Below are positions 1 through 64,000 of a stretch of 64,000 bases of DNA, piece by piece. The notes beneath the pieces were generated by a model that was not told the origin of the DNA, searched no databases, and was given only the letters and a program-made list of their open reading frames with translations. Made by a program: the position numbers and the translations under genes. The DNA lies in NCBI RefSeq assembly GCF_023343835.1, contig NC_064437.1:27875001-27939000 (forward strand), in the 5' to 3' direction. The DNA comes from Lagopus muta (taxonomy: Eukaryota; Chordata; Aves; Galliformes; Phasianidae). Each line of letters opens with the position of its first letter. Positions within the stretch are counted from its first letter, which is position 1.

Positions 1-2670
1 TACGACTGATGCTGTGCAAAGATGGCAAGTTCCAGATTCCTTGCATTTAAAACAGTAAGAGGAAAGCAATAATATAGATAAGTGAAATAAGATTTTGTTA
101 TTTAATGGCATAGCTGAGAAGAAGCTGATATTTAATTGTTAGTTCAGTTTTCTAGACACTGTATCGCTTTCTTTTCCCAAAGCAAATTCACTGTTAAGCC
201 ATTATCCTATTATTTCTTAATCATCATATTAACCAGCAACCAAGAAGATCATTGTCAGATAAAAAATTATAGATAGCACTATTTCTATGCCTTGTAAATG
301 GATATTAGTGTGGTGTTGTACTTTTGCTATTAGATTTCATAGTGCTGGTGAGCACTAGTGAATGATAAAATCTCACTTAAGGATTTATGTAAAACACTGA
401 GAACTCCTGTCTTTTTTTTTCTCAGAGGTATTTATGAATCCATAACAGCAGTTTGTGAACAAAATCCATCTAGAAAGGCTATTTCATTCATCCTTAAATG
501 GTTCATTGGAGTACCCTGCAAAATGAGCTATTGTGTTAGAAGTGCTGCTTGATTCTTTTCTTTCCAAAAGGATGCTAATGTTGAGCAAACAATGTAGGTG
601 CAAAGTGAGCATATATTAAAAACTTCCAGGAAGTACAAGAACTATGCAGGACTAAGAGTTGCTGGTTTGCATTGTTTTTTGTTGTTGTTGTTTTAATAAA
701 AATAATTTGGTAGACAATGAAACTGATCTCTAAATTGTCATCCCAAAGGTCTTAGAAAGGAAAATGTGGGGGACATAAACTGCATATTTCAAACTTGTTG
801 GCTGCTTGAACGTAATGAACTCAGCGAGTTACTTCAGCTCTATTTTAGTTTTGCAGAAGACATGAAGAAAAACACCACACTAAACGTTTCTTCCAGGTGA
901 GTACAACGGAAATAATCTATCTTTTAGACAGTTTTATGCTTTATAGAGGGAGAGAGAAAAAAAAGCAAATGTGAAGTGTTTTCAGATGTTCTCTAGTGAA
1001 CTTATTTTTTCATGTGCACTTTGGTAGAAAATGACATGCATTTCCCCTGACATTTACTCATAATTCCAGATTTACTTTTCATTCTGTAGATTTTCTGGAC
1101 CATGAATAACTTTGACTTCCGAATACATGAATGACAGAAGGCACTTCAACTTCTTGCAGGGGTGGATGCAGTTCCTACTGTTGTATGTAAGTAATTTGGG
1201 GTTGTGAGGGGAAAAGCATTTTCTACCTAAATCATGGGCCATTAACTTTGACTTAATATTTCTTTGAGTCCAATATTCTGTGTTTGACTGAACCATATGT
1301 TTCTGGAAGACTTATTCTGAAGAAAACGTGACATGTAGAATACCTACTGTTCTACTATTTTTCTTGATAGATCTCTTCCTTTATAAATCATTTTTTCTCT
1401 TACTTCCTCTTCTAACCCCAATACAGTTCCTATTTGACACTATTTGACCTGAGCGTCCAGTGCTATTTTTCATTGTGACTTTCTCTGTTTTTAGTCTCTG
1501 AAAATATGTTATTGAAAAGGATTTGTTTTCTTGATAAAGCCACACTTCAGTCTTCTTTTAGATAAGCTGAATTGATCATGCTTTTTAATTCTCTCAAGTT
1601 AATGCATGTTTTTCAATGCCTTATATGGCTCCTCTACAGATTCCTCATTTTTTTCCACTTCTTTTTCTCTCCATTGTAGAGAATGCACAGGGTATTTCAA
1701 CCTTAAGTTAGCTGATATTGCACTTTTAGATGAAAATGACCCTTCAAGTACTATCCACTCTTATCCACCACCCAGTATGGACTCAATTAAGTCCATATGG
1801 ATTAAGATTTCCCATCAAGTCATTCAAAACCAGTCTAAGAGGTTAATATTTACTTTCACATAAGGGCCCTTATACATCTTTCCAAGTTATGATTTCCCAT
1901 TTTTTTATGTGGGCCTTCATCATTGTTCATATTTGTAGGAGTTTATTTTCACTTCATGTTTGTGCTGTTGTGAGTAATAGAACATGTTGCATGTCTTCAG
2001 TTGTAATGAACTACTACAGAACAAAGCATTTTTATAGGGTGTGTATCATAAGAGTTGAAAACAACCCTAAAAAAATAAGCCCAGTGCCAGATCACCTGAA
2101 TGTACTCCTTGGTCCTGATTTCCTCATATGAGTTATTTCATTTTGTCCAAGTTTTCATTTCTAATTCTTCAGCTGACTCTCTCTCAGATTAGAACTGCAG
2201 TGCTGGTTGAGATGCTGTCACTGTGTTTCACAGAAGGAGGGTCTTGTTTATCCACTACAAAGGAAACAAAAACGAAAACAAAACCAAATTCATTACCTTC
2301 GATGAAAGTTCATGTGAAAGCAGTGATGTTTCAGCTGCATTTACAACTGCTTATTTTTAGTACATGTACAGCACGCACACACAACCAAATTATTTTTAAC
2401 AAAAACCACAGTTTATGACACCTACTAATACAACTGTCAAATTCTGTCCAAAGTATTTGAAAGTCCATATGCATAGACTAACAGAAAGTCATACCGCTTA
2501 AGTCAAGGTTCCTGTACACAGGTCACCTGGCTTCAGTTTTAGAAAGGGAATACACTGTTGTGCATGATACTGCCTTCACCCCTTGAAGCACATGAGATTG
2601 AGTCCAAACAACTTGCATACAGAGACATCAGAAGATGAAATAAGGTAGGATTACTTTAATATGCACTTTC
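1..2670. other. AT-rich intergenic or intronic DNA, no gene seen
   Basis: Only short open frames (96 codons or fewer) without recognisable protein character are present. There are T-rich and A-rich runs but no convincing CR1 or LTR piece. I see nothing to annotate as a gene. Confidence 0.6.
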
Positions 2671-2674
2671 AAAT

Positions 2675-2850
2675 CATAGTATTATGGAATAATACAGGCT
2701 GGGAAGAACCTCTGGAATTCACCCATTCCAAGTCCTGCTCTGCATAGGGTCAGAGTAGGTAAGGTTGTTCAGAGCTTTGCCACTCAAATTCGAAATACCT
2801 CCAAGATAGGAGATCGCACAACCCTTCTGAAGACTTTTTCAGACTTTTTA
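2675..2850 (-). repeat. CR1 LINE 3'-end fragment, old
   Basis: The stretch starts with a degenerate form of the inverted CR1 3' terminus (ATCATAGTATTATGGAATAA). It continues with the usual reverse-complement CR1 3' UTR phrasing (GGCTGGGAAGAACCTCTGG, then a CCAAGATAGGAGAT-like block). Divergence is high, so this is an old insertion. The boundaries are approximate. Confidence 0.75.
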
Positions 2851-2859
2851 ATATGTGAG

Positions 2860-5595
2860 ATGCTGCAGGGGTTGTAATCATCAGGCAAATTTTCTGCATG
2901 ATATGTAAACACAAATAAAAATGAGCCTATGAGATATTAATTTATGTGCCAATTGACACTGGTCCTAGCAAAGATCTCCAGAGCCAAGTAGCATTGTTTT
3001 GTTTTGTTTTCTAAAACCATCACAGAGATTTACAATTACATAAAACAAACTTAGACTACAGCTAGTCACCTAGTCCAATTTTCTGTTGCAAGGCATTATC
3101 AATTGTAGTTACAATATTTCTAAAAGACATTTTCCTAACCTGATCTTAAAATTCTCCACACTGCAGTATTTTAAACTAAAATAGGTTAAGTAGAATCTAA
3201 TTGTGTGAAAGTCTAATCTAAACTCTTGGTAAATTTCTCATTCTCTGTTATTCACCATGTACTCAGGAGAACAGGTTCTCATAATATCAGTTAAGTAATG
3301 CAAAAACTGAACACCGGTGTGCTGCTAACACTGAGCTGAAGCCATGGCATGGGATGCAGTGCAGGCCTTCCCACTTGTAGAAACTGACTTTACAAATAGC
3401 TTTCTCTTGAGCTGGCAGAGGTTGCAGTCAGTGGTAAGTTACTGTGTTGACTGCAAAATGTCTGTGAAATATTTGACTTGATCTGCAGCCCTTACAGAAC
3501 AACTGACATGAGCAAGGAACCGCCAGCAAGGTTATCCAAAGTTGTACTTGCATCCATCAATGCCAAGATAAATGATGCAGAATTTAGGCATTTGCAGAAT
3601 TTATGTATTTGCAAGAAGGCACGTTCTGATTACAAAGTTTATTAAAAAGGAAAAATAATAACAAAACACTTTCAGCCAAGAACAAGAAAGAAGAAAATCA
3701 TCAATTTATATTCATGTTTAAGCTACATGAATTACAAAATGTGCCTTAATGTGCTGTATGCTGTGAACACCTCATTCAAGCAGTTTTCTTACCCACAATA
3801 AGATTTGTCAGTACAAATTCATTAGAACAGATCTTCAGCCAATGAAAAACTATTGTTAAAAAAAAATTGAAATATTTTTTAATATCTTATGGAAGCAAAA
3901 CTACATTTCTTTTACTTGTAAAACATTGGCAGTTTGTCATTATCTGAGCCTCAGCACTGAATACCAAGAATCAGTAGTCATTGTGCACGCAGACTTGATG
4001 ACTACCCGACCTATGCACGAATGTTCATATTCTATGTCTTCTTTCTGTATTGAGAATCTTATCAGTCAAAATAGTTGCTGCTATTTGCAGTTAATAATTT
4101 TGAATTGATTTCTTAAAAATTACTATAATTTAATTGACTGTAGCTGGTCAGTTTTGGTCCTCTTCAGGGCATTCATTAAACACAGAATTAATTCTTGAAT
4201 AAATCTGCAAGAAAAAAAAAGAGGAAAAAACATGTAGTGCAAAAGAAAAAAAAATGAAATCAGACAGAGTTTTAAAATGGAAATATCATGTCTTATATTT
4301 GTCCAGATAAGATATGGTGCTTTTCATTTTACCAAGAAAAGTTTTTAACTAAAATTTTCTTTCAGTTAGGCCATTTAATTAATGATTATTCATATTTTGT
4401 CTGTTTGAGCACATTGTTTCAAACTATGACAGATAATGCCACAGTCGCTTGAAGGAGATATTAGAAATAGAGATTAGGAATGTAGAGGCAGGAAGGTTAA
4501 GAATCAAAGGAGTATCCTATGTGATTAATACAACAAAACAGACACAGCAAACATTCCTTGATGGAACACTTTTCATAATTTCATGCCACTTCAGCAAAAT
4601 TTAACTTCAGAGAAGTAAATGACCATTTTGGTAAATTCACTGCTTCCGCTTCAATAGTTTCAAAGTGGACCATTTTATTTCTGTTAAGCTTGTTATTTTA
4701 AAATTTATTGTTGAATTTTGGCATGTTAAATAAATGGAATGGCCTTTTTCTCTTTTACTTTTCTAACTACTACTTCTTCAAAATCTCCTCTTAAAGTGAA
4801 CCGTGAATAGGAAAAACAGGCAAGTATTTTTTGTCATCAAAATACAAGGCAATGTTCTCAGCTTGTCTTGATCTAAAATAATGTTATTTTTATTTCAATT
4901 CTGGGATTTTCCCATTTGCTGATGCATTTAATGGTGAGGTTTCTCTTTTAAAAATCAGTTAAAAAATAGTAGGGTTTAATTCTTCTACAGGAAGAGTGTT
5001 GAATTGAATTTCTCCCTAGTAATGAAATTGAGATAATTCTTCCAGTATTCATCCGTACAGTCTGGAGACAGAGGCTTTTTATGTCCTTCTATTATGTATT
5101 TGAAAAATGTAAAAGGATGAATGATGATGCCAAATACATTTTGACCATTACTAAGATGGGTCTCACTTGCATAAAACTGCTGTGCTGGTAAATTTATATT
5201 AATCCATTTGTTTAACTCACAAATGTGGTAATTGATGGACCTGCTAAAAATTTTTGAGGTTTTAATTTAAATTCTAATAGCTGCTGCAAATTTCAATGTC
5301 ATCTTGTTTCTTTTGATTTAGAATGAGTGTTGTGCATACAGATTTTACCTAATGCAATAATTATCAAAACAACAGCATTATATCCAAATCTAGTCCAAAG
5401 GATGACTCATCTCTAGCTCTGTGTTTACTTAATGAAGAAAATAGCCTTATCACAGACAAAGTCCTTATGTTTGTACCGTTCCAAATACCAAAGACAAGTA
5501 ACATCACACTTCTGTTCTGCTTTACATGTCAGTAACCCAACCTGTAAGTATGTATGAACAGGGAGTTGATTGGTGTATCAATATTTAGTGGTAAC
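2860..5595. other. AT-rich spacer, no gene seen
   Basis: There are no coding features. A weak, highly eroded repeat may lie near 3,040-3,260, but I cannot assign it to a family. The remainder is unremarkable AT-rich DNA with short A and T runs. Confidence 0.5.
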
Positions 5596-5599
5596 TCTG

Positions 5600-5685
5600 T
5601 CCACGGAGGGGGTTGGAACTTTAAGGTGCTTTCCAACCCAGGCCATTCTATTATTATGAAGTTCTATACATGAATCAATATAAAT
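5600..5685 (+). repeat. CR1 LINE 3' terminus, short plus-strand piece
   Basis: A GGGGGTTGGAACT block is followed by CTTTCCAACCCAGGCCATTC and then degenerate ATT repeats. This is the sense-strand end of a CR1 element. Only the last 80 or so bases of the element remain, as expected for strong 5' truncation. Confidence 0.8.
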
Positions 5686-6019
5686 ATATGATATCATGAT
5701 GAGATGACCTTGGCTGGTTGCCACACCACTTTCTGACTTTCCCTCCTGAAGGTTTGAGAGAAAGTCGGAGATAACAATTACTGTCATGAGCGAAACAGAC
5801 CTACTCGAAGAAAATTCATATAGCTGTTTGCAAAGGTTTGGATAGTGAGAAATAAAAACAAATTAAACCAATGACTTCTGGGTGCCACGGTTCACAGTCT
5901 TACCAGTTTATAAGGCTCATTCTTCCTAAGAGCCTGTAGCTTTTAGCACCCTAATTAAGTGTGAATGGAAGGTATGATGCTTGTCATTGTCTCCTGCGTG
6001 AGATAACCCTGCAGGCATA

Positions 6020-6360
6020 AATGTTCCTGCAGTCTCACCTACTCTCACAGTTTAGATTGATTGACCAACTGACTTCCCATCTTTTAATTCCTTGTTGCTT
6101 TGGTACCCCCAAAGGAGGGGGAGCTTTCATTACCCTTACACACCCTTTCATTCCCAGCTCCTCTGACAGCGAGGGACTTGTGCTCAGCCCATCACAGCTC
6201 TTCTCTACTTCCTTTTCCTGCTGACACTTCTTCCTTTCTCCAGCACTGGTTCCTCCCGAGGCTCCCGTCCTTTAGGGCGTATCCACCCTCTCTATGAGGT
6301 CCACAATGGACTTTAGGAGGACAGCCCTGCCGCTCAGAGTTTTCCCCGATAAGACTTTCC
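6020..6360. other. GC-richer stretch, possible LTR-derived fragment
   Basis: This stretch is richer in C and G than its surroundings. It contains a pyrimidine-rich segment followed by CCACAATGGACTTTAGGAGG. The phrasing recalls bird LTR fragments, but I cannot place it in a family. Two overlapping short open frames across it (67 and 65 codons) show no recognisable protein. Confidence 0.2.
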
Positions 6361-6364
6361 CAAT

Positions 6365-7425
6365 CACGCTTAGATACCCATTGTAATTACAGAAAGGAGT
6401 GACAGTCACAGTGATACTGGCATATCAGTAAAAACATTTCGAAATTGCTCTTTGACATAAGCACACAAAACAGTTCCTAACAGAAGTGTATGGACTGACA
6501 TTTGTGAAAGTGTTGGTCTTCCCCTGCTAAAATACAATATAGCCTTCAGGGCAACATTGGTTCCACAGCAGTATGTACTTGAGAAGAAGATCTATTTGCA
6601 TTTTTTAGCACAAATGAGGAGAAAAAAAGGAGCCCTAACAACAAAAGCAAATAAGTAGGGGAAGCACAAAGTTGTGTATGTACACCCAGCTTTCTGTATG
6701 TAGGTAATGATTTCAGGAAGAGGAGAAGAATACCAACTAAACTGTTAAACGTGTCCAGAATAAGAAACCAGTATCTGATGAGATTTCTGAAAACAATATC
6801 ATAAGACCTGCTGTTTTGCTCCTTATTTTTCTATAAAATCAGTCTTTGTAAAATAGCATGGGGAGAGATTAAAATGGAGCACTCTGCATCTCTGTCTTTA
6901 TTTCCTCTCACTGAAGGACTCTTGGGTTCTTAATCTAGCAGTGAAAGCTGAGCTACCTTTTACTTTTCTCTCAGAAAGGATGTTTCTGTAAAACAGTGTT
7001 CTTCATTACCACTCCCACTTCAGAAGAAAACCTTCCATTTATATTACTGTCCAGAGGCTCTGAGCTGTTTCATCTGTTATAGTGAAGAAATTAATTCCAG
7101 CATGGAAAACAGGAAGGCTTTAGAAAAGTTCACTTCTCTCTGCACAGAATTGCCATGACACCCTAGTCAAGTGTGTGTCAAAACATAACGGGGACAGCAA
7201 TACCAGGCACACTGTCTACATTTGTTTTTCTCTTTTGGTGTTGAAGTTGGTGAGTTGCCAACCCAACTGACCAAGGAGGCAAACTCTGTACTCTGGCAGA
7301 TATTGAGGGCATCACCTATCATCGGAGTCAAATGTTGTTTCTGCATTAGAGTTAGATAATATTTTTTTATTTCACGGTCTCTGCTGCCATAGTTCTTTTT
7401 GGGAGACTTTCTACTTTACCTGAGG
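6365..7425. other. Spacer, no gene seen
   Basis: Ordinary AT-rich sequence with no recognisable repeat, open frame or RNA gene. Confidence 0.5.
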
Positions 7426-7539
7426 GGGGTCTCTAATAGTTTGCATCGCTATCCTCTGGACAAACCTTCCCCAGGAATGCACGCTCAGTATGTAGGTGTA
7501 TATATGTATATTTTATCATACACATTGTAAGAATATCCT

Positions 7540-7961
7540 GCACGAGAGCAAACCAGAGAACAAGCCATGGCATGCCCGAGGAAGCGCCTGAAGAGGAGAC
7601 ATCGGAAGGCCTGGCATCACCCCGCCCCGGTGCTCTTTGTTTAACGAAGGCTTTGAAGAAAATCACCACATCAATACAAGAAGAGCACTGAGACAGCTTG
7701 GAAACAACAGGATGGCTGCTGGCTGACACCAGATAACACAGCAATTAACAAATGTAAGCTGTGATAAGATTGTGAGCCTGGAGCACCCAGCCAACGGGGA
7801 AACGGGGCAGGGGGATCGGCAAACGGGGAACAAGGTACAAAAGCTGTCGTTGTGGCCTTAGGGCGCTCCTGCTTGCGGGACGCCCGCCATTGAATCGCGA
7901 ATAAAATCTGCTTTTATCAGAGATACCGCCCTGACAAATTATTTGGATATTTCCAACAACT
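7540..7961 (+). mobile_element. LTR-like segment with polyadenylation signal (solo LTR candidate)
   Basis: This is a locally GC-rich block with short tandem AACGGGG motifs near 7,790-7,825. A CGTTGTGGCCTTAGGGCGCT segment follows, then an AATAAA at 7,900-7,905. The block ends in TTCCAACA. Promoter-like GC sequence, poly(A) signal, short downstream part and CA end in that order are the layout of a retroviral LTR. I see no gag, pol or env nearby, so it would be a solo LTR. The left edge is uncertain and could lie as far left as about 7,430. I found no clear target-site duplication. Confidence 0.5.
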
Positions 7962-7969
7962 GTCATCTC

Positions 7970-9255
7970 TGCAAAGAGAGAACTAGCTCATATTTCTTTC
8001 TAATTACGTGTGATAGGAGAAATAACAGCAAGCATGCTGATATGCATGCATTCATTCTTTTCAGCAATATTGCAAACAGTGCATGAAAATCAAGATTTTA
8101 TTCCTGCTTTGCCAAAACAAGCAAACAAAAACAGTGGAGTAAGACAGAAAAAAAACCCACCAACCAAAAAACAAACCTCCACAAGAAGCTGTTTTCCATT
8201 TAATTATCATATATTTATCAAAAATCTGCCTGGGGAAATTAACAAAAATTTGTGTAAAATAAATAAATAATATTAATTCAAATTCAAATTTAAACAATTA
8301 TTAAATTAATTAAATAATACTAATTTGTAATGCAACAGCTCTTATGCGTAGTGTGCACGTGATTTGCAAAGTTTACATTGGCAAAAATTGCAAAGAGACA
8401 TTGGCTGATTTGGAAAGTATACTCTGCATCCCATGTTTTCATTGCTGCCAAGAATATTCTCCCATAGAGGAAAGATATCAATGTAAAATCGGAGGTTTGA
8501 TAAAAGACTTTCTGGAAAAAAAAAAAAAAAAAAAAAAAAAAAGGAGAGCCATTTCACTGTGAATAATATTATTCCATAAAAGTCATAAAAGTTAGACCAT
8601 GTTTTCTCAAGCTTACTCTGTTGTAGTTACTTTCTATGTATTCATTTCAAAGCAAACAACTGTGGATAAGTGTCAACAAAATTCTTGAGTTCCCATGTAC
8701 TAATTACAATTAGTACAGGCAATCAGTCTGTGCCAACAATTCATTCTGTATTATCCAAATCATCCCACACTTTCTAAGAGCAGTTGGCTGCAGCGGATAA
8801 TAAATATTCACATGTATTTATGGTACAATTTTGTTGTGTATAAAAGTTAATAATTATTTTATAGGCAGACATTGAACAAAGTTTTTTTTTTTTTTTTGCT
8901 TTCAAATAAATATGCACAATTAACTTAAAATTCTTAAGTTTTTTTGTTTGTTTTCCTAGAGATCTGAAATTAAAATGATCATTTAATCAATTATTTCATG
9001 TTTTGCAGTTTATTACTTGCATAGTCACTACTTTAAATGATGTGGCAAGATCTGTGGAGTTCTTAATTTTGTTGTAACTGCATGTATCTGATCTTTGTAC
9101 AGATGAAACGGGACTAGTGTGAGACAAGCTACTGATTTATAGCCAAGAGATTGACTGGACATCAGGGCAGATTCACAACAAGATGATTGATTTAGCTCCC
9201 CAACAACTCTACAAAAACGTGACCAAAAAATGGACACAGGAACTCTTTGTGAAGG
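7970..9255. other. AT-rich spacer with homopolymers
   Basis: The stretch holds an AT-only patch at about 8,255-8,325 (AATTAATTAAAT type), an A27 run at 8,516-8,542 and a T16 run at 8,882-8,897. Apparent open frames across the A27 run are low-complexity artefacts. No gene is seen. Confidence 0.6.
8516..8542. repeat. Poly(A) tract, 27 A
   Basis: An uninterrupted run of A, counted directly. No retroposed gene or SINE body is recognisable upstream, so its origin is unknown. Confidence 0.9.
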
Positions 9256-9260
9256 ATTTG

Positions 9261-9375
9261 AATCATAGAATCACAGAATCACAGAATGGCCTGGGTTGAA
9301 AAGGATCACAGTGACCATCCAGTGACCAGACCAGGCCGCCCAGTTGAGGCAGTTGTGAACCCTCCCAGCAGCTTC
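9261..9375 (-). repeat. CR1 LINE 3' end
   Basis: Three near-perfect copies of the 8-bp CR1 terminal motif (AATCATAG, AATCACAG, AATCACAG) are followed by AATGGCCTGGGTTGAAAAGG. This is the antisense view of a CR1 3' end. Only about 110 bp of element body remains. Confidence 0.85.
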
Positions 9376-9379
9376 TCCT

Positions 9380-10795
9380 GTGTTTATATATCAGAAGCAT
9401 TGTGCTGAGAAGCACTATTTGTGTACCAGAATATGCTGATCAACTCTCTGGAAGGAGGAGGAGTCCAGGAAAGCTAGGAGACCAAAAGCAATTCCAGCTG
9501 CAGACCAATATGCTGGCTGAACTTTATTTAAATAATTTTAAATTTGCATTAGCAACTGTTAACACATATCAGCAGAAAAAGAACTCAGTGACTCACAGCT
9601 GACCAGTGGAAAACATCACTGCAAGGATGTTAGTGGTGGAGATTTTGTTGCCATCTGGAGAACTCTTGGCTACTCTGGTTAAGATTAGATTCTCCATGTG
9701 AAAATTAACCCTTGTACAGATGTTCCCAATAAATCAGTTGTGGGTTTTGTTTGTGCGCTTTTTTTTTTTTTTTTTTCCTAGTCTGCTCTCTATATTCACA
9801 GCAAAGTGACAGGAAACAGAATCCTCAATAGCAGCTTTACACCATGATATTATATATTATTGACTCATATCTGTGGGGGCTTTACCATTTTACTTCATCT
9901 ACAGTCCTATTGTGGTCAGGCACCTTTGTTTTTTCGTGCTTCCACAGAACCTTCCTGCTGAAGGGCTTAATTAAGACCTGTAAAATAAATATGCTTTAAT
10001 CTTGGCAGACTGAGTGCCTGAAATACTTTTGCCATCATGCAATTATTTCTGATAGAATTTCACCTTGTGCAAAGAGGACAAAGGAATCCAAAAAGTTCTC
10101 TCAGGTACATTTGAAGAGAAGGCGCTTTTATAATGTAGAAATTAATAGGCTCCAGTCTTAGACAAAATTTGCATGATTTTTTTTTGAACTTCTAATATTT
10201 ACATACTCTGAAGATTAAAATGACCACAGTATAGACTATTTTAATGACCACTCAATCAAGAGAGGTCACTGACTTTTAAGTTAAACTTGGGAATGAAGAA
10301 CAGAATATCACAGTCCTTGTTTTATATCTGCCTAGAAAACTAATGATGTATTAAAATTTAATGGCAGTAGAGTCCATCACCCTTCATAAATGATCCATCT
10401 CAATGTTTCAGTGTGTACATTAAAACAATGTGTCTTAAGGTGTATGAGAAAGTGATAAAAAATTAACCCAATTCTCAATGTAATTACTATGAGGCAGTGA
10501 TTGGGCTCTAACCTAACCACTCTCAGCATTTCACAGTGATTGAAATGCTATTACAGTTCCCCACTGCAGACCTCTGTGCAGGAATCTGTTCTGTAGGAGG
10601 CACCAAATTTACCCCATAGAAGCTCCACTAGCATCAGCAAAGCATATATCAAACTCAGTTAGAATTTTATAAAACCTCATATAACACCAATTAAAAAATA
10701 GAAATGTGTGGTAAAAAATATTTTATCTTCTTTGGTGAGCATTCTACATGAGACAAGTCTTCATGATATTTTTACTCTTAAAAGTAAGCAGCAGC
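9380..10795. other. Spacer, no gene seen
   Basis: AT-rich DNA with a T18 run at 9,759-9,776. I see no coding or repeat feature I can name. Confidence 0.5.
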
Positions 10796-10797
10796 AA

Positions 10798-11645
10798 ATC
10801 ACTGAATCATAGCGTGGTTTGAGTAGGAAATGACCTCAAATATCACACATTTCCAACCCCCCTGCCATGGAGGACAGCTCCAAGTAGATCAGTCTCCTTA
10901 AATCTCCAGCCAATCTGTCTTCAGTGGGGCATCCACAGTTTCTCTGGGCAACCTATTCCACCATTTCATCACCTCACAGTAAAAAATTTCTTCATTATAT
11001 CTAATCTAAGCCTACTCTCTTTTAGACTTAAACTGTTACCCCTTGTCCCATCACTACACTGCCTTGTAGTATCTCACCATCTTTCCTGTATGCTTCTAAA
11101 CCTTGGGAGACAGCTGTTCTGGACAGATCCTTCTATTCTCTAGATTGAAGAACCTCAACTTTCTCAGCCTTTTTTCACATGAGAGGTGCTCAGCAATCAT
11201 CCTTTTGACTTGCCTCTGGACCGACTCCAACAGGTCTGTGTCTCTTATGCTAAGGGCCCAAGAGCTGAATGCTGTATGCCTGGTGGGGGATCTCATGAAA
11301 GTGGAGCAGATGGGGCTAATCACCCGCTAGCTATGCTTCTTTTGATGCAGCCCAGGATACAATCAGCTTTCTGAACTGTGTGCTTACATTGCCAGTTCAT
11401 GTCTAGGCTGATTTATCATCCACTAGCACCCCAAAGTCCTTCTCAGAAGAGCTGGTCTCTATCCACTCATCACTCATATTGTGTATTTCTGTTTGGGATC
11501 AGCCTGAGCCATGTGTTACACGTTCCACTTGACTTCATGAAACTGCATGTTTTTTCCAAACAAATCCACCCCTCAAGCCTGTTGAGGTCCCTCTGGATGG
11601 CATCTAGAGTGTGTGTCAACCTCACCACTCATCTTCATGTAAATA
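10798..11645 (-). repeat. CR1 LINE fragment, about 0.85 kb
   Basis: Inverted CR1: a 3' terminal motif (AATCACTGAATCATAG) leads into 3' UTR sequence (CATTTCCAACCCCCCTGCCA). The downstream body reads as CR1 in reverse complement to about 11,640 (GTTGAGGTCCCTCTGGATGG). The open frames across it on both strands are remnants or shadows of this element. Moderate divergence and stops make it inactive. Confidence 0.85.
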
Positions 11646-11649
11646 TTCC

Positions 11650-14579
11650 CTGAGAGTGGTTAAAAACTGTGGTTCAGCATGGAGTTGTCAGCCTTGGAGG
11701 TGTTCAAGGTGTTTGTCTGCTAACGTACCTGATAGTAAGGCTAACTAGAAATGCTGATGATGATAACCTCAGGCACAATTCCATAATAGAAAAGCTGGAA
11801 GAATGGGAAAATCACTGAAAGGTGTTCTTGTTCAAAGACACACTGTTTCCCCATGAAAGCGAGATTTGAAACTTCTTCTCAATTCTTTCTTGGGGGTCTA
11901 CCTTGTGCAGTAGCCAAGAGGAGATGAATTGACAACCTTCCCTTTCTTCCCTCTGGCAACAACTTTTAAAATAAAATAGATCACACAGTACAAATAAATA
12001 TCAGGTAAGCAGAAACAGTTGTACGTGCTGTCATGTTCATATAACAAAGCTACATGGACGACTCCTGCAAGAACTTAAAAAAAATATGTTTCAAAGTTTC
12101 ACACATCAAAGCAATAATTATTGATACAAAAGAGTATTGGGAATTCTATAAAACTATGGACTTGACAATGGGAAAAATAGAACATGTTCCTCAGAAACAA
12201 TTCTGATAGAATCTAAGAGCTATCAATACAGGAAATGGAGTGGTAAAAGATTATAAATAAAAACAGAGTATGGTTTTAGAGAATGTTGCAGGAAAATAAG
12301 ACTACACAAAATCAAACATTTTTAAGCAGAAGATTTTTGGATACCCAGGATTTTATTTTCAATGCTTCTGAGCAGTCACGACTCCAGTAGAATTCAAGAA
12401 AAGTCATGCATTTTTAACAACTTCAGAATGGAGAGAGGAACAAAGCCTCAGCTGTGCTTTGTTCTCAGGAGTGGTCTACTCTGTGTGGGAAAGAAACCCA
12501 CCAAGCTACAGTTGAGAACTCAACTTTTTTTATTATATCCTGGAGAAATTATTGTTTTAATGATATTTCAAACAAATTCAGTTGCATGACACAATCCTTA
12601 ATGGTCAAAAGAGAAAATATTATTCAAAATTTTCACTTTATCATTTCAATAAAAGTCCCACATATTCTTGCAATATTTATTAAAAAAAGTCAACTCATTA
12701 TCAAGCAGCTAACAATTACATAGTTTGTTGATCTCAAAGTGAATATAATTAAATCTGAAGTTGTACGTATCTCTTCAGAAAGCCCTTACTTATATTAAAA
12801 AAAGGTACCTACTGTGGAGGTGAGGCCACTATATAATGTGACAGACTTAAATAAACAACGTTTATGTTATTTTTCCTATGGAAAAGTTTTGTGTGTCAGG
12901 GCATCTAGGCATCAAAGAAATTCCAGTTTGTAAACACATTTCTTACTTCGGGTACTTGATGCCTCATATAATAAAGGTAAAGAACATTGAATCAAGTGCT
13001 TCACATAAAACTGAAAATGAATGTTTCTGGTCAGAGAATTCTCCTGTACATGGAGCTGCAAAAATATAGCATGACCTGCTTCATTAATGAAAGAGAGATT
13101 AATGTAAAATTCATGTGCAAGGAGTGAAAATTCAGAAATAACTCAGAAAACAACAATAAAAACCATGTTGCTAGGAAAATCACTTCTGTACAGGATTTTC
13201 AGTGTATTGCTTAGATAAATTGAAAAATTGGGGTCTGCACTGTGTGTGAAAAAAGAATGTAAAGCAATAGCAGTATGTAATTGCCCGTATCCAGAGTGGA
13301 ACTATGCTAAATATAAATAAAGTTTATACTGAATAATTTCTAACTAATTCAAGATGGAACCCTAAAATCAAAGCCCACTAGATTAAGCACAAAATCACAA
13401 GCAAATCACTAGCAATAAGTACAAGTTATCCAGAACATAGATTAGCATCATATGCAAGGTGCTGTTGGTATGCAAATGGTACAGAAGCTGAGACAGTAAC
13501 ATGACAGAAGATGATAAAAATTTATTTCAGACCTTTTTAGAGCACTTTCTTTTTGAATGAACAAAGAAACACACTTCAAATGAAGCTTTATGTGTCCCAT
13601 CTTTCATAGGAGAATAAAATCTCTTCTACTGATGACTTTCAGTAACACCTCTTGACCTCTTAAAATGGATTTGAGACTAGTAGTCCCAACCTATGGTTCT
13701 AAAATCCTCTGCTGGTGTGGGAAATAGGAAAGCAATAAGTAAGATCAGTTGAGATCATGTCAGTTACTCAGTATTATTGCCCATGGGCTGTTGAATATCA
13801 GACATTACTGTCTGCAAGAATAAGAATGTATGACTGGTGTAATTTAATTCATTAGAAAAGCCCTGTGGTTGATCATCTACAATTTGCTTCTGCTTAAAAG
13901 CATCCCTTACCCACTGCTAGACAACAGCTGCAGTAAACCAACTGAAGGGAAACATGGGAGCTTTATTTCCAAGGGATTTGCATCCCTCCATTTGTCACAC
14001 AGGATGGAATGCACATCAGAACTGTGATTCGGTGCACTTCACATTGGTCACTCCATTCAATAAACTGTAGACACAAATTCCATTAGAGCTAAATAGAAAT
14101 CAATTGTGCTTTTCGTATGGTAATTGCAACTCCACGGTTTGAAGTGATGAAAATCCAAAGTTTAATTCTAGTTTCTTACTACCAAAGATATCATTCAGAT
14201 GCAATCTTAAGTCTTGAAGAGATATTTCATGTTAAATATACATAAATAATAATACTTTAAAGCAAATAAAGAAAACAACAACAGAAATCAACAAATCAAC
14301 ACTCAATGCAGTCTGCTAACAATAATGGGTAGAGAAGCTTCATATTTTGTTTAAGCTAGAAAATTCAGAGAATAAGTTCTAGAGAGACTTTAAGTTATAA
14401 GTCCCTTTTTTTCCCCCATCGATATGCTACACTGTAAATCATGGAGGAGTCTTGATAGTTAGGAGATACTTAGGACTCCTGGAAAGCAGTCATTCATTAG
14501 AGTGAATACAGCCAGCACAGAAACTGATAGCATCTTGATATCTGAACTTTTGCAATTAAGTGTCATTTTAAGGATTAAA

Positions 14580-14614
<35 letters not shown>

Positions 14615-15490
14615 TTTTAAGGGCTAAAAGTAGAAGCTAATCATAAATTATTGCATTCTTTGCAAAAATTCTCCTTCTATCATTAAGGAATCGCTACCAA
14701 ACAAACCAACGAACAAAAAAGCCTGTAGGTCTTAATTGTAGAAAATTTGCTTCAGTTAACATTGAGCTATTGAGCTTGTCATGTAAGTGCTGCTAGTCCA
14801 GTCCAAGCAATTTCTTTACCAGTGAGAAAGCTTAACATTCTGAAGAAAGAGACCACAAACAGATTGACTACAGAATGTTGCCCATTTTTTGATTTCCAGG
14901 TATAAGCATATTCTTTATGTACACAAAACTGCATAGACAGCTCCTTATATCACTTCCTAACAACAGTAGCAGACGTGGCTTAAAACTGATGTAAATGTGG
15001 TCTGCTTCCTGAACTGGTGGTTTGTTCCTGAGACGTGTATTTGAGTTCATTAGCTTTCAGGTAGACCCATCTCCTCAGGTAGCTTCCACTTCAGTGATGG
15101 TACTGGCACAATGGACTGGGACAGTGCATGTGACCAGGGTGGAGATTAAAGGAACTGCCTTTCCCACTGAGGATAATTGTTCACATTATTCACTTTAAAT
15201 AAATAATGAAATCAAAGCATGAATCATATGTTAGTATTATATATTCAAATGTATATAGTGAATAATTTCGTGTGGCCAGATAAATTCTTCAATAGCTGCA
15301 TGAGCATATTTTTCTTTGAGAAAAGTTAATTCCAGTGGGGAAACAAGTTGTCAGTTTCAATACTAGGTTGCCTATGATTCTTTTTAAATACCACCAAAAT
15401 AAAAGAAAGAAAAAAAAAAAAAGCCAGATCTCCTCACCCTTTGCCAGGGCCTTTAAATATCAAATTGGAAAATATGTTGTTCCTATCACT
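11650..15490. other. AT-rich desert, no gene seen
   Basis: A 3.8-kb stretch with no recognisable coding exon or repeat family apart from an A28 run at 14,583-14,610. Open frames are short and without protein character. Confidence 0.5.
14583..14610. repeat. Poly(A) tract, 28 A
   Basis: An uninterrupted run of 28 A. The sequences on either side are similar (TTTTAAGGATTAAAAGCA before, TTTTAAGGGCTAAAAGTA after), so a short local duplication flanks the run. Confidence 0.9.
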
Positions 15491-15494
15491 GTTT

Positions 15495-15720
15495 CATAGA
15501 ATCATTGAGTGGCTTAGATTGGAAGGGGCCTTAAAGACTCCAGTTCCACCCCTTGCCATGGGCAGGGCTGCCCCCCATGAGACCAGGCTGCCCAGGGCCC
15601 CATCCAACCGGGCCTTGAACACCTCCAGGGATGGAGCATCTACGACCTCTCTGGGCAGCTGTACCAGTGCCTCACCACGCTCTGAGTAAAGAATTTCTTC
15701 CTAACACCTAACCTAATGAA
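15495..15720 (-). repeat. CR1 LINE 3' end
   Basis: The stretch starts CATAGAATCATTGAGTGGC. It continues with the reverse-complement CR1 3' UTR (GGCTGCCCAGGGCCCCATCC, then CCTCTCTGGGCAGCTGTACC) and stops after the AAGAATTTCTTCCTAACACC block. It is fairly well preserved. Confidence 0.9.
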
Positions 15721-15724
15721 GTAT

Positions 15725-16835
15725 AATCTAATTTTTCAAGAAAGTTCTTTGTTTTCCTTAAAATGCTGCTTTACAACGTTGTCCAATTCTCACTAATATC
15801 TGTATGTGATTTAAACCTAGGTATGCCTATGTAGCATTCAAAGTGATTGTTGGCTTGCAATTAAAAAATATTCAAAGGATATGTTATATGTTTTTATTTG
15901 AAAATGTCCAATATATCTGATTATACACTGTCATCTGAAAAACACCATTTACATATTCCAGAAGAAATACCATCCCAAATGTGCATATTTTGAAGCTTTT
16001 AAGTTTTATGTACATGATTCAATCAAGCTTCAACTTTTCATATGCATGCAACCTAACTCTGTACCAACGTCAGATGTTCTATGCACCTACAGATGTATGC
16101 AGCTGCCTACAAACATTTCAGTTTTAGTGCTATGTTTAACTGGTATTTTTGCTAGCATGCTTATTATTCCATTCCTGTAAATTTGTTCATGATTTTAAAA
16201 TATTGTATAATATTCAGCAATTAAATTCTTTAGTGCATAAAATCACCTACTTTTTTTTTTTTGGTAGACAGAATTTTCAACTAATTATTATCTACTGTTT
16301 ACCAAATAATGTAATGTATGCAAAATTTCTTAAAATAGTACTTGGACATTTTTGTGTATTTTTAACACAGAAAATGTGTCAGTGTACTTTATTCATTACT
16401 TCATTAACAGAAGTAGAAGAAAGAAATCTGTTGGCTCTTGATAAGGTGCATCAGGTAGCCCTTGCACGTTATCCCAATTAATTTCTTAGATGATTCCAAT
16501 TTCTAATTGGATAGAATATTAATGTTGAGACAGGAAGCAAAGGAAAACATTTCTGACAGATAGAACAATAAGCAGAAGAAAAAAAATGGTACTAACTGAA
16601 CAAAACTTATACTAGAAACTGAAAGTTTCTAATTTTTGAAGTAGTGAAGTTTTGTAATTTCTTCTCAAAAATTTAACTTACTAAGTCTGTTCATGGAATT
16701 GGATAATTTGATTACATTCATTTTGATAATGAGCTGATGATATTGGTGTAAATGAATAGTAATAATATGTAGTTAACAAAGCATGAAATTTGTATACATT
16801 GTGATTAATATAAGCATAGATTTATAGTTGTATCT
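15725..16835. other. AT-rich spacer, no gene seen
   Basis: No recognisable feature. The 110-codon open frame at 16,149-16,481 crosses AT-rich sequence and a T run. It has no domain or splice context supporting a gene. Confidence 0.5.
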
Positions 16836-16837
16836 AC

Positions 16838-17268
16838 ATATATGAAGACAGGCTGAGGGAGCTGGGCTTGTTCAGCCTGGAGAAGAGAAGGCTGTGGGGT
16901 GACCTCATTGCAGCCTTTCAGTACCTCAAGGGAGCCTACAAACAGGAGGGGAATCAACTCTTTGAAAGGGTTGATAACAGCAGGACAAGGGGAAATGGTT
17001 TGAAGTTGAGGGAGGGAAGATTTAGGTTGGATGTCAGGGGGAAGTTCTTGATTATGAGTGGTGAGGTGCTGGAACAGCTGCCCAGAGAGGCTGTGGATGC
17101 CCTGTCCCTAGAGGTGTTCAAGACCAGGTTGGATGGGGCCCTGGGCAGCCTGATCTAGTATTAAACGTGGAGGTTGGTGGCCCTGCATGCAGCAGAGGGG
17201 GGTTGGAGGTTGATGATCCTTGAGGTCACTTCCAATCCAAGCCATTCTGTGATTATGTGATTCTGTGA
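16838..17268 (+). repeat. CR1 LINE 3' portion, sense orientation
   Basis: A well-preserved sense-strand CR1 end. It runs from the CTGGGCTTGTTCAGCCTGGA block through AGGGAAGATTTAGGTTGGAT and the GCCCAGAGAGGCTGTGGATG block. It ends in TTCCAATCCAAGCCATTCTG with degenerate 8-bp terminal repeats (GTGATTATGTGATTCTGTGA). A 96-codon open frame here is the C-terminal and UTR part of CR1 ORF2, not a host gene. Confidence 0.92.
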
Positions 17269-17313
17269 TATGAAGATAATATATGTTTAAAGATTCATGC
17301 ATATGTGGAGAAC

Positions 17314-17480
17314 TATAGAGTCACAGAGTGGTTTGGGTTGGAAGGAACTTTTAAGCCATCTAGTTCCAACCCCCTACTGCAGGTAGGGATATCTCCCCCA
17401 GACCATGTTGCTCACAGCCCCATTCAGCCTGGCCTTGAGTGCTTCCAGGGAGGGGGCCTCCATAGCCTCTCTGGTTGAAT
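17314..17480 (-). repeat. CR1 LINE 3' end, antisense
   Basis: It starts AGAGTCACAGAGTGGTTTGG and follows the inverted CR1 3' UTR to the GGGGGCCTCCATAGCCTCTC block. With the preceding sense-strand copy it forms a tail-to-tail CR1 pair only about 45 bp apart. Confidence 0.88.
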
Positions 17481-17484
17481 ATGA

Positions 17485-20400
17485 AGAGGTATTTATATAT
17501 AATATCATTTTCTATTTGATCACTACTTTTGTGAACTACTGATGATGTATATTTCACTGTATTATGCTAAATAAAAACTAGCAATGTAATTTCCATCTCG
17601 AAGGCTGTTTAAGGAAAACAAGATTGGAGCAGCAGACAACAGCAGTACAGAAACAGTATGATAGGAGATGCCTTGAAAGCTAAGTACAGAAAGATGCTAA
17701 AGCCTGAGAATATGAACACAGATGATAGGTCATATAATTCTGGGCCATACAGTAATGCCAGCGTGACAGCTGGGTAGAACCAGCTTTGTGTATCTCTTGA
17801 CAGTGCATGGAATAGAAGTTTATATTAAATGGTTATTACTGATTTGAAGAAGAATTAAAAGAAACTTTTTGAGTAAGCAGAACAAAGTATCAGTGTACAA
17901 TGGCTGCCAATAATTCAGATTACAAAAATTGCAGAAACTCAAAATTCCTCCCTCACTTTTGTCTCAATTTGACATTATTTGCATCATAATAAAATTAACT
18001 AAATTTTGTATAAAGATCCAAGGTGGATTACATTAAAATCTTTTACTCTCTACAAACTTTATTTTTAATGAAACGATCACTGTAATTATAACAACTGCTT
18101 TCATGAAAATCTGTCTGTACATTATATAGATCCTGTGTTCTGTTTCACACTGATATAATAAAAATGCTTTTAGAAGATATTTCATTCTCTTAAGATGGTA
18201 GATCTCGCATTTCTGCTTTGAAACTTCACACCAAATCTTAAAGCTGACATTCTATGAGTGGTCATCACAATTTCAATATTTAGGAGTGGGAATATTTCGT
18301 CAGAGCTACTTGAAACTATACTATACTATAACTGGGGGAGTAGCGTGGTAAGAACTTCAATCAGCCATACTTATTTCATTATCTAAATTCTAAGTATCTG
18401 ACCCCATAAACAAACCTGGCCAAATTACTTTCATTTTTAGGATTATGCATGCTTTTAGCCCTCTGGAGATATACACCTGCTCAGAAGCATGTGAATTCTC
18501 ACATAATTCTTCTCTCCAGACTTTTAACAGCAAACCAGAGCAGAACATAGGATATAAAAAATAGATCTCCACTCATGAAGGAAATCTTAATGAAGAAATT
18601 TCCAGTTACTCTGCTTACTATGGCCTATTATATCATCAGTAAACATTCAGTTTCAACTTATATCTTGAAACAAGTGGCCTTCCTAATAACATGTTGATCT
18701 TTTTTAGCAACTATTCAAATGCTCTGATTACTCTGAAAATATTCCTTGAACAGTTGCTAAAAGATTGATGCAATCAGAGTACATTTTATATTCCTAGAAA
18801 AGGAGAAAATCCCCAAACTCTGTAAACTAGTTGATCCACTGATCAACATTTGGAGTAGGAGATACATATTTTATTTTAGCCTTTGGAGCAGAGAAGAATA
18901 TAACTTGAACACAACTTATATTTCTGTTTCCCTTATTTTTGTATTTTTAAGATCAAGCCATCTTCCTCTGTGGGAATTAATTAACTAGCTCATCATCTAA
19001 ATTATTCTTCAACATAACATTCAGGAATATACAAAGTAGATCTCTGGAGGTGCTGCATATAAATTCCAAATTGAGCCACTCTGAACAATTTTGGTAAAAA
19101 AAAAAAAGACTTTTTAAATTGCACAGTCCTCCAGAAATTATGTTTTGAAGCAGAAATATTGTCATCTTCATATCTTTGAGGATTCTATGAAAATATAGGT
19201 CTATCTGTTGCATAGTTACAATTCTGTCTTTTAAAATTTTCAGAATTGTGCCATTTGGATCTCTAATGTATTACAAAAGCCATCTTTCAGTTAAAGCATA
19301 ATGGTTTCAGAAGCATGTTCCATAAAAGGAAAATAAAATTTGATTTCTTAGCCTAAAGCATATGAAAACATATGCTAGGAATCAAAGAGAAATTTAATTT
19401 TTCAGTTATTAGAAGAAATACTAATAAAAATAAAAATCCTCTTCTACCACTAAGTATGAAAGTACCAGAAATAGTCAGTGTGGACGTAGGGCCGTTGAAT
19501 GTTTAATGAGCCATTTGTTTCCTAAGATACTTCTGGCCTTGAAAGCAACCACGTTGTTAGCTGTGTGGAGATGAGCTGCCACATAGTCTACACCAAAAGC
19601 GTAACCTGAATGTTCAAATGTGTAACAGTAGCTGTGTCAAGTTCTTCCTATTTCAATCTTTGGCCTCCAAGGGGAAAAAAAAAAAGTGAAAAGGAGTCAG
19701 AAGTGCCTCCCCGATATGTGTAAGATAAATGAAGTCTTTATGCCTCTTTCAAGAGCCCCAGTCCATACTACTCCTTCCACTTAAAGGAAGACATGTCACA
19801 GATCTGACAGCGCTGCCACTAGGATGCAAGCCAAACTGAAGCTTTCTTTCCACCCCTCACAACGATTAACCTTTTCCCTCAGATCTCTAAAGGCGAGATG
19901 AAAGATTCCTAAAGATCAGAATTCCAGCAAGAGAGTGTGACCCACTCTATTAAGGGCTTTAAACGCAAAGACTAAATCCTTGAACTCCATCAAAACGCCA
20001 ACAAGCAGTTTGTGCACAGTAAAGCACTGGGAAGGATCAAAAAATGTCCACCCAAACTTCACAGTAATTGGCCTACTCTGTTCTGCACAAATCGAAGGTA
20101 ATTGCTGAGCTTTTTTAGCAGCATGGTTTAGTGTATGTTTGAAGTAGTTTGACCATGATATAACAAAGACATGTAATAATGTTATGTCAAAGGAGAGAGA
20201 GTGTAATCCAACGACACTGTAAGGCTAGCATAGAAATCAGACTGAAAAAGGCTGCCTCTTTCTTGTTCAGTGGTCCAGCAACGAGCTGCGTATCTTCTGT
20301 AGGAAAACTGAAGAGATCTGCAGAAAGGTCTTTCCAGATTCCCACAGTAATTTGCCTATCTTTGGACACATACCATCGTGGTTTGGGTTCTGCAAAATTC

Positions 20401-21280
20401 TAATGGGATGAAAGCCATTTTTTGGAGTAAGATATAGCAGAAGAATATCATGATATTATGCACTTTTGGCATGTTATAAGCAGATGCCTTATTATTAATA
20501 CATTCTGATTAGTACTGTGGAGAAAAAGAAATAACATATCCCAGTCTAACCCTTGATAAAAGAGCAAAAATCAAATATACTCCTGTACAAGGTGTACAGT
20601 TTCAATATGTAGTTTGATAGAGGAAGAACATGCTTCTTTAAGGTGGAAAACAAGTGTAATTTGTAAATAAGTAGCACCTGAAACAAAGCTTTTACTCAGA
20701 ATGTATGCCTTTCAGCACTGTCATGCCAAAAAAAGTAAATACATAAATAAATAAACAAACAAATAAATAAATAAATAATATCAATTGAAGGATTGCTTCA
20801 AAAGTACTGATCTAGAAAAAAAAATAATTAAATGGAGTCTTCTAATCATCTGTTTAATTGCCAATTGTCTCTATGCAACATAAAAATTAAGATGATACTG
20901 AAATACAAGGAAAAGACTTAATCCTCAAGAGATGTAACAATAGCCAAAAAGACTGTATGGTAAAAAGCCTGATAATCTGCCTAGAAAAGAAGACTTTGAA
21001 ATTCAGACTTCATATACCACACCTGGTCTACTATAACTTCATGATCACCTGTTTCTGTAAGTTATCTAAAAATTTTCCTACTTGTATCAACAATTTACAT
21101 TAAAAGGTTTTCGTTTTTTTTTTAATAAACAAGCTGCAAGAGCTACATAAATACCATGAAATACAGATTAGGTGAAGAATATCTTTAAGAGTAAGTAGTA
21201 CAAAACTGCAAAGAATTCCATGGGTTTAAAGACTTTGTTTTAACATTATTTTCCTGACAGTATGGTGGGTAATAACTTTC
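17485..21280. other. Spacer, no confident gene
   Basis: AT-rich DNA. The part at about 19,890-20,050 is less AT-rich and contains phrases such as GGGCTTTAAACGCAAAGACT and CCTTGAACTCCATCAAAACG. These have the feel of an ancient dispersed repeat that I cannot name. An AAAT-type microsatellite lies at 20,735-20,782. Confidence 0.4.
20735..20782. repeat. (AAAT)n / (AAAC)n microsatellite
   Basis: Tandem AAAT units mixed with AAAC units, read directly from the sequence. Confidence 0.85.
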
Positions 21281-21284
21281 TATC

Positions 21285-22130
21285 TGCTATCCACCAGGCC
21301 ATCCACGTCCACAGAGCTCCTTTCCAGCAGATCAGCCCCTAACCTGACCTGGTATATGTGGTTACTCCTCCCCATGTGTAGGACTCTACACTTGCCCTTG
21401 TTGGATCTCATCAGGTTTCTCCCTGCCCAGCTCTCCAGCCTCTCCAGGTCTTGCTGAATGGCAGAACAGCATTCTGGCATCTCAGCCATTCCTCCCAGCT
21501 TCATATAATCTGCAAACTGAGAGAGCACCCTATCCTTTCATCCAGGCTGTAGATGCTGAACAACACTGGATCCACTACCAACCCCTGGGGAACATCGCTA
21601 GTTACAGGCCTCCAACTAGGCTCCGTGCTGCTGATCACAACCCTCTGAGCTCTACCAGTCAGCCAGTTCTCAATCCACCTCTCTGTCCATTCATCTACCC
21701 CATACTTCCTAAGCTTACCTACAAGGACGTTATGCGAGACAGTGTCAAAAGTCTTGCTGAAGTCAAAGCAGACTACACCCACTGGTCTCCCCTCATCTAC
21801 TCAGCCAGTTGTGACATCACAGAAGGCAATCATATTGGTCAAGCATGATATCCTCTTGGTGAATCCATGTTGACTACTCCTGATAACCTTTTCTTGCACT
21901 TCCTTGAAGGTAACATCCCAGGAATGGAAATGAGACTGACTGGAGTGTAGTTTCCCAGTGCCCCCTTCTTGCCTTTTTTGAAGACTGGAGTGACATTGTC
22001 TACACTTCAGTCCTCTGGCAGCCCTCCCATTCTCCAAGACCTGTCAAAGATGATAGAGAGAAGTCTGACAGTTGTTTCTGCCAGCTCCCTCAGCGCTTAT
22101 GGGTGTATTCCATCAGGGCCCATGGCTTTT
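21285..22130 (-). repeat. CR1 LINE reverse-transcriptase fragment, inverted 5' segment
   Basis: Reading the minus strand gives CR1 ORF2 reverse-transcriptase sequence. It includes a DFSKTFDTVSHN block, NWLTGRAQRVVISSTEPSW and a PQG motif. In another frame comes FADYMKLGG, where active CR1 elements carry FADD, so the catalytic aspartate pair is lost. The coding sequence is split across at least three frames (ORF pieces at 21,280-21,528, 21,501-21,782 and 21,801-22,037). The element is dead. Its ORF2 3' side points left, and it abuts a sense-oriented continuation of ORF2 beginning at about 22,140. The pair therefore looks like one insertion with an inverted 5' part. Confidence 0.88.
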
Positions 22131-22139
22131 TAATCTTTG

Positions 22140-22435
22140 CATGCCCACTGTGTGGTAGACTACAGGCTGGCCATGAGCCAGCAGCATGCCCTTGTGGCCA
22201 AAAAGGCCAATGGTATCTTGGGGTGTATTAAAAGGCTAACAGAATGAGGAAGATAGATGATCTTCCCTTTCTACTCTGCCCTGGTGAGGTCACATCTGGA
22301 ACCTGTGCCCAGCTCTGGGTTCCACAGTTCAGGAAAGACAGGGAACTACTGGAGATAATCCAGCAGAGATCCACTGAAATGATTAAGGGCCTGGAAAATC
22401 TCCCGCATGAAGAAAGGCCTGTACATTATGAGTAC
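22140..22435 (+). repeat. CR1 LINE ORF2 C-terminal part, sense segment
   Basis: The plus strand continues CR1 ORF2 from the point where the inverted segment stops: GGCCATGAGCCAGCAGCATG, AAGGCCAATGGTATCTTGGG, then GTTCCACAGTTCAGGAAAGA and GAAGAAAGGCCTG. It ends without reaching the 3' UTR or the 8-bp terminal repeats. Confidence 0.85.
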
Positions 22436-22439
22436 TACA

Positions 22440-25300
22440 CAGGAATTACACCATGACTGCTACATCATTTCCATGATATTTCACATTCTATAATTTCTAA
22501 AATTACAGAAGAAAAATGTATAGCTCAATCGTAATGAAAAGTTTCTTAAAAATGTACATACTATCAAGTGTTCTGAAAAAATGTAAAAGAAAAAAAAGAG
22601 AAAAGAGGAAAAAAAACCAATAATGAACAGAGTGACAGAGTGCAGCAGTTCTTATGTAGTGTGATTTACCTAGGCAAAGGAAAAAGAGAACAATGATGTT
22701 GAGAAATTCCACATCTGTGAAATCTCAAAAGAAGCAAACATCATTTGTTACAGCTTAATCACTGGGAAAATTTACACAGCATTACTAAACTGAAAGGAGT
22801 TTTACTTCAAATAACATATATTAAATGGAAGGCAATTCTACTGCTTATTCAACATTGACTGCTATCAACACACACAGGACATTGAAGGGACTCTACACAA
22901 TTATCCCAACCTACGTAATACTTTTGTGAACAACCTGAAAAAAAATTTATTCAGAGTAGTTTTTTCCTCACTTTGGAATTACAGGTTTAATACTTGCCAA
23001 CACGTGGAGTTTTGGATTCTTAGTAATACTCTAGGGATAAAACTACTAGTCTTATTTCTGATTAAGTTGTTTACTTCTTCACTCTAAAACACCAAGAAGA
23101 ATCTCATAATCACCTGAGAGTTCTTAGTAGGAAAACACTAGTATTGCATTTATTCTGTACAAACCAAGGTTGTGCAGAATAATGCCGTTATCATATTCAA
23201 TCTTGTCAATTTTCAAGCTATTGATTTAGTGTAAGCTCACAGTGTTTTCAAAAATTCTGAAAAGGTTTCACAAAAGTTTCTATTTCAGCATCTGAACTGC
23301 AGCTGCAGTAATGCTTTCCTTCAAATAGTTGCAGTCAGTGCAACAGTTCACAATACTCAACTACATCAGGGTTGTTTATAAGTTAAACATTAATCAAGGT
23401 GAAAATGTCTCATTCTTCTTTTAGCTTTCCAAATAAAAAACTTTCTTCCTAAAAGGTCTACTTCCCAGCATTACAATCACACATTTCTTAAGCTATTCTC
23501 ACAGGTCAAATGTAAATAATGAATTGAATGCTTCTCCAGCACAGAAGAAGAAATGCTGCAAGGCATACAGAATTTGAACACAGCATCAATCTGCTGCCAA
23601 AGTCAACCAAGCCTGAGAAGAACTTACCATTAATTTTAAAAGGAGCTTCAGCAAATAGACTGACAGAGTGAAACTGCCATATGTATTCACAGTTGGTGAC
23701 TTAGAGGTGACACTGGATATTTTCCTTTATTATTATTTTTTTTAAGTTCAGGAACAGTGACACTGCCATCATGCAAGCTAGCAAGAGTTTCAGAGTAGCA
23801 CTGTGTTTGTCACTACAATTTCTTCAACAGATGTTCTGTATTTCAATAATTTGAACACATATAGCTGATTACCCTAATATTAGTATTTTGAAGAAACTGT
23901 AGAAAAACAGTACCAAAAAAAAAAAAAAAAAAAAAAAAAAGAGTATATTGATGTTACTTGTACTGAAAACTTCACTTTTCCAAAGCCAGCAGTCTCCAAA
24001 GAGATGTGTACTGAACGGTTCAACACATCATTAAATACTGAGAAAACTGTTTCCTGGGCTGCTGAAATAACACTAAGCAGAAAAGAACAAAACCTCAAAT
24101 CTTCCTACAGAAAGCAGGAAAACAAAAACAAGCCACCAGAAAGAAGGAAAAAAAAAAAAAAAAAAAAAAAAAAGAAAGAAGAAAAAGTGAGAGAAAAGAA
24201 GAAATAGAGGGAAAAAAAAAAAGAAAAAGAGAAAGAGAAAACAAAGAAAACAAAGAAAACACATAAAAATGAGGATCTTTATAATCTGTGAAGTCAAATT
24301 TTTTGATTATGAAGACAAACAAATATCTGTGTGCACTATTCTTTCAGACGTTTTGCTTTCTTACTCCTCTTATGCAAAGGATTAAAACATTAATTCCAAA
24401 TCAATACAAAAAGTAGTAACATAACCTACTTTTTATTTCCTTCTCACCACATCCATCATGTTCGAAATAAACATTTTTCTCCACTTCTGTAGTTCTTAAA
24501 TAACTTCTTCAAACACTCAGTGTTGAAAGAACTGTGAATAATGTTCAGCTGAATTATGTGTTACAAACAAACACCTTACCTAAAGGAACACTCTTCCTCT
24601 GAGACAATATGTTACAGCAATGCAAACTTCAGTTCTGCAGCCTTCAAGGGCAGTCATCTTCCCTAAGTACAGAAGCATTATCAGTCCTCAGTGCCCTTAC
24701 AAAATAAAGTAGTCACAGTTTGGCAGTTACCTTGATATTTCTGTGAAAAGGATGAATATTTTAAATGGAGAACATTGGAATTTATTTTAAAAATAAAGTA
24801 CAGGCATTTTTTGTCACGCTGACTGATCTAACATTTATAGGATCTTAAATATTGAGCAGTCACATTTTACAGATTATACAGTAGATATATAATTTCACAG
24901 TATACTTACTGACTTATTTCTTAATAGTTTAACTATCATAACTGTATTGCTCCCCCATGATTTGATCTTAAGTAAGTAATTCGGTATATTTCAATCTTGG
25001 ATTATTTCTTGGAGGCTTCTGTATGGGTACATACAACCTGAAATGACGCTGAATATTACATTCCAATAAATCTGCACAGAACAAATTGGTCCTGTGCTCT
25101 CTGCAGTTAAAATAAGGAATGCAAGAGCCTTTCATGCAAACTTCAGTTGAGGCACTAGGAAGCAGTAATCATCTGTGTGTGAGATGTTGCTCTGTATAGA
25201 TTTGGATATACTGATTTCAGATATATTGACCAATTCCCACCTATAATCTTTCTGCACACCTTCAGATTTTACCTGCTTGTATTACTACACTTGAGCAATA
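22440..25300. other. AT-rich spacer with purine-rich tracts
   Basis: It holds two A26 runs (23,915-23,940 and 24,148-24,173) and an A/G-rich tract to about 24,260. Lysine-rich or phenylalanine-rich open frames over these tracts are compositional artefacts. No gene is seen. Confidence 0.6.
24148..24260. repeat. Purine-rich (A/G) low-complexity tract
   Basis: Over 100 bases of almost pure A and G: an A26 run followed by AAAG, AGAAAA and AACAAAG units. It has mirror-repeat character. No retroposon body is recognisable. Confidence 0.85.
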
Positions 25301-25302
25301 CC

Positions 25303-27480
25303 GTCACAGAACCACACAGTGGCTGAGGCTGGAAGAAATCTCTGGAGTCCAAAACTCCTGCTCAGGCAGGAGTACCAAGTGCTGTCTGGGACCGTGTTCA
25401 TGTGGCTTTTGAAGATCTCCAGAGATGGAGACTCCAGCACCTCTCTGGGCAACCCATGTCAGTATCACAGAATCACAGAATTGTAGGGATTGGAAGGGAC
25501 CTCCAGAGATCATCGAGTCCAACCCCCCTGCCAAAGCAGGTTCCCTACAGTAGGTCGCACAGGTAGGCGTCCAGGCAGGTCTTGAACATCTCCAGAGAAG
25601 GAGACTCCACCACCTCCCTGGGCAGCCTGTTCCAGTGCTCCGTCACCTCACTGTAAAGAAGTTCTTGCGCATGTTTGTGTGGAACTTCCTATGCTGCAGT
25701 ACTCAGCCAGCCGGACAGCAAAAGATTGTTTTTATCTGAACATCAGGAAACTCTTGATTTTCAGTTTGTGGCCATTGCACTGGGCACTACTGAAATGAAT
25801 CTGTGCCCTCCCTTCAAGTATTTAAATATATTTACAAGATCCCCCTGAGCCTTGTCTTGTCCAGGCTAAACAGACCGCTTTCCTCCTAGGAGAGGTGTTC
25901 CTGTCCTTTAATCATCTTTGTTTGATTATTTCCAGCAGCTCCTTGTCTCTCTTGTACTGGGAAGCCCAGAATTGGATACAATCCTCCAGTTGTGTCCTCA
26001 CTAAAGCTGAGTAAAGGGGAAAGATCTGCTGGCAACTCTTTGCCTAACACAGCCAAGAATACCATTAGCCTTTTTTGCAGCAAGTGCATGTTACTAAATC
26101 ATGTTCAACTTGGTGTCCTCCAGGACCTTATGGTCCTTCTCTGCCAGGCTACTTTCCAGCTGGCTGGCCTTCAGCACATCCTAACTTACGAGATCGTTAC
26201 TCCCAAGGTGTAGAACATTTCAGCTCTCCTTGTTGAACTTCATGAAGATCCTGACAGCCCATTTCTCTAGCCCTTCAAGGATTACATCTTGTGTACCAGA
26301 CACTTCATCTAGTTTCTTGTTGTCTATAAAATTACTAGGGATACCCTTTTTCCCATCAACCACATCATTAACAAAGATGTTAAACTGAACTGGACTCAAT
26401 ATTGACTCGTAGGGTAAGTCACTATTTACTAGACTCCATCTAGATTTTGTACCAAATGACCCGCTGGGTTCAGCTGTTTAGACAGTTTTCAACCCATCTC
26501 ACTTTCTGCCCATCCAGTCCAAATACATCAACAGATTTTCTATGAAGATCTAATGGGAGATAGTGTTAAAGGCCTTCCTGAAGTCCTGGTAGACAATGTC
26601 AACTGCTTTCCATTCCTCTACCAGACAAGTCATTTAATTGTAGAAGCTTACCAAGTTACTCAGATACGACTACTCCTTGGTAAATCCATGCTGGCTATCC
26701 TGAATGATAAAAATAATTTTATTGCACTTCACATTCTTGTAAATAGTTTCCAGGTTGAGCTGATCCATCACTTTAAATGGGTTTGAGGTGAGGCTGCTTG
26801 CTCTTGTAGTTCCCTGAGTCCTTCTTTTTGCCTTTAAGATAGGAGTGAGATTTTCTTTCCTCCATTTATTTTTTTCAACACTTCTCCCAGTCTCCATGAT
26901 CAATCAAAGATTATTAAGGGTGACCTCACATCTGCCTGCTCCCTCAGCATCCATGGGTGCATCTGATCAGGGCTCATGTACGTCCAGTTCGCTTAAATAT
27001 TCCCTGATCTGATCTTATTCCACCAAGGAGACATCTTCCTTGCTTCAGTCTCTTCCTTGGTCAGTGGGACATGGGACTGTTAAGGACTAAAAAAAGCATT
27101 CTGCACCTCAGGCATAACCAGCATCCCTATCTTGTTCAGCAGTCGGTCTCCTTTTCCCTTGTCTTCCTTTTGTCATTTGTATTTTTGAACCTTTACTACT
27201 TACAGAAGTCCTTCATATTGTCTTCAACATCACTGGTCAAGTTCTATTCTGTTTGGGCTTTAACTTTCCTAACCTCACCACTGGATTCTTGGACAGTATC
27301 TCTGTATTCCACTCTCTGTATGATTACTTTTTATGTTTGAGTTTGGCCAAGAACTTCTTGTTCATCCATGTAGGTTTCCTGGCATTCTTGGCCATTCATT
27401 AAAATGGACTGCTTTTGGAGAAGGTGATCCTTGAATACTGACCAAGTGAATCCTGGTGTACTTAACCAGGCTGCACCAAT
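25303..27480 (-). repeat. Long antisense CR1 LINE, interrupted by a younger CR1
   Basis: The longest CR1 in the desert. It runs from the inverted 3' end (GTCACAGAACCACACAGTGG) through the 3' UTR to ORF2 sequence read in reverse. Landmarks are CCCAGAATTGGATACAATCC, TCAACCCATCTCACTTTCTG (RT region) and TTGTTCATCCATGTAGGTTT (region between endonuclease and RT). It is full of stops and clearly old. The segment at about 25,466-25,696 belongs to a separate, younger CR1 placed inside it. Confidence 0.88.
25466..25696 (-). repeat. Nested younger CR1 3' fragment
   Basis: This piece starts CACAGAATCACAGAATTGTA and runs to the CTTGCGCATGTTTGTGTGGA block. It is better preserved than the host element. 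The host sequence stops at GGGCAACCCATGTCAGTA and resumes at CAGTACTCAGCC. A CAGTA on each side could be a 5-bp target-site duplication. Confidence 0.8.
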
Positions 27481-27484
27481 TGCT

Positions 27485-30400
27485 ACAAAAGACAAACAAA
27501 CAAACCCATAATAATATGGAAAGGTTCTTATGTGCTCCATCTAGCACTTGTCAAGGACTTGTCAAAAGAAAAAGCAAAATTATTTCAGAATAACAGCAAT
27601 TAACAATAATAATAAAAAGATAAACTAGCAATGTTGTTTTAAGAACACAAAGAATAAAAGGAAGTTTCAGCTAGGGAAATGCATTGGAAATGAGGAATTT
27701 GCATGAAATTTGCTTTAAAAAAACAAAACCTTCAAGCTAAAACACAACTAACACAGTCTGTGAAAACATACTGTCTTCAAAGTCCTAAAAGTGATGATTA
27801 CTTATCCAGTAATCTTGCTGCCAGGGGAACTGTATGGCACACCTAGAACAGTAAATAGCTGCTGGGAATATGTTATTTCACTCTTTTAAACAAACTCATT
27901 TAAAACAAACACAATCCAAAGTACTTAGGCATATCCAAAAATACATCCTACTGTGAAAAAATCAGAAGTGAAAGGAAATCTACTGAAACAGAATTGAAAA
28001 CTTATACATGATACCAAGAAAACAGTGACTCACGCCTCTCCATGGCACTAAAGATAAAGCCAAGTTAGCTTTTTAAAAGGTTGGGAGGCATTTGTATTCA
28101 ATCTAGTTATTTAAATGAGCCTGAAACACTGAACCAAGCCATAGTAATATTCCCAACTGGAGGTGTACTTGCTAAATAATTGTGGTTTCAAGGCCGTCAC
28201 CAAAATTGACAATTTAATGGCTTCACAGTGATCTCTGTGCTTCAGAACTTGTAACAGTGGCAAGCTGTCTTTATTTTTTCTCTTTTGAAATATGAGCCAC
28301 TTAGTGTGCAATAGTGACAGATCAGCATCACTTTTATTGAGTGACATTACAATTCCTGCGTCATTCAAATCAATGTGACAGAGTTGACATAGAAGCTTGT
28401 TTCACTCATAAACAGGAGGCTAAGCAAAAAACTCAGGCTTTGCTTGCCTTGACTTAAGCTAAGCATAAATATTTAAATTAATTTATAAATAAATAAATAA
28501 ATAAATGCCACAAAGGGAGCATCAGAGGACTGTAGTAGAACTACATAGAGAAAGTTGAAGGAAAGCACTTGTAAACAGTAACATCAGCAAGGTAAGAACA
28601 GAAACTGGAACAAGCAGGAGGGATGTCTGCTGGAACTAAATAAAGTGTGTGAGGAATCCAGTGAAACTAGAGAAGGTTCTTGGCTCCAAAACAATATAAG
28701 GGATGTCAAACACAGAGGAGATCATTACCTTTTGTTCTGGGAGAGGAACATAAAACATCAAGGGTAAGAAAGCAAAGCTAGGGGAGAAAGAAGATGACCA
28801 CTTCATTTTGTGTTTTCACTATCTTTGCACTAAGCATCCTTATAATACCTTCTGCTGGTTCAAGTGAGACTTGCCACAATGTTTGTCCACTGATTTCTTA
28901 TCATTAACGTGGTCCACTGACCTGTGTAAACCTGTGTTTGTTTTGACTAGCTTACTCTATGCACAAATCATAACTAATTGCAACAGACTCATGGTGACTT
29001 ACCCCACACAGACTTTATCCTTATGTCAACATTTTAACTCATACCACAATTGCCTCTTAAATTCCATAGACTGAGATACAAACAAGCAAAAATGCAGAGT
29101 ACAAAAATGGCAGCTTTTTTTTCCTGAGGTAAATAGGTATGGCTCATCTTAGTCATCAGTAAAATGCCCTCCCCTTGTTATCTTCTGCCTTAACTAAATA
29201 AATGCAGAGGTTTATAACCAAATTTATCATTGTAAATAAAAAAGAATGGGAGGAGAAGATAAGGACATTTTGGTAAAAACATTGATTCATGAGGGAAACT
29301 ATAATTTTGCTTGTGTTTATCCTGTCTGGAACTCTTTTAAATTGCTTGTCCTGGAGGTAGGTATTTCATTTTGGTTGCTATTTAACATTAGTGTAACAGG
29401 TCGGCGTGTTTCTGATGTTGTAGGAACAACATGGAATTCCAGCATTTTTTCGCCAGAATCAGTGGTCACATTTCTTTGGTTAATCTTCCTTCTTTGATGT
29501 TCTGATGCATTTTATGATAGCTGACATGCAGATTTTTACAAGTGTCTTATGTCTTCCCTCAACTTATAACCTCACAGGTCTGTAGTGATTAATCTGATTA
29601 ATGTAAATTTGGAAGAGTTTGCTTAGGTAGAGTTTTCAGTAATACTGGTTGTGAATTGGACTTTTCTAAAGAGCAACATATAATTAAGAATCTTTTTGCT
29701 TTCTATATGCATGGATGAACATTAATTACAAAATTATGTAATAATTGGGAAGTAAATATACAGATTCTGCTAATGTCGTCATTTATTTCTTCCAAACAGA
29801 GAAAAGAACTGGACAATAGCATGGAAGATGAAGAACTCATCTGAAATATTTTATTATATATACATCAGTCCTGAAAAAGACAAGATAAAATTTGAATGAA
29901 TTTGAAAAATGGCAAGGAAAATAATTTATCATTTTATGCAGTTATAATTTGACGACTCAAATCTCACAGAAAACTGAAATAAGAGTTATTTTAATTAACT
30001 ACATAATGTCTTCAAATTCAAGTATAGGCTGATACAAAACTCTAGATGAAAGATTTCCAAGACCAATATGAAGAAATAATTTTTTCATAGAATCCGAAGA
30101 TACTGAATGTTAGAAAGAAATTAACAAAGAAATAAAATACTGCAAGTATTTATTCACTTATTAATTCTTAGGTAATATTTTTTTATCTATTACTTCCAGA
30201 AATAGGAAGTGCAGATAACAGTTACTCAGATTAAAGCTGAGTATGATCAAATCAATGATCAAATCAAACACTTTCTTAAAGTCTGGCTTTCACCAAAGTG
30301 CAGTTTATCTACAGAATGTTATGCTATTTCTTCATGTATTTTGATTACATACTAGATTATGTCCTTCCTTCACCTGTAGGACTTGCACTAATATTTTATT

Positions 30401-30785
30401 TTTCCAAACGCAGTATTAAGAAAATTGCCAAACCTGACAAGTTATTAAGATAAAAAAAACTTATTCCATTGAACAGATGGAAGAAGATGAATATAGACCA
30501 GACTGTCCAAAACAAAGGTAGGTACCTGTTCTAAGTAGGCACCTGCAGCCAGGTAAACAATCGAATTATAATTGTAGCATTACAATTTCTAGATGTTCTG
30601 CTTTGTAATAATGGGATACCAGGAAGGTGAATTTGCTTGCTTCTTTTTGTCATGGTGTCATGTATACATCTTAAAACAGTATTAGTAAACAAAGGGCAGA
30701 TCCATAGCTTCTTGAACCCTTAACCTTACCAACAATATCTTATGTTGTGACTGTAATTAACAATGATGAAGGATTTAAATAAGAT
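27485..30785. other. AT-rich spacer, no confident gene
   Basis: It contains an AAAT microsatellite at about 28,478-28,506. The 85-codon minus-strand frame at 28,111-28,368 has no recognisable domain. One exon-like piece at 29,804-29,848 is listed separately. Confidence 0.5.
29804..29848 (+). other. Weak terminal-exon-like segment
   Basis: A pyrimidine-rich acceptor-like sequence (TTTATTTCTTCCAAACAG) is followed by a short frame reading RKELDNSMEDEELI and a TGA. It is an acidic-tail-like peptide with no recognised family. The piece is short enough to arise by chance. No partner exon is identified. Confidence 0.12.
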
Positions 30786-30789
30786 CTTG

Positions 30790-30852
30790 AAATCACATAA
30801 TATCCTTATTTGGATGGAATCAATAAGGTCATCATATCCAACTCCTGACTGA
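30790..30852 (-). repeat. CR1 3' end scrap, antisense
   Basis: AATCACATAATATCC and GGAATCAATAAGGTCATCAT fit an eroded inverted CR1 3' terminus of about 60 bp, directly before a sense CR1. Confidence 0.5.
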
Positions 30853-30854
30853 AC

Positions 30855-31318
30855 AACAGGTTGGCCATGAGCCAGCAACATACCCTTGTGATCAAGAAGG
30901 CCAATGGTATCCTGGAGTGCATTGAAATGAATATGGCCAGCAACTATGTGCACTAGTGATGCCACATCTGGAGTACTATTTTAGTTCTCGTCTCCTCAGT
31001 TCAAAAAAGACAGGGATTTCCTAGAGGGCCATAAAGATGAGTAGGGGCCTGAAGCATCTCCTGTATGAGGAAAGGCTGAGAGACTTGGGACTCTTTAGTC
31101 TGCAGAAGAGAAGGCTGAGGGGATCTTATAAATGATTATAAATATCTAAAGGGTGGGTGTCAAGTGTTTGGGGCCTGATTCTTCTCAGTTGTGACAGGCA
31201 ACGGGCATTGGCACAACCAAGAACAAAGGAAGTTCCATCTGAATATAAGAACAAAAATTCTTTACTTTGAGAGTGACATAGAACTGGAACAAATTGCCCA
31301 GAGAGATAGAGCTGCTGT
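30855..31318 (+). repeat. CR1 LINE, sense, 5' part (split by an LTR)
   Basis: Sense CR1 ORF2 C-terminal and 3' UTR sequence: GGTTGGCCATGAGCCAGCAA, AAGGCCAATGGTATCCTGGA, GAGGAAAGGCTGAGAGACTT and AAATTGCCCAGAGAGATAGA. It breaks off at GAGCTGCTG, where an LTR begins. It resumes at about 31,667. Confidence 0.88.
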
Positions 31319-31666
31319 TGTCGTGGTTTAACCTGGCAGGCAGCTCAGCACCACACAGTTCACTCACTCCACCCTCCCAATGGGAAAGGGCAGAGATTTG
31401 AAAAAGAACACAACAAAACAGAACTTGTAGGTTGAGCCAATTTAGGGCAGCTGTTCTATCCCCTCCGTTCCTTGTGCAACCCCAGTCTCCTTACTGGCAG
31501 GACTGCGAGAGAAACTGAGAAACTGAGAAACTGAAATGTCCTTGACTACATAGAGCACTGCTCAGCAACAACTAATACACTGATATGCTATCAACATTGT
31601 TTTTCTCCTAAAGCCAGAACACAGCATCATACCAGAAGAAAACTTTGACCTAGCTGCAATCAAGAC
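31319..31666 (+). mobile_element. Solo endogenous-retrovirus LTR inserted in a CR1
   Basis: It begins TGTCGTGGTTTAACCTGGCA and ends CAAGACA, giving TG...CA termini and about 348 bp. The opening and the later CTTGTGCAACCCCAGTCTCC and CACTGCTCAGCAACAACTAA phrases are those of a widespread bird LTR family. I recognise them from memory and cannot name a subfamily. CR1 sequence continues on both sides, so the LTR is younger than that CR1. No internal retroviral genes remain. I could not settle a target-site duplication. Confidence 0.78.
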
Positions 31667-31812
31667 AGTTGTGGAGCCTCTTTCTCTAGAGATCACCAAA
31701 ATCCACCTGGATGCTTTCCTGTGCAACCATTGGGAACCTGCTTTAGGTGGGGAGTTGGACTAGATGATCCCAAAAGGTCCCTTTCAATCCCTTCAATTCT
31801 GTGATTCTGTGA
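31667..31812 (+). repeat. CR1 LINE 3' end, continuation after the LTR
   Basis: GTTGTGGAGCCTCTTTCTCT picks up exactly where the left half stopped. It runs through GGTGGGGAGTTGGACTAGAT to TTCAATTCTGTGATTCTGTG, the CR1 terminal repeats. Confidence 0.88.
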
Positions 31813-31866
31813 TATGTATAAATATATAAATATATAAATATAAATATAATATATATAAATATATGA
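31813..31866. repeat. AT microsatellite (AATATAT type)
   Basis: Tandem ATAAATAT units directly adjoin the CR1 3' end. The satellite may have grown out of the CR1 terminal repeats. Confidence 0.85.
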
Positions 31867-31869
31867 AAA

Positions 31870-32700
31870 GGAGCCTGCTCTCCTCCTGACTAATGAAATC
31901 CCTCTTGTCTTCTTAGAGATTAAAGAGTAAGTTTGAGCAAACATACTTTGAAAACCTGTCTGTCAAATGATTACATAGATATATCTATCTGGATTTTATA
32001 AGTGGAATACCAAACTGTGTCTAGATGGTCTCTGAATTGTCTGTGAATTGGATCCTATTACTATTTTCTTGCTGTTTGAACTACACATCTGTAACAGGGT
32101 TTATGTTACACAACTATCCCAATGAAAAACTTGTGGCAACAAAAGAGTGCAAGCCCCTTGTACAACAACACTATGAGAATCTGAAAAGAAAGCATTTTTC
32201 TATGAAATGTATATCTTATATATCTTGTATGTTTCCACCTTCCACTTGTTAGTTAAGAGTCTATTTCTGTTTGGTTTCAAACATCACTTTAAGTCATATT
32301 TAAGTCAGTGGTTTAAGTGGCAAGTTACATATTACTGAATGAATGGAAAATTAATTATTGGCTACAGGAAAAGCTAGACTCAGTTTCCTAATTTTCCCTA
32401 TTATTAAATAGATAACTTCATTAAAGGAAAAAATCATTCCTAACCAAGCTGCTGTAGTTAAAACTAGAAAATTATTTCATCTCAGTGTACAAACAAGTAT
32501 CTGTTATACTCCTTTGGAAAGCTCAGGTGATAATTTTAAGCACAGTAGTGAAAAAAAATGAGAAAAAACTCTCATTTTCAAGTCTTCAATTGTCAACAAA
32601 CCCTTCAGTCAGAATGTCTGTCTTCTAATGTCATTGTGTTTAAGTGGTGTGAGTGTATACTTGAACGTAGGTCACTAAGGATATGAGAGATCGCTGTGAT
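31870..32700. other. AT-rich spacer, no gene seen
   Basis: The first 25 bases (GGAGCCTGCTCTCCTCCTGA and on) match a segment inside the CR1 at about 34,710. The rest is unremarkable AT-rich DNA. Confidence 0.4.
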
Positions 32701-32704
32701 GGAG

Positions 32705-32785
32705 ATAACAGAACCATAAGGGCTGGAAGGGACCTTCTGAGATCATCAAGTCCAGCTTCCCTGCAAATTTTAAACTATCTGTGAG
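32705..32785 (-). repeat. CR1 3' fragment, short
   Basis: AGAACCATAAGGGCTGGAAG followed by GAGATCATCAAGTCCAGCTT is inverted CR1 3' UTR. Only about 80 bp remains. Confidence 0.75.
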
Positions 32786-33119
32786 TATACAATACCGTGG
32801 AGCCAATCCCATATGGTAAGTGTTGATGGCTATTGTTGAGGATTCAGCCTATTTGTAATCCATAGCGTTCAACTTGTCCTTAGCCTGGCAGTTTTTTATT
32901 ACTTGGACACCTCCTGGATCAAACACATTTTTGCCCATTCACAGCTCAGACTGCCCACATGCTTAAGTGTGTATGCACTGTGTCTAGTTACACCACTGTA
33001 GTATCACCAATGTTCATTGTTGCATGCTGTAGTTGCCAGTTACACTATTAATTATAACCTAACCCATAAACTTAAACATGTCCTCATCTTTAAGAAATAT
33101 ATGATCCCTGTTGTGATAT

Positions 33120-33320
33120 ATATCACACTCAATCCAGGCTGGTTTTGCATGCCCTTATTTCAGGCTATCCTGGGTAGCCTGTGACAATACCTCACCCTTG
33201 TTTCTGTGAAAAAATTTTCCCTAATATTCAACCTGAACTTGCTCTGGCACAACTTGAGGTCATCTCCCCTTGTCCCAAAGTGTGCCTGTGCTTTTCTGTT
33301 GAGTATCGCCTTATGCCTTT
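33120..33320 (-). repeat. CR1 fragment lacking its 3' end
   Basis: AGCCTGTGACAATACCTCAC, ATTTTCCCTAATATTCAACC and ACTTGAGGTCATCTCCCCTT are inverted CR1 3' UTR. About 100 bp of it is almost identical to the same region of the CR1 at 34,523-34,625, far closer than the other CR1 pairs in the window. Confidence 0.75.
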
Positions 33321-33630
33321 TGAATTCTTCTCACAACTTCATCTCAGTATGATAACATATCAGCAGCAAAAAATTTAATAAATCTTTCCATGTGCTGGTC
33401 CGACTAACGAGGGCAGCTCACTGAAGAGAAAAGTGGCAGAATTTCTATAGTGCTTTACTGTAGATATATCATCAGAATAAGAGTAGCCTTTTCCACAGGT
33501 GTTCTTTTTTTTTCCCTTCTCTTTGAGTAAAATAACTTTAATACAAACACATTGAAAATCATAGAAGTCACTGCAGTTTCATTTCCTGATTATCTATTTT
33601 TTATATTTTATGATATAGAACTGTTTTCAG

Positions 33631-33740
33631 TGCAACTCTACTGTTGCAATTGCTGTAACTACTGTTGTAGTCATTGGACTGGCATACTTCCTATTGGCAA
33701 ATGGCTACTGCGTGCTCACAAGAAGTTTCACATCACGCAG
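33631..33740 (+). other. Candidate internal exon with a membrane-helix-like reading
   Basis: A 110-base segment sits between an acceptor-like ACTGTTTTCAG and a consensus donor (CAG|GTAAGT). Read in phase 0 it is open throughout. It gives a hydrophobic stretch, VAIAVTTVVVIGLAYFLLA, followed by NGYCVLTRS, as in a single membrane-spanning helix with a polar flank. An in-frame TAG lies just upstream of the acceptor. A second frame is also open, Cys-rich and unconvincing. I do not recognise the protein and found no coherent partner exon. The splice sites could be chance. Confidence 0.25.
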
Positions 33741-33744
33741 GTAA

Positions 33745-34355
33745 GTAGCTAACAATTTGCCTTTAGCAGATTAAATCAGTGGTAATTAAGTATCAGCAGC
33801 TATCAAAGGGATGAGAAAGCAGGTAGGATAACATGGATAGCAAACTGGGGTCTCTGCCAACCAGGGTCCAGTTCCATAATTACATGAGTGTTTCAAGAGG
33901 GCCAAGCCTGAGGATGGTAGCTTCAACTTACAGTCAAAATCATCAAACAAGTCCACCGTGATAAGTCAGGCCTGAGGTCAAGCTGGAAAACTAATCCACT
34001 TATCAGATTCAAGTCCAGTGATGGCAATCGGTCACACACAACCCTGTAACTAGAGGCCAGGACTGGGCATTACAGGTATCTACACCAGGCATTAGCATGA
34101 CTGCAACTGGACTGGAGAGTCCCATGCACAGGGGGCTCATCAGGGCCATTAAAGCCTACGAGGGCACCAAGGCCCTGACACTGATTATAATAGTAGATTA
34201 TTTAACCACTGTAAGAATGACTTTCTGTCAGCAGCACAAACCTCTGAAGTAGCTTACTACAATTTATTGCAGACAAGCAAAAGTTTCACTCAGTATTTTA
34301 TACTGAGCACAGAGTTTGACTGGAGAGAAGACTATGACTTTAATATTCTGCAATT
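33745..34355. other. Spacer, no gene seen
   Basis: Less AT-rich than average between about 33,850 and 34,190, but without a recognisable repeat or open frame. Confidence 0.4.
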
Positions 34356-34362
34356 ATCATTT

Positions 34363-34795
34363 CACAGAATCATAGAATCATTAAGGTTGGAAAAGACCAC
34401 TGAGATCATCCAGTCCAACTGTCAAGTTATTACCGCCATTCCCACCAAGCCGTGTCACTCAGTGCCACATCGGCCCCTTTCTTGAATACCTCCAAGGGAC
34501 AGTAACTCCACCACTTCCCTGGGCAGCCTGTGACAATACCTCACCCTTGTCTCTGTGAAAAAATTTTCCCTAATATTCAACCTGAACTTGCTCTGGCACA
34601 ACTTGAGGTCATCTCCCCTTGTCCTATCACTAGTCACCTGGGAGAAGAGGCTGACTCTCACCTCACTACAACCTCCTTTCTGGCAGTTGTGAGAGCAATT
34701 CGATCTCCTTGGAGCCTGCTCTCCTCCTGACTAAACAGTCCGAACCTGCCACTCCTCAAGATTTGTGCTCCACATTTCTCCACATGTCAGAAAAG
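34363..34795 (-). repeat. CR1 LINE 3' end, well preserved
   Basis: It starts CACAGAATCATAGAATCATT and continues GTTGGAAAAGACCACTGAGA, CTCCACCACTTCCCTGGGCA and TGGAGCCTGCTCTCCTCCTG. This is inverted CR1 3' sequence of a subfamily distinct from most others here. It shares a nearly identical 100-bp block with 33,175-33,285. Confidence 0.88.
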
Positions 34796-34799
34796 CGTC

Positions 34800-37680
34800 A
34801 TACTTAAAAGTTTTCATATGTTAAGATGGACTTACTTTTTGTGAAACTTATTACAAAAAGTACAGAGAAATAGCAAATATTTATATATAAAACAGTGATA
34901 TAAACAAGCTTCTATCTCATCATTCAAACAATAAGAAAAAAACAAAACCTATAGAAACAAATCCAAATGCCATCGTAAGAAAACAACAACAAGAAAACAC
35001 CACCAGCAAACCCAAAAGTACTGCAAAAGTACTTAGATCTTCTTATTAAGTCGGGTCATGAAAATATTAGGTAGGATTGCTTTCTAGATCAAAGAAATCC
35101 TCTCCTGCTCCATAAGGAAAGATATTTTAAAATCAGAGCATCAAATCATTACAAAGACTACATGTAAATCTGGTTGTTCAACCTAAAAAAGAAGTCACAA
35201 AAAATCAGCTGTTTACCCTGTTTAAAATACTAAGTATTTTTCCACTAGCACTTAAGAAGTAAAAAAAAAAAAAAAAAAAAAAAGCTTAGACTAACATATC
35301 TACTGTAATAAGTTCCCTCCAGCTTCTCATCACATATTTTCCAGATTAGCTAGAATACTGATATTTTATCATTAGGCTGGCAGTGGAATGGCCTTAGGTG
35401 TAGGGAAAGAATTAGGAAAAGTTGTACAGACTACTGGTCCTTCATACTCCACTGTCTCTACAAGGGCAGCACTTCAGATAGAAAATCATGCCGCAGACTG
35501 CCAGCAACTGTTTGCAGCCTGCATTGTGAAATTCAGTTATTTTATAGACTTACAAAAAAGCACTTTTTCACACAACTGAAGACTCTTACCTGTACACCAA
35601 TCAATCTACTGTAGGTACATATTAAGGCCTTGGCCTTGATACTACACGAACAGAACTAAGAATGAAATGAATTAATCTGCTGAAGGTTGTGCAGCATCTA
35701 TGACAAAGGAGAGAAGGAAGAAAGTATTAGTGAGAAATGAAACTCTGATTACAAATGAAATATGTGGACTATGATATCCTGGTAATAAACAGAAAACACT
35801 ACTCATTTGTTTCCTTACAGTCCATGTTTTTGTGGCTGGGAGGAATAATGGATCATATGATTCCTCTAGCAAAATCAGATTTAATGAAATTCAGAAAATC
35901 CTATACCTGTCTAAAGTCAGCATTTGATAGTATGTGAGTACAGAAAGAGAAAATGTGCAGCCTGGTTGATCCCACTTAAGTTTGATTGGGTGAATACATA
36001 AGTAATATTAAAATCTCTTTCCAACTTCAGTCTTCACTCACTCCCGTGATTTCTGACTCATCTCCCTGACACTGTCTTCATTTCCTTGGTAATACAGTTT
36101 GACGAGAAGCCCATCTGCCTGTGGCATTACACAGAAGCTTCTTCCTTATGGTTAAAAAAGGGTTAGATGAGTTGGATTGATTATCTGAGCACATGACAAA
36201 TGCTGGAGAGTAATACCTTAGGAAAAAAACCTTTTTTTTAAAGTATTCTTTCATAATTTAACTCGTGTTTCTTCACTACATGGCCATCATTTGACTACAA
36301 ACAGCTAGAATGGCACTATCTATGAATAAGGATAGCTAATCATTTGACCTATATTCTCATTTCTCTATGTAAATGTGTGCAAAGATCTTTTAGCTTTGAT
36401 ATTTAATAACGGAATCTGATACCAGATCTAAGGCTTAGGAAAGGCTCCACTCCCCTTGAAATTATCAAACCTGGTCATTCTTTCCCCTTGAAAGGTCTCT
36501 TTTCAGAAGTTTACCCGTTTCTGAATTCCAGCATCCTCTATACTGGTCTTTAGTTTAGCAAGTGATTTATCAGCACTTACAGATTTCCCTTTCAGCTGAA
36601 TTCCAGGCTTTTTTCCAAGCCTTTAACAACAGCTACACGGTATAAGAGTCCCAGATGACGGAAAGAAAGAAGCTTCTTCATGCTGCCCAACAGTTCCTAG
36701 TCTCCTCAGAGCTCCCATTGTGTGTGATTTCCAATTCTGAGCAATCAGGTAGCTGCATTTCTGTTTTCCTCTAAGGATGTCTGCTTTTTTTTGTTTCTCA
36801 AAGAACATCTCTCAGACAGAGGATTTTGTGTATTTGTTCCCAGCTGTCTAGCTACTCTTGCAGTCTTTCAGTCTGCTTTGCAGTCAGTCTGAACAGACCT
36901 TTCTCCTTGCTACAGATGGAACTATTTTTCATGTATACTAAAAAAAGCCATCAACAAATTATATCATGTGGCTTTATAGAAACCATGGAAAAACTTTCTT
37001 GAAGCATTTGCACAAGCAGAAATTATAGCAGCTTAAGTGGCAAACAGAATACTGTAGTGCTATAAATAAGCATGCTTCTTGACTACACAATATGGCTTAA
37101 TAAATTAGAACTGAATGCAGCTAAATGGTATATAACTACAGTCGAATACCAAACTCTTGTGTTATTTTGACCTCTCTGTCTACCTGCTTCCAAGGTGAAC
37201 AGTTGTGATGCCTGAAACAGAAGACTGTGAATACAAGTAAAGACTAAGCAACAGAAGATGGAAATATACATAAACCATGATCAGTATAATTACAGGAGAT
37301 GTCCGTTATAGACCATGACACAAATTCTTTATTTTATATCAAAATTGCATACTTTATCCAAATGCTTAAAAAGACATGATTACATCATATACATCATTAC
37401 TATTGCTGAGGTGCAATCTGAAACTTACTACCACAATAAATTTACATCATGGGTGTCAAAAACTGTTAATATATGACACCGCTCATAAGTTACTGGTTTT
37501 ATTATGCAGTTACAGTTGAGAAAACAGTTCTCAACTTTTTCTACCCTGGTGGACTAAATTGTTTATTCATTAAAATTTAACTATTACCCCACTTTAAACT
37601 CAGTTTGTATGACCTAGAGATTATGCATGACTTGCTTAACTTTGCTTTTGGAGGGACAACACAGCTGTGCACAAACAGTC
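34800..37680. other. Spacer, no confident gene
   Basis: It holds an A23 run at 35,261-35,283 and one exon-like segment (listed separately). Other open frames are short and featureless. Confidence 0.45.
35821..35933 (+). other. Candidate exon, unknown
   Basis: A 113-base segment follows a good acceptor (TTTGTTTCCTTACAG) and precedes a GTGAGTA donor. One frame is open across it (SMFLWLGGIMDHMIPLAK...). Another reads HVFVAGRNNGSYDSSSKIRF and runs to a stop near the end. Neither is a family I know. The phase does not join cleanly to the helix-like reading of the 33,631 segment, though its alternative Cys-rich frame would join in phase 0. A non-coding RNA exon or chance is equally possible. Confidence 0.15.
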
Positions 37681-37684
37681 CAGG

Positions 37685-38400
37685 TGGTTTCTAGAGTGCA
37701 TTGATTCCTCATGTGAGTGGAGAGACAATGGAACAAATGGGCGACAATCTGATGGACATCCTACATATAAACAAGGAAGAATGGATAATGTATGTGAAAG
37801 TCAGGGGCACCTCTGGATGCAGTGAACACAAAATAGTGGAGTTCAGGAACCAGCAAGGAGGGAGAAGGCAAAAAGCAGGACCACAGCCTTCGACTTCAGG
37901 AGAAAAGACTTTGCCATGTTCAGGAAAATCCTCAGATAAATTCCATGGGAGAGAATCCTCAGAAGGAGGAGCCCAGGAGAGGTGACTGATTCAAGGCTCA
38001 TTAGCTCCTGTCCCAAGAATGGTCCATCTGAAATCAAAGGACCAGAGTGTGGATGAATGGGCTGCTCCTCAGTAAACTCAGAATAGTAAACAGGAAGTGT
38101 AAACGAGGTGAAAGTACACTCAAGTGATCCAGAAGAAATATGAATATGCTCTTCAAATATGTAGGGATAAGATGAGCAGAGTTCATCTAGAGCTGAATGT
38201 GGCAAGAGACACAAAAGGTTTATACGGGTATATCAGCAGTGGAAATGGACTTAACGTATACATGGGCTTAAAGGAGCAAAGTACCTGGTGAAAAAGACAT
38301 GGAAAAAGCTGGTATACTTAAAGTCTTCTTTGCCACTGATAAAACTTGCCTTCAGGAATCCCAGGACACTGAGACAAGGGAAAAAAGACAGGAGCAATGA
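37685..38400 (+). repeat. CR1 LINE, endonuclease/linker part of ORF2, sense
   Basis: The plus-strand frame at 37,701-37,985 contains INKEEWIMYVKVRGTSGCSE and HKIVEFRNQQGGR. These correspond to the end of the CR1 endonuclease domain and the following linker. The match continues in broken frames (AAAGGTTTATACGGGTATAT, TGGTATACTTAAAGTCTTCT) towards the RT domain. It is old, frameshifted and truncated at both ends. The 123- and 150-codon minus-strand frames here are shadows. Confidence 0.75.
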
Positions 38401-38404
38401 CAAC

Positions 38405-41400
38405 TTACACCCTCTGTGGAAGATAATCAAGACAGCAAGCTTTTGAAAAGTCATAGAGATCAGGAAAAATATTTCCACTTGAACAAAAAGAAGGGAAACA
38501 GAATACTGCACTAGTATGGTTAATTCCTGAAATAGCCATGATGCTATCATATTTCTAACTTGACACAAACTATACTTCATTTCTATTCTACAGAATGCTT
38601 CCATTTTCAAAAAATAATTCAGGGAAAAAAAACCAAAAACATCTATGGCAAAAGAATTCTCTGGAACTACATTTTTTATGCAGTGATCAGAAATCTCATA
38701 CATTTTGAGTCAAGCAGTTCTAAGTACCCTCTTTTCCTAAAGGTAACATGGATCAATGGAAATATCAGAGGCTTTATTCTCCTAGAGTTCTGTCTAATAC
38801 AAAGTTCTTTTCCAAATTCCTTTAAAATGGATTTTTGGGAAATATTTATTAGTTCTTCCTGAAGTGCTGGTAATTACTTTTTCTTTCCTACTCAGTGCAT
38901 GCCTGAAAGCTGTTTTGCACAAACTATTTATTGTCATTCTGTGAAATGTACTTTGACAGTAGATATTAAGTATCCAAAATAAAAAGTTGGATGTCCTTTT
39001 TGATCCTAGTCCATGCAAACTGCTACAATTGGTCTCAAGTATCCCTTCAGATTAAATTCAGCAAAACTAGTAATAAGAGTTTAATATTAACATGGTTTTA
39101 TTACATAGCTTATAATTTTAATTTTACTTATACTGTACTACACAATGCTTAAGGATGAGATTCTGGTAGCCTTAAGCTCCTCAGGCAATAATTCAACCTT
39201 ACTTTACTAGTGCTGACTGGTTTTCCAGAGTATGTCTACACTGGGTTCATGTTTGATCAGGAAAATGCTTCAGAAGTAATTGTCTATCAACCACACTTAG
39301 CAATCAATTCACAGTTCAGAAATCACTGAAGACAAGAATTGGATTCTTTTTAGAAAAAAAAAATATCAGAAAATGCTCTCCAGGAGTTTGTGTATGTCCA
39401 ATGCACTCAGGACACTATTAGGCATCCTATCCATGGTGCTAGACTGCAGCCATTATAAAGTAAAAACCCCAAAATACCAGTTAGTACTAATTCGTACTGC
39501 TTTGATGTACAGATCTGCTCTTATCTTACTGCACCATTTGTTAATGTAAACATAACTATAGTTGTAATATAACATGGTTGTACAACTTGAATCATTCCAA
39601 CGTGAAACATAACTACAGCTGAAGCTCTATGGACAAGAAAACCCAGCAAACATTCAGAGATTTTCATCAGCATTTTTTCCAGGGTCAATATTAAAGGAAA
39701 AGTTGCAGTCCAAGTAATAAATTCTGTGACTGCATTTGATTCAGTGATTATTTGATGGTGTTTGTTTTTTTGTGTTTTTTTTGTTTTTCCTTCTTTTCAT
39801 GTCCATAGAAAACTATTCAGAATTTCAGGAAGATGAAATTTTGAAATTAGTAACATCAATTTCATGTCAAATAATCATTTTACAATTCCCTTTTGGCTTC
39901 TAATCTTCATCATGAATATAAGAAAGGATTCTGCGTTATAAACGTATTTCTTAGGAAGAAAGGTTACTGCAAGAAATTTTCATCTTCAAGTCTGGGGATC
40001 TTTTAATCTGTCCACAAATAGAACTCTTTTCCAGGGGAGCTTTTAATCAATATACCAGAACTACATAGAGCTGCCATTAAAATGTTTACCACATACTGTG
40101 TTTGTTAAATAGCACAGGTAATCTCATAGCAGATAAAAAAGCTATCTTCTGATATGTACAGCCTTGTATCCCACCTAAGAGTACAGCACCATTTAGCCTT
40201 CACTTTTAAGTAAATGTTATTTTGTGAGTTTATTTTGTGATTCCATTTAGGGTTATTCCAAACAGAAAAAAATATTACTAATGCATACTGAGCACTAATT
40301 TGTTTCTTTTGATAAACCTGGAGATGTTTAATCACTTTGTAATTGTGTCAGGTAATTGTATCCTGAAAGGTAAAATCAACACAAACTGAATGTAAATGAA
40401 AGAAAGAGGACATTTCTGAGGATCGAAAGAGTTTGAAAAAGATTATTTTACTATTTTGAATTATTTTAAATATGACAACTGTCTTCAAAATACTACTGAA
40501 AAGAGTGAAACAAGCTGTATAGTCAAAAAACTGAGTTGCTGCTTCTGAAATTAGACTTGAAAGAGTGATGCTGATCTTTGAGAAGTGATGCTATCCCAGA
40601 ATAATTAAACTAGGAAAAAAGCAACAACAACAAAAAAATTCAACAGAGATCAGATATTAGGAGTTCTTTAGATACAACTTAAATGATCAGTAACGCAAAT
40701 AACTACTCCAGTGTTTCCATTACTAGCCATGTGCCCGTTCTTACCTAATGACTCAGGCAATTTTGCAACACAGCAACTGAAGGAAAGGCAGGTTATTAAT
40801 GATTTTATTTGTAAGACTGTAGACTGCATAGAATAAAAAAGAATGAAAACAAGTGAGGTCTCAAATGCTAGCTGTTTCCTGTAAACACATACCCAGAAAA
40901 AGACTGGAAGAACAAGACTAGAAAGTCTGTCTGTTCTCTGATTTTCCATTTTTTGTTGCCTATCTTTGCAGATCTTCCATGGAAATGTTATTCTTTCTTT
41001 GCAAACTAGTTTTAATAGGGCTGTTTAACATAGCCATCACTCAAAATCACATACAGTTTTTGAAAGACTTCAGTGACTGGGAGTTTATTTGACTAATGTC
41101 CTAAAACTTATTAAGCCACTATCAGTCTCCCAAGGAGGGTCTTGGAATACAGTAGATTGAAATTGGGCCTATCTATATTTGAAATGGTCCTTTTACTTTT
41201 AATATCTTTTGAAATAACAGAAAAACACAGGATGGAACGTATCTCCAATGTGAACATCTACAATGTTACTTAGTAATGTACAGATGGTTGTTGCATACTC
41301 CCGAGACGATATCTGAGTTAGGTAATTGAGGAATATTTTTATGCAGAAAAATGTATCTCATTCCATACATCATAGAACAATAAAAGCAAGTATTTTCAAT

Positions 41401-44400
41401 CATCTAGTTTCATTACCTTCATTCTCAATTCTTTTTAAAATTTACCTAATAAAGCTTAATATCCTTAGAATTTTTCAAACTGATTTTTATTCCCCAATTT
41501 TAAGATGAAATGAATTATAAACAGAATAATATTTCATAATCTTTACATAAATCTAAGGGAATTATGGCAAGTCACATAAATTTAGCTTGTTCTGTAAGGG
41601 CATACAAATACTAAACAGTAATAGTCAGCAAAAGAAATAATTTCAGTAATTTGATCTTGGCCTCAATATTGGCTGAAGGAACAATTACAAAGACTTCAAT
41701 TTTGTCCAACTCAACTTTTGTATATTAATATGAAAATCAGATTCATATGAATGAGCCCTACACACATTTCTTAACTTTTTCTTATTTTGAGAAAGATTGA
41801 ATAAACTGAGGTTGCTCAGCACACGAAGCAAAAAAGGAGAGAGTACTATGATCATAAAGCTGCCCCCCCCCACATGAAAGAAACAGCCTATTCTGAATAC
41901 AGCACTAGTGATGAACTGGAATAGATTGCTGGCATCCTGAGAGCTCTCTCTGTTGATCTTTAATTAAAGCAGGATCAATGTCTACAGTGTAAGGTACGAT
42001 CAATCCCTAACAAAAAGAACAAACAAAATCAAACCCCACACTTCCACTAGCAGTCACCTCCAGCCTGATATTTGCTTTTCAAGTTTAATTTCGCTCATTA
42101 CTTTCCCAAATAATTTATCTTAAAAATGACATTCTGAATGTGTTTAATATGGCATTTCATCCAATAGCAGATCCAGATCAAGCAGAATATTGCATTATTT
42201 AAAATTGTTATCATGTTGATACTTCCTTAGGAAAAGAAATTTCTGTATCCACTTGGAAATATTTCCAAATAGAAGTCCAATGATGCATTATCTAGAGCTA
42301 AGAGATAGCTAACTCTTCTAAGAAATGTGAGCTTTCCCTCTGTCTTCATTCAGAGACAGGATACACATGCACATGATAGCCTATCAATTAACAGCAAGTT
42401 AGCAGAACATCTTGAAGGACAGAGATTTGCTGCATTTCAGTTCACATAGTAAATTTTCTGTTTCTCAGTGCTAAGGCAAACACCTAGGATAAAGAAAGGA
42501 ATTATCTTGCTGTCTCTGCCAGTTCTAACAGCATTCCATGTAAATATAGGATCTAAGACAGAAAATTGTCCTTTGAACACATTTAGACTAGTGAAACTTT
42601 GTATTGTTGGATTGATCCAAAATCCTGCAACATTATTTTTTTTAAATTAGCAGGAGGAAAGATTTTTTTTCCTTACAAATAATTTTGCTTACTAACATGA
42701 CTTACTCTGCTGGAATAAGATTCGAAGAATTTATATAATTGCTTGTTTGACAGTTTTCATCAGATGCTCTTGCAGTCATAACAAAGCATTGTCGAAGTGT
42801 AGTCTAAATGTTTTCTCATTTCACTCTATGAAAACATTATCCATAACAATAGTTATGTCAATAATTTATTTTATTCCAACATTTCAGGTGTCAAGATAGC
42901 AGCAAGAGTGTTAGCAAGAAGACTCTGCAATCTTCGTTACTTTTAAGAAACATGTTGCTCATCAGATAGTAGAGATCTACCAGCTTCACTTTGGAATCCA
43001 AGTTTTATACAGTTATGCTTTGAAACTAAATGATTAATTGAAAAATATTTAAAACATAGTAAGATTCAGCTCCCTTTGATTTCCAAAGTCAAATTTATTT
43101 CTTCCCCTGATCTTTGTGCAACTATAGGTTAAATTACCACATTTAGTTAGCTAAGCAAAAATCTAAGAACTGCATTTTCACTTCTGTTTTGTGCCTTCTA
43201 AGTCTCAACCTAAACTTGTTTTATATATACATATGTATGATCCACATGGGACGAGATGTGAGCCATCTACCTAGTGTTTCACAGTTTAGCATGTGTGTTA
43301 TGAAAATTAATTCTTCCTTTAACTATACCAAGCACGGAATGGAAAGAAGCCCAAGACAAAGTTTCCAGTACAATTTAGGGACCTTTATTTAGTAGGACAA
43401 AGAGGGAAACTGACAGATGCTTAGGTATGCTTGGGAAGGGCCATAAAACCAGCAGGTGCTAAGGAAAAGGAGGAAAAGACAAGGAAAAGAAATTAATTCT
43501 GACCCAGGATATTCCCAGAGGCACCAGTAATTAAACAAAAGGTTGAACAACCGTCAATCCAAGAAAAAGCAGAGGTTTAGCTAGTTCTGCTTATTTAAAA
43601 ATACTTGTGAAAATAGAAAACACGGGGGAAAATATTCAAGACTAGAATACCTGCAGAAAAATGTCTAACTTTGGGAATCCATTTACAACTCTGCCAAAAT
43701 TTTCCACATACCTCTTTTTTTTGAAGGATTCTACAAATTACTTCAGTTTAAGGTTTTAATTTCCAAGAAGTACTATTTAACTTATGGAATATTTCTGTCT
43801 CACGAAGCTTCTCTAAGCAAGCTTCTCATAGAGGCTATGCACAATGGAGTAACCAGGAATCCTTCTCTCAAGCTGTACAGCCAAAAGTCTCATTTTGAAA
43901 TGCTTGAGATACATAGGAAAACATGGGTATTTTTTAAAGCATACAGTGTATTTAGTGCTAGATTATTATTCAGGATATTATAAATATGCTGCACAGATGA
44001 GTCAAGTCCCTAGTGTACATCTACTCAGTGCCCCAGCAAAATAGGTACTATCAATCATAAAAAGGAGGGAAGAAAAACCTTGCATCCAAGTCTTTTATTC
44101 CAGCATCATCTCTCAAGGCCCTGCTAAACCAAACCAAACCAAAAAAAACATCCTTTTTTATAAACACAGAGAACATGCTCTCACAGTGTTTATTATTAAT
44201 TATGCAGCCTACATCTGTGAGAATGTAATGTATTTAAGAATTTTTTTGTACAAAATAGCCTGAATCTGACTGACATGATGGTCACGATACACCTTCCCTT
44301 AATACAAGCAGGGCTGTCAAATGCAGTTGACTTATTCTCTCTCTGTATTTGTGACTAAATGATTTTGCTTGGCTAAAGTAATGCTTATAGCATGCTGATG

Positions 44401-47090
44401 TCTTCAGTTTGTTCCATCAGCTGTACCAAATGCATTGCTTGACTCTCTGCTGGTTTGTTGCATTCAGAATTGTAACATGAGGATCACGTAATATACGCAA
44501 GAACAATAATCAGTATTCTAACTGACATCTTAAGAACAACCAATGATTTCTTATTTATGTTTAAATGATTCTAACATTTATAATTCTGATTCCACAATAC
44601 TAAAAATTAATATATACAAAAACTCTCTACCATCTGTCTCTTTCTCTGATGTTGTTCTCACCTCTACCTTTCTCTCTGCTCACCCTCTCTCTCTCTCTTC
44701 CTATGCTCACTTCTATATACACTTAGTACTCATTCTCTCTGCTGCCCTTAAAACTGGTCTTGCCCAGGCTGCAAACCTTTGGTGACCAATAACCAACAGT
44801 TGACAAGTTATTTACAGCCTGGGGGCATCCCATACCATTCCGTGCAGGTACTTAGAGGATTTCTGTTAGCATGTGAAGAGCCTGTGCTCTTCCAACACTG
44901 TTTTACTCTAGGGTCAATGCTCCTTCTACACAAAATTCTTGCCATTGTTCATTGTGTATATGGATATGTACTGAAATAGTTTCTAGGCCACACAATTGTA
45001 CAAAGCTAAACTAAAGATAAAGCAATGTACGTATCAGTGATACGGTTCCAAGTTGCTGTTAAAGCTAAAAGTCTAGATCAAATCTCTAAGCACGCCAAGA
45101 CAAGTCCAGGCAAAGCCTGTTAAGTCAAGAACCATGTCATTAGTTTAACACAGAGGTTGTGGCACAGCATGCTAAAATCTGTAGCAATATCCTATTTACT
45201 ACACTTTAAAAGTTATGCCGGCTTTAGCAAAGCCTAAGAAATAGGCTTCTTGTGAAACTGCAAGGAAAGTGCACGTATAACACTTAAATCAGCCCTGAAA
45301 ATATTTCAAATGAAGGCTATCTGGAAACTTCAGTCTGACAAGATCTTCCACTTGAATCCATAAAGAACAGTTAGTTCTGTACACAGCACCAGAAAAAATT
45401 GAAGTAAGGTAAAAATGAATCTATTTTAGGATGATTAGGCAGTGTGCCAGCCCTCCTCATGAGACTGTGAAGTGTGGGCAATGTCACATCTAAATATTGG
45501 AATTACTGAGGATGAATGAAACTGCTGTTCACCCCAGTAGGTCAGGATAAAGAGCGATGATCAATTTAAACATATGGATGATTGTGAAAAACAATATTTA
45601 ATGGTGAGTATGGCATTGGTAAAGAAGGAGTGAAGCATAAGCTAATCTGAAGTCCTTCTCTATTGAGAAAAGCCTTTAGGAATATTTATGATGCTCTTTT
45701 GACTTGAATGTGAGCTAAATTTAAGTTCGGATTTGAAAATATACAAAACATCTTTTTTTGATGTTGTTTAAAAAAAAAAAAGTCCTTGATATATGAAGTA
45801 CATCTTTAACCTTCAAAAAGGCTGAAGAAAAAATCCAGCCTATGGTGACACTGTTTCTGCTTCTTTATGCATGCCTTAGATTTTTCTGGTTTGGCCAGAG
45901 CAGTGCTGAGGCATGAAACATGTCACTGAATATAGTTGCATGAAATTCAACTATATTAAACACAGAAACTGCTCACTCCATCTGAAAAAGAAATTGATTC
46001 TCTTTAAGTACACATAATTTACCTGTCCATCTTGAGGTTTAGCACAGATTCTAAAAATGTATCTAAAGATCCTTGCTACCTACAATTCCTGTTTCTTTAG
46101 TGAATTCCAGTGTCTCTCACCACTAAGCAAGACCAAAAAAATCTGCAATTTGCTTACTTGTTAAAATCAGATCCACTGTAAGCCCATCAACAGATGTAAT
46201 CAGACAATGAAATGCTCTGTCTAGTCTCCTGTGCTCTGCTCTACCTTGCAGAAGCACATTTCAGTAATTGTTCTCCCTGCCCTTTACACCTATTAAATGA
46301 ATGGTGAATAGTTATTAAAAGTGTGGCTCAGCAGGATTATTTATATGTCATATTACAAAAAAATACATGCTTAATTAAAAATCAGCAATGCAATTATAAG
46401 GATTGTAAAAGAAACCGTAATGACAATATGAAACATGTAATTAGGATTTTTTTTCTCTCCCTCCCTTAAAAATGAAGTCAAGGTACTTCATCTGCATACA
46501 AAAAGTTATTCCAATTATTATTTCACTTATTTGTATTGGTGTTAGCAAAAATATTAATTGAAATGTGTGAGAAAACCAGCTTTCACTGAACATCGCTTTT
46601 GGAAATTAACAACATTAAACTAAATTATGCAGAGTCAGCTTTCTTCACCCTTAACAAGATTTCACAGAAAAACCAGCAACTTCCAGCAAAGTAGTCTAAC
46701 TTCACCTGCACGTATTTCAGCCAACCAAGTGCTGCATAGTGGAGCTATGCAGGCAAAGTGTGTAAACCTGGGCCAGGTCAGGATGGTCCAACTTACTATT
46801 CTATCCCTTACTGCCTGTTCTGCTATTCCTGCAAAGCCCATCCCCATCCATGGTCAGCTTTCCACCTGCAGCTTCATTATCCCAAAATAGCGAGACACCA
46901 TTTTGCCATAACGGTCTCAATTTCGTTGCTCTGCATGGTCTTTGCCTGCACAAAAGTTATCTTTCAACTATTTCTATTTTATTATGTGTGATTGCTAAAA
47001 AATAAAATGTGTAAGTTTAAATTGCCTTAAGCACCTACAGCAACCTGACTTACTTCATTAATATGAAACTAGCCTAGTGCAGGAGAATTT
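38405..47090. other. Long AT-rich desert, no gene seen
   Basis: 8.7 kb without a CR1 3' end, LTR or supported exon. Minor landmarks are a C9 run at about 41,866, a CT-rich patch at about 44,620-44,705, and a possible heavily eroded sense CR1 scrap at about 41,790-41,940 that I cannot confirm. The longest frames are random-looking. Confidence 0.5.
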
Positions 47091-47095
47091 CTAAG

Positions 47096-47290
47096 CCACA
47101 GTCTGAACCAATGGTTGAGCACCAGGCGAGAAGGAGTGGCTAACCCAGGGAGCTCAGGTGCACCTGTTTAACCAGAAAGGCTGGAGCCTGGATCCACCCC
47201 TCCTCATCCTTATGTAAGGATGGCAGCCAAAGGAGCTGTGGATAGAGTTTGCACTTCTTTCAAGCTGTTATTAGAAGGGGTGAGCTATTT
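47096..47290 (+). other. Possible LTR or promoter fragment with palindromic E-box
   Basis: A GC-richer island in the desert contains CAGGTGCACCTG (47,155-47,166), a perfect palindrome made of two E-boxes. About 45 bp on come CACCCCTCCTCATCCTTATG and a TATA-like TTATGTAAGG. The E-box, CT-box, TATA-like and GC-rich leader in that order resemble the U3/R part of an LTR. I cannot assign a family, and no poly(A) signal or terminal repeats are clear. Confidence 0.3.
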
Positions 47291-47637
47291 TTTTTTTTCC
47301 TTTGTCACTTTCTACTACTTCATAGCATTTATATCCCAGTAGAAGGTACTGTCATTGCTTTTGTCTGCTGTACATCTAGTCACAAAATCAGGTAAATAAC
47401 AAAATAAGCACAAAGGACTGTGCCGAGATCCCTGTGGGAAAGGCTTGGAACTTCTTTTCCTTCACATGCTATTTTATAAAGAGTTGTATGGTTTGTCTAA
47501 ATGCATATTTGAAAATATAGTACACAGAATAAAAAGGATACTAAATAGATATTTCTAGGAGAAGCAGGGGGTTCTTAGTGTCTCTATCTGTCAGCCATAA
47601 TCACTAAAATCTTTACAAAAAACATCAATATCATTGA

Positions 47638-48390
47638 CATAGAATCACAGAACAGCCAAGGTTTGAAGGGACCTTGAAAGATTTCTGCAACTTTCAATGG
47701 AAATAAGTGCAAAGATAAGATTGTCTAGCATTCTATCCAGTTGTATCTGGAAAGCTTCCATCAATGGAAACTACACATCCCTAGGGATGCTGTCCTAGGG
47801 ACTGCTTGTTCTCACTGTAAAAATAAATATTATATAAAGATGAAGCCTCTTCTTCCTGCAACCTAGTACCTGTTGTTCCTTGTTACCTCCATCTAGCTTC
47901 TTGGGAAGAGAGTGCCTCCATTCTCTTTCCAACCCCCCTTTAAGTACAGGAACACTGTGATGAGGTCCAAACTTAGCCTCTTCTTCACAGGGTCAAAAGA
48001 CCAAGGTACTTCAGTTCTTTCTCATAGGAAGGGTTCTCCAGTCTTTTGATCACCTTTGGGATTTCTCACATCTGTTTATGTCTATTTTGAATTGTGTGCA
48101 CACCTTGAAAAGCACATCTCTTTCTCTGCTAGTAATGTCATTGTGGTTGCAACCCAAGATTCAATCTGTTTTCATCCATGTGTCGCTCAACGGTGCATTC
48201 CCTATGCTTGGAAGCTCTAGTTTACAGCCCTGGTAATTAGCCTAGACAGCTTGCTGCCAAGTATATTTCTGCCCCTTCTGGTTAGTTTCAGATCATGTCA
48301 ACATTCCTGGTTTGTCCAAAATACGTCCTAGATCATAGAACCCATAGCCTTTGGCATGACAGTCATTCAGCTGGTCCATTCTCCTCTTTT
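47638..48390 (-). repeat. CR1 LINE, old, antisense
   Basis: It starts TAGAATCACAGAACAGCCAA and follows inverted CR1 3' UTR and ORF2 end to about 48,390 (CTAGGGATGCTGTCCTAGGG, GTGATGAGGTCCAAACTTAG, GGTTGCAACCCAAGATTCAA). Divergence is high. Confidence 0.75.
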
Positions 48391-48394
48391 TGCC

Positions 48395-48831
48395 AGGATC
48401 TTAGTCTCCAACAGAGAGGACTGAGGAAAACACTGCTCTTCCTTGTGTTTGTATGGAACTTCCTGTGTTCCAGTTTCCAGATTCCAGGCCCACTGCTCCG
48501 TGTTCTTTCATGGCATACTACTGAAAAGAACGAAGAGCACCCCATCCACTTAACTCCCACACTGTAAATACTTAAAAACAGGGATGAGATTACTTCTCAG
48601 GCTTCTCCAGGCTGAAGTGCCCCAGGTCTCTCAGCCTTATACAGGAAATGCTCCAGGCCTCTTCTCATCTTTGTGGTCCTCTTCTGGACTCTCCCTAAAA
48701 TATCCCTGTCTTTAGATCTGGATCCACCTTCTTGCCCTTTTTGAAGACCACAGTAACACAGCCTATCCTCCAGTCATTCTCCAAGATGATTTTTGACTGA
48801 TTTCTAACTCTTAGGAATTCACCATCCTGAT
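48395..48831 (-). repeat. Diverged relative of the macrosatellite's right end (CR1-derived)
   Basis: This block aligns by eye, with substitutions and gaps, to 53,860-54,305, the last part of the array unit. Both are antisense CR1, and both make the same odd jump from 3' UTR (ATCCCTGTCTTT) straight into RT-region sequence (GGATCCACCTTCTTGCCCTT). Both finish with TTCTAACTCTTAGGAATTCA. Sharing one internal deletion point argues for common descent of this particular copy or of a deleted subfamily. From 48,832 rightwards, identity to the next unit becomes nearly complete. Confidence 0.7.
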
Positions 48832-49008
48832 CTTGGACGAAACGATGCTTTAATGTCAACCAGCACTTGTGAGTACCCTTTCTTTCCAATGCTATGTCTG
48901 CTAATATGAAATGGGAAACTGACCTCTGGAGCTGAACTTTCCTGGCAAAATGTTTGTGAACGTTTGATTCTCTTTGTGGATTATTAGCAGATCTAAATCT
49001 GCAAAAGA

Positions 49009-49635
49009 ATGAGGTCTGCTACAAAAGTAAAGTTTCCATTTTTATTATGTTGTCCTAGAACATCAGAGGCAGATGCTGGTGATGTGGACACAGAGGTTGA
49101 ATCTTCTCACCACTATTTTGCTGTATTTGTCACACAACAGATGGCTGCAGAGGAGCAGTCTGACAAAATGGCAACTGGCGTGACACCGCAAATGAAGCAA
49201 AGGTGTGTCACTGAAATCCTCGACGAGGACAAAATGGCACCCACTGAAATTCATCAACATTTGCTGAGTGTAGACAGAGACCAAACAGCGGATGTGAGCA
49301 CAGTGAGGTGCTGGGTGGTGCGTTTCAGCAATGACACCATCACAGCAGCTGTGAAACAGTGGTCACCTCCGCTGGCACAGATTTTTACAAGTGCAGCATG
49401 CAGGCTCTTGTTCATCACTGGTGAAAATGCACAGCCTCCAGGGTTTTGTAACATTACCCCTGAACAACTGCAGAATCACAAAGAACAAAACATCTGGAAA
49501 AGGTATGCAATCACTTTGGCAATCCTAGAGAGACACAATTCACTGCAATATGCAGGGGCCTGGCCCATGGATAACAACGTGATTCAGCAGCCTGGAGCGC
49601 AAGAGAAAATCTCTGGATGTGACAATAAACCGTGA
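49009..49635 (+). mobile_element. Mariner-like transposase remnant with 208-codon ORF, unit 1
   Basis: The ORF starts at an ATG and is open for 208 codons. Residues about 63-107 (MKQRCVTEILDEDKMAP, EIHQHLLSV, DVSTVRCWVVRFS) match the N-terminal helix-turn-helix of mariner/SETMAR-type transposases. After this the frame leaves the transposase and reads PPLAQIFTSAACRLLFITGEN. I remember that tail from an internally deleted mariner family in chicken. The catalytic DD(D/E) domain is absent, so it cannot transpose itself. An AATAAA lies at 49,624-49,629, inside the last codons. The ORF stops at the edge of the CpG island, which raises the possibility that the remnant contributes a terminal exon or insulating sequence. 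Expression as protein is unproven. Confidence 0.65.
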
Positions 49636-50027
49636 CAGGCCCCGCAATTGCTCCAGCCCCTGCGGACGGCCCTGCGGTTACCGCAAGCCCTGCGACGGGG
49701 CTCAGCTGTGTCCCGCGTACCGCTCCCTAGCGGCTCTCCACGGCCTGCAGCCTCAGTCCTTCAGGCTACGCCCAGCTACTCCAGCGCGGGCCGCTCCACA
49801 GAGCGCGGCACATCTGAACTCTAAGCGGGGTCCAGAGAGCCGCAGCACGAGGACGAGACCGAGGTGCGGACGGGCCGCTCGGGCCGGGTGCACTCGGCCG
49901 GGCTGGGCGACGAGACGAGAGAGGGGGCCGCCCCGCGCCGGACGCGGCCGCTTCCAGCCGCTTGGAGGGCGAGCCCGTCAGCGACGGCCACGACGCCGCC
50001 GGCAAAGGTCCGGGGGCGGCCGCGGAG

Positions 50028-50504
50028 ATGGCCGAGGGAAGCGGGAAGACGGGAACCCGGCGCGGGAGCTTTGTGACGCGGGCCGGCGTCGCGCCCGAAG
50101 GCCATTGTGACGCGGGGCCGCCTCGAGGGGCCGGAGTCCCCCGCAGAGAGTGCCGCTCACTCTCGGGAGAGAGGCTCCGCGAGGAGGTTCCCCCGAGTGC
50201 CTGCGACCGAGCATCTGCGCGAGGACGCGACGATGAGCGAGGAGCGGGACAAGAAGGACGAGCGCCGGCCCGACGCGGGGCCGCCACGCGTGCCGGACCG
50301 CCGCGGGGTGCGGGCCGGGGAGGGAGGCGCTCGGGCTCGGCCGGCGGCGACTTCGCCGCGTCCGTCCCGCGCCTCCTTCTCCCCACGGACGCCGCCGCCG
50401 GGCGGCCGGAGCCCGGCCTCGTCCCTCCGCGGCGTCCGTCTGCCCCAGCTGCCCGGCCCGGAGAGCTCGCGGGCCTCCGGGCGCCGCGACGCACAGGTAG
50501 GTAG
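50028..50504 (+). CDS. Alternative overlapping frame with strong-context ATG, unit 1
   Basis: ATG at 50,028 (GAGATGG, purine at -3 and G at +4) opens a frame different from the long ORF. Unspliced it runs 158 codons to a stop just inside the intron. If the 186-nt intron is removed, the frame continues into exon 2 and ends at a TAG near 50,825, about 203 residues. It starts MAEGSGKTGTRRGSFV. Because it precedes the long ORF's ATG, it would be the first start met on any transcript beginning upstream of 50,028. It is either a genuine second product, an inhibitory upstream ORF, or absent from the mRNA. GC-rich DNA often has spurious open frames. The same frame exists in units 2 and 3. Confidence 0.25.
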   Translation: MAEGSGKTGTRRGSFVTRAGVAPEGHCDAGPPRGAGVPRRECRSLSGERLREEVPPSACDRASARGRDDERGAGQEGRAPARRGAATRAGPPRGAGRGGRRSGSAGGDFAASVPRLLLPTDAAAGRPEPGLVPPRRPSAPAARPGELAGLRAPRRTGR

Positions 50505-52146
50505 CCCGAGGGAGGCGGGGCCGGACGTCTTCCCGCGCCGCGTGGGGACCGCCCTGTGCCGGCGCGGCTGCGGGGAGCGGGGCGGCGGCCGCCCGCGGGC
50601 TGAGCGCTGTCCTCGGTGCCGAGTGCGGCGTGAGCGGGAAGGACCGCGCTCACTCGGCCTTTCTCCTCGGCTTCTCTTGCAGGCGGGCGGGCGGGAGTTT
50701 TCCCCGTCGGTGACCTGCGGCGGTGCCAGCGGGCGAAGCGGGCAGCCTCAATCATCCTTGCTGCCTCGCTTAAGGCGGGCAGGGCTGCCGGCAGCTGCAC
50801 CCCGGCGTGCAGCAGCATCTTCTAGAGTCTCTAAGCTGCCTGTTCTGCAAGCAGCAGCCTCTTCCACACCTTCAAGAGGCAGAGCGCATGCTGTGGGCAT
50901 TAGAGGCAGCAGAATCCCAGTACTTGCCCCGAGACCTCACGTCCAGGACGGGACAGCAAGGGCGGAGAGCCGGGGTCCAGCTCGGGAAGTCTGCTCAACC
51001 ATTCTAACGCCTCAGCACGACAGACCCAGACAAAACTACGTGGTGTCCCTGAGCTGTGCTGCCGCTGCAAGCCCAAGAGTTGAAGGGCAGCTGGCAGTAC
51101 CAGGGCGCCATGCACCGACCAGCAACCTGAGAACACCAGGAAAAACGGCCCAGGTGCTCTCCACCAAGGCTGGGAAGATCCACGCAGCTTGGAGAGTTGC
51201 TCAGGAGGGCACCAGAGACACTCGTGCTGCAGCTACACCATCTTTTAGAGCAGCTCAGAAGGGCCCAGAAGGGCAGGCAGGCGGCAAAGAGCGAGACAAG
51301 GAGCCTCTGTCTGCATTAGTGCCTGAAGATGCAGGCAACTTAGTTTCTCCCAAGGCTGCACACTCTGCAGAGGAGGCCAATGACGCGGTGCTCTTCCCAA
51401 GAGTGTGCAAACAGGGAAAAAGAGACGTAAATGGTACCGCCATGCCTGAAGTCTCCAGACAAGCTCTGGGAGCAGCACTGAGACCGCAAGATCCCAGAGA
51501 GGTCAACTGGGAGGCTTATGGATGCTCTCCAGTACACCCAGCAATCTGGAGAATTCGGGATCAGGCGAGGAAGGAGCAGATGTTAAGCTGGAAAGTCTCT
51601 TGGCCAGACACGAGCATGCTCAGGCTGCTAAGAGCCCAAGCAGCACATGCCAGTGCCAGTGCTACTGACACTGCTCAGGGAATGCTAGACACCTGCACCA
51701 CGACATCGAGGGTGGAAGGCTTCTTTCCTGCCTCTTGTGATTCTCAAAGCCAGGACATTAGAATTCAGCATGCACAGGAAGAGACCACTGATGATGCTGC
51801 CAGTGATGCCAGCACGGATCACAGCATGCTGGATGCCAGGGACAATGCAGTGACAGCTGAGAGCATGCCCACACCCTCCTGTTTTTGCCCTGATACCATG
51901 GAGGGTGTGGAAGAATGGGAGGACAACAGTGAGGAAGCAGCTGCTGAGGCAGCTGGTGTGCCACCAAGCATTTCTGGTGCCTCATCTGTTGAGATGAAGA
52001 CAACAGCAGCTCGCCACCGGATGCCAGCTGTCATCAGGACTGTGCTCCGGGCTCTGCGCAGGATTTGCACCTGCAGCTGCGTCAGGGGACAACGAGAGGA
52101 GAGGCACGAGGCTGCAAACACCACGCAGCTCCCCGGAGACATCTGA
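50233..52146 (+). CDS. Unknown Arg/Pro-rich, acidic-tailed protein, macrosatellite unit 1
   Basis: The first in-frame ATG is at 50,233, with A at -3. An in-frame TGA at 50,074 closes the frame upstream, and the frame is open to a TGA at 52,144-52,146: 637 codons. A likely intron at 50,497-50,682 (CAG|GTAGGT donor; TCTTCTCTTGCAG acceptor) is exactly 186 nt and has no stop. Splicing gives 575 residues, retention 637. Exon 1 (88 codons) is Arg/Pro/Gly-rich and probably disordered, opening MSEERDKKDERRPDAG. Exon 2 (487 codons) has normal composition and includes VNWEAYGCSPVHPAIWRIRD, a Ser/Thr/Asp-rich stretch, an acidic patch (EGVEEWEDNSEEAAAEAA) and a basic/Cys end (RTVLRALRRICTCSC). There is no signal peptide or known domain. 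I do not recognise the family. The other units encode the same protein. Confidence 0.6.
   Translation: MSEERDKKDERRPDAGPPRVPDRRGVRAGEGGARARPAATSPRPSRASFSPRTPPPGGRSPASSLRGVRLPQLPGPESSRASGRRDAQVGSPREAGPDVFPRRVGTALCRRGCGERGGGRPRAERCPRCRVRREREGPRSLGLSPRLLLQAGGREFSPSVTCGGASGRSGQPQSSLLPRLRRAGLPAAAPRRAAASSRVSKLPVLQAAASSTPSRGRAHAVGIRGSRIPVLAPRPHVQDGTARAESRGPAREVCSTILTPQHDRPRQNYVVSLSCAAAASPRVEGQLAVPGRHAPTSNLRTPGKTAQVLSTKAGKIHAAWRVAQEGTRDTRAAATPSFRAAQKGPEGQAGGKERDKEPLSALVPEDAGNLVSPKAAHSAEEANDAVLFPRVCKQGKRDVNGTAMPEVSRQALGAALRPQDPREVNWEAYGCSPVHPAIWRIRDQARKEQMLSWKVSWPDTSMLRLLRAQAAHASASATDTAQGMLDTCTTTSRVEGFFPASCDSQSQDIRIQHAQEETTDDAASDASTDHSMLDARDNAVTAESMPTPSCFCPDTMEGVEEWEDNSEEAAAEAAGVPPSISGASSVEMKTTAARHRMPAVIRTVLRALRRICTCSCVRGQREERHEAANTTQLPGDI
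50497..50682 (+). other. Frame-neutral intron (exitron-like), unit 1
   Basis: 186 bases between CAG|GTAGGT and TTCTCTTGCAG|GCG. The length is 62 codons and the reading frame is open throughout, so retained and removed forms are both translatable. GC content is as high as in exon 1. Equivalents are 55,971-56,156 and 61,447-61,632. Splice use is predicted, not shown. Confidence 0.6.
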
Positions 52147-52254
52147 TTTCAACCTGTCAATGTAGAATTCTGGTTCCATCCTGTCAACATAGGATTCTGG
52201 TTCCATCTTGTCAGTGCAGAATTCTGATTCCATCCTGTCAACACAGAATTCTGA
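52147..52254. repeat. 27-bp minisatellite, four copies, unit 1
   Basis: Four imperfect 27-bp units (TTCCATCCTGTCAACATAGG type) start one base after the stop codon of the long ORF. Because 27 is a multiple of three, repetitive frames stay open on both strands, which explains the spurious repetitive peptides there. Confidence 0.92.
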
Positions 52255-52325
52255 TTAAATATTATCATTATACCATCCTGGCTGAGTGCTGTCTGATCTG
52301 TGTGCTCACGCATGTTTGGTCTCTG
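52254..52325 (+). terminator. Candidate poly(A) site of the long-ORF gene, unit 1
   Basis: ATTAAA at 52,254-52,259, about 108 bases after the stop, is followed by GT-rich sequence (GAGTGCTGTCTGATCTGTGT) at about 52,283-52,310. That is the usual layout of a variant poly(A) signal plus downstream element. I saw no AATAAA between the stop and the unit end. A second ATTAAA lies near 52,741. Equivalents occur in units 2 and 3. Confidence 0.4.
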
Positions 52326-52329
52326 AGTG

Positions 52330-52980
52330 CAGCTACTGGTGTCAGAGCACAGGGTGGAGGATGCCTGTGTCAGTGGAACCATCAAGGGCAAAGAATGTGG
52401 GTGTGCAAGGCTAGCGAAGGGGAAGCCAGCTAAGCCTGGTGTGTGTGTGAGATCCCCTGTGAAGAAAGGGGTGAGTGAACCAGCAACTGGAGGTGGGCTG
52501 TGGCCTTGAAGATTCCTGCGTCCATGGTTAGCAACTGGGGAGATTGATGAGGGGACCGTTCTTCCTGGCACTCGGTGCTTGTATGAAGCGATTCTCACTT
52601 GCGGTTACGGGGGTGAGTGGTTCTGTATGGTGCCACCCTGAGTGTGACAACACCTTTTTGTTTCTTGGTAAAGAAATTTGGCACATTTGGGAAAATACAA
52701 TTATTAGAGAGCAGGGAAACTCTACTGGTTGTTGAGAGGGATTAAAATCAGAATACCACCAAAACCATGGTCAGAGGGAAGTGGAGATGTCTCAGAATTC
52801 AGTAGTAATGTTGTAGTGTTTTGCGAGTTATCTTTTGTATGTGTTTAATTTGTTTTCTCGGTAGCAGCAGTGGTCTGTGCAGACAGAAAGCGATCCCAGT
52901 TTTCTTAGGAAAGTCAAACAAGGTCATTCTATTCAACTGTGCATTTGCTGAACCAGCACTTGGAAGAAATCCTCACACAG
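52330..52980. other. Unassigned part of the unit between minisatellite and CR1
   Basis: About 0.65 kb of moderate GC content, not recognisable as CR1, LTR or mariner. It contains two GTGAGTG donor-like sites (about 52,470 and 52,612) and short open frames only. The second site lies where unit 1 differs from units 2 and 3 by one G. Equivalent stretches are 57,807-58,457 and 63,280-63,930. Confidence 0.4.
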
Positions 52981-52984
52981 CACA

Positions 52985-54275
52985 TTATCACAGAATCACA
53001 GAATTGTACAGGTTAAAGGATCTCATCATCTAGTCCAACTCCCCCAGTAAAGGACATTCTCTACAGTGTCGTAGAATCATAGAATGACTTGGATTGTCCT
53101 ATCACTTCCTGCATAAGAAGTTGTTCCTCCTCCTCCAGCTTGTAAGTTCCTTTCAAGTATTGGAGATGGCAGTGAGGTCTCCCTGGAGCCTTCTCATCTC
53201 CAAGCTAAACAATCCCAACTCCCTCAACCTTGCTTAATAGGAGAGGGGTTCCAGCCCTCAGCCCTCTGATAATCTTTTTGGTCCTCCTCTGGACCTGCTC
53301 CAACAGCCCTTCCCAAGATTAATTCATCTGTACTTTGGCTTTCCTGATGCCATCCAGGCACATCCTGACAGCATCCCTATATTCCTACCAGGTTACCCAT
53401 TCCCTCCTCCTGGACTTCTGTTTTTCCTGCTTTTCTCTCAGCCACCCCATCAGGTCTTTGCTCAGCCATACTGGTTTCCTGCCAGCCCTGCCTGATTTCT
53501 TATTCTGGGGGTTGGAGAGCTCTCGTGCTCTCAGAAACATGTTATTAAAAGTGCTTCCAACTCTTTCCATTGCTGTGTGCCTAAGGTCAGTTTTTCAGGA
53601 GATCTTATCCATTTCTTAAATCGCCCCAAAGACAGGGCTGCCTGTCTTTCCGTATCATTGCATGATACCAGGCATCAGTCTCTCCCTCTGACTGCTGAGT
53701 ACAGCAGATTATTTTCCTGGCACCTTCCTCTCGCAGCCTGCTCAGCTGCTACAGAAACAGTAGGTTGCACAGGAAAGCATCCAGACAGGTCCTGAATATC
53801 TCCAGAGAAGGAGATATTCTCTGGGCAGCCTGTTCCAGTAGTACTCTGTCACCCTCACAGTAAAGAAGTTCTTCCTCACGTTTGTATGGAACTTTCTGCA
53901 TTCCAGTTTGTGCCCACTGCCTCTTGTTCTATCTCTGCACACCACCAAAAAGAACCTGGCCCCATCCACTTGTCTCCCCCACTGCAGGTATTTATAAACA
54001 GGAATGAGATCACCTCTGAGTCTTCTCCAGGCTGAAAAGTCCAGAGTCTCCCAGCCTAAGGGTGATAAGGGCGATGCTCGAGGCCCCTACTCATCTTTGT
54101 GACCCTCTGCTGCTGGACTCTCTCTTAAAGATCCCTGTCTTTGGATCCACCTTCTTGCCCTTTTTGAAGACCAGAGTAACACTGCCTATCCTCAGGTCTT
54201 CAGACTCCTCTGCCATTCTCCAAGACCTTTCAAAGACAATAGAGGAGGCAGGTTTCCTGCTATTTTTGCCTGACT
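52985..54275 (-). repeat. Three antisense CR1 pieces, unit 1
   Basis: Piece A (52,988-53,065) is a 3' end only. Piece B (53,068-53,755) starts GTCGTAGAATCATAGAATGA. It runs from 3' UTR into the linker region of ORF2; the minus-strand frame at 53,385-53,570 has RAGRKPVWLSKDLMG. Piece C (53,758-54,275) is 3' UTR without the terminal motif, followed by an abrupt jump into RT-region sequence near 54,145. All are inactive. The next unit starts soon after. Confidence 0.85.
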
Positions 54276-54481
54276 TCTAACTCTTAGGAATTCACAAACC
54301 CCGAGCTTGGACGAAACGATGCTTTAATGTCAACCAGCACTTGTGAGTACCCTTTCTTTCCAATGCTATGTCTGCTAATATGAAATGGGAAACTGACCTC
54401 TGGAGCTGAACTTTCCTGGCAAAATGTTTGTGAACGTTTGATTCTCTTTGTGGATTATTAGCAGATCTAATCTGCAAAAGA

Positions 54482-55108
54482 ATGAGGTCTGCTACAAAAG
54501 TAAAGTTTCCATTTTTATTATGTTGTCCTAGAACATCAGAGGCAGATGCTGGTGATGTGGACACAGAGGTTTGAACCTTCTCACCACTATTCTGCTGTAT
54601 TTGTCACACAACAGATGGCTGCAGAGGAGCAGTCTGACAAAATGGCAACTGGCGTGACACCGCAAATGAAGCAAAGGTGTGTCACTGAAATCCTCGACGA
54701 GGACAAAATGGCACCCACTGAAATTCATCAACATTTGCTGAGTGTAGACAGAGACCAAACAGCGGATGTGAGCACAGTGAGGTGCTGGGTGGTGCGTTTC
54801 AGCAATGACACCATCACAGCAGCTGTGAAACAGTGGTCACCTCCGCTGGCACAGATTTTTACAAGTGCAGCATGCAGGCTCTTGTTCATCACTGGTGAAA
54901 ATGCACAGCCTCCAGGGTTTTGTAACATACCCCTGAACAACTGCAGAATCACAAAGAACAAAACATCTGGAAAAGGTATGCAATCACTTTGGCAATCCTA
55001 GAGAGACACAATTCACTGCAATATGCAGGGGCCTGGCCCATGGATAACAACGTGATTCAGCAGCCTGGAGCGCAAGAGAAAATCTCTGGATGTGACAATA
55101 AACCGTGA
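54482..55108 (+). pseudogene. Mariner-like remnant, unit 2, frameshifted
   Basis: The same remnant as in unit 1. An extra T near 54,570 and a missing T near 54,927 break the 208-codon frame. A 151-codon frame from an ATG at 54,546 still covers the helix-turn-helix block. Both breaks sit in or next to short T runs. They may be sequencing-type errors or true decay. Confidence 0.65.
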
Positions 55109-55112
55109 CAGG

Positions 55113-56255
55113 CCCCGCAATTGCTCCAGCCCCTGCGGACGGCCCTGCGGTTACCGCAAGCCCTGCGACGGGGCTCAGCTGTGTCCCGCGTACCGCTCCC
55201 TAGCGGCTCTCCACGGCCTGCAGCCTCAGTCCTTCAGGCTACGCCCAGCTACTCCAGCGCGGGCCGCTCCACAGAGCGCGGCACATCTGAACTCTAAGCG
55301 GGGTCCAGAGAGCCGCAGCACGAGGACGAGACCGAGGTGCGGACGGGCCCGCTCGGGCCGGGTGCACTCGGCCGGGCTGGGCGACGAGACGAGAGAGGGG
55401 GCCGCCCCGCGCCGGACGCGGCCGCTTCCAGCCGCTTGGAGGGCGAGCCCGTCAGCGACGGCCACGACGCCGCCGGCAAAGGTCCGGGGGCGGCCGCGGA
55501 GATGGCCGAGGGAAGCGGGAAGACGGGAACCCGGCGCGGGAGCTTTGTGACGCGGGCCGGCGTCGCGCCCGAAGGCCATTGTGACGCGGGGCCGCCTCGA
55601 GGGGCCGGAGTCCCCCGCAGAGAGTGCCGCTCACTCTCGGGAGAGAGGCTCCGCGAGGAGGTTCCCCCGAGTGCCTGCGACCGAGCATCTGCGCGAGGAC
55701 GCGACGATGAGCGAGGAGCGGGACAAGAAGGACGAGCGCCGGCCCGACGCGGGGCCGCCACGCGTGCCGGACCGCCGCGGGGTGCGGGCCGGGGAGGGAG
55801 GCGCTCGGGCTCGGCCGGCGGCGACTTCGCCGCGTCCGTCCCGCGCCTCCTTCTCCCCACGGACGCCGCCGCCGGGCGGCCGGAGCCCGGCCTCGTCCCT
55901 CCGCGGCGTCCGTCTGCCCCAGCTGCCCGGCCCGGAGAGCTCGCGGGCCTCCGGGCGCCGCGACGCACAGGTAGGTAGCCCGAGGGAGGCGGGGCCGGAC
56001 GTCTTCCCGCGCCGCGTGGGGACCGCCCTGTGCCGGCGCGGCTGCGGGGAGCGGGGCGGCGGCCGCCCGCGGGCTGAGCGCTGTCCTCGGTGCCGAGTGC
56101 GGCGTGAGCGGGAAGGACCGCGCTCACTCGGCCTTTCTCCTCGGCTTCTCTTGCAGGCGGGCGGGCGGGAGTTTTCCCCGTCGGTGACCTGCGGCGGTGC
56201 CAGCGGGCGAAGCGGGCAGCCTCAATCATCTTCCTTGCTGCCTCGCTTAAGGCGG
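55113..56255 (+). promoter_or_regulatory. CpG-rich island, unit 2
   Basis: Same island as in unit 1, with one extra C near 55,348 and three extra bases near 56,231. The paired TTGTGACGCGGG repeats are preserved. Confidence 0.8.
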
Positions 56256-57623
56256 GCAGGGCTGCCGGCAGCTGCACCCCGGCGTGCAGCAGCATCTTCT
56301 AGAGTCTCTAAGCTGCCTGTTCTGCAAGCAGCAGCCTCTTCCACACCTTCAAGAGGCAGAGCGCATGCTGTGGGCATTAGAGGCAGCAGAATCCCAGTAC
56401 TTGCCCCGAGACCTCACGTCCAGGACGGGACAGCAAGGGCGGAGAGCCGGGGTCCAGCTCGGGAAGTCTGCTCAACCATTCTAACGCCTCAGCACGACAG
56501 ACCCAGACAAAACTACGTGGTGTCCCTGAGCTGTGCTGCCGCTGCAAGCCCAAGAGTTGAAGGGCAGCTGGCAGTACCAGGGCGCCATGCACCGACCAGC
56601 AACCTGAGAACACCAGGAAAAACGGCCCAGGTGCTCTCCACCAAGGCTGGGAAGATCCACGCAGCTTGGAGAGTTGCTCAGGAGGGCACCAGAGACACTC
56701 GTGCTGCAGCTACACCATCTTTTAGAGCAGCTCAGAAGGGCCCAGAAGGGCAGGCAGGCGGCAAAGAGCGAGACAAGGAGCCTCTGTCTGCATTAGTGCC
56801 TGAAGATGCAGGCAACTTAGTTTCTCCCAAGGCTGCACACTCTGCAGAGGAGGCCAATGACGCGGTGCTCTTCCCAAGAGTGTGCAAACAGGGAAAAAGA
56901 GACGTAAATGGTACCGCCATGCCTGAAGTCTCCAGACAAGCTCTGGGAGCAGCACTGAGACCGCAAGATCCCAGAGAGGTCAACTGGGAGGCTTATGGAT
57001 GCTCTCCAGTACACCCAGCAATCTGGAGAATTCGGGATCAGGCGAGGAAGGAGCAGATGTTAAGCTGGAAAGTCTCTTGGCCAGACACGAGCATGCTCAG
57101 GCTGCTAAGAGCCCAAGCAGCACATGCCAGTGCCAGTGCTACTGACACTGCTCAGGGAATGCTAGACACCTGCACCACGACATCGAGGGTGGAAGGCTTC
57201 TTTCCTGCCTCTTGTGATTCTCAAAGCCAGGACATTAGAATTCAGCATGCACAGGAAGAGACCACTGATGATGCTGCCAGTGATGCCAGCACGGATCACA
57301 GCATGCTGGATGCCAGGGACAATGCAGTGACAGCTGAGAGCATGCCCACACCCTCCTGTTTTTGCCCTGATACCATGGAGGGTGTGGAAGAATGGGAGGA
57401 CAACAGTGAGGAAGCAGCTGCTGAGGCAGCTGGTGTGCCACCAAGCATTTCTGGTGCCTCATCTGTTGAGATGAAGACAACAGCAGCTCGCCACCGGATG
57501 CCAGCTGTCATCAGGACTGTGCTCCGGGCTCTGCGCAGGATTTGCACCTGCAGCTGCGTCAGGGGACAACGAGAGGAGAGGCACGAGGCTGCAAACACCA
57601 CGCAGCTCCCCGGAGACATCTGA
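55707..57623 (+). CDS. Unknown Arg/Pro-rich, acidic-tailed protein, macrosatellite unit 2
   Basis: Same gene as in unit 1, with intron 55,971-56,156 and stop at 57,621-57,623. The only coding difference I see is three extra bases near 56,231, which add one Ser (SQPQSS becomes SQPQSSS-like) in exon 2. Four 1-base indels private to this unit lie outside the reading frame, and the one inside it is a multiple of three. That is what a constrained coding sequence would show, but the count is too small to be proof. Predicted length is 576 residues spliced and 638 unspliced. Confidence 0.6.
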   Translation: MSEERDKKDERRPDAGPPRVPDRRGVRAGEGGARARPAATSPRPSRASFSPRTPPPGGRSPASSLRGVRLPQLPGPESSRASGRRDAQVGSPREAGPDVFPRRVGTALCRRGCGERGGGRPRAERCPRCRVRREREGPRSLGLSPRLLLQAGGREFSPSVTCGGASGRSGQPQSSSLLPRLRRAGLPAAAPRRAAASSRVSKLPVLQAAASSTPSRGRAHAVGIRGSRIPVLAPRPHVQDGTARAESRGPAREVCSTILTPQHDRPRQNYVVSLSCAAAASPRVEGQLAVPGRHAPTSNLRTPGKTAQVLSTKAGKIHAAWRVAQEGTRDTRAAATPSFRAAQKGPEGQAGGKERDKEPLSALVPEDAGNLVSPKAAHSAEEANDAVLFPRVCKQGKRDVNGTAMPEVSRQALGAALRPQDPREVNWEAYGCSPVHPAIWRIRDQARKEQMLSWKVSWPDTSMLRLLRAQAAHASASATDTAQGMLDTCTTTSRVEGFFPASCDSQSQDIRIQHAQEETTDDAASDASTDHSMLDARDNAVTAESMPTPSCFCPDTMEGVEEWEDNSEEAAAEAAGVPPSISGASSVEMKTTAARHRMPAVIRTVLRALRRICTCSCVRGQREERHEAANTTQLPGDI

Positions 57624-57731
57624 TTTCAACCTGTCAATGTAGAATTCTGGTTCCATCCTGTCAACATAGGATTCTGGTTCCATCTTGTCAGTGCAGAATT
57701 CTGATTCCATCCTGTCAACACAGAATTCTGA
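57624..57731. repeat. 27-bp minisatellite, four copies, unit 2
   Basis: Same four-copy array directly after the stop codon. No copy-number difference from unit 1. Confidence 0.92.
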
Positions 57732-58461
57732 TTAAATATTATCATTATACCATCCTGGCTGAGTGCTGTCTGATCTGTGTGCTCACGCATGTTTGGTCTC
57801 TGAGTGCAGCTACTGGTGTCAGAGCACAGGGTGGAGGATGCCTGTGTCAGTGGAACCATCAAGGGCAAAGAATGTGGGTGTGCAAGGCTAGCGAAGGGGA
57901 AGCCAGCTAAGCCTGGTGTGTGTGTGAGATCCCCTGTGAAGAAAGGGGTGAGTGAACCAGCAACTGGAGGTGGGCTGTGGCCTTGAAGATTCCTGCGTCC
58001 ATGGTTAGCAACTGGGGAGATTGATGAGGGGACCGTTCTTCCTGGCACTCGGGTGCTTGTATGAAGCGATTCTCACTTGCGGTTACGGGGTGAGTGGTTC
58101 TGTATGGTGCCACCCTGAGTGTGACAACACCTTTTTGTTTCTTGGTAAAGAAATTTGGCACATTTGGGAAAATACAATTATTAGAGAGCAGGGAAACTCT
58201 ACTGGTTGTTGAGAGGGATTAAAATCAGAATACCACCAAAACCATGGTCAGAGGGAAGTGGAGATGTCTCAGAATTCAGTAGTAATGTTGTAGTGTTTTG
58301 CGAGTTATCTTTTGTATGTGTTTAATTTGTTTTCTCGGTAGCAGCAGTGGTCTGTGCAGACAGAAAGCGATCCCAGTTTTCTTAGGAAAGTCAAACAAGG
58401 TCATTCTATTCAACTGTGCATTTGCTGAACCAGCACTTGGAAGAAATCCTCACACAGCACA

Positions 58462-59751
58462 TTATCACAGAATCACAGAATTGTACAGGTTAAAGGATCT
58501 CATCATCTAGTCCAACTCCCCCAGTAAAGGACATTCTCTACAGTGTCGTAGAATCATAGAATGACTTGGATTGTCCTATCACTTCCTGCATAAGAAGTTG
58601 TTCCTCCTCCTCCAGCTTGTAAGTTCCTTTCAAGTATTGGAGATGGCAGTGAGGTCTCCCTGGAGCCTTCTCATCTCCAAGCTAAACAATCCCAACTCCC
58701 TCAACCTTGCTTAATAGGAGAGGGGTTCCAGCCCTCAGCCCTCTGATAATCTTTTTGGTCCTCCTCTGGACCTGCTCCAACAGCCCTTCCCAAGATTAAT
58801 TCATCTGTACTTTGGCTTTCCTGATGCCATCCAGGCACATCCTGACAGCATCCCTATATTCCTACCAGGTTACCCATTCCCTCCTCCTGGACTTCTGTTT
58901 TTCCTGCTTTTCTCTCAGCCACCCCATCAGGTCTTTGCTCAGCCATACTGGTTTCCTGCCAGCCCTGCCTGATTTCTTATTCTGGGGGTTGGAGAGCTCT
59001 CGTGCTCTCAGAAACATGTTATTAAAAGTGCTTCCAACTCTTTCCATTGCTGTGTGCCTAAGGTCAGTTTTTCAGGAGATCTTATCCATTTCTTAAATCG
59101 CCCAAAGACAGGGCTGCCTGTCTTTCCGTATCATTGCATGATACCAGGCATCAGTCTCTCCCTCTGACTGCTGAGTACAGCAGATTATTTTCCTGGCACC
59201 TTCCTCTCGCAGCCTGCTCAGCTGCTACAGAAACAGTAGGTTGCACAGGAAAGCATCCAGACAGGTCCTGAATATCTCCAGAGAAGGAGATATTCTCTGG
59301 GCAGCCTGTTCCAGTAGTACTCTGTCACCCTCACAGTAAAGAAGTTCTTCCTCACGTTTGTATGGAACTTTCTGCATTCCAGTTTGTGCCCACTGCCTCT
59401 TGTTCTATCTCTGCACACCACCAAAAAGAACCTGGCCCCATCCACTTGTCTCCCCCACTGCAGGTATTTATAAACAGGAATGAGATCACCTCTGAGTCTT
59501 CTCCAGGCTGAAAAGTCCAGAGTCTCCCAGCCTAAGGGTGATAAGGGCGATGCTCGAGGCCCCTACTCATCTTTGTGACCCTCTGCTGCTGGACTCTCTC
59601 TTAAAGATCCCTGTCTTTGGATCCACCTTCTTGCCCTTTTTGAAGACCAGAGTAACACTGCCTATCCTCAGGTCTTCAGACTCCTCTGCCATTCTCCAAG
59701 ACCTTTCAAAGACAATAGAGGAGGCAGGTTTCCTGCTATTTTTGCCTGACT
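58462..59751 (-). repeat. Three antisense CR1 pieces, unit 2
   Basis: Same three pieces as in unit 1, one C shorter near 59,100. The identical internal breakpoints show they were part of the unit before it was amplified. Confidence 0.85.
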
Positions 59752-59958
59752 TCTAACTCTTAGGAATTCACAAACCCCGAGCTTGGACGAAACGATGCTT
59801 TAATGTCAACCAGCACTTGTGAGTACCCTTTCTTTCCAATGCTATGTCTGCTAATATGAAATGGGAAACTGACCTCTGGAGCTGAACTTTCCTGGCAAAA
59901 TGTTTGTGAACGTTTGATTCTCTTTGTGGATTATTAGCAGATCTAAATCTGCAAAAGA

Positions 59959-60585
59959 ATGAGGTCTGCTACAAAAGTAAAGTTTCCATTTTTATTATGT
60001 TGTCCTAGAACATCAGAGGCAGATGCTGGTGATGTGGACACAGAGGTTGAACCTTCTCACCACTATTCTGCTGTATTTGTCACACAACAGATGGCTGCAG
60101 AGGAGCAGTCTGACAAAATGGCAACTGGCGTGACACCGCAAATGAAGCAAAGGTGTGTCACTGAAATCCTCGACGAGGACAAAATGGCACCCACTGAAAT
60201 TCATCAACATTTGCTGAGTGTAGACAGAGACCAAACAGCGGATGTGAGCACAGTGAGGTGCTGGGTGGTGCGTTTCAGCAATGACACCATCACAGCAGCT
60301 GTGAAACAGTGGTCACCTCCGCTGGCACAGATTTTTACAAGTGCAGCATGCAGGCTCTTGTTCATCACTGGTGAAAATGCACAGCCTCCAGGGTTTTGTA
60401 ACATTACCCCTGAACAACTGCAGAATCACAAAGAACAAAACATCTGGAAAAGGTATGCAATCACTTTGGCAATCCTAGAGAGACACAATTCACTGCAATA
60501 TGCAGGGGCCTGGCCCATGGATAACAACGTGATTCAGCAGCCTGGAGCGCAAGAGAAAATCTCTGGATGTGACAATAAACCGTGA
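59959..60585 (+). mobile_element. Mariner-like transposase remnant with 208-codon ORF, unit 3
   Basis: Intact 208-codon frame as in unit 1. Two residues differ near positions 32-37: TEVEPSHHYSAV here, TEVESSHHYFAV in unit 1. Unit 2 shares the unit 3 bases at both sites. Truncated transposase without a catalytic domain. Confidence 0.65.
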
Positions 60586-60589
60586 CAGG

Positions 60590-61730
60590 CCCCGCAATTG
60601 CTCCAGCCCCTGCGGACGGCCCTGCGGTTACCGCAAGCCCTGCGACGGGGCTCAGCTGTGTCCCGCGTACCGCTCCCTAGCGGCTCTCCACGGCCTGCAG
60701 CCTCAGTCCTTCAGGCTACGCCCAGCTACTCCAGCGCGGGCCGCTCCACAGAGCGCGGCACATCTGAACTCTAAGCGGGGTCCAGAGAGCCGCAGCACGA
60801 GGACGAGACCGAGGTGCGGACGGGCCGCTCGGGCCGGGTGCACTCGGCCGGGCTGGGCGACGAGACGAGAGAGGGGGCCGCCCCGCGCCGGACGCGGCCG
60901 CTTCCAGCCGCTTGGAGGGCGAGCCCGTCAGCGACGGCCACGACGCCGCCGGCAAAGGTCCGGGGGCGGCCGCGGAGATGGCCGAGGGAAGCGGGAAGAC
61001 GGGAACCCGGCGCGGGAGCTTTGTGACGCGGGCCGGCGTCGCGCCCGAAGGCCATTGTGACGCGGGGCCGCCTCGAGGGGCCGGAGTCCCCCGCAGAGAG
61101 TGCCGCTCACTCTCGGGAGAGAGGCTCCGCGAGGAGGTTCCCCCGAGTGCCTGCGACCGAGCATCTGCGCGAGGACGCGACGATGAGCGAGGAGCGGGAC
61201 AAGAAGGACGAGCGCCGGCCCGACGCGGGGCCGCCACGCGTGCCGGACCGCCGCGGGGTGCGGGCCGGGGAGGGAGGCGCTCGGGCTCGGCCGGCGGCGA
61301 CTTCGCCGCGTCCGTCCCGCGCCTCCTTCTCCCCACGGACGCCGCCGCCGGGCGGCCGGAGCCCGGCCTCGTCCCTCCGCGGCGTCCGTCTGCCCCAGCT
61401 GCCCGGCCCGGAGAGCTCGCGGGCCTCCGGGCGCCGCGACGCACAGGTAGGTAGCCCGAGGGAGGCGGGGCCGGACGTCTTCCCGCGCCGCGTGGGGACC
61501 GCCCTGTGCCGGCGCGGCTGCGGGGAGCGGGGCGGCGGCCGCCCGCGGGCTGAGCGCTGTCCTCGGTGCCGAGTGCGGCGTGAGCGGGAAGGACCGCGCT
61601 CACTCGGCCTTTCTCCTCGGCTTCTCTTGCAGGCGGGCGGGCGGGAGTTTTCCCCGTCGGTGACCTGCGGCGGTGCCAGCGGGCGAAGCGGGCAGCCTCA
61701 ATCATCCTTGCTGCCTCGCTTAAGGCGGGC
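60590..61730 (+). promoter_or_regulatory. CpG-rich island, unit 3
   Basis: Same island as in unit 1. It matches unit 1 at both length-variable sites where unit 2 differs. Confidence 0.8.
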
Positions 61731-63096
61731 AGGGCTGCCGGCAGCTGCACCCCGGCGTGCAGCAGCATCTTCTAGAGTCTCTAAGCTGCCTGTTCTGCAA
61801 GCAGCAGCCTCTTCCACACCTTCAAGAGGCAGAGCGCATGCTGTGGGCATTAGAGGCAGCAGAATCCCAGTACTTGCCCCGAGACCTCACGTCCAGGACG
61901 GGACAGCAAGGGCGGAGAGCCGGGGTCCAGCTCGGGAAGTCTGCTCAACCATTCTAACGCCTCAGCACGACAGACCCAGACAAAACTACGTGGTGTCCCT
62001 GAGCTGTGCTGCCGCTGCAAGCCCAAGAGTTGAAGGGCAGCTGGCAGTACCAGGGCGCCATGCACCGACCAGCAACCTGAGAACACCAGGAAAAACGGCC
62101 CAGGTGCTCTCCACCAAGGCTGGGAAGATCCACGCAGCTTGGAGAGTTGCTCAGGAGGGCACCAGAGACACTCGTGCTGCAGCTACACCATCTTTTAGAG
62201 CAGCTCAGAAGGGCCCAGAAGGGCAGGCAGGCGGCAAAGAGCGAGACAAGGAGCCTCTGTCTGCATTAGTGCCTGAAGATGCAGGCAACTTAGTTTCTCC
62301 CAAGGCTGCACACTCTGCAGAGGAGGCCAATGACGCGGTGCTCTTCCCAAGAGTGTGCAAACAGGGAAAAAGAGACGTAAATGGTACCGCCATGCCTGAA
62401 GTCTCCAGACAAGCTCTGGGAGCAGCACTGAGACCGCAAGATCCCAGAGAGGTCAACTGGGAGGCTTATGGATGCTCTCCAGTACACCCAGCAATCTGGA
62501 GAATTCGGGATCAGGCGAGGAAGGAGCAGATGTTAAGCTGGAAAGTCTCTTGGCCAGACACGAGCATGCTCAGGCTGCTAAGAGCCCAAGCAGCACATGC
62601 CAGTGCCAGTGCTACTGACACTGCTCAGGGAATGCTAGACACCTGCACCACGACATCGAGGGTGGAAGGCTTCTTTCCTGCCTCTTGTGATTCTCAAAGC
62701 CAGGACATTAGAATTCAGCATGCACAGGAAGAGACCACTGATGATGCTGCCAGTGATGCCAGCACGGATCACAGCATGCTGGATGCCAGGGACAATGCAG
62801 TGACAGCTGAGAGCATGCCCACACCCTCCTGTTTTTGCCCTGATACCATGGAGGGTGTGGAAGAATGGGAGGACAACAGTGAGGAAGCAGCTGCTGAGGC
62901 AGCTGGTGTGCCACCAAGCATTTCTGGTGCCTCATCTGTTGAGATGAAGACAACAGCAGCTCGCCACCGGATGCCAGCTGTCATCAGGACTGTGCTCCGG
63001 GCTCTGCGCAGGATTTGCACCTGCAGCTGCGTCAGGGGACAACGAGAGGAGAGGCACGAGGCTGCAAACACCACGCAGCTCCCCGGAGACATCTGA
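61183..63096 (+). CDS. Unknown Arg/Pro-rich, acidic-tailed protein, macrosatellite unit 3
   Basis: Same gene again, ATG at 61,183, intron 61,447-61,632, stop at 63,094-63,096. The predicted protein is identical to that of unit 1. The coding part is complete although the unit itself is cut by the window end. Confidence 0.6.
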   Translation: MSEERDKKDERRPDAGPPRVPDRRGVRAGEGGARARPAATSPRPSRASFSPRTPPPGGRSPASSLRGVRLPQLPGPESSRASGRRDAQVGSPREAGPDVFPRRVGTALCRRGCGERGGGRPRAERCPRCRVRREREGPRSLGLSPRLLLQAGGREFSPSVTCGGASGRSGQPQSSLLPRLRRAGLPAAAPRRAAASSRVSKLPVLQAAASSTPSRGRAHAVGIRGSRIPVLAPRPHVQDGTARAESRGPAREVCSTILTPQHDRPRQNYVVSLSCAAAASPRVEGQLAVPGRHAPTSNLRTPGKTAQVLSTKAGKIHAAWRVAQEGTRDTRAAATPSFRAAQKGPEGQAGGKERDKEPLSALVPEDAGNLVSPKAAHSAEEANDAVLFPRVCKQGKRDVNGTAMPEVSRQALGAALRPQDPREVNWEAYGCSPVHPAIWRIRDQARKEQMLSWKVSWPDTSMLRLLRAQAAHASASATDTAQGMLDTCTTTSRVEGFFPASCDSQSQDIRIQHAQEETTDDAASDASTDHSMLDARDNAVTAESMPTPSCFCPDTMEGVEEWEDNSEEAAAEAAGVPPSISGASSVEMKTTAARHRMPAVIRTVLRALRRICTCSCVRGQREERHEAANTTQLPGDI

Positions 63097-63204
63097 TTTC
63101 AACCTGTCAATGTAGAATTCTGGTTCCATCCTGTCAACATAGGATTCTGGTTCCATCTTGTCAGTGCAGAATTCTGATTCCATCCTGTCAACACAGAATT
63201 CTGA
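63097..63204. repeat. 27-bp minisatellite, four copies, unit 3
   Basis: Same four-copy array as in the other two units. Confidence 0.92.
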
Positions 63205-63934
63205 TTAAATATTATCATTATACCATCCTGGCTGAGTGCTGTCTGATCTGTGTGCTCACGCATGTTTGGTCTCTGAGTGCAGCTACTGGTGTCAGAGCAC
63301 AGGGTGGAGGATGCCTGTGTCAGTGGAACCATCAAGGGCAAAGAATGTGGGTGTGCAAGGCTAGCGAAGGGGAAGCCAGCTAAGCCTGGTGTGTGTGTGA
63401 GATCCCCTGTGAAGAAAGGGGTGAGTGAACCAGCAACTGGAGGTGGGCTGTGGCCTTGAAGATTCCTGCGTCCATGGTTAGCAACTGGGGAGATTGATGA
63501 GGGGACCGTTCTTCCTGGCACTCGGGTGCTTGTATGAAGCGATTCTCACTTGCGGTTACGGGGTGAGTGGTTCTGTATGGTGCCACCCTGAGTGTGACAA
63601 CACCTTTTTGTTTCTTGGTAAAGAAATTTGGCACATTTGGGAAAATACAATTATTAGAGAGCAGGGAAACTCTACTGGTTGTTGAGAGGGATTAAAATCA
63701 GAATACCACCAAAACCATGGTCAGAGGGAAGTGGAGATGTCTCAGAATTCAGTAGTAATGTTGTAGTGTTTTGCGAGTTATCTTTTGTATGTGTTTAATT
63801 TGTTTTCTCGGTAGCAGCAGTGGTCTGTGCAGACAGAAAGCGATCCCAGTTTTCTTAGGAAAGTCAAACAAGGTCATTCTATTCAACTGTGCATTTGCTG
63901 AACCAGCACTTGGAAGAAATCCTCACACAGCACA

Positions 63935-64000
63935 TTATCACAGAATCACAGAATTGTACAGGTTAAAGGATCTCATCATCTAGTCCAACTCCCCCAGTAA
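63935..64000 (-). repeat. CR1 piece A, unit 3, cut by window end
   Basis: Only the inverted 3' end (ATCACAGAATCACAGAATTG) and about 45 bases of body lie inside the window. Confidence 0.85.

Follow-up and report, generated by a model that had tools for sequence, protein, structure and literature searches.

Analysis of the window, which is the whole stretch of 64,000 nucleotides that was analysed, revealed it to hold 2.8 head-to-tail repeat units between 48789 and 64000, each with a CpG island and an open frame of 637-638 codons. This confirmed the organisation proposed in the first-pass annotation, with periods of 5,473-5,476 bp; the repeat placed there from 48832 onwards is real, but it begins 43 bp earlier, at 48789. 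The features, in window positions, are as follows.

48789..54261, + strand: repeat unit 1, 5,473 bp
49529..50888, no strand: CpG island of unit 1, spanning the presumed promoter, exon 1 and intron
50233..50496, + strand: predicted coding part of exon 1, 88 codons, MSEERDKKDE...RRDAQ
50497..50682, + strand: predicted intron, 186 bp, CAG/GTAGGT ... TTCTCTTGCAG/G
50683..52146, + strand: predicted exon 2, 487 codons plus stop, with one HPAIWRI motif, a C-terminal amphipathic helix and a Cys cluster
52142..52256, + strand: 27-bp tandem repeat, 4.3 copies, beginning at the stop codon (in the other units at 57619-57733 and 63092-63206)
54262..59737, + strand: repeat unit 2, 5,476 bp
55707..57623, + strand: unit 2 gene, 638-codon frame with one TCT insertion, same splice sites (genome 27930707)
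59738..64000, + strand: repeat unit 3, ending at the window edge; 5,473 bp in the genome
61183..63096, + strand: unit 3 gene with a 637-codon frame and splice sites as in unit 1 (genome 27936183)

Self-comparison of the window showed 99.73% identity between 48789-58527 and 54262-64000, and 99.74% between 48789-53050 and 59738-64000. Twelve alignment columns varied among the window units, leaving out a 32-column run where the window end cuts unit 3, a run that is an alignment artefact. Seven more varied in the initial 44 bp of unit 1, a diverged stretch that marks the left edge of the array. The CpG island was defined in 200-bp windows (GC >0.55, CpG observed/expected >0.65). Peaks matching that of unit 1 were present in units 2 and 3 at 1-kb resolution; in contrast to the island, positions 1-48000 of the window had a CpG observed/expected ratio of only 0.03-0.47 per kb. 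Counted from stop to stop the main frame had 689, 690 and 689 codons in units 1, 2 and 3, and from the conserved ATG 637, 638 and 637. Within the CpG island several further long frames, lying on either strand, overlapped. A 212-aa frame at 48997-49635, with some resemblance to a mariner-like transposase fragment, is not claimed as one: it had no Pfam match at E<=1 and nothing related in the PDB, where the one sequence match (E 1.1) was to an unrelated enzyme.

In the Lagopus muta genome the array comprised 16 units across approximately 114 kb of contig C8, a copy number that is inexact because a 200-N gap lies in the array. It carries a gene of a family found here in galliform birds and the duck. 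Four of the 16 units were 5.5 kb long and nine were approximately 8.17 kb, the latter carrying an extra, truncated gene copy (B) besides the main copy (A). The 5.5-kb period given in the first-pass annotation held in the window but, array-wide, for those four units only, and the two main unit lengths ruled out a homogeneous 5.5-kb macrosatellite. Likewise, the intact frame claimed for every unit was found in the window units, but across the array the A frame was open in 13 units and broken in three; the B frame was broken in one of 11. Identity to unit 1 ranged from 99.2% to 99.8%, with 98.6% for the unit cut by the gap. The earlier view of a bird gene array that was amplified recently and homogenised was supported. 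Unit 14 was shortened by 468 bp, with 156 codons fewer in its B frame. The transition from gene to 3′ flank was like that of the short units in the copies at 28.48 and 28.72 Mb and in those upstream, near 27.7216 and 27.7256 Mb; because the dispersed copies share this passage, the approximately 8.17-kb unit type looks derived.

The main frame had been taken as one long uninterrupted frame, but a stretch of 62 codons within it resembles an intron. The 186-bp sequence contains no in-frame stop and therefore sits within the 637-codon frame, which probably reads through it; the spliced protein would then be 575 aa. The splice-like donor and acceptor were found in all 16 array units, and matching sites were present in five further C8 copies, which the donor pattern itself had served to find. 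Intron length was 186 bp in 15 units and 192 bp in one; in the upstream copies it was 145, 144 and 145 bp. The copy at 27.718 Mb has an open exon 1 and 878 open codons in exon 2, but the two lie in different frames across its 145-bp intron, so that this copy needs splicing. Among predicted proteins, the junction ...AQ/A was seen in the guineafowl (Numida) model P0001, which lacks the intron residues, and in the paralogues P0010 (turkey) and P0011 (chicken), which read ...RRAQ/ADR and whose pieces are separate exons in the DNA of contig C59. Three chicken models, P0004, P0005 and P0006, show no such junction and retain the intron residues as coding; over part of the GC-rich N-terminus, P0004 and P0006 also follow a different frame. 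The first approximately 30 residues of exon 1 were similar to P0004, P0006 and the C59 paralogue. A single-exon gene is held unlikely, though three chicken models read through, because the splice-like sites recur in every unit and the open exons of the 27.718-Mb copy lie in different frames.

Exon 2 is probably coding. An alignment of the 28.72-Mb copy with a full B copy showed 83% identity in exon 2, with 423 substitutions; 10.3 stops were expected and none was seen, and none of 3,000 simulations was free of stops. All 14 gaps were multiples of three, of which only 13 are free, because each sequence is a complete frame ending at its own stop, which forces the gaps to sum to a multiple of three; in a non-coding control, four of eight gaps were. 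These older copies retained 1,120 and 851 open codons of exon 2. Several gaps between A and the 28.72-Mb copy and between A and B were not multiples of three; they were put down to misaligned modules, since local alignments of these pairs showed net gaps in frame. Omega of exon 2 was approximately 0.76, indicating weak amino-acid constraint, and comparisons with A gave 0.50-0.92. Between A and the 28.72-Mb copy, the control of reading the intron as codons gave 0.54, like exon 2 at 0.50, and exon 1 had four non-synonymous and no synonymous changes. No third-position excess of substitutions was found in the copy alignments. The upstream copies at 27722 and 27728 carried a 1-bp insertion in exon 2 and had just 215 codons open.

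The array protein is predicted to be a disordered chain that contains repeated modules and cysteines and has an amphipathic helix at its C-terminus. The predicted structure of the exon 2 product had a mean pLDDT of 43.7, and only 15 of 487 residues reached a pLDDT of 70; it placed a C-terminal helix at 449-479 of exon 2, in which the block 451-460 had a pLDDT of 86. The helix and Cys cluster were present in all five family sequences tested, the duck among them, with a helical moment of 0.62-0.86; P0001 and P0005, which have different ends, were left out of this test. In the 28.72-Mb copy the module motif recurred at a step of 210-212 aa. No Pfam family matched the 689-aa main frame or two other frames of the unit at E<=1. 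A 1270-aa relative had nothing above the Pfam cut-off and three matches below it (E 0.002, 0.0039 and 9.3), none of them a homeobox, and a PDB sequence search with P0007 returned just two matches (E 0.82 and 0.99).

A similarity search revealed six family matches, alike along exon 2 (E 1.5e-110 to 9.1e-226; 7,981 candidates scored), and related proteins are predicted across several galliform genera and the duck: Gallus LOC107056682 and XP_025008936, Numida LOC110402637 and LOC110402925, Phasianus LOC116238636 and an Anas protein of 1276 aa. In the tree, array A grouped with the 28.72-Mb copy (99/99), inside a galliform group without Numida (96/95). By sequence, the array gene falls in the C8 clade (LOC107056682/LOC110402637 type) of an unnamed galliform and duck family, so that the first-pass view of a protein of no assignable family stands as regards Pfam but not as regards these relatives. 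Homology extended over exon 2 and the module motif, of which the relatives have one to four and the array gene one. The C-terminal helix was common to the array gene and four of five galliform relatives (P0002, P0003, P0004 and P0006; the end of P0001 differs) and took a looser form in the duck; the array gene is without a C-terminal stretch that the chicken and guineafowl models have. Public annotation misnames the family as proteoglycan 4-like, NAC-alpha domain-containing 1-like or TFIID subunit 4-like. Ten family identifiers had no mention in the literature searched, and three of the misnomers combined with chicken or testis gave no match there. The paralogue forms a second array, of five units of approximately 6 kb on contig C59, with all four exon frames open in all five. 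The chicken contig with the C59 clade is, we assume, chromosome Z, and the C59 contig is perhaps Z also; the deiodinase gene on the array contig is presumably chicken-8 linked.

The locus looks like a probable protein-coding gene array of an unnamed, fast-changing family, of a kind already known in birds. A CpG island, a start codon, splice-like sites and a stop are present within every unit, so that each could act as a separate transcription unit. An intact unit, once its 186-bp intron was removed, would give a 575-aa protein. Unequal exchange and gene conversion may hold the units 99.2-99.8% alike and could also delete in-gene repeat modules in frame. The protein would be a disordered, module-variable tether, anchored at the membrane by its amphipathic helix and cysteines, perhaps lipid-modified; this tethering is suggested by one predicted helix and a cysteine cluster. 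The array would work by raising dose, and by analogy with other bird gene amplicons the germ line would be its main site. Taken as a whole, we consider this account slightly more probable than its negation.

The array might instead be a mostly non-functional satellite, spread by unequal exchange, with frames open as the copies are young and GC-rich and with few or no units translated. The likeness of the units leaves little time for frame decay, and the omega values, that of the intron read as codons, the overlapping frames in the CpG island and the broken frames (three A, one B and two upstream copies) fit such an origin. The older copies at 83% identity nevertheless still have open exon 2 frames of 1,120 and 851 codons, the C59 exon frames are open in every unit and relatives are predicted in several galliform genera and the duck, and we regard a satellite as unlikely. 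An assembly artefact, in which one or two genes were over-expanded, might be suspected from the 200-N gap, but unit-specific variants, variants common to non-adjacent units, two unit lengths and flanks unlike the unit make it highly improbable.

A genetic conflict between autosome and Z, in which the C8 and C59 genes are opposed and an arms race, with transmission or sex-linked expression at stake, has enlarged both arrays, is improbable; it would accord with two paralogous clades amplified on two contigs with similar homogeneity, with the fast evolution of the family and with chromosome Z as the presumed identity of the chicken C59-clade contig. Slx/Sly of mice follow a comparable logic. In its fullest form, about as improbable, the pair would be co-amplified, fast-evolving, module-counting, membrane-tethered gamebird proteins, shaped by a so far unrecognised conflict in which the transmission of gametes or the dosage of Z is contested.

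The spliced gene array that we favour would be a further amplicon among those of birds, one whose gene is probably coding. Its repetition occurs at three levels, modules within the gene, genes within the array and arrays on two contigs, and public databases already contain predictions of its family, under no name or a wrong one. NBPF/Olduvai-type families likewise nest repeat modules in genes that are themselves multicopy; Pfam gave nothing above cut-off for the frames of the array unit or the 1270-aa relative. The D4Z4/DUX4 macrosatellite consists of head-to-tail, CpG-rich units with one long frame each. The comparison with D4Z4 drawn in the first-pass annotation holds for this architecture but is an analogy only: a homeodomain was not detected by Pfam in the 689-aa frame or the 1270-aa relative, and the array gene, unlike D4Z4/DUX4, probably undergoes splicing within its unit and also occurs as dispersed copies. 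A known bird system is the HINT1W amplicon of the chicken W, described in passages of PMC9974502 as a gene-bearing 5,648-bp unit, tandemly duplicated 52 times, with locally high GC. It too is a gene-bearing tandem unit of near size in a bird, with high local GC; the present array differs in gene and chromosome, in its unnamed, probably disordered protein and in its two main unit lengths, and no HINT protein was found in the main frame or two other frames of the unit by Pfam at E<=1. The same passages describe testis-expressed amplicons on chicken dot chromosomes and Z, with multicopy genes in tandem, satellite-like arrays, those of the dot chromosomes lying in pericentromeric heterochromatin (PMC9974502). 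The multicopy tandem gene arrangement of these amplicons is shared by the 16-unit array, in which 13 frames are open.

Comparison of the window with itself revealed that 54262-64000 matched 48789-58527 at 99.73%, head-to-tail and as far as the right end of the window. The first two units were 5,473 bp and 5,476 bp long and the third was cut off by the window end. One CpG-rich peak was present per unit (49529-50888 in unit 1) and one conserved ATG opened frames of 637, 638 and 637 codons in units 1, 2 and 3. The self-match, the three peaks and the three frames bear out the first-pass annotation, which had claimed a repeat with a CpG island and a long frame in every unit. A 27-bp tandem repeat (52142-52256) began at the stop codon in all three window units. 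In the left flank, 48437-48770 matched a portion of the 3′-end of the unit at 77%, which suggests that the left edge of the array, or of its ancestor, formerly lay further out. This flank was AT-rich, and its frames at 16820-17155 and 21504-21800 resemble CR1-type LINE fragments.

The window corresponds to 27875001-27939000 of contig C8, on which the whole array comprised 16 units, from C8:27923789 to about 28037900. The steps of units 1-4 were 5,473, 5,476, 5,473 and 5,473 bp, followed by five of 8,169-8,179 bp and one of 3,979 bp that contained a 200-N gap; to the right of this were three of 8,169-8,171 bp, one of 7,701 bp, one of 8,169 bp and the last unit. An added piece encoding a second gene copy, B, without exon 1, was present in units 5-9 and 11-16. 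Eight of the 11 B frames were 632 codons from stop to stop and had no C-terminus; the remainder were one of 476 codons, one broken at 131 and the last, of 886 codons, in which the C-terminus was kept. The frame of the main gene, A, was open in 13 of the 16 units, the broken ones leaving 90, 91 and 405 codons. Among 15 units (unit 10 was left out), 13 of 1,461 positions varied in exon 2 and 1 of 264 in exon 1. Variants common to non-adjacent units (7 and 9; 2, 6 and 8) point to exchange or block duplication.

The genome (1,026,658,476 bp, 165 contigs) was searched with 2 kb of the gene as DNA query, the match counts being lower bounds. The matches listed fell on C8 and C59 only.

Gene copies outside the C8 array (DNA search) and the second array
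C8, near 27.718, 27.722 and 27.728 Mb, + strand: copies upstream of the array
C8, 28.484-28.490 Mb, - strand: copy
C8, 28.721-28.725 Mb (L023:3071-6880), - strand: copy
C59:67880811-67910836 (L024-L027): second tandem array, of a four-exon paralogue, five units of about 6 kb

The 28.72-Mb copy was a single uninterrupted frame of 1,270 codons, in which four module motifs were spaced 210-212 aa apart. At the passage from gene to 3′ flank, the 28.48-Mb and 28.72-Mb copies were like the short units, and so were those upstream, near 27.7216 and 27.7256 Mb, so the long unit looks derived.

C8 (65.9 Mb) was roughly twice as long as the chicken (29.6 Mb) and guineafowl (30.2 Mb) contigs that carry the relatives, which may reflect either fused chromosomes or joined scaffolds in Lagopus muta. 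By their lengths these two contigs would be chromosome 8. Deiodinase matches were found on C8 at 4.86 Mb and also on C9; as DIO1 lies on chromosome 8 in chicken and DIO2/DIO3 lie on 5, C8 would be the chicken-8 homologue.

Splice-like sites were found in A, a donor (CAG/GTAGGT) at 50494 and an acceptor (TTCTCTTGCAG/G) at 50682. All 16 array units had both, and five other C8 copies, for which the donor pattern was the search key, had matching sites. The predicted intron was 186 bp in 15 array units and 192 bp in one, 186 bp at 28.48 and 28.72 Mb, and 145, 144 and 145 bp in the upstream copies. In the 27.718-Mb copy exon 1 and 878 codons of exon 2 were open and the intron between them was 145 bp, placing the two exons in different frames. 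The intron residues were absent from guineafowl P0001. In the paralogue clade, turkey P0010 and chicken P0011 contained the junction RRAQ/ADR, the pieces of these two proteins fell on separate exons in C59 DNA, and the donor was present in 5/5 C59 units. Against splicing, the C8-clade chicken models P0004, P0005 and P0006 read through the intron. On balance, we judge A likelier to be spliced than read through, with a predicted product of 88 + 487 = 575 aa.

The cleanest coding test aligned exon 2 of the 28.72-Mb copy with that of the full B copy; the two were 83% identical and differed by 423 substitutions. All 14 gaps were multiples of three, only 13 of them free since both sequences are whole frames, compared to 4/8 in non-coding control alignments. 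There were 0 stops against 10.3 expected, and 0/3,000 matched neutral simulations were stop-free. The NG86 omega of this pair was 0.76. A compared with B and with five other C8 copies gave 0.50-0.92, and the two downstream C8 copies compared with each other gave 2.18, on 4 synonymous changes. No selection on residues was detected in these C8 comparisons, since between A and the 28.72-Mb copy a codon reading of the intron gave 0.54, close to exon 2, and exon 1 had 4 non-synonymous and 0 synonymous changes. The coding case therefore rests on kept frames, not residues.

AlphaFold2 modelling of exon 2 (13 sequences) gave a mean pLDDT of 43.7, with 415 of 487 residues below 50 and 15 at ≥70. Helices were predicted at 287-299 (exon 2 numbering), at the module motif, and at 449-479 at the C-terminus (block 451-460, pLDDT 86). 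A piece of the C-terminal helix, picked by eye, was amphipathic in 5/5 sequences tested, equalled by 6 to 69 of 2,000 shuffles. A Cys cluster followed this helix in the galliform sequences, and a similar, LPCCLC-like cluster occurred twice in 4/5 C59-clade proteins examined. From these features we infer a disordered, membrane-tethered protein with a variable module number.

The family already has gene predictions. With about 8,000 candidates scored per protein search, the 637-aa frame matched six proteins: Numida LOC110402637 and LOC110402925, Phasianus LOC116238636, Gallus LOC107056682 and XP_025008936, and one unnamed. The C59 paralogue gave 16 matches, from turkey, chicken, guineafowl, pheasant, two quails and bamboo partridge; most were uncharacterized or bore unrelated names, and one had no name; public names on its relatives included proteoglycan 4-like, NAC-alpha domain-containing 1-like, IF-2-like and fibrous sheath CABYR-binding-like. 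The list from a profile search ran to 20 matches and added a 1,276-aa Anas platyrhynchos protein, in which four module motifs were spaced 181 aa apart. Among organism-named matches in these searches, no bird beyond Galliformes and Anas appeared. A tree built on the first 420 residues of 21 chosen rows separated, at 100/99, the C59 clade from the C8 clade plus duck; the duck row was long and its placement unsure. P0026, an unnamed ENA cluster of 83 sequences, grouped in this tree with a Numida paralogue. Ten family identifiers had no mention in the literature searched.

Taken whole, we lean towards a coding, spliced gene for a membrane-tethered disordered protein, the array raising its dose. 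Every intact unit would be its own gene, from promoter to stop, and the array would supply dose. Unequal exchange would alter unit number and also module number inside genes, the latter supported by unit 14, which was 468 bp shorter with a B frame 156 codons shorter. A mostly non-functional amplified satellite seems to us unlikely given the kept frames; the chicken models that read through, and the intron scoring like exon 2, make it somewhat likelier and the reading we favour somewhat less so. For such a gene the germ line would be the likeliest main site, by analogy rather than evidence: amplified genes are testis-biased on 7/10 chicken dot chromosomes (PMC9974502).

The same source describes HINT1W on the chicken W, a 5,648-bp unit duplicated 52-fold (PMC9974502). 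The C8 array is of the same kind as this amplicon, so the kind is already known; what is unusual here is the nested repetition together with a parallel array on a second contig.
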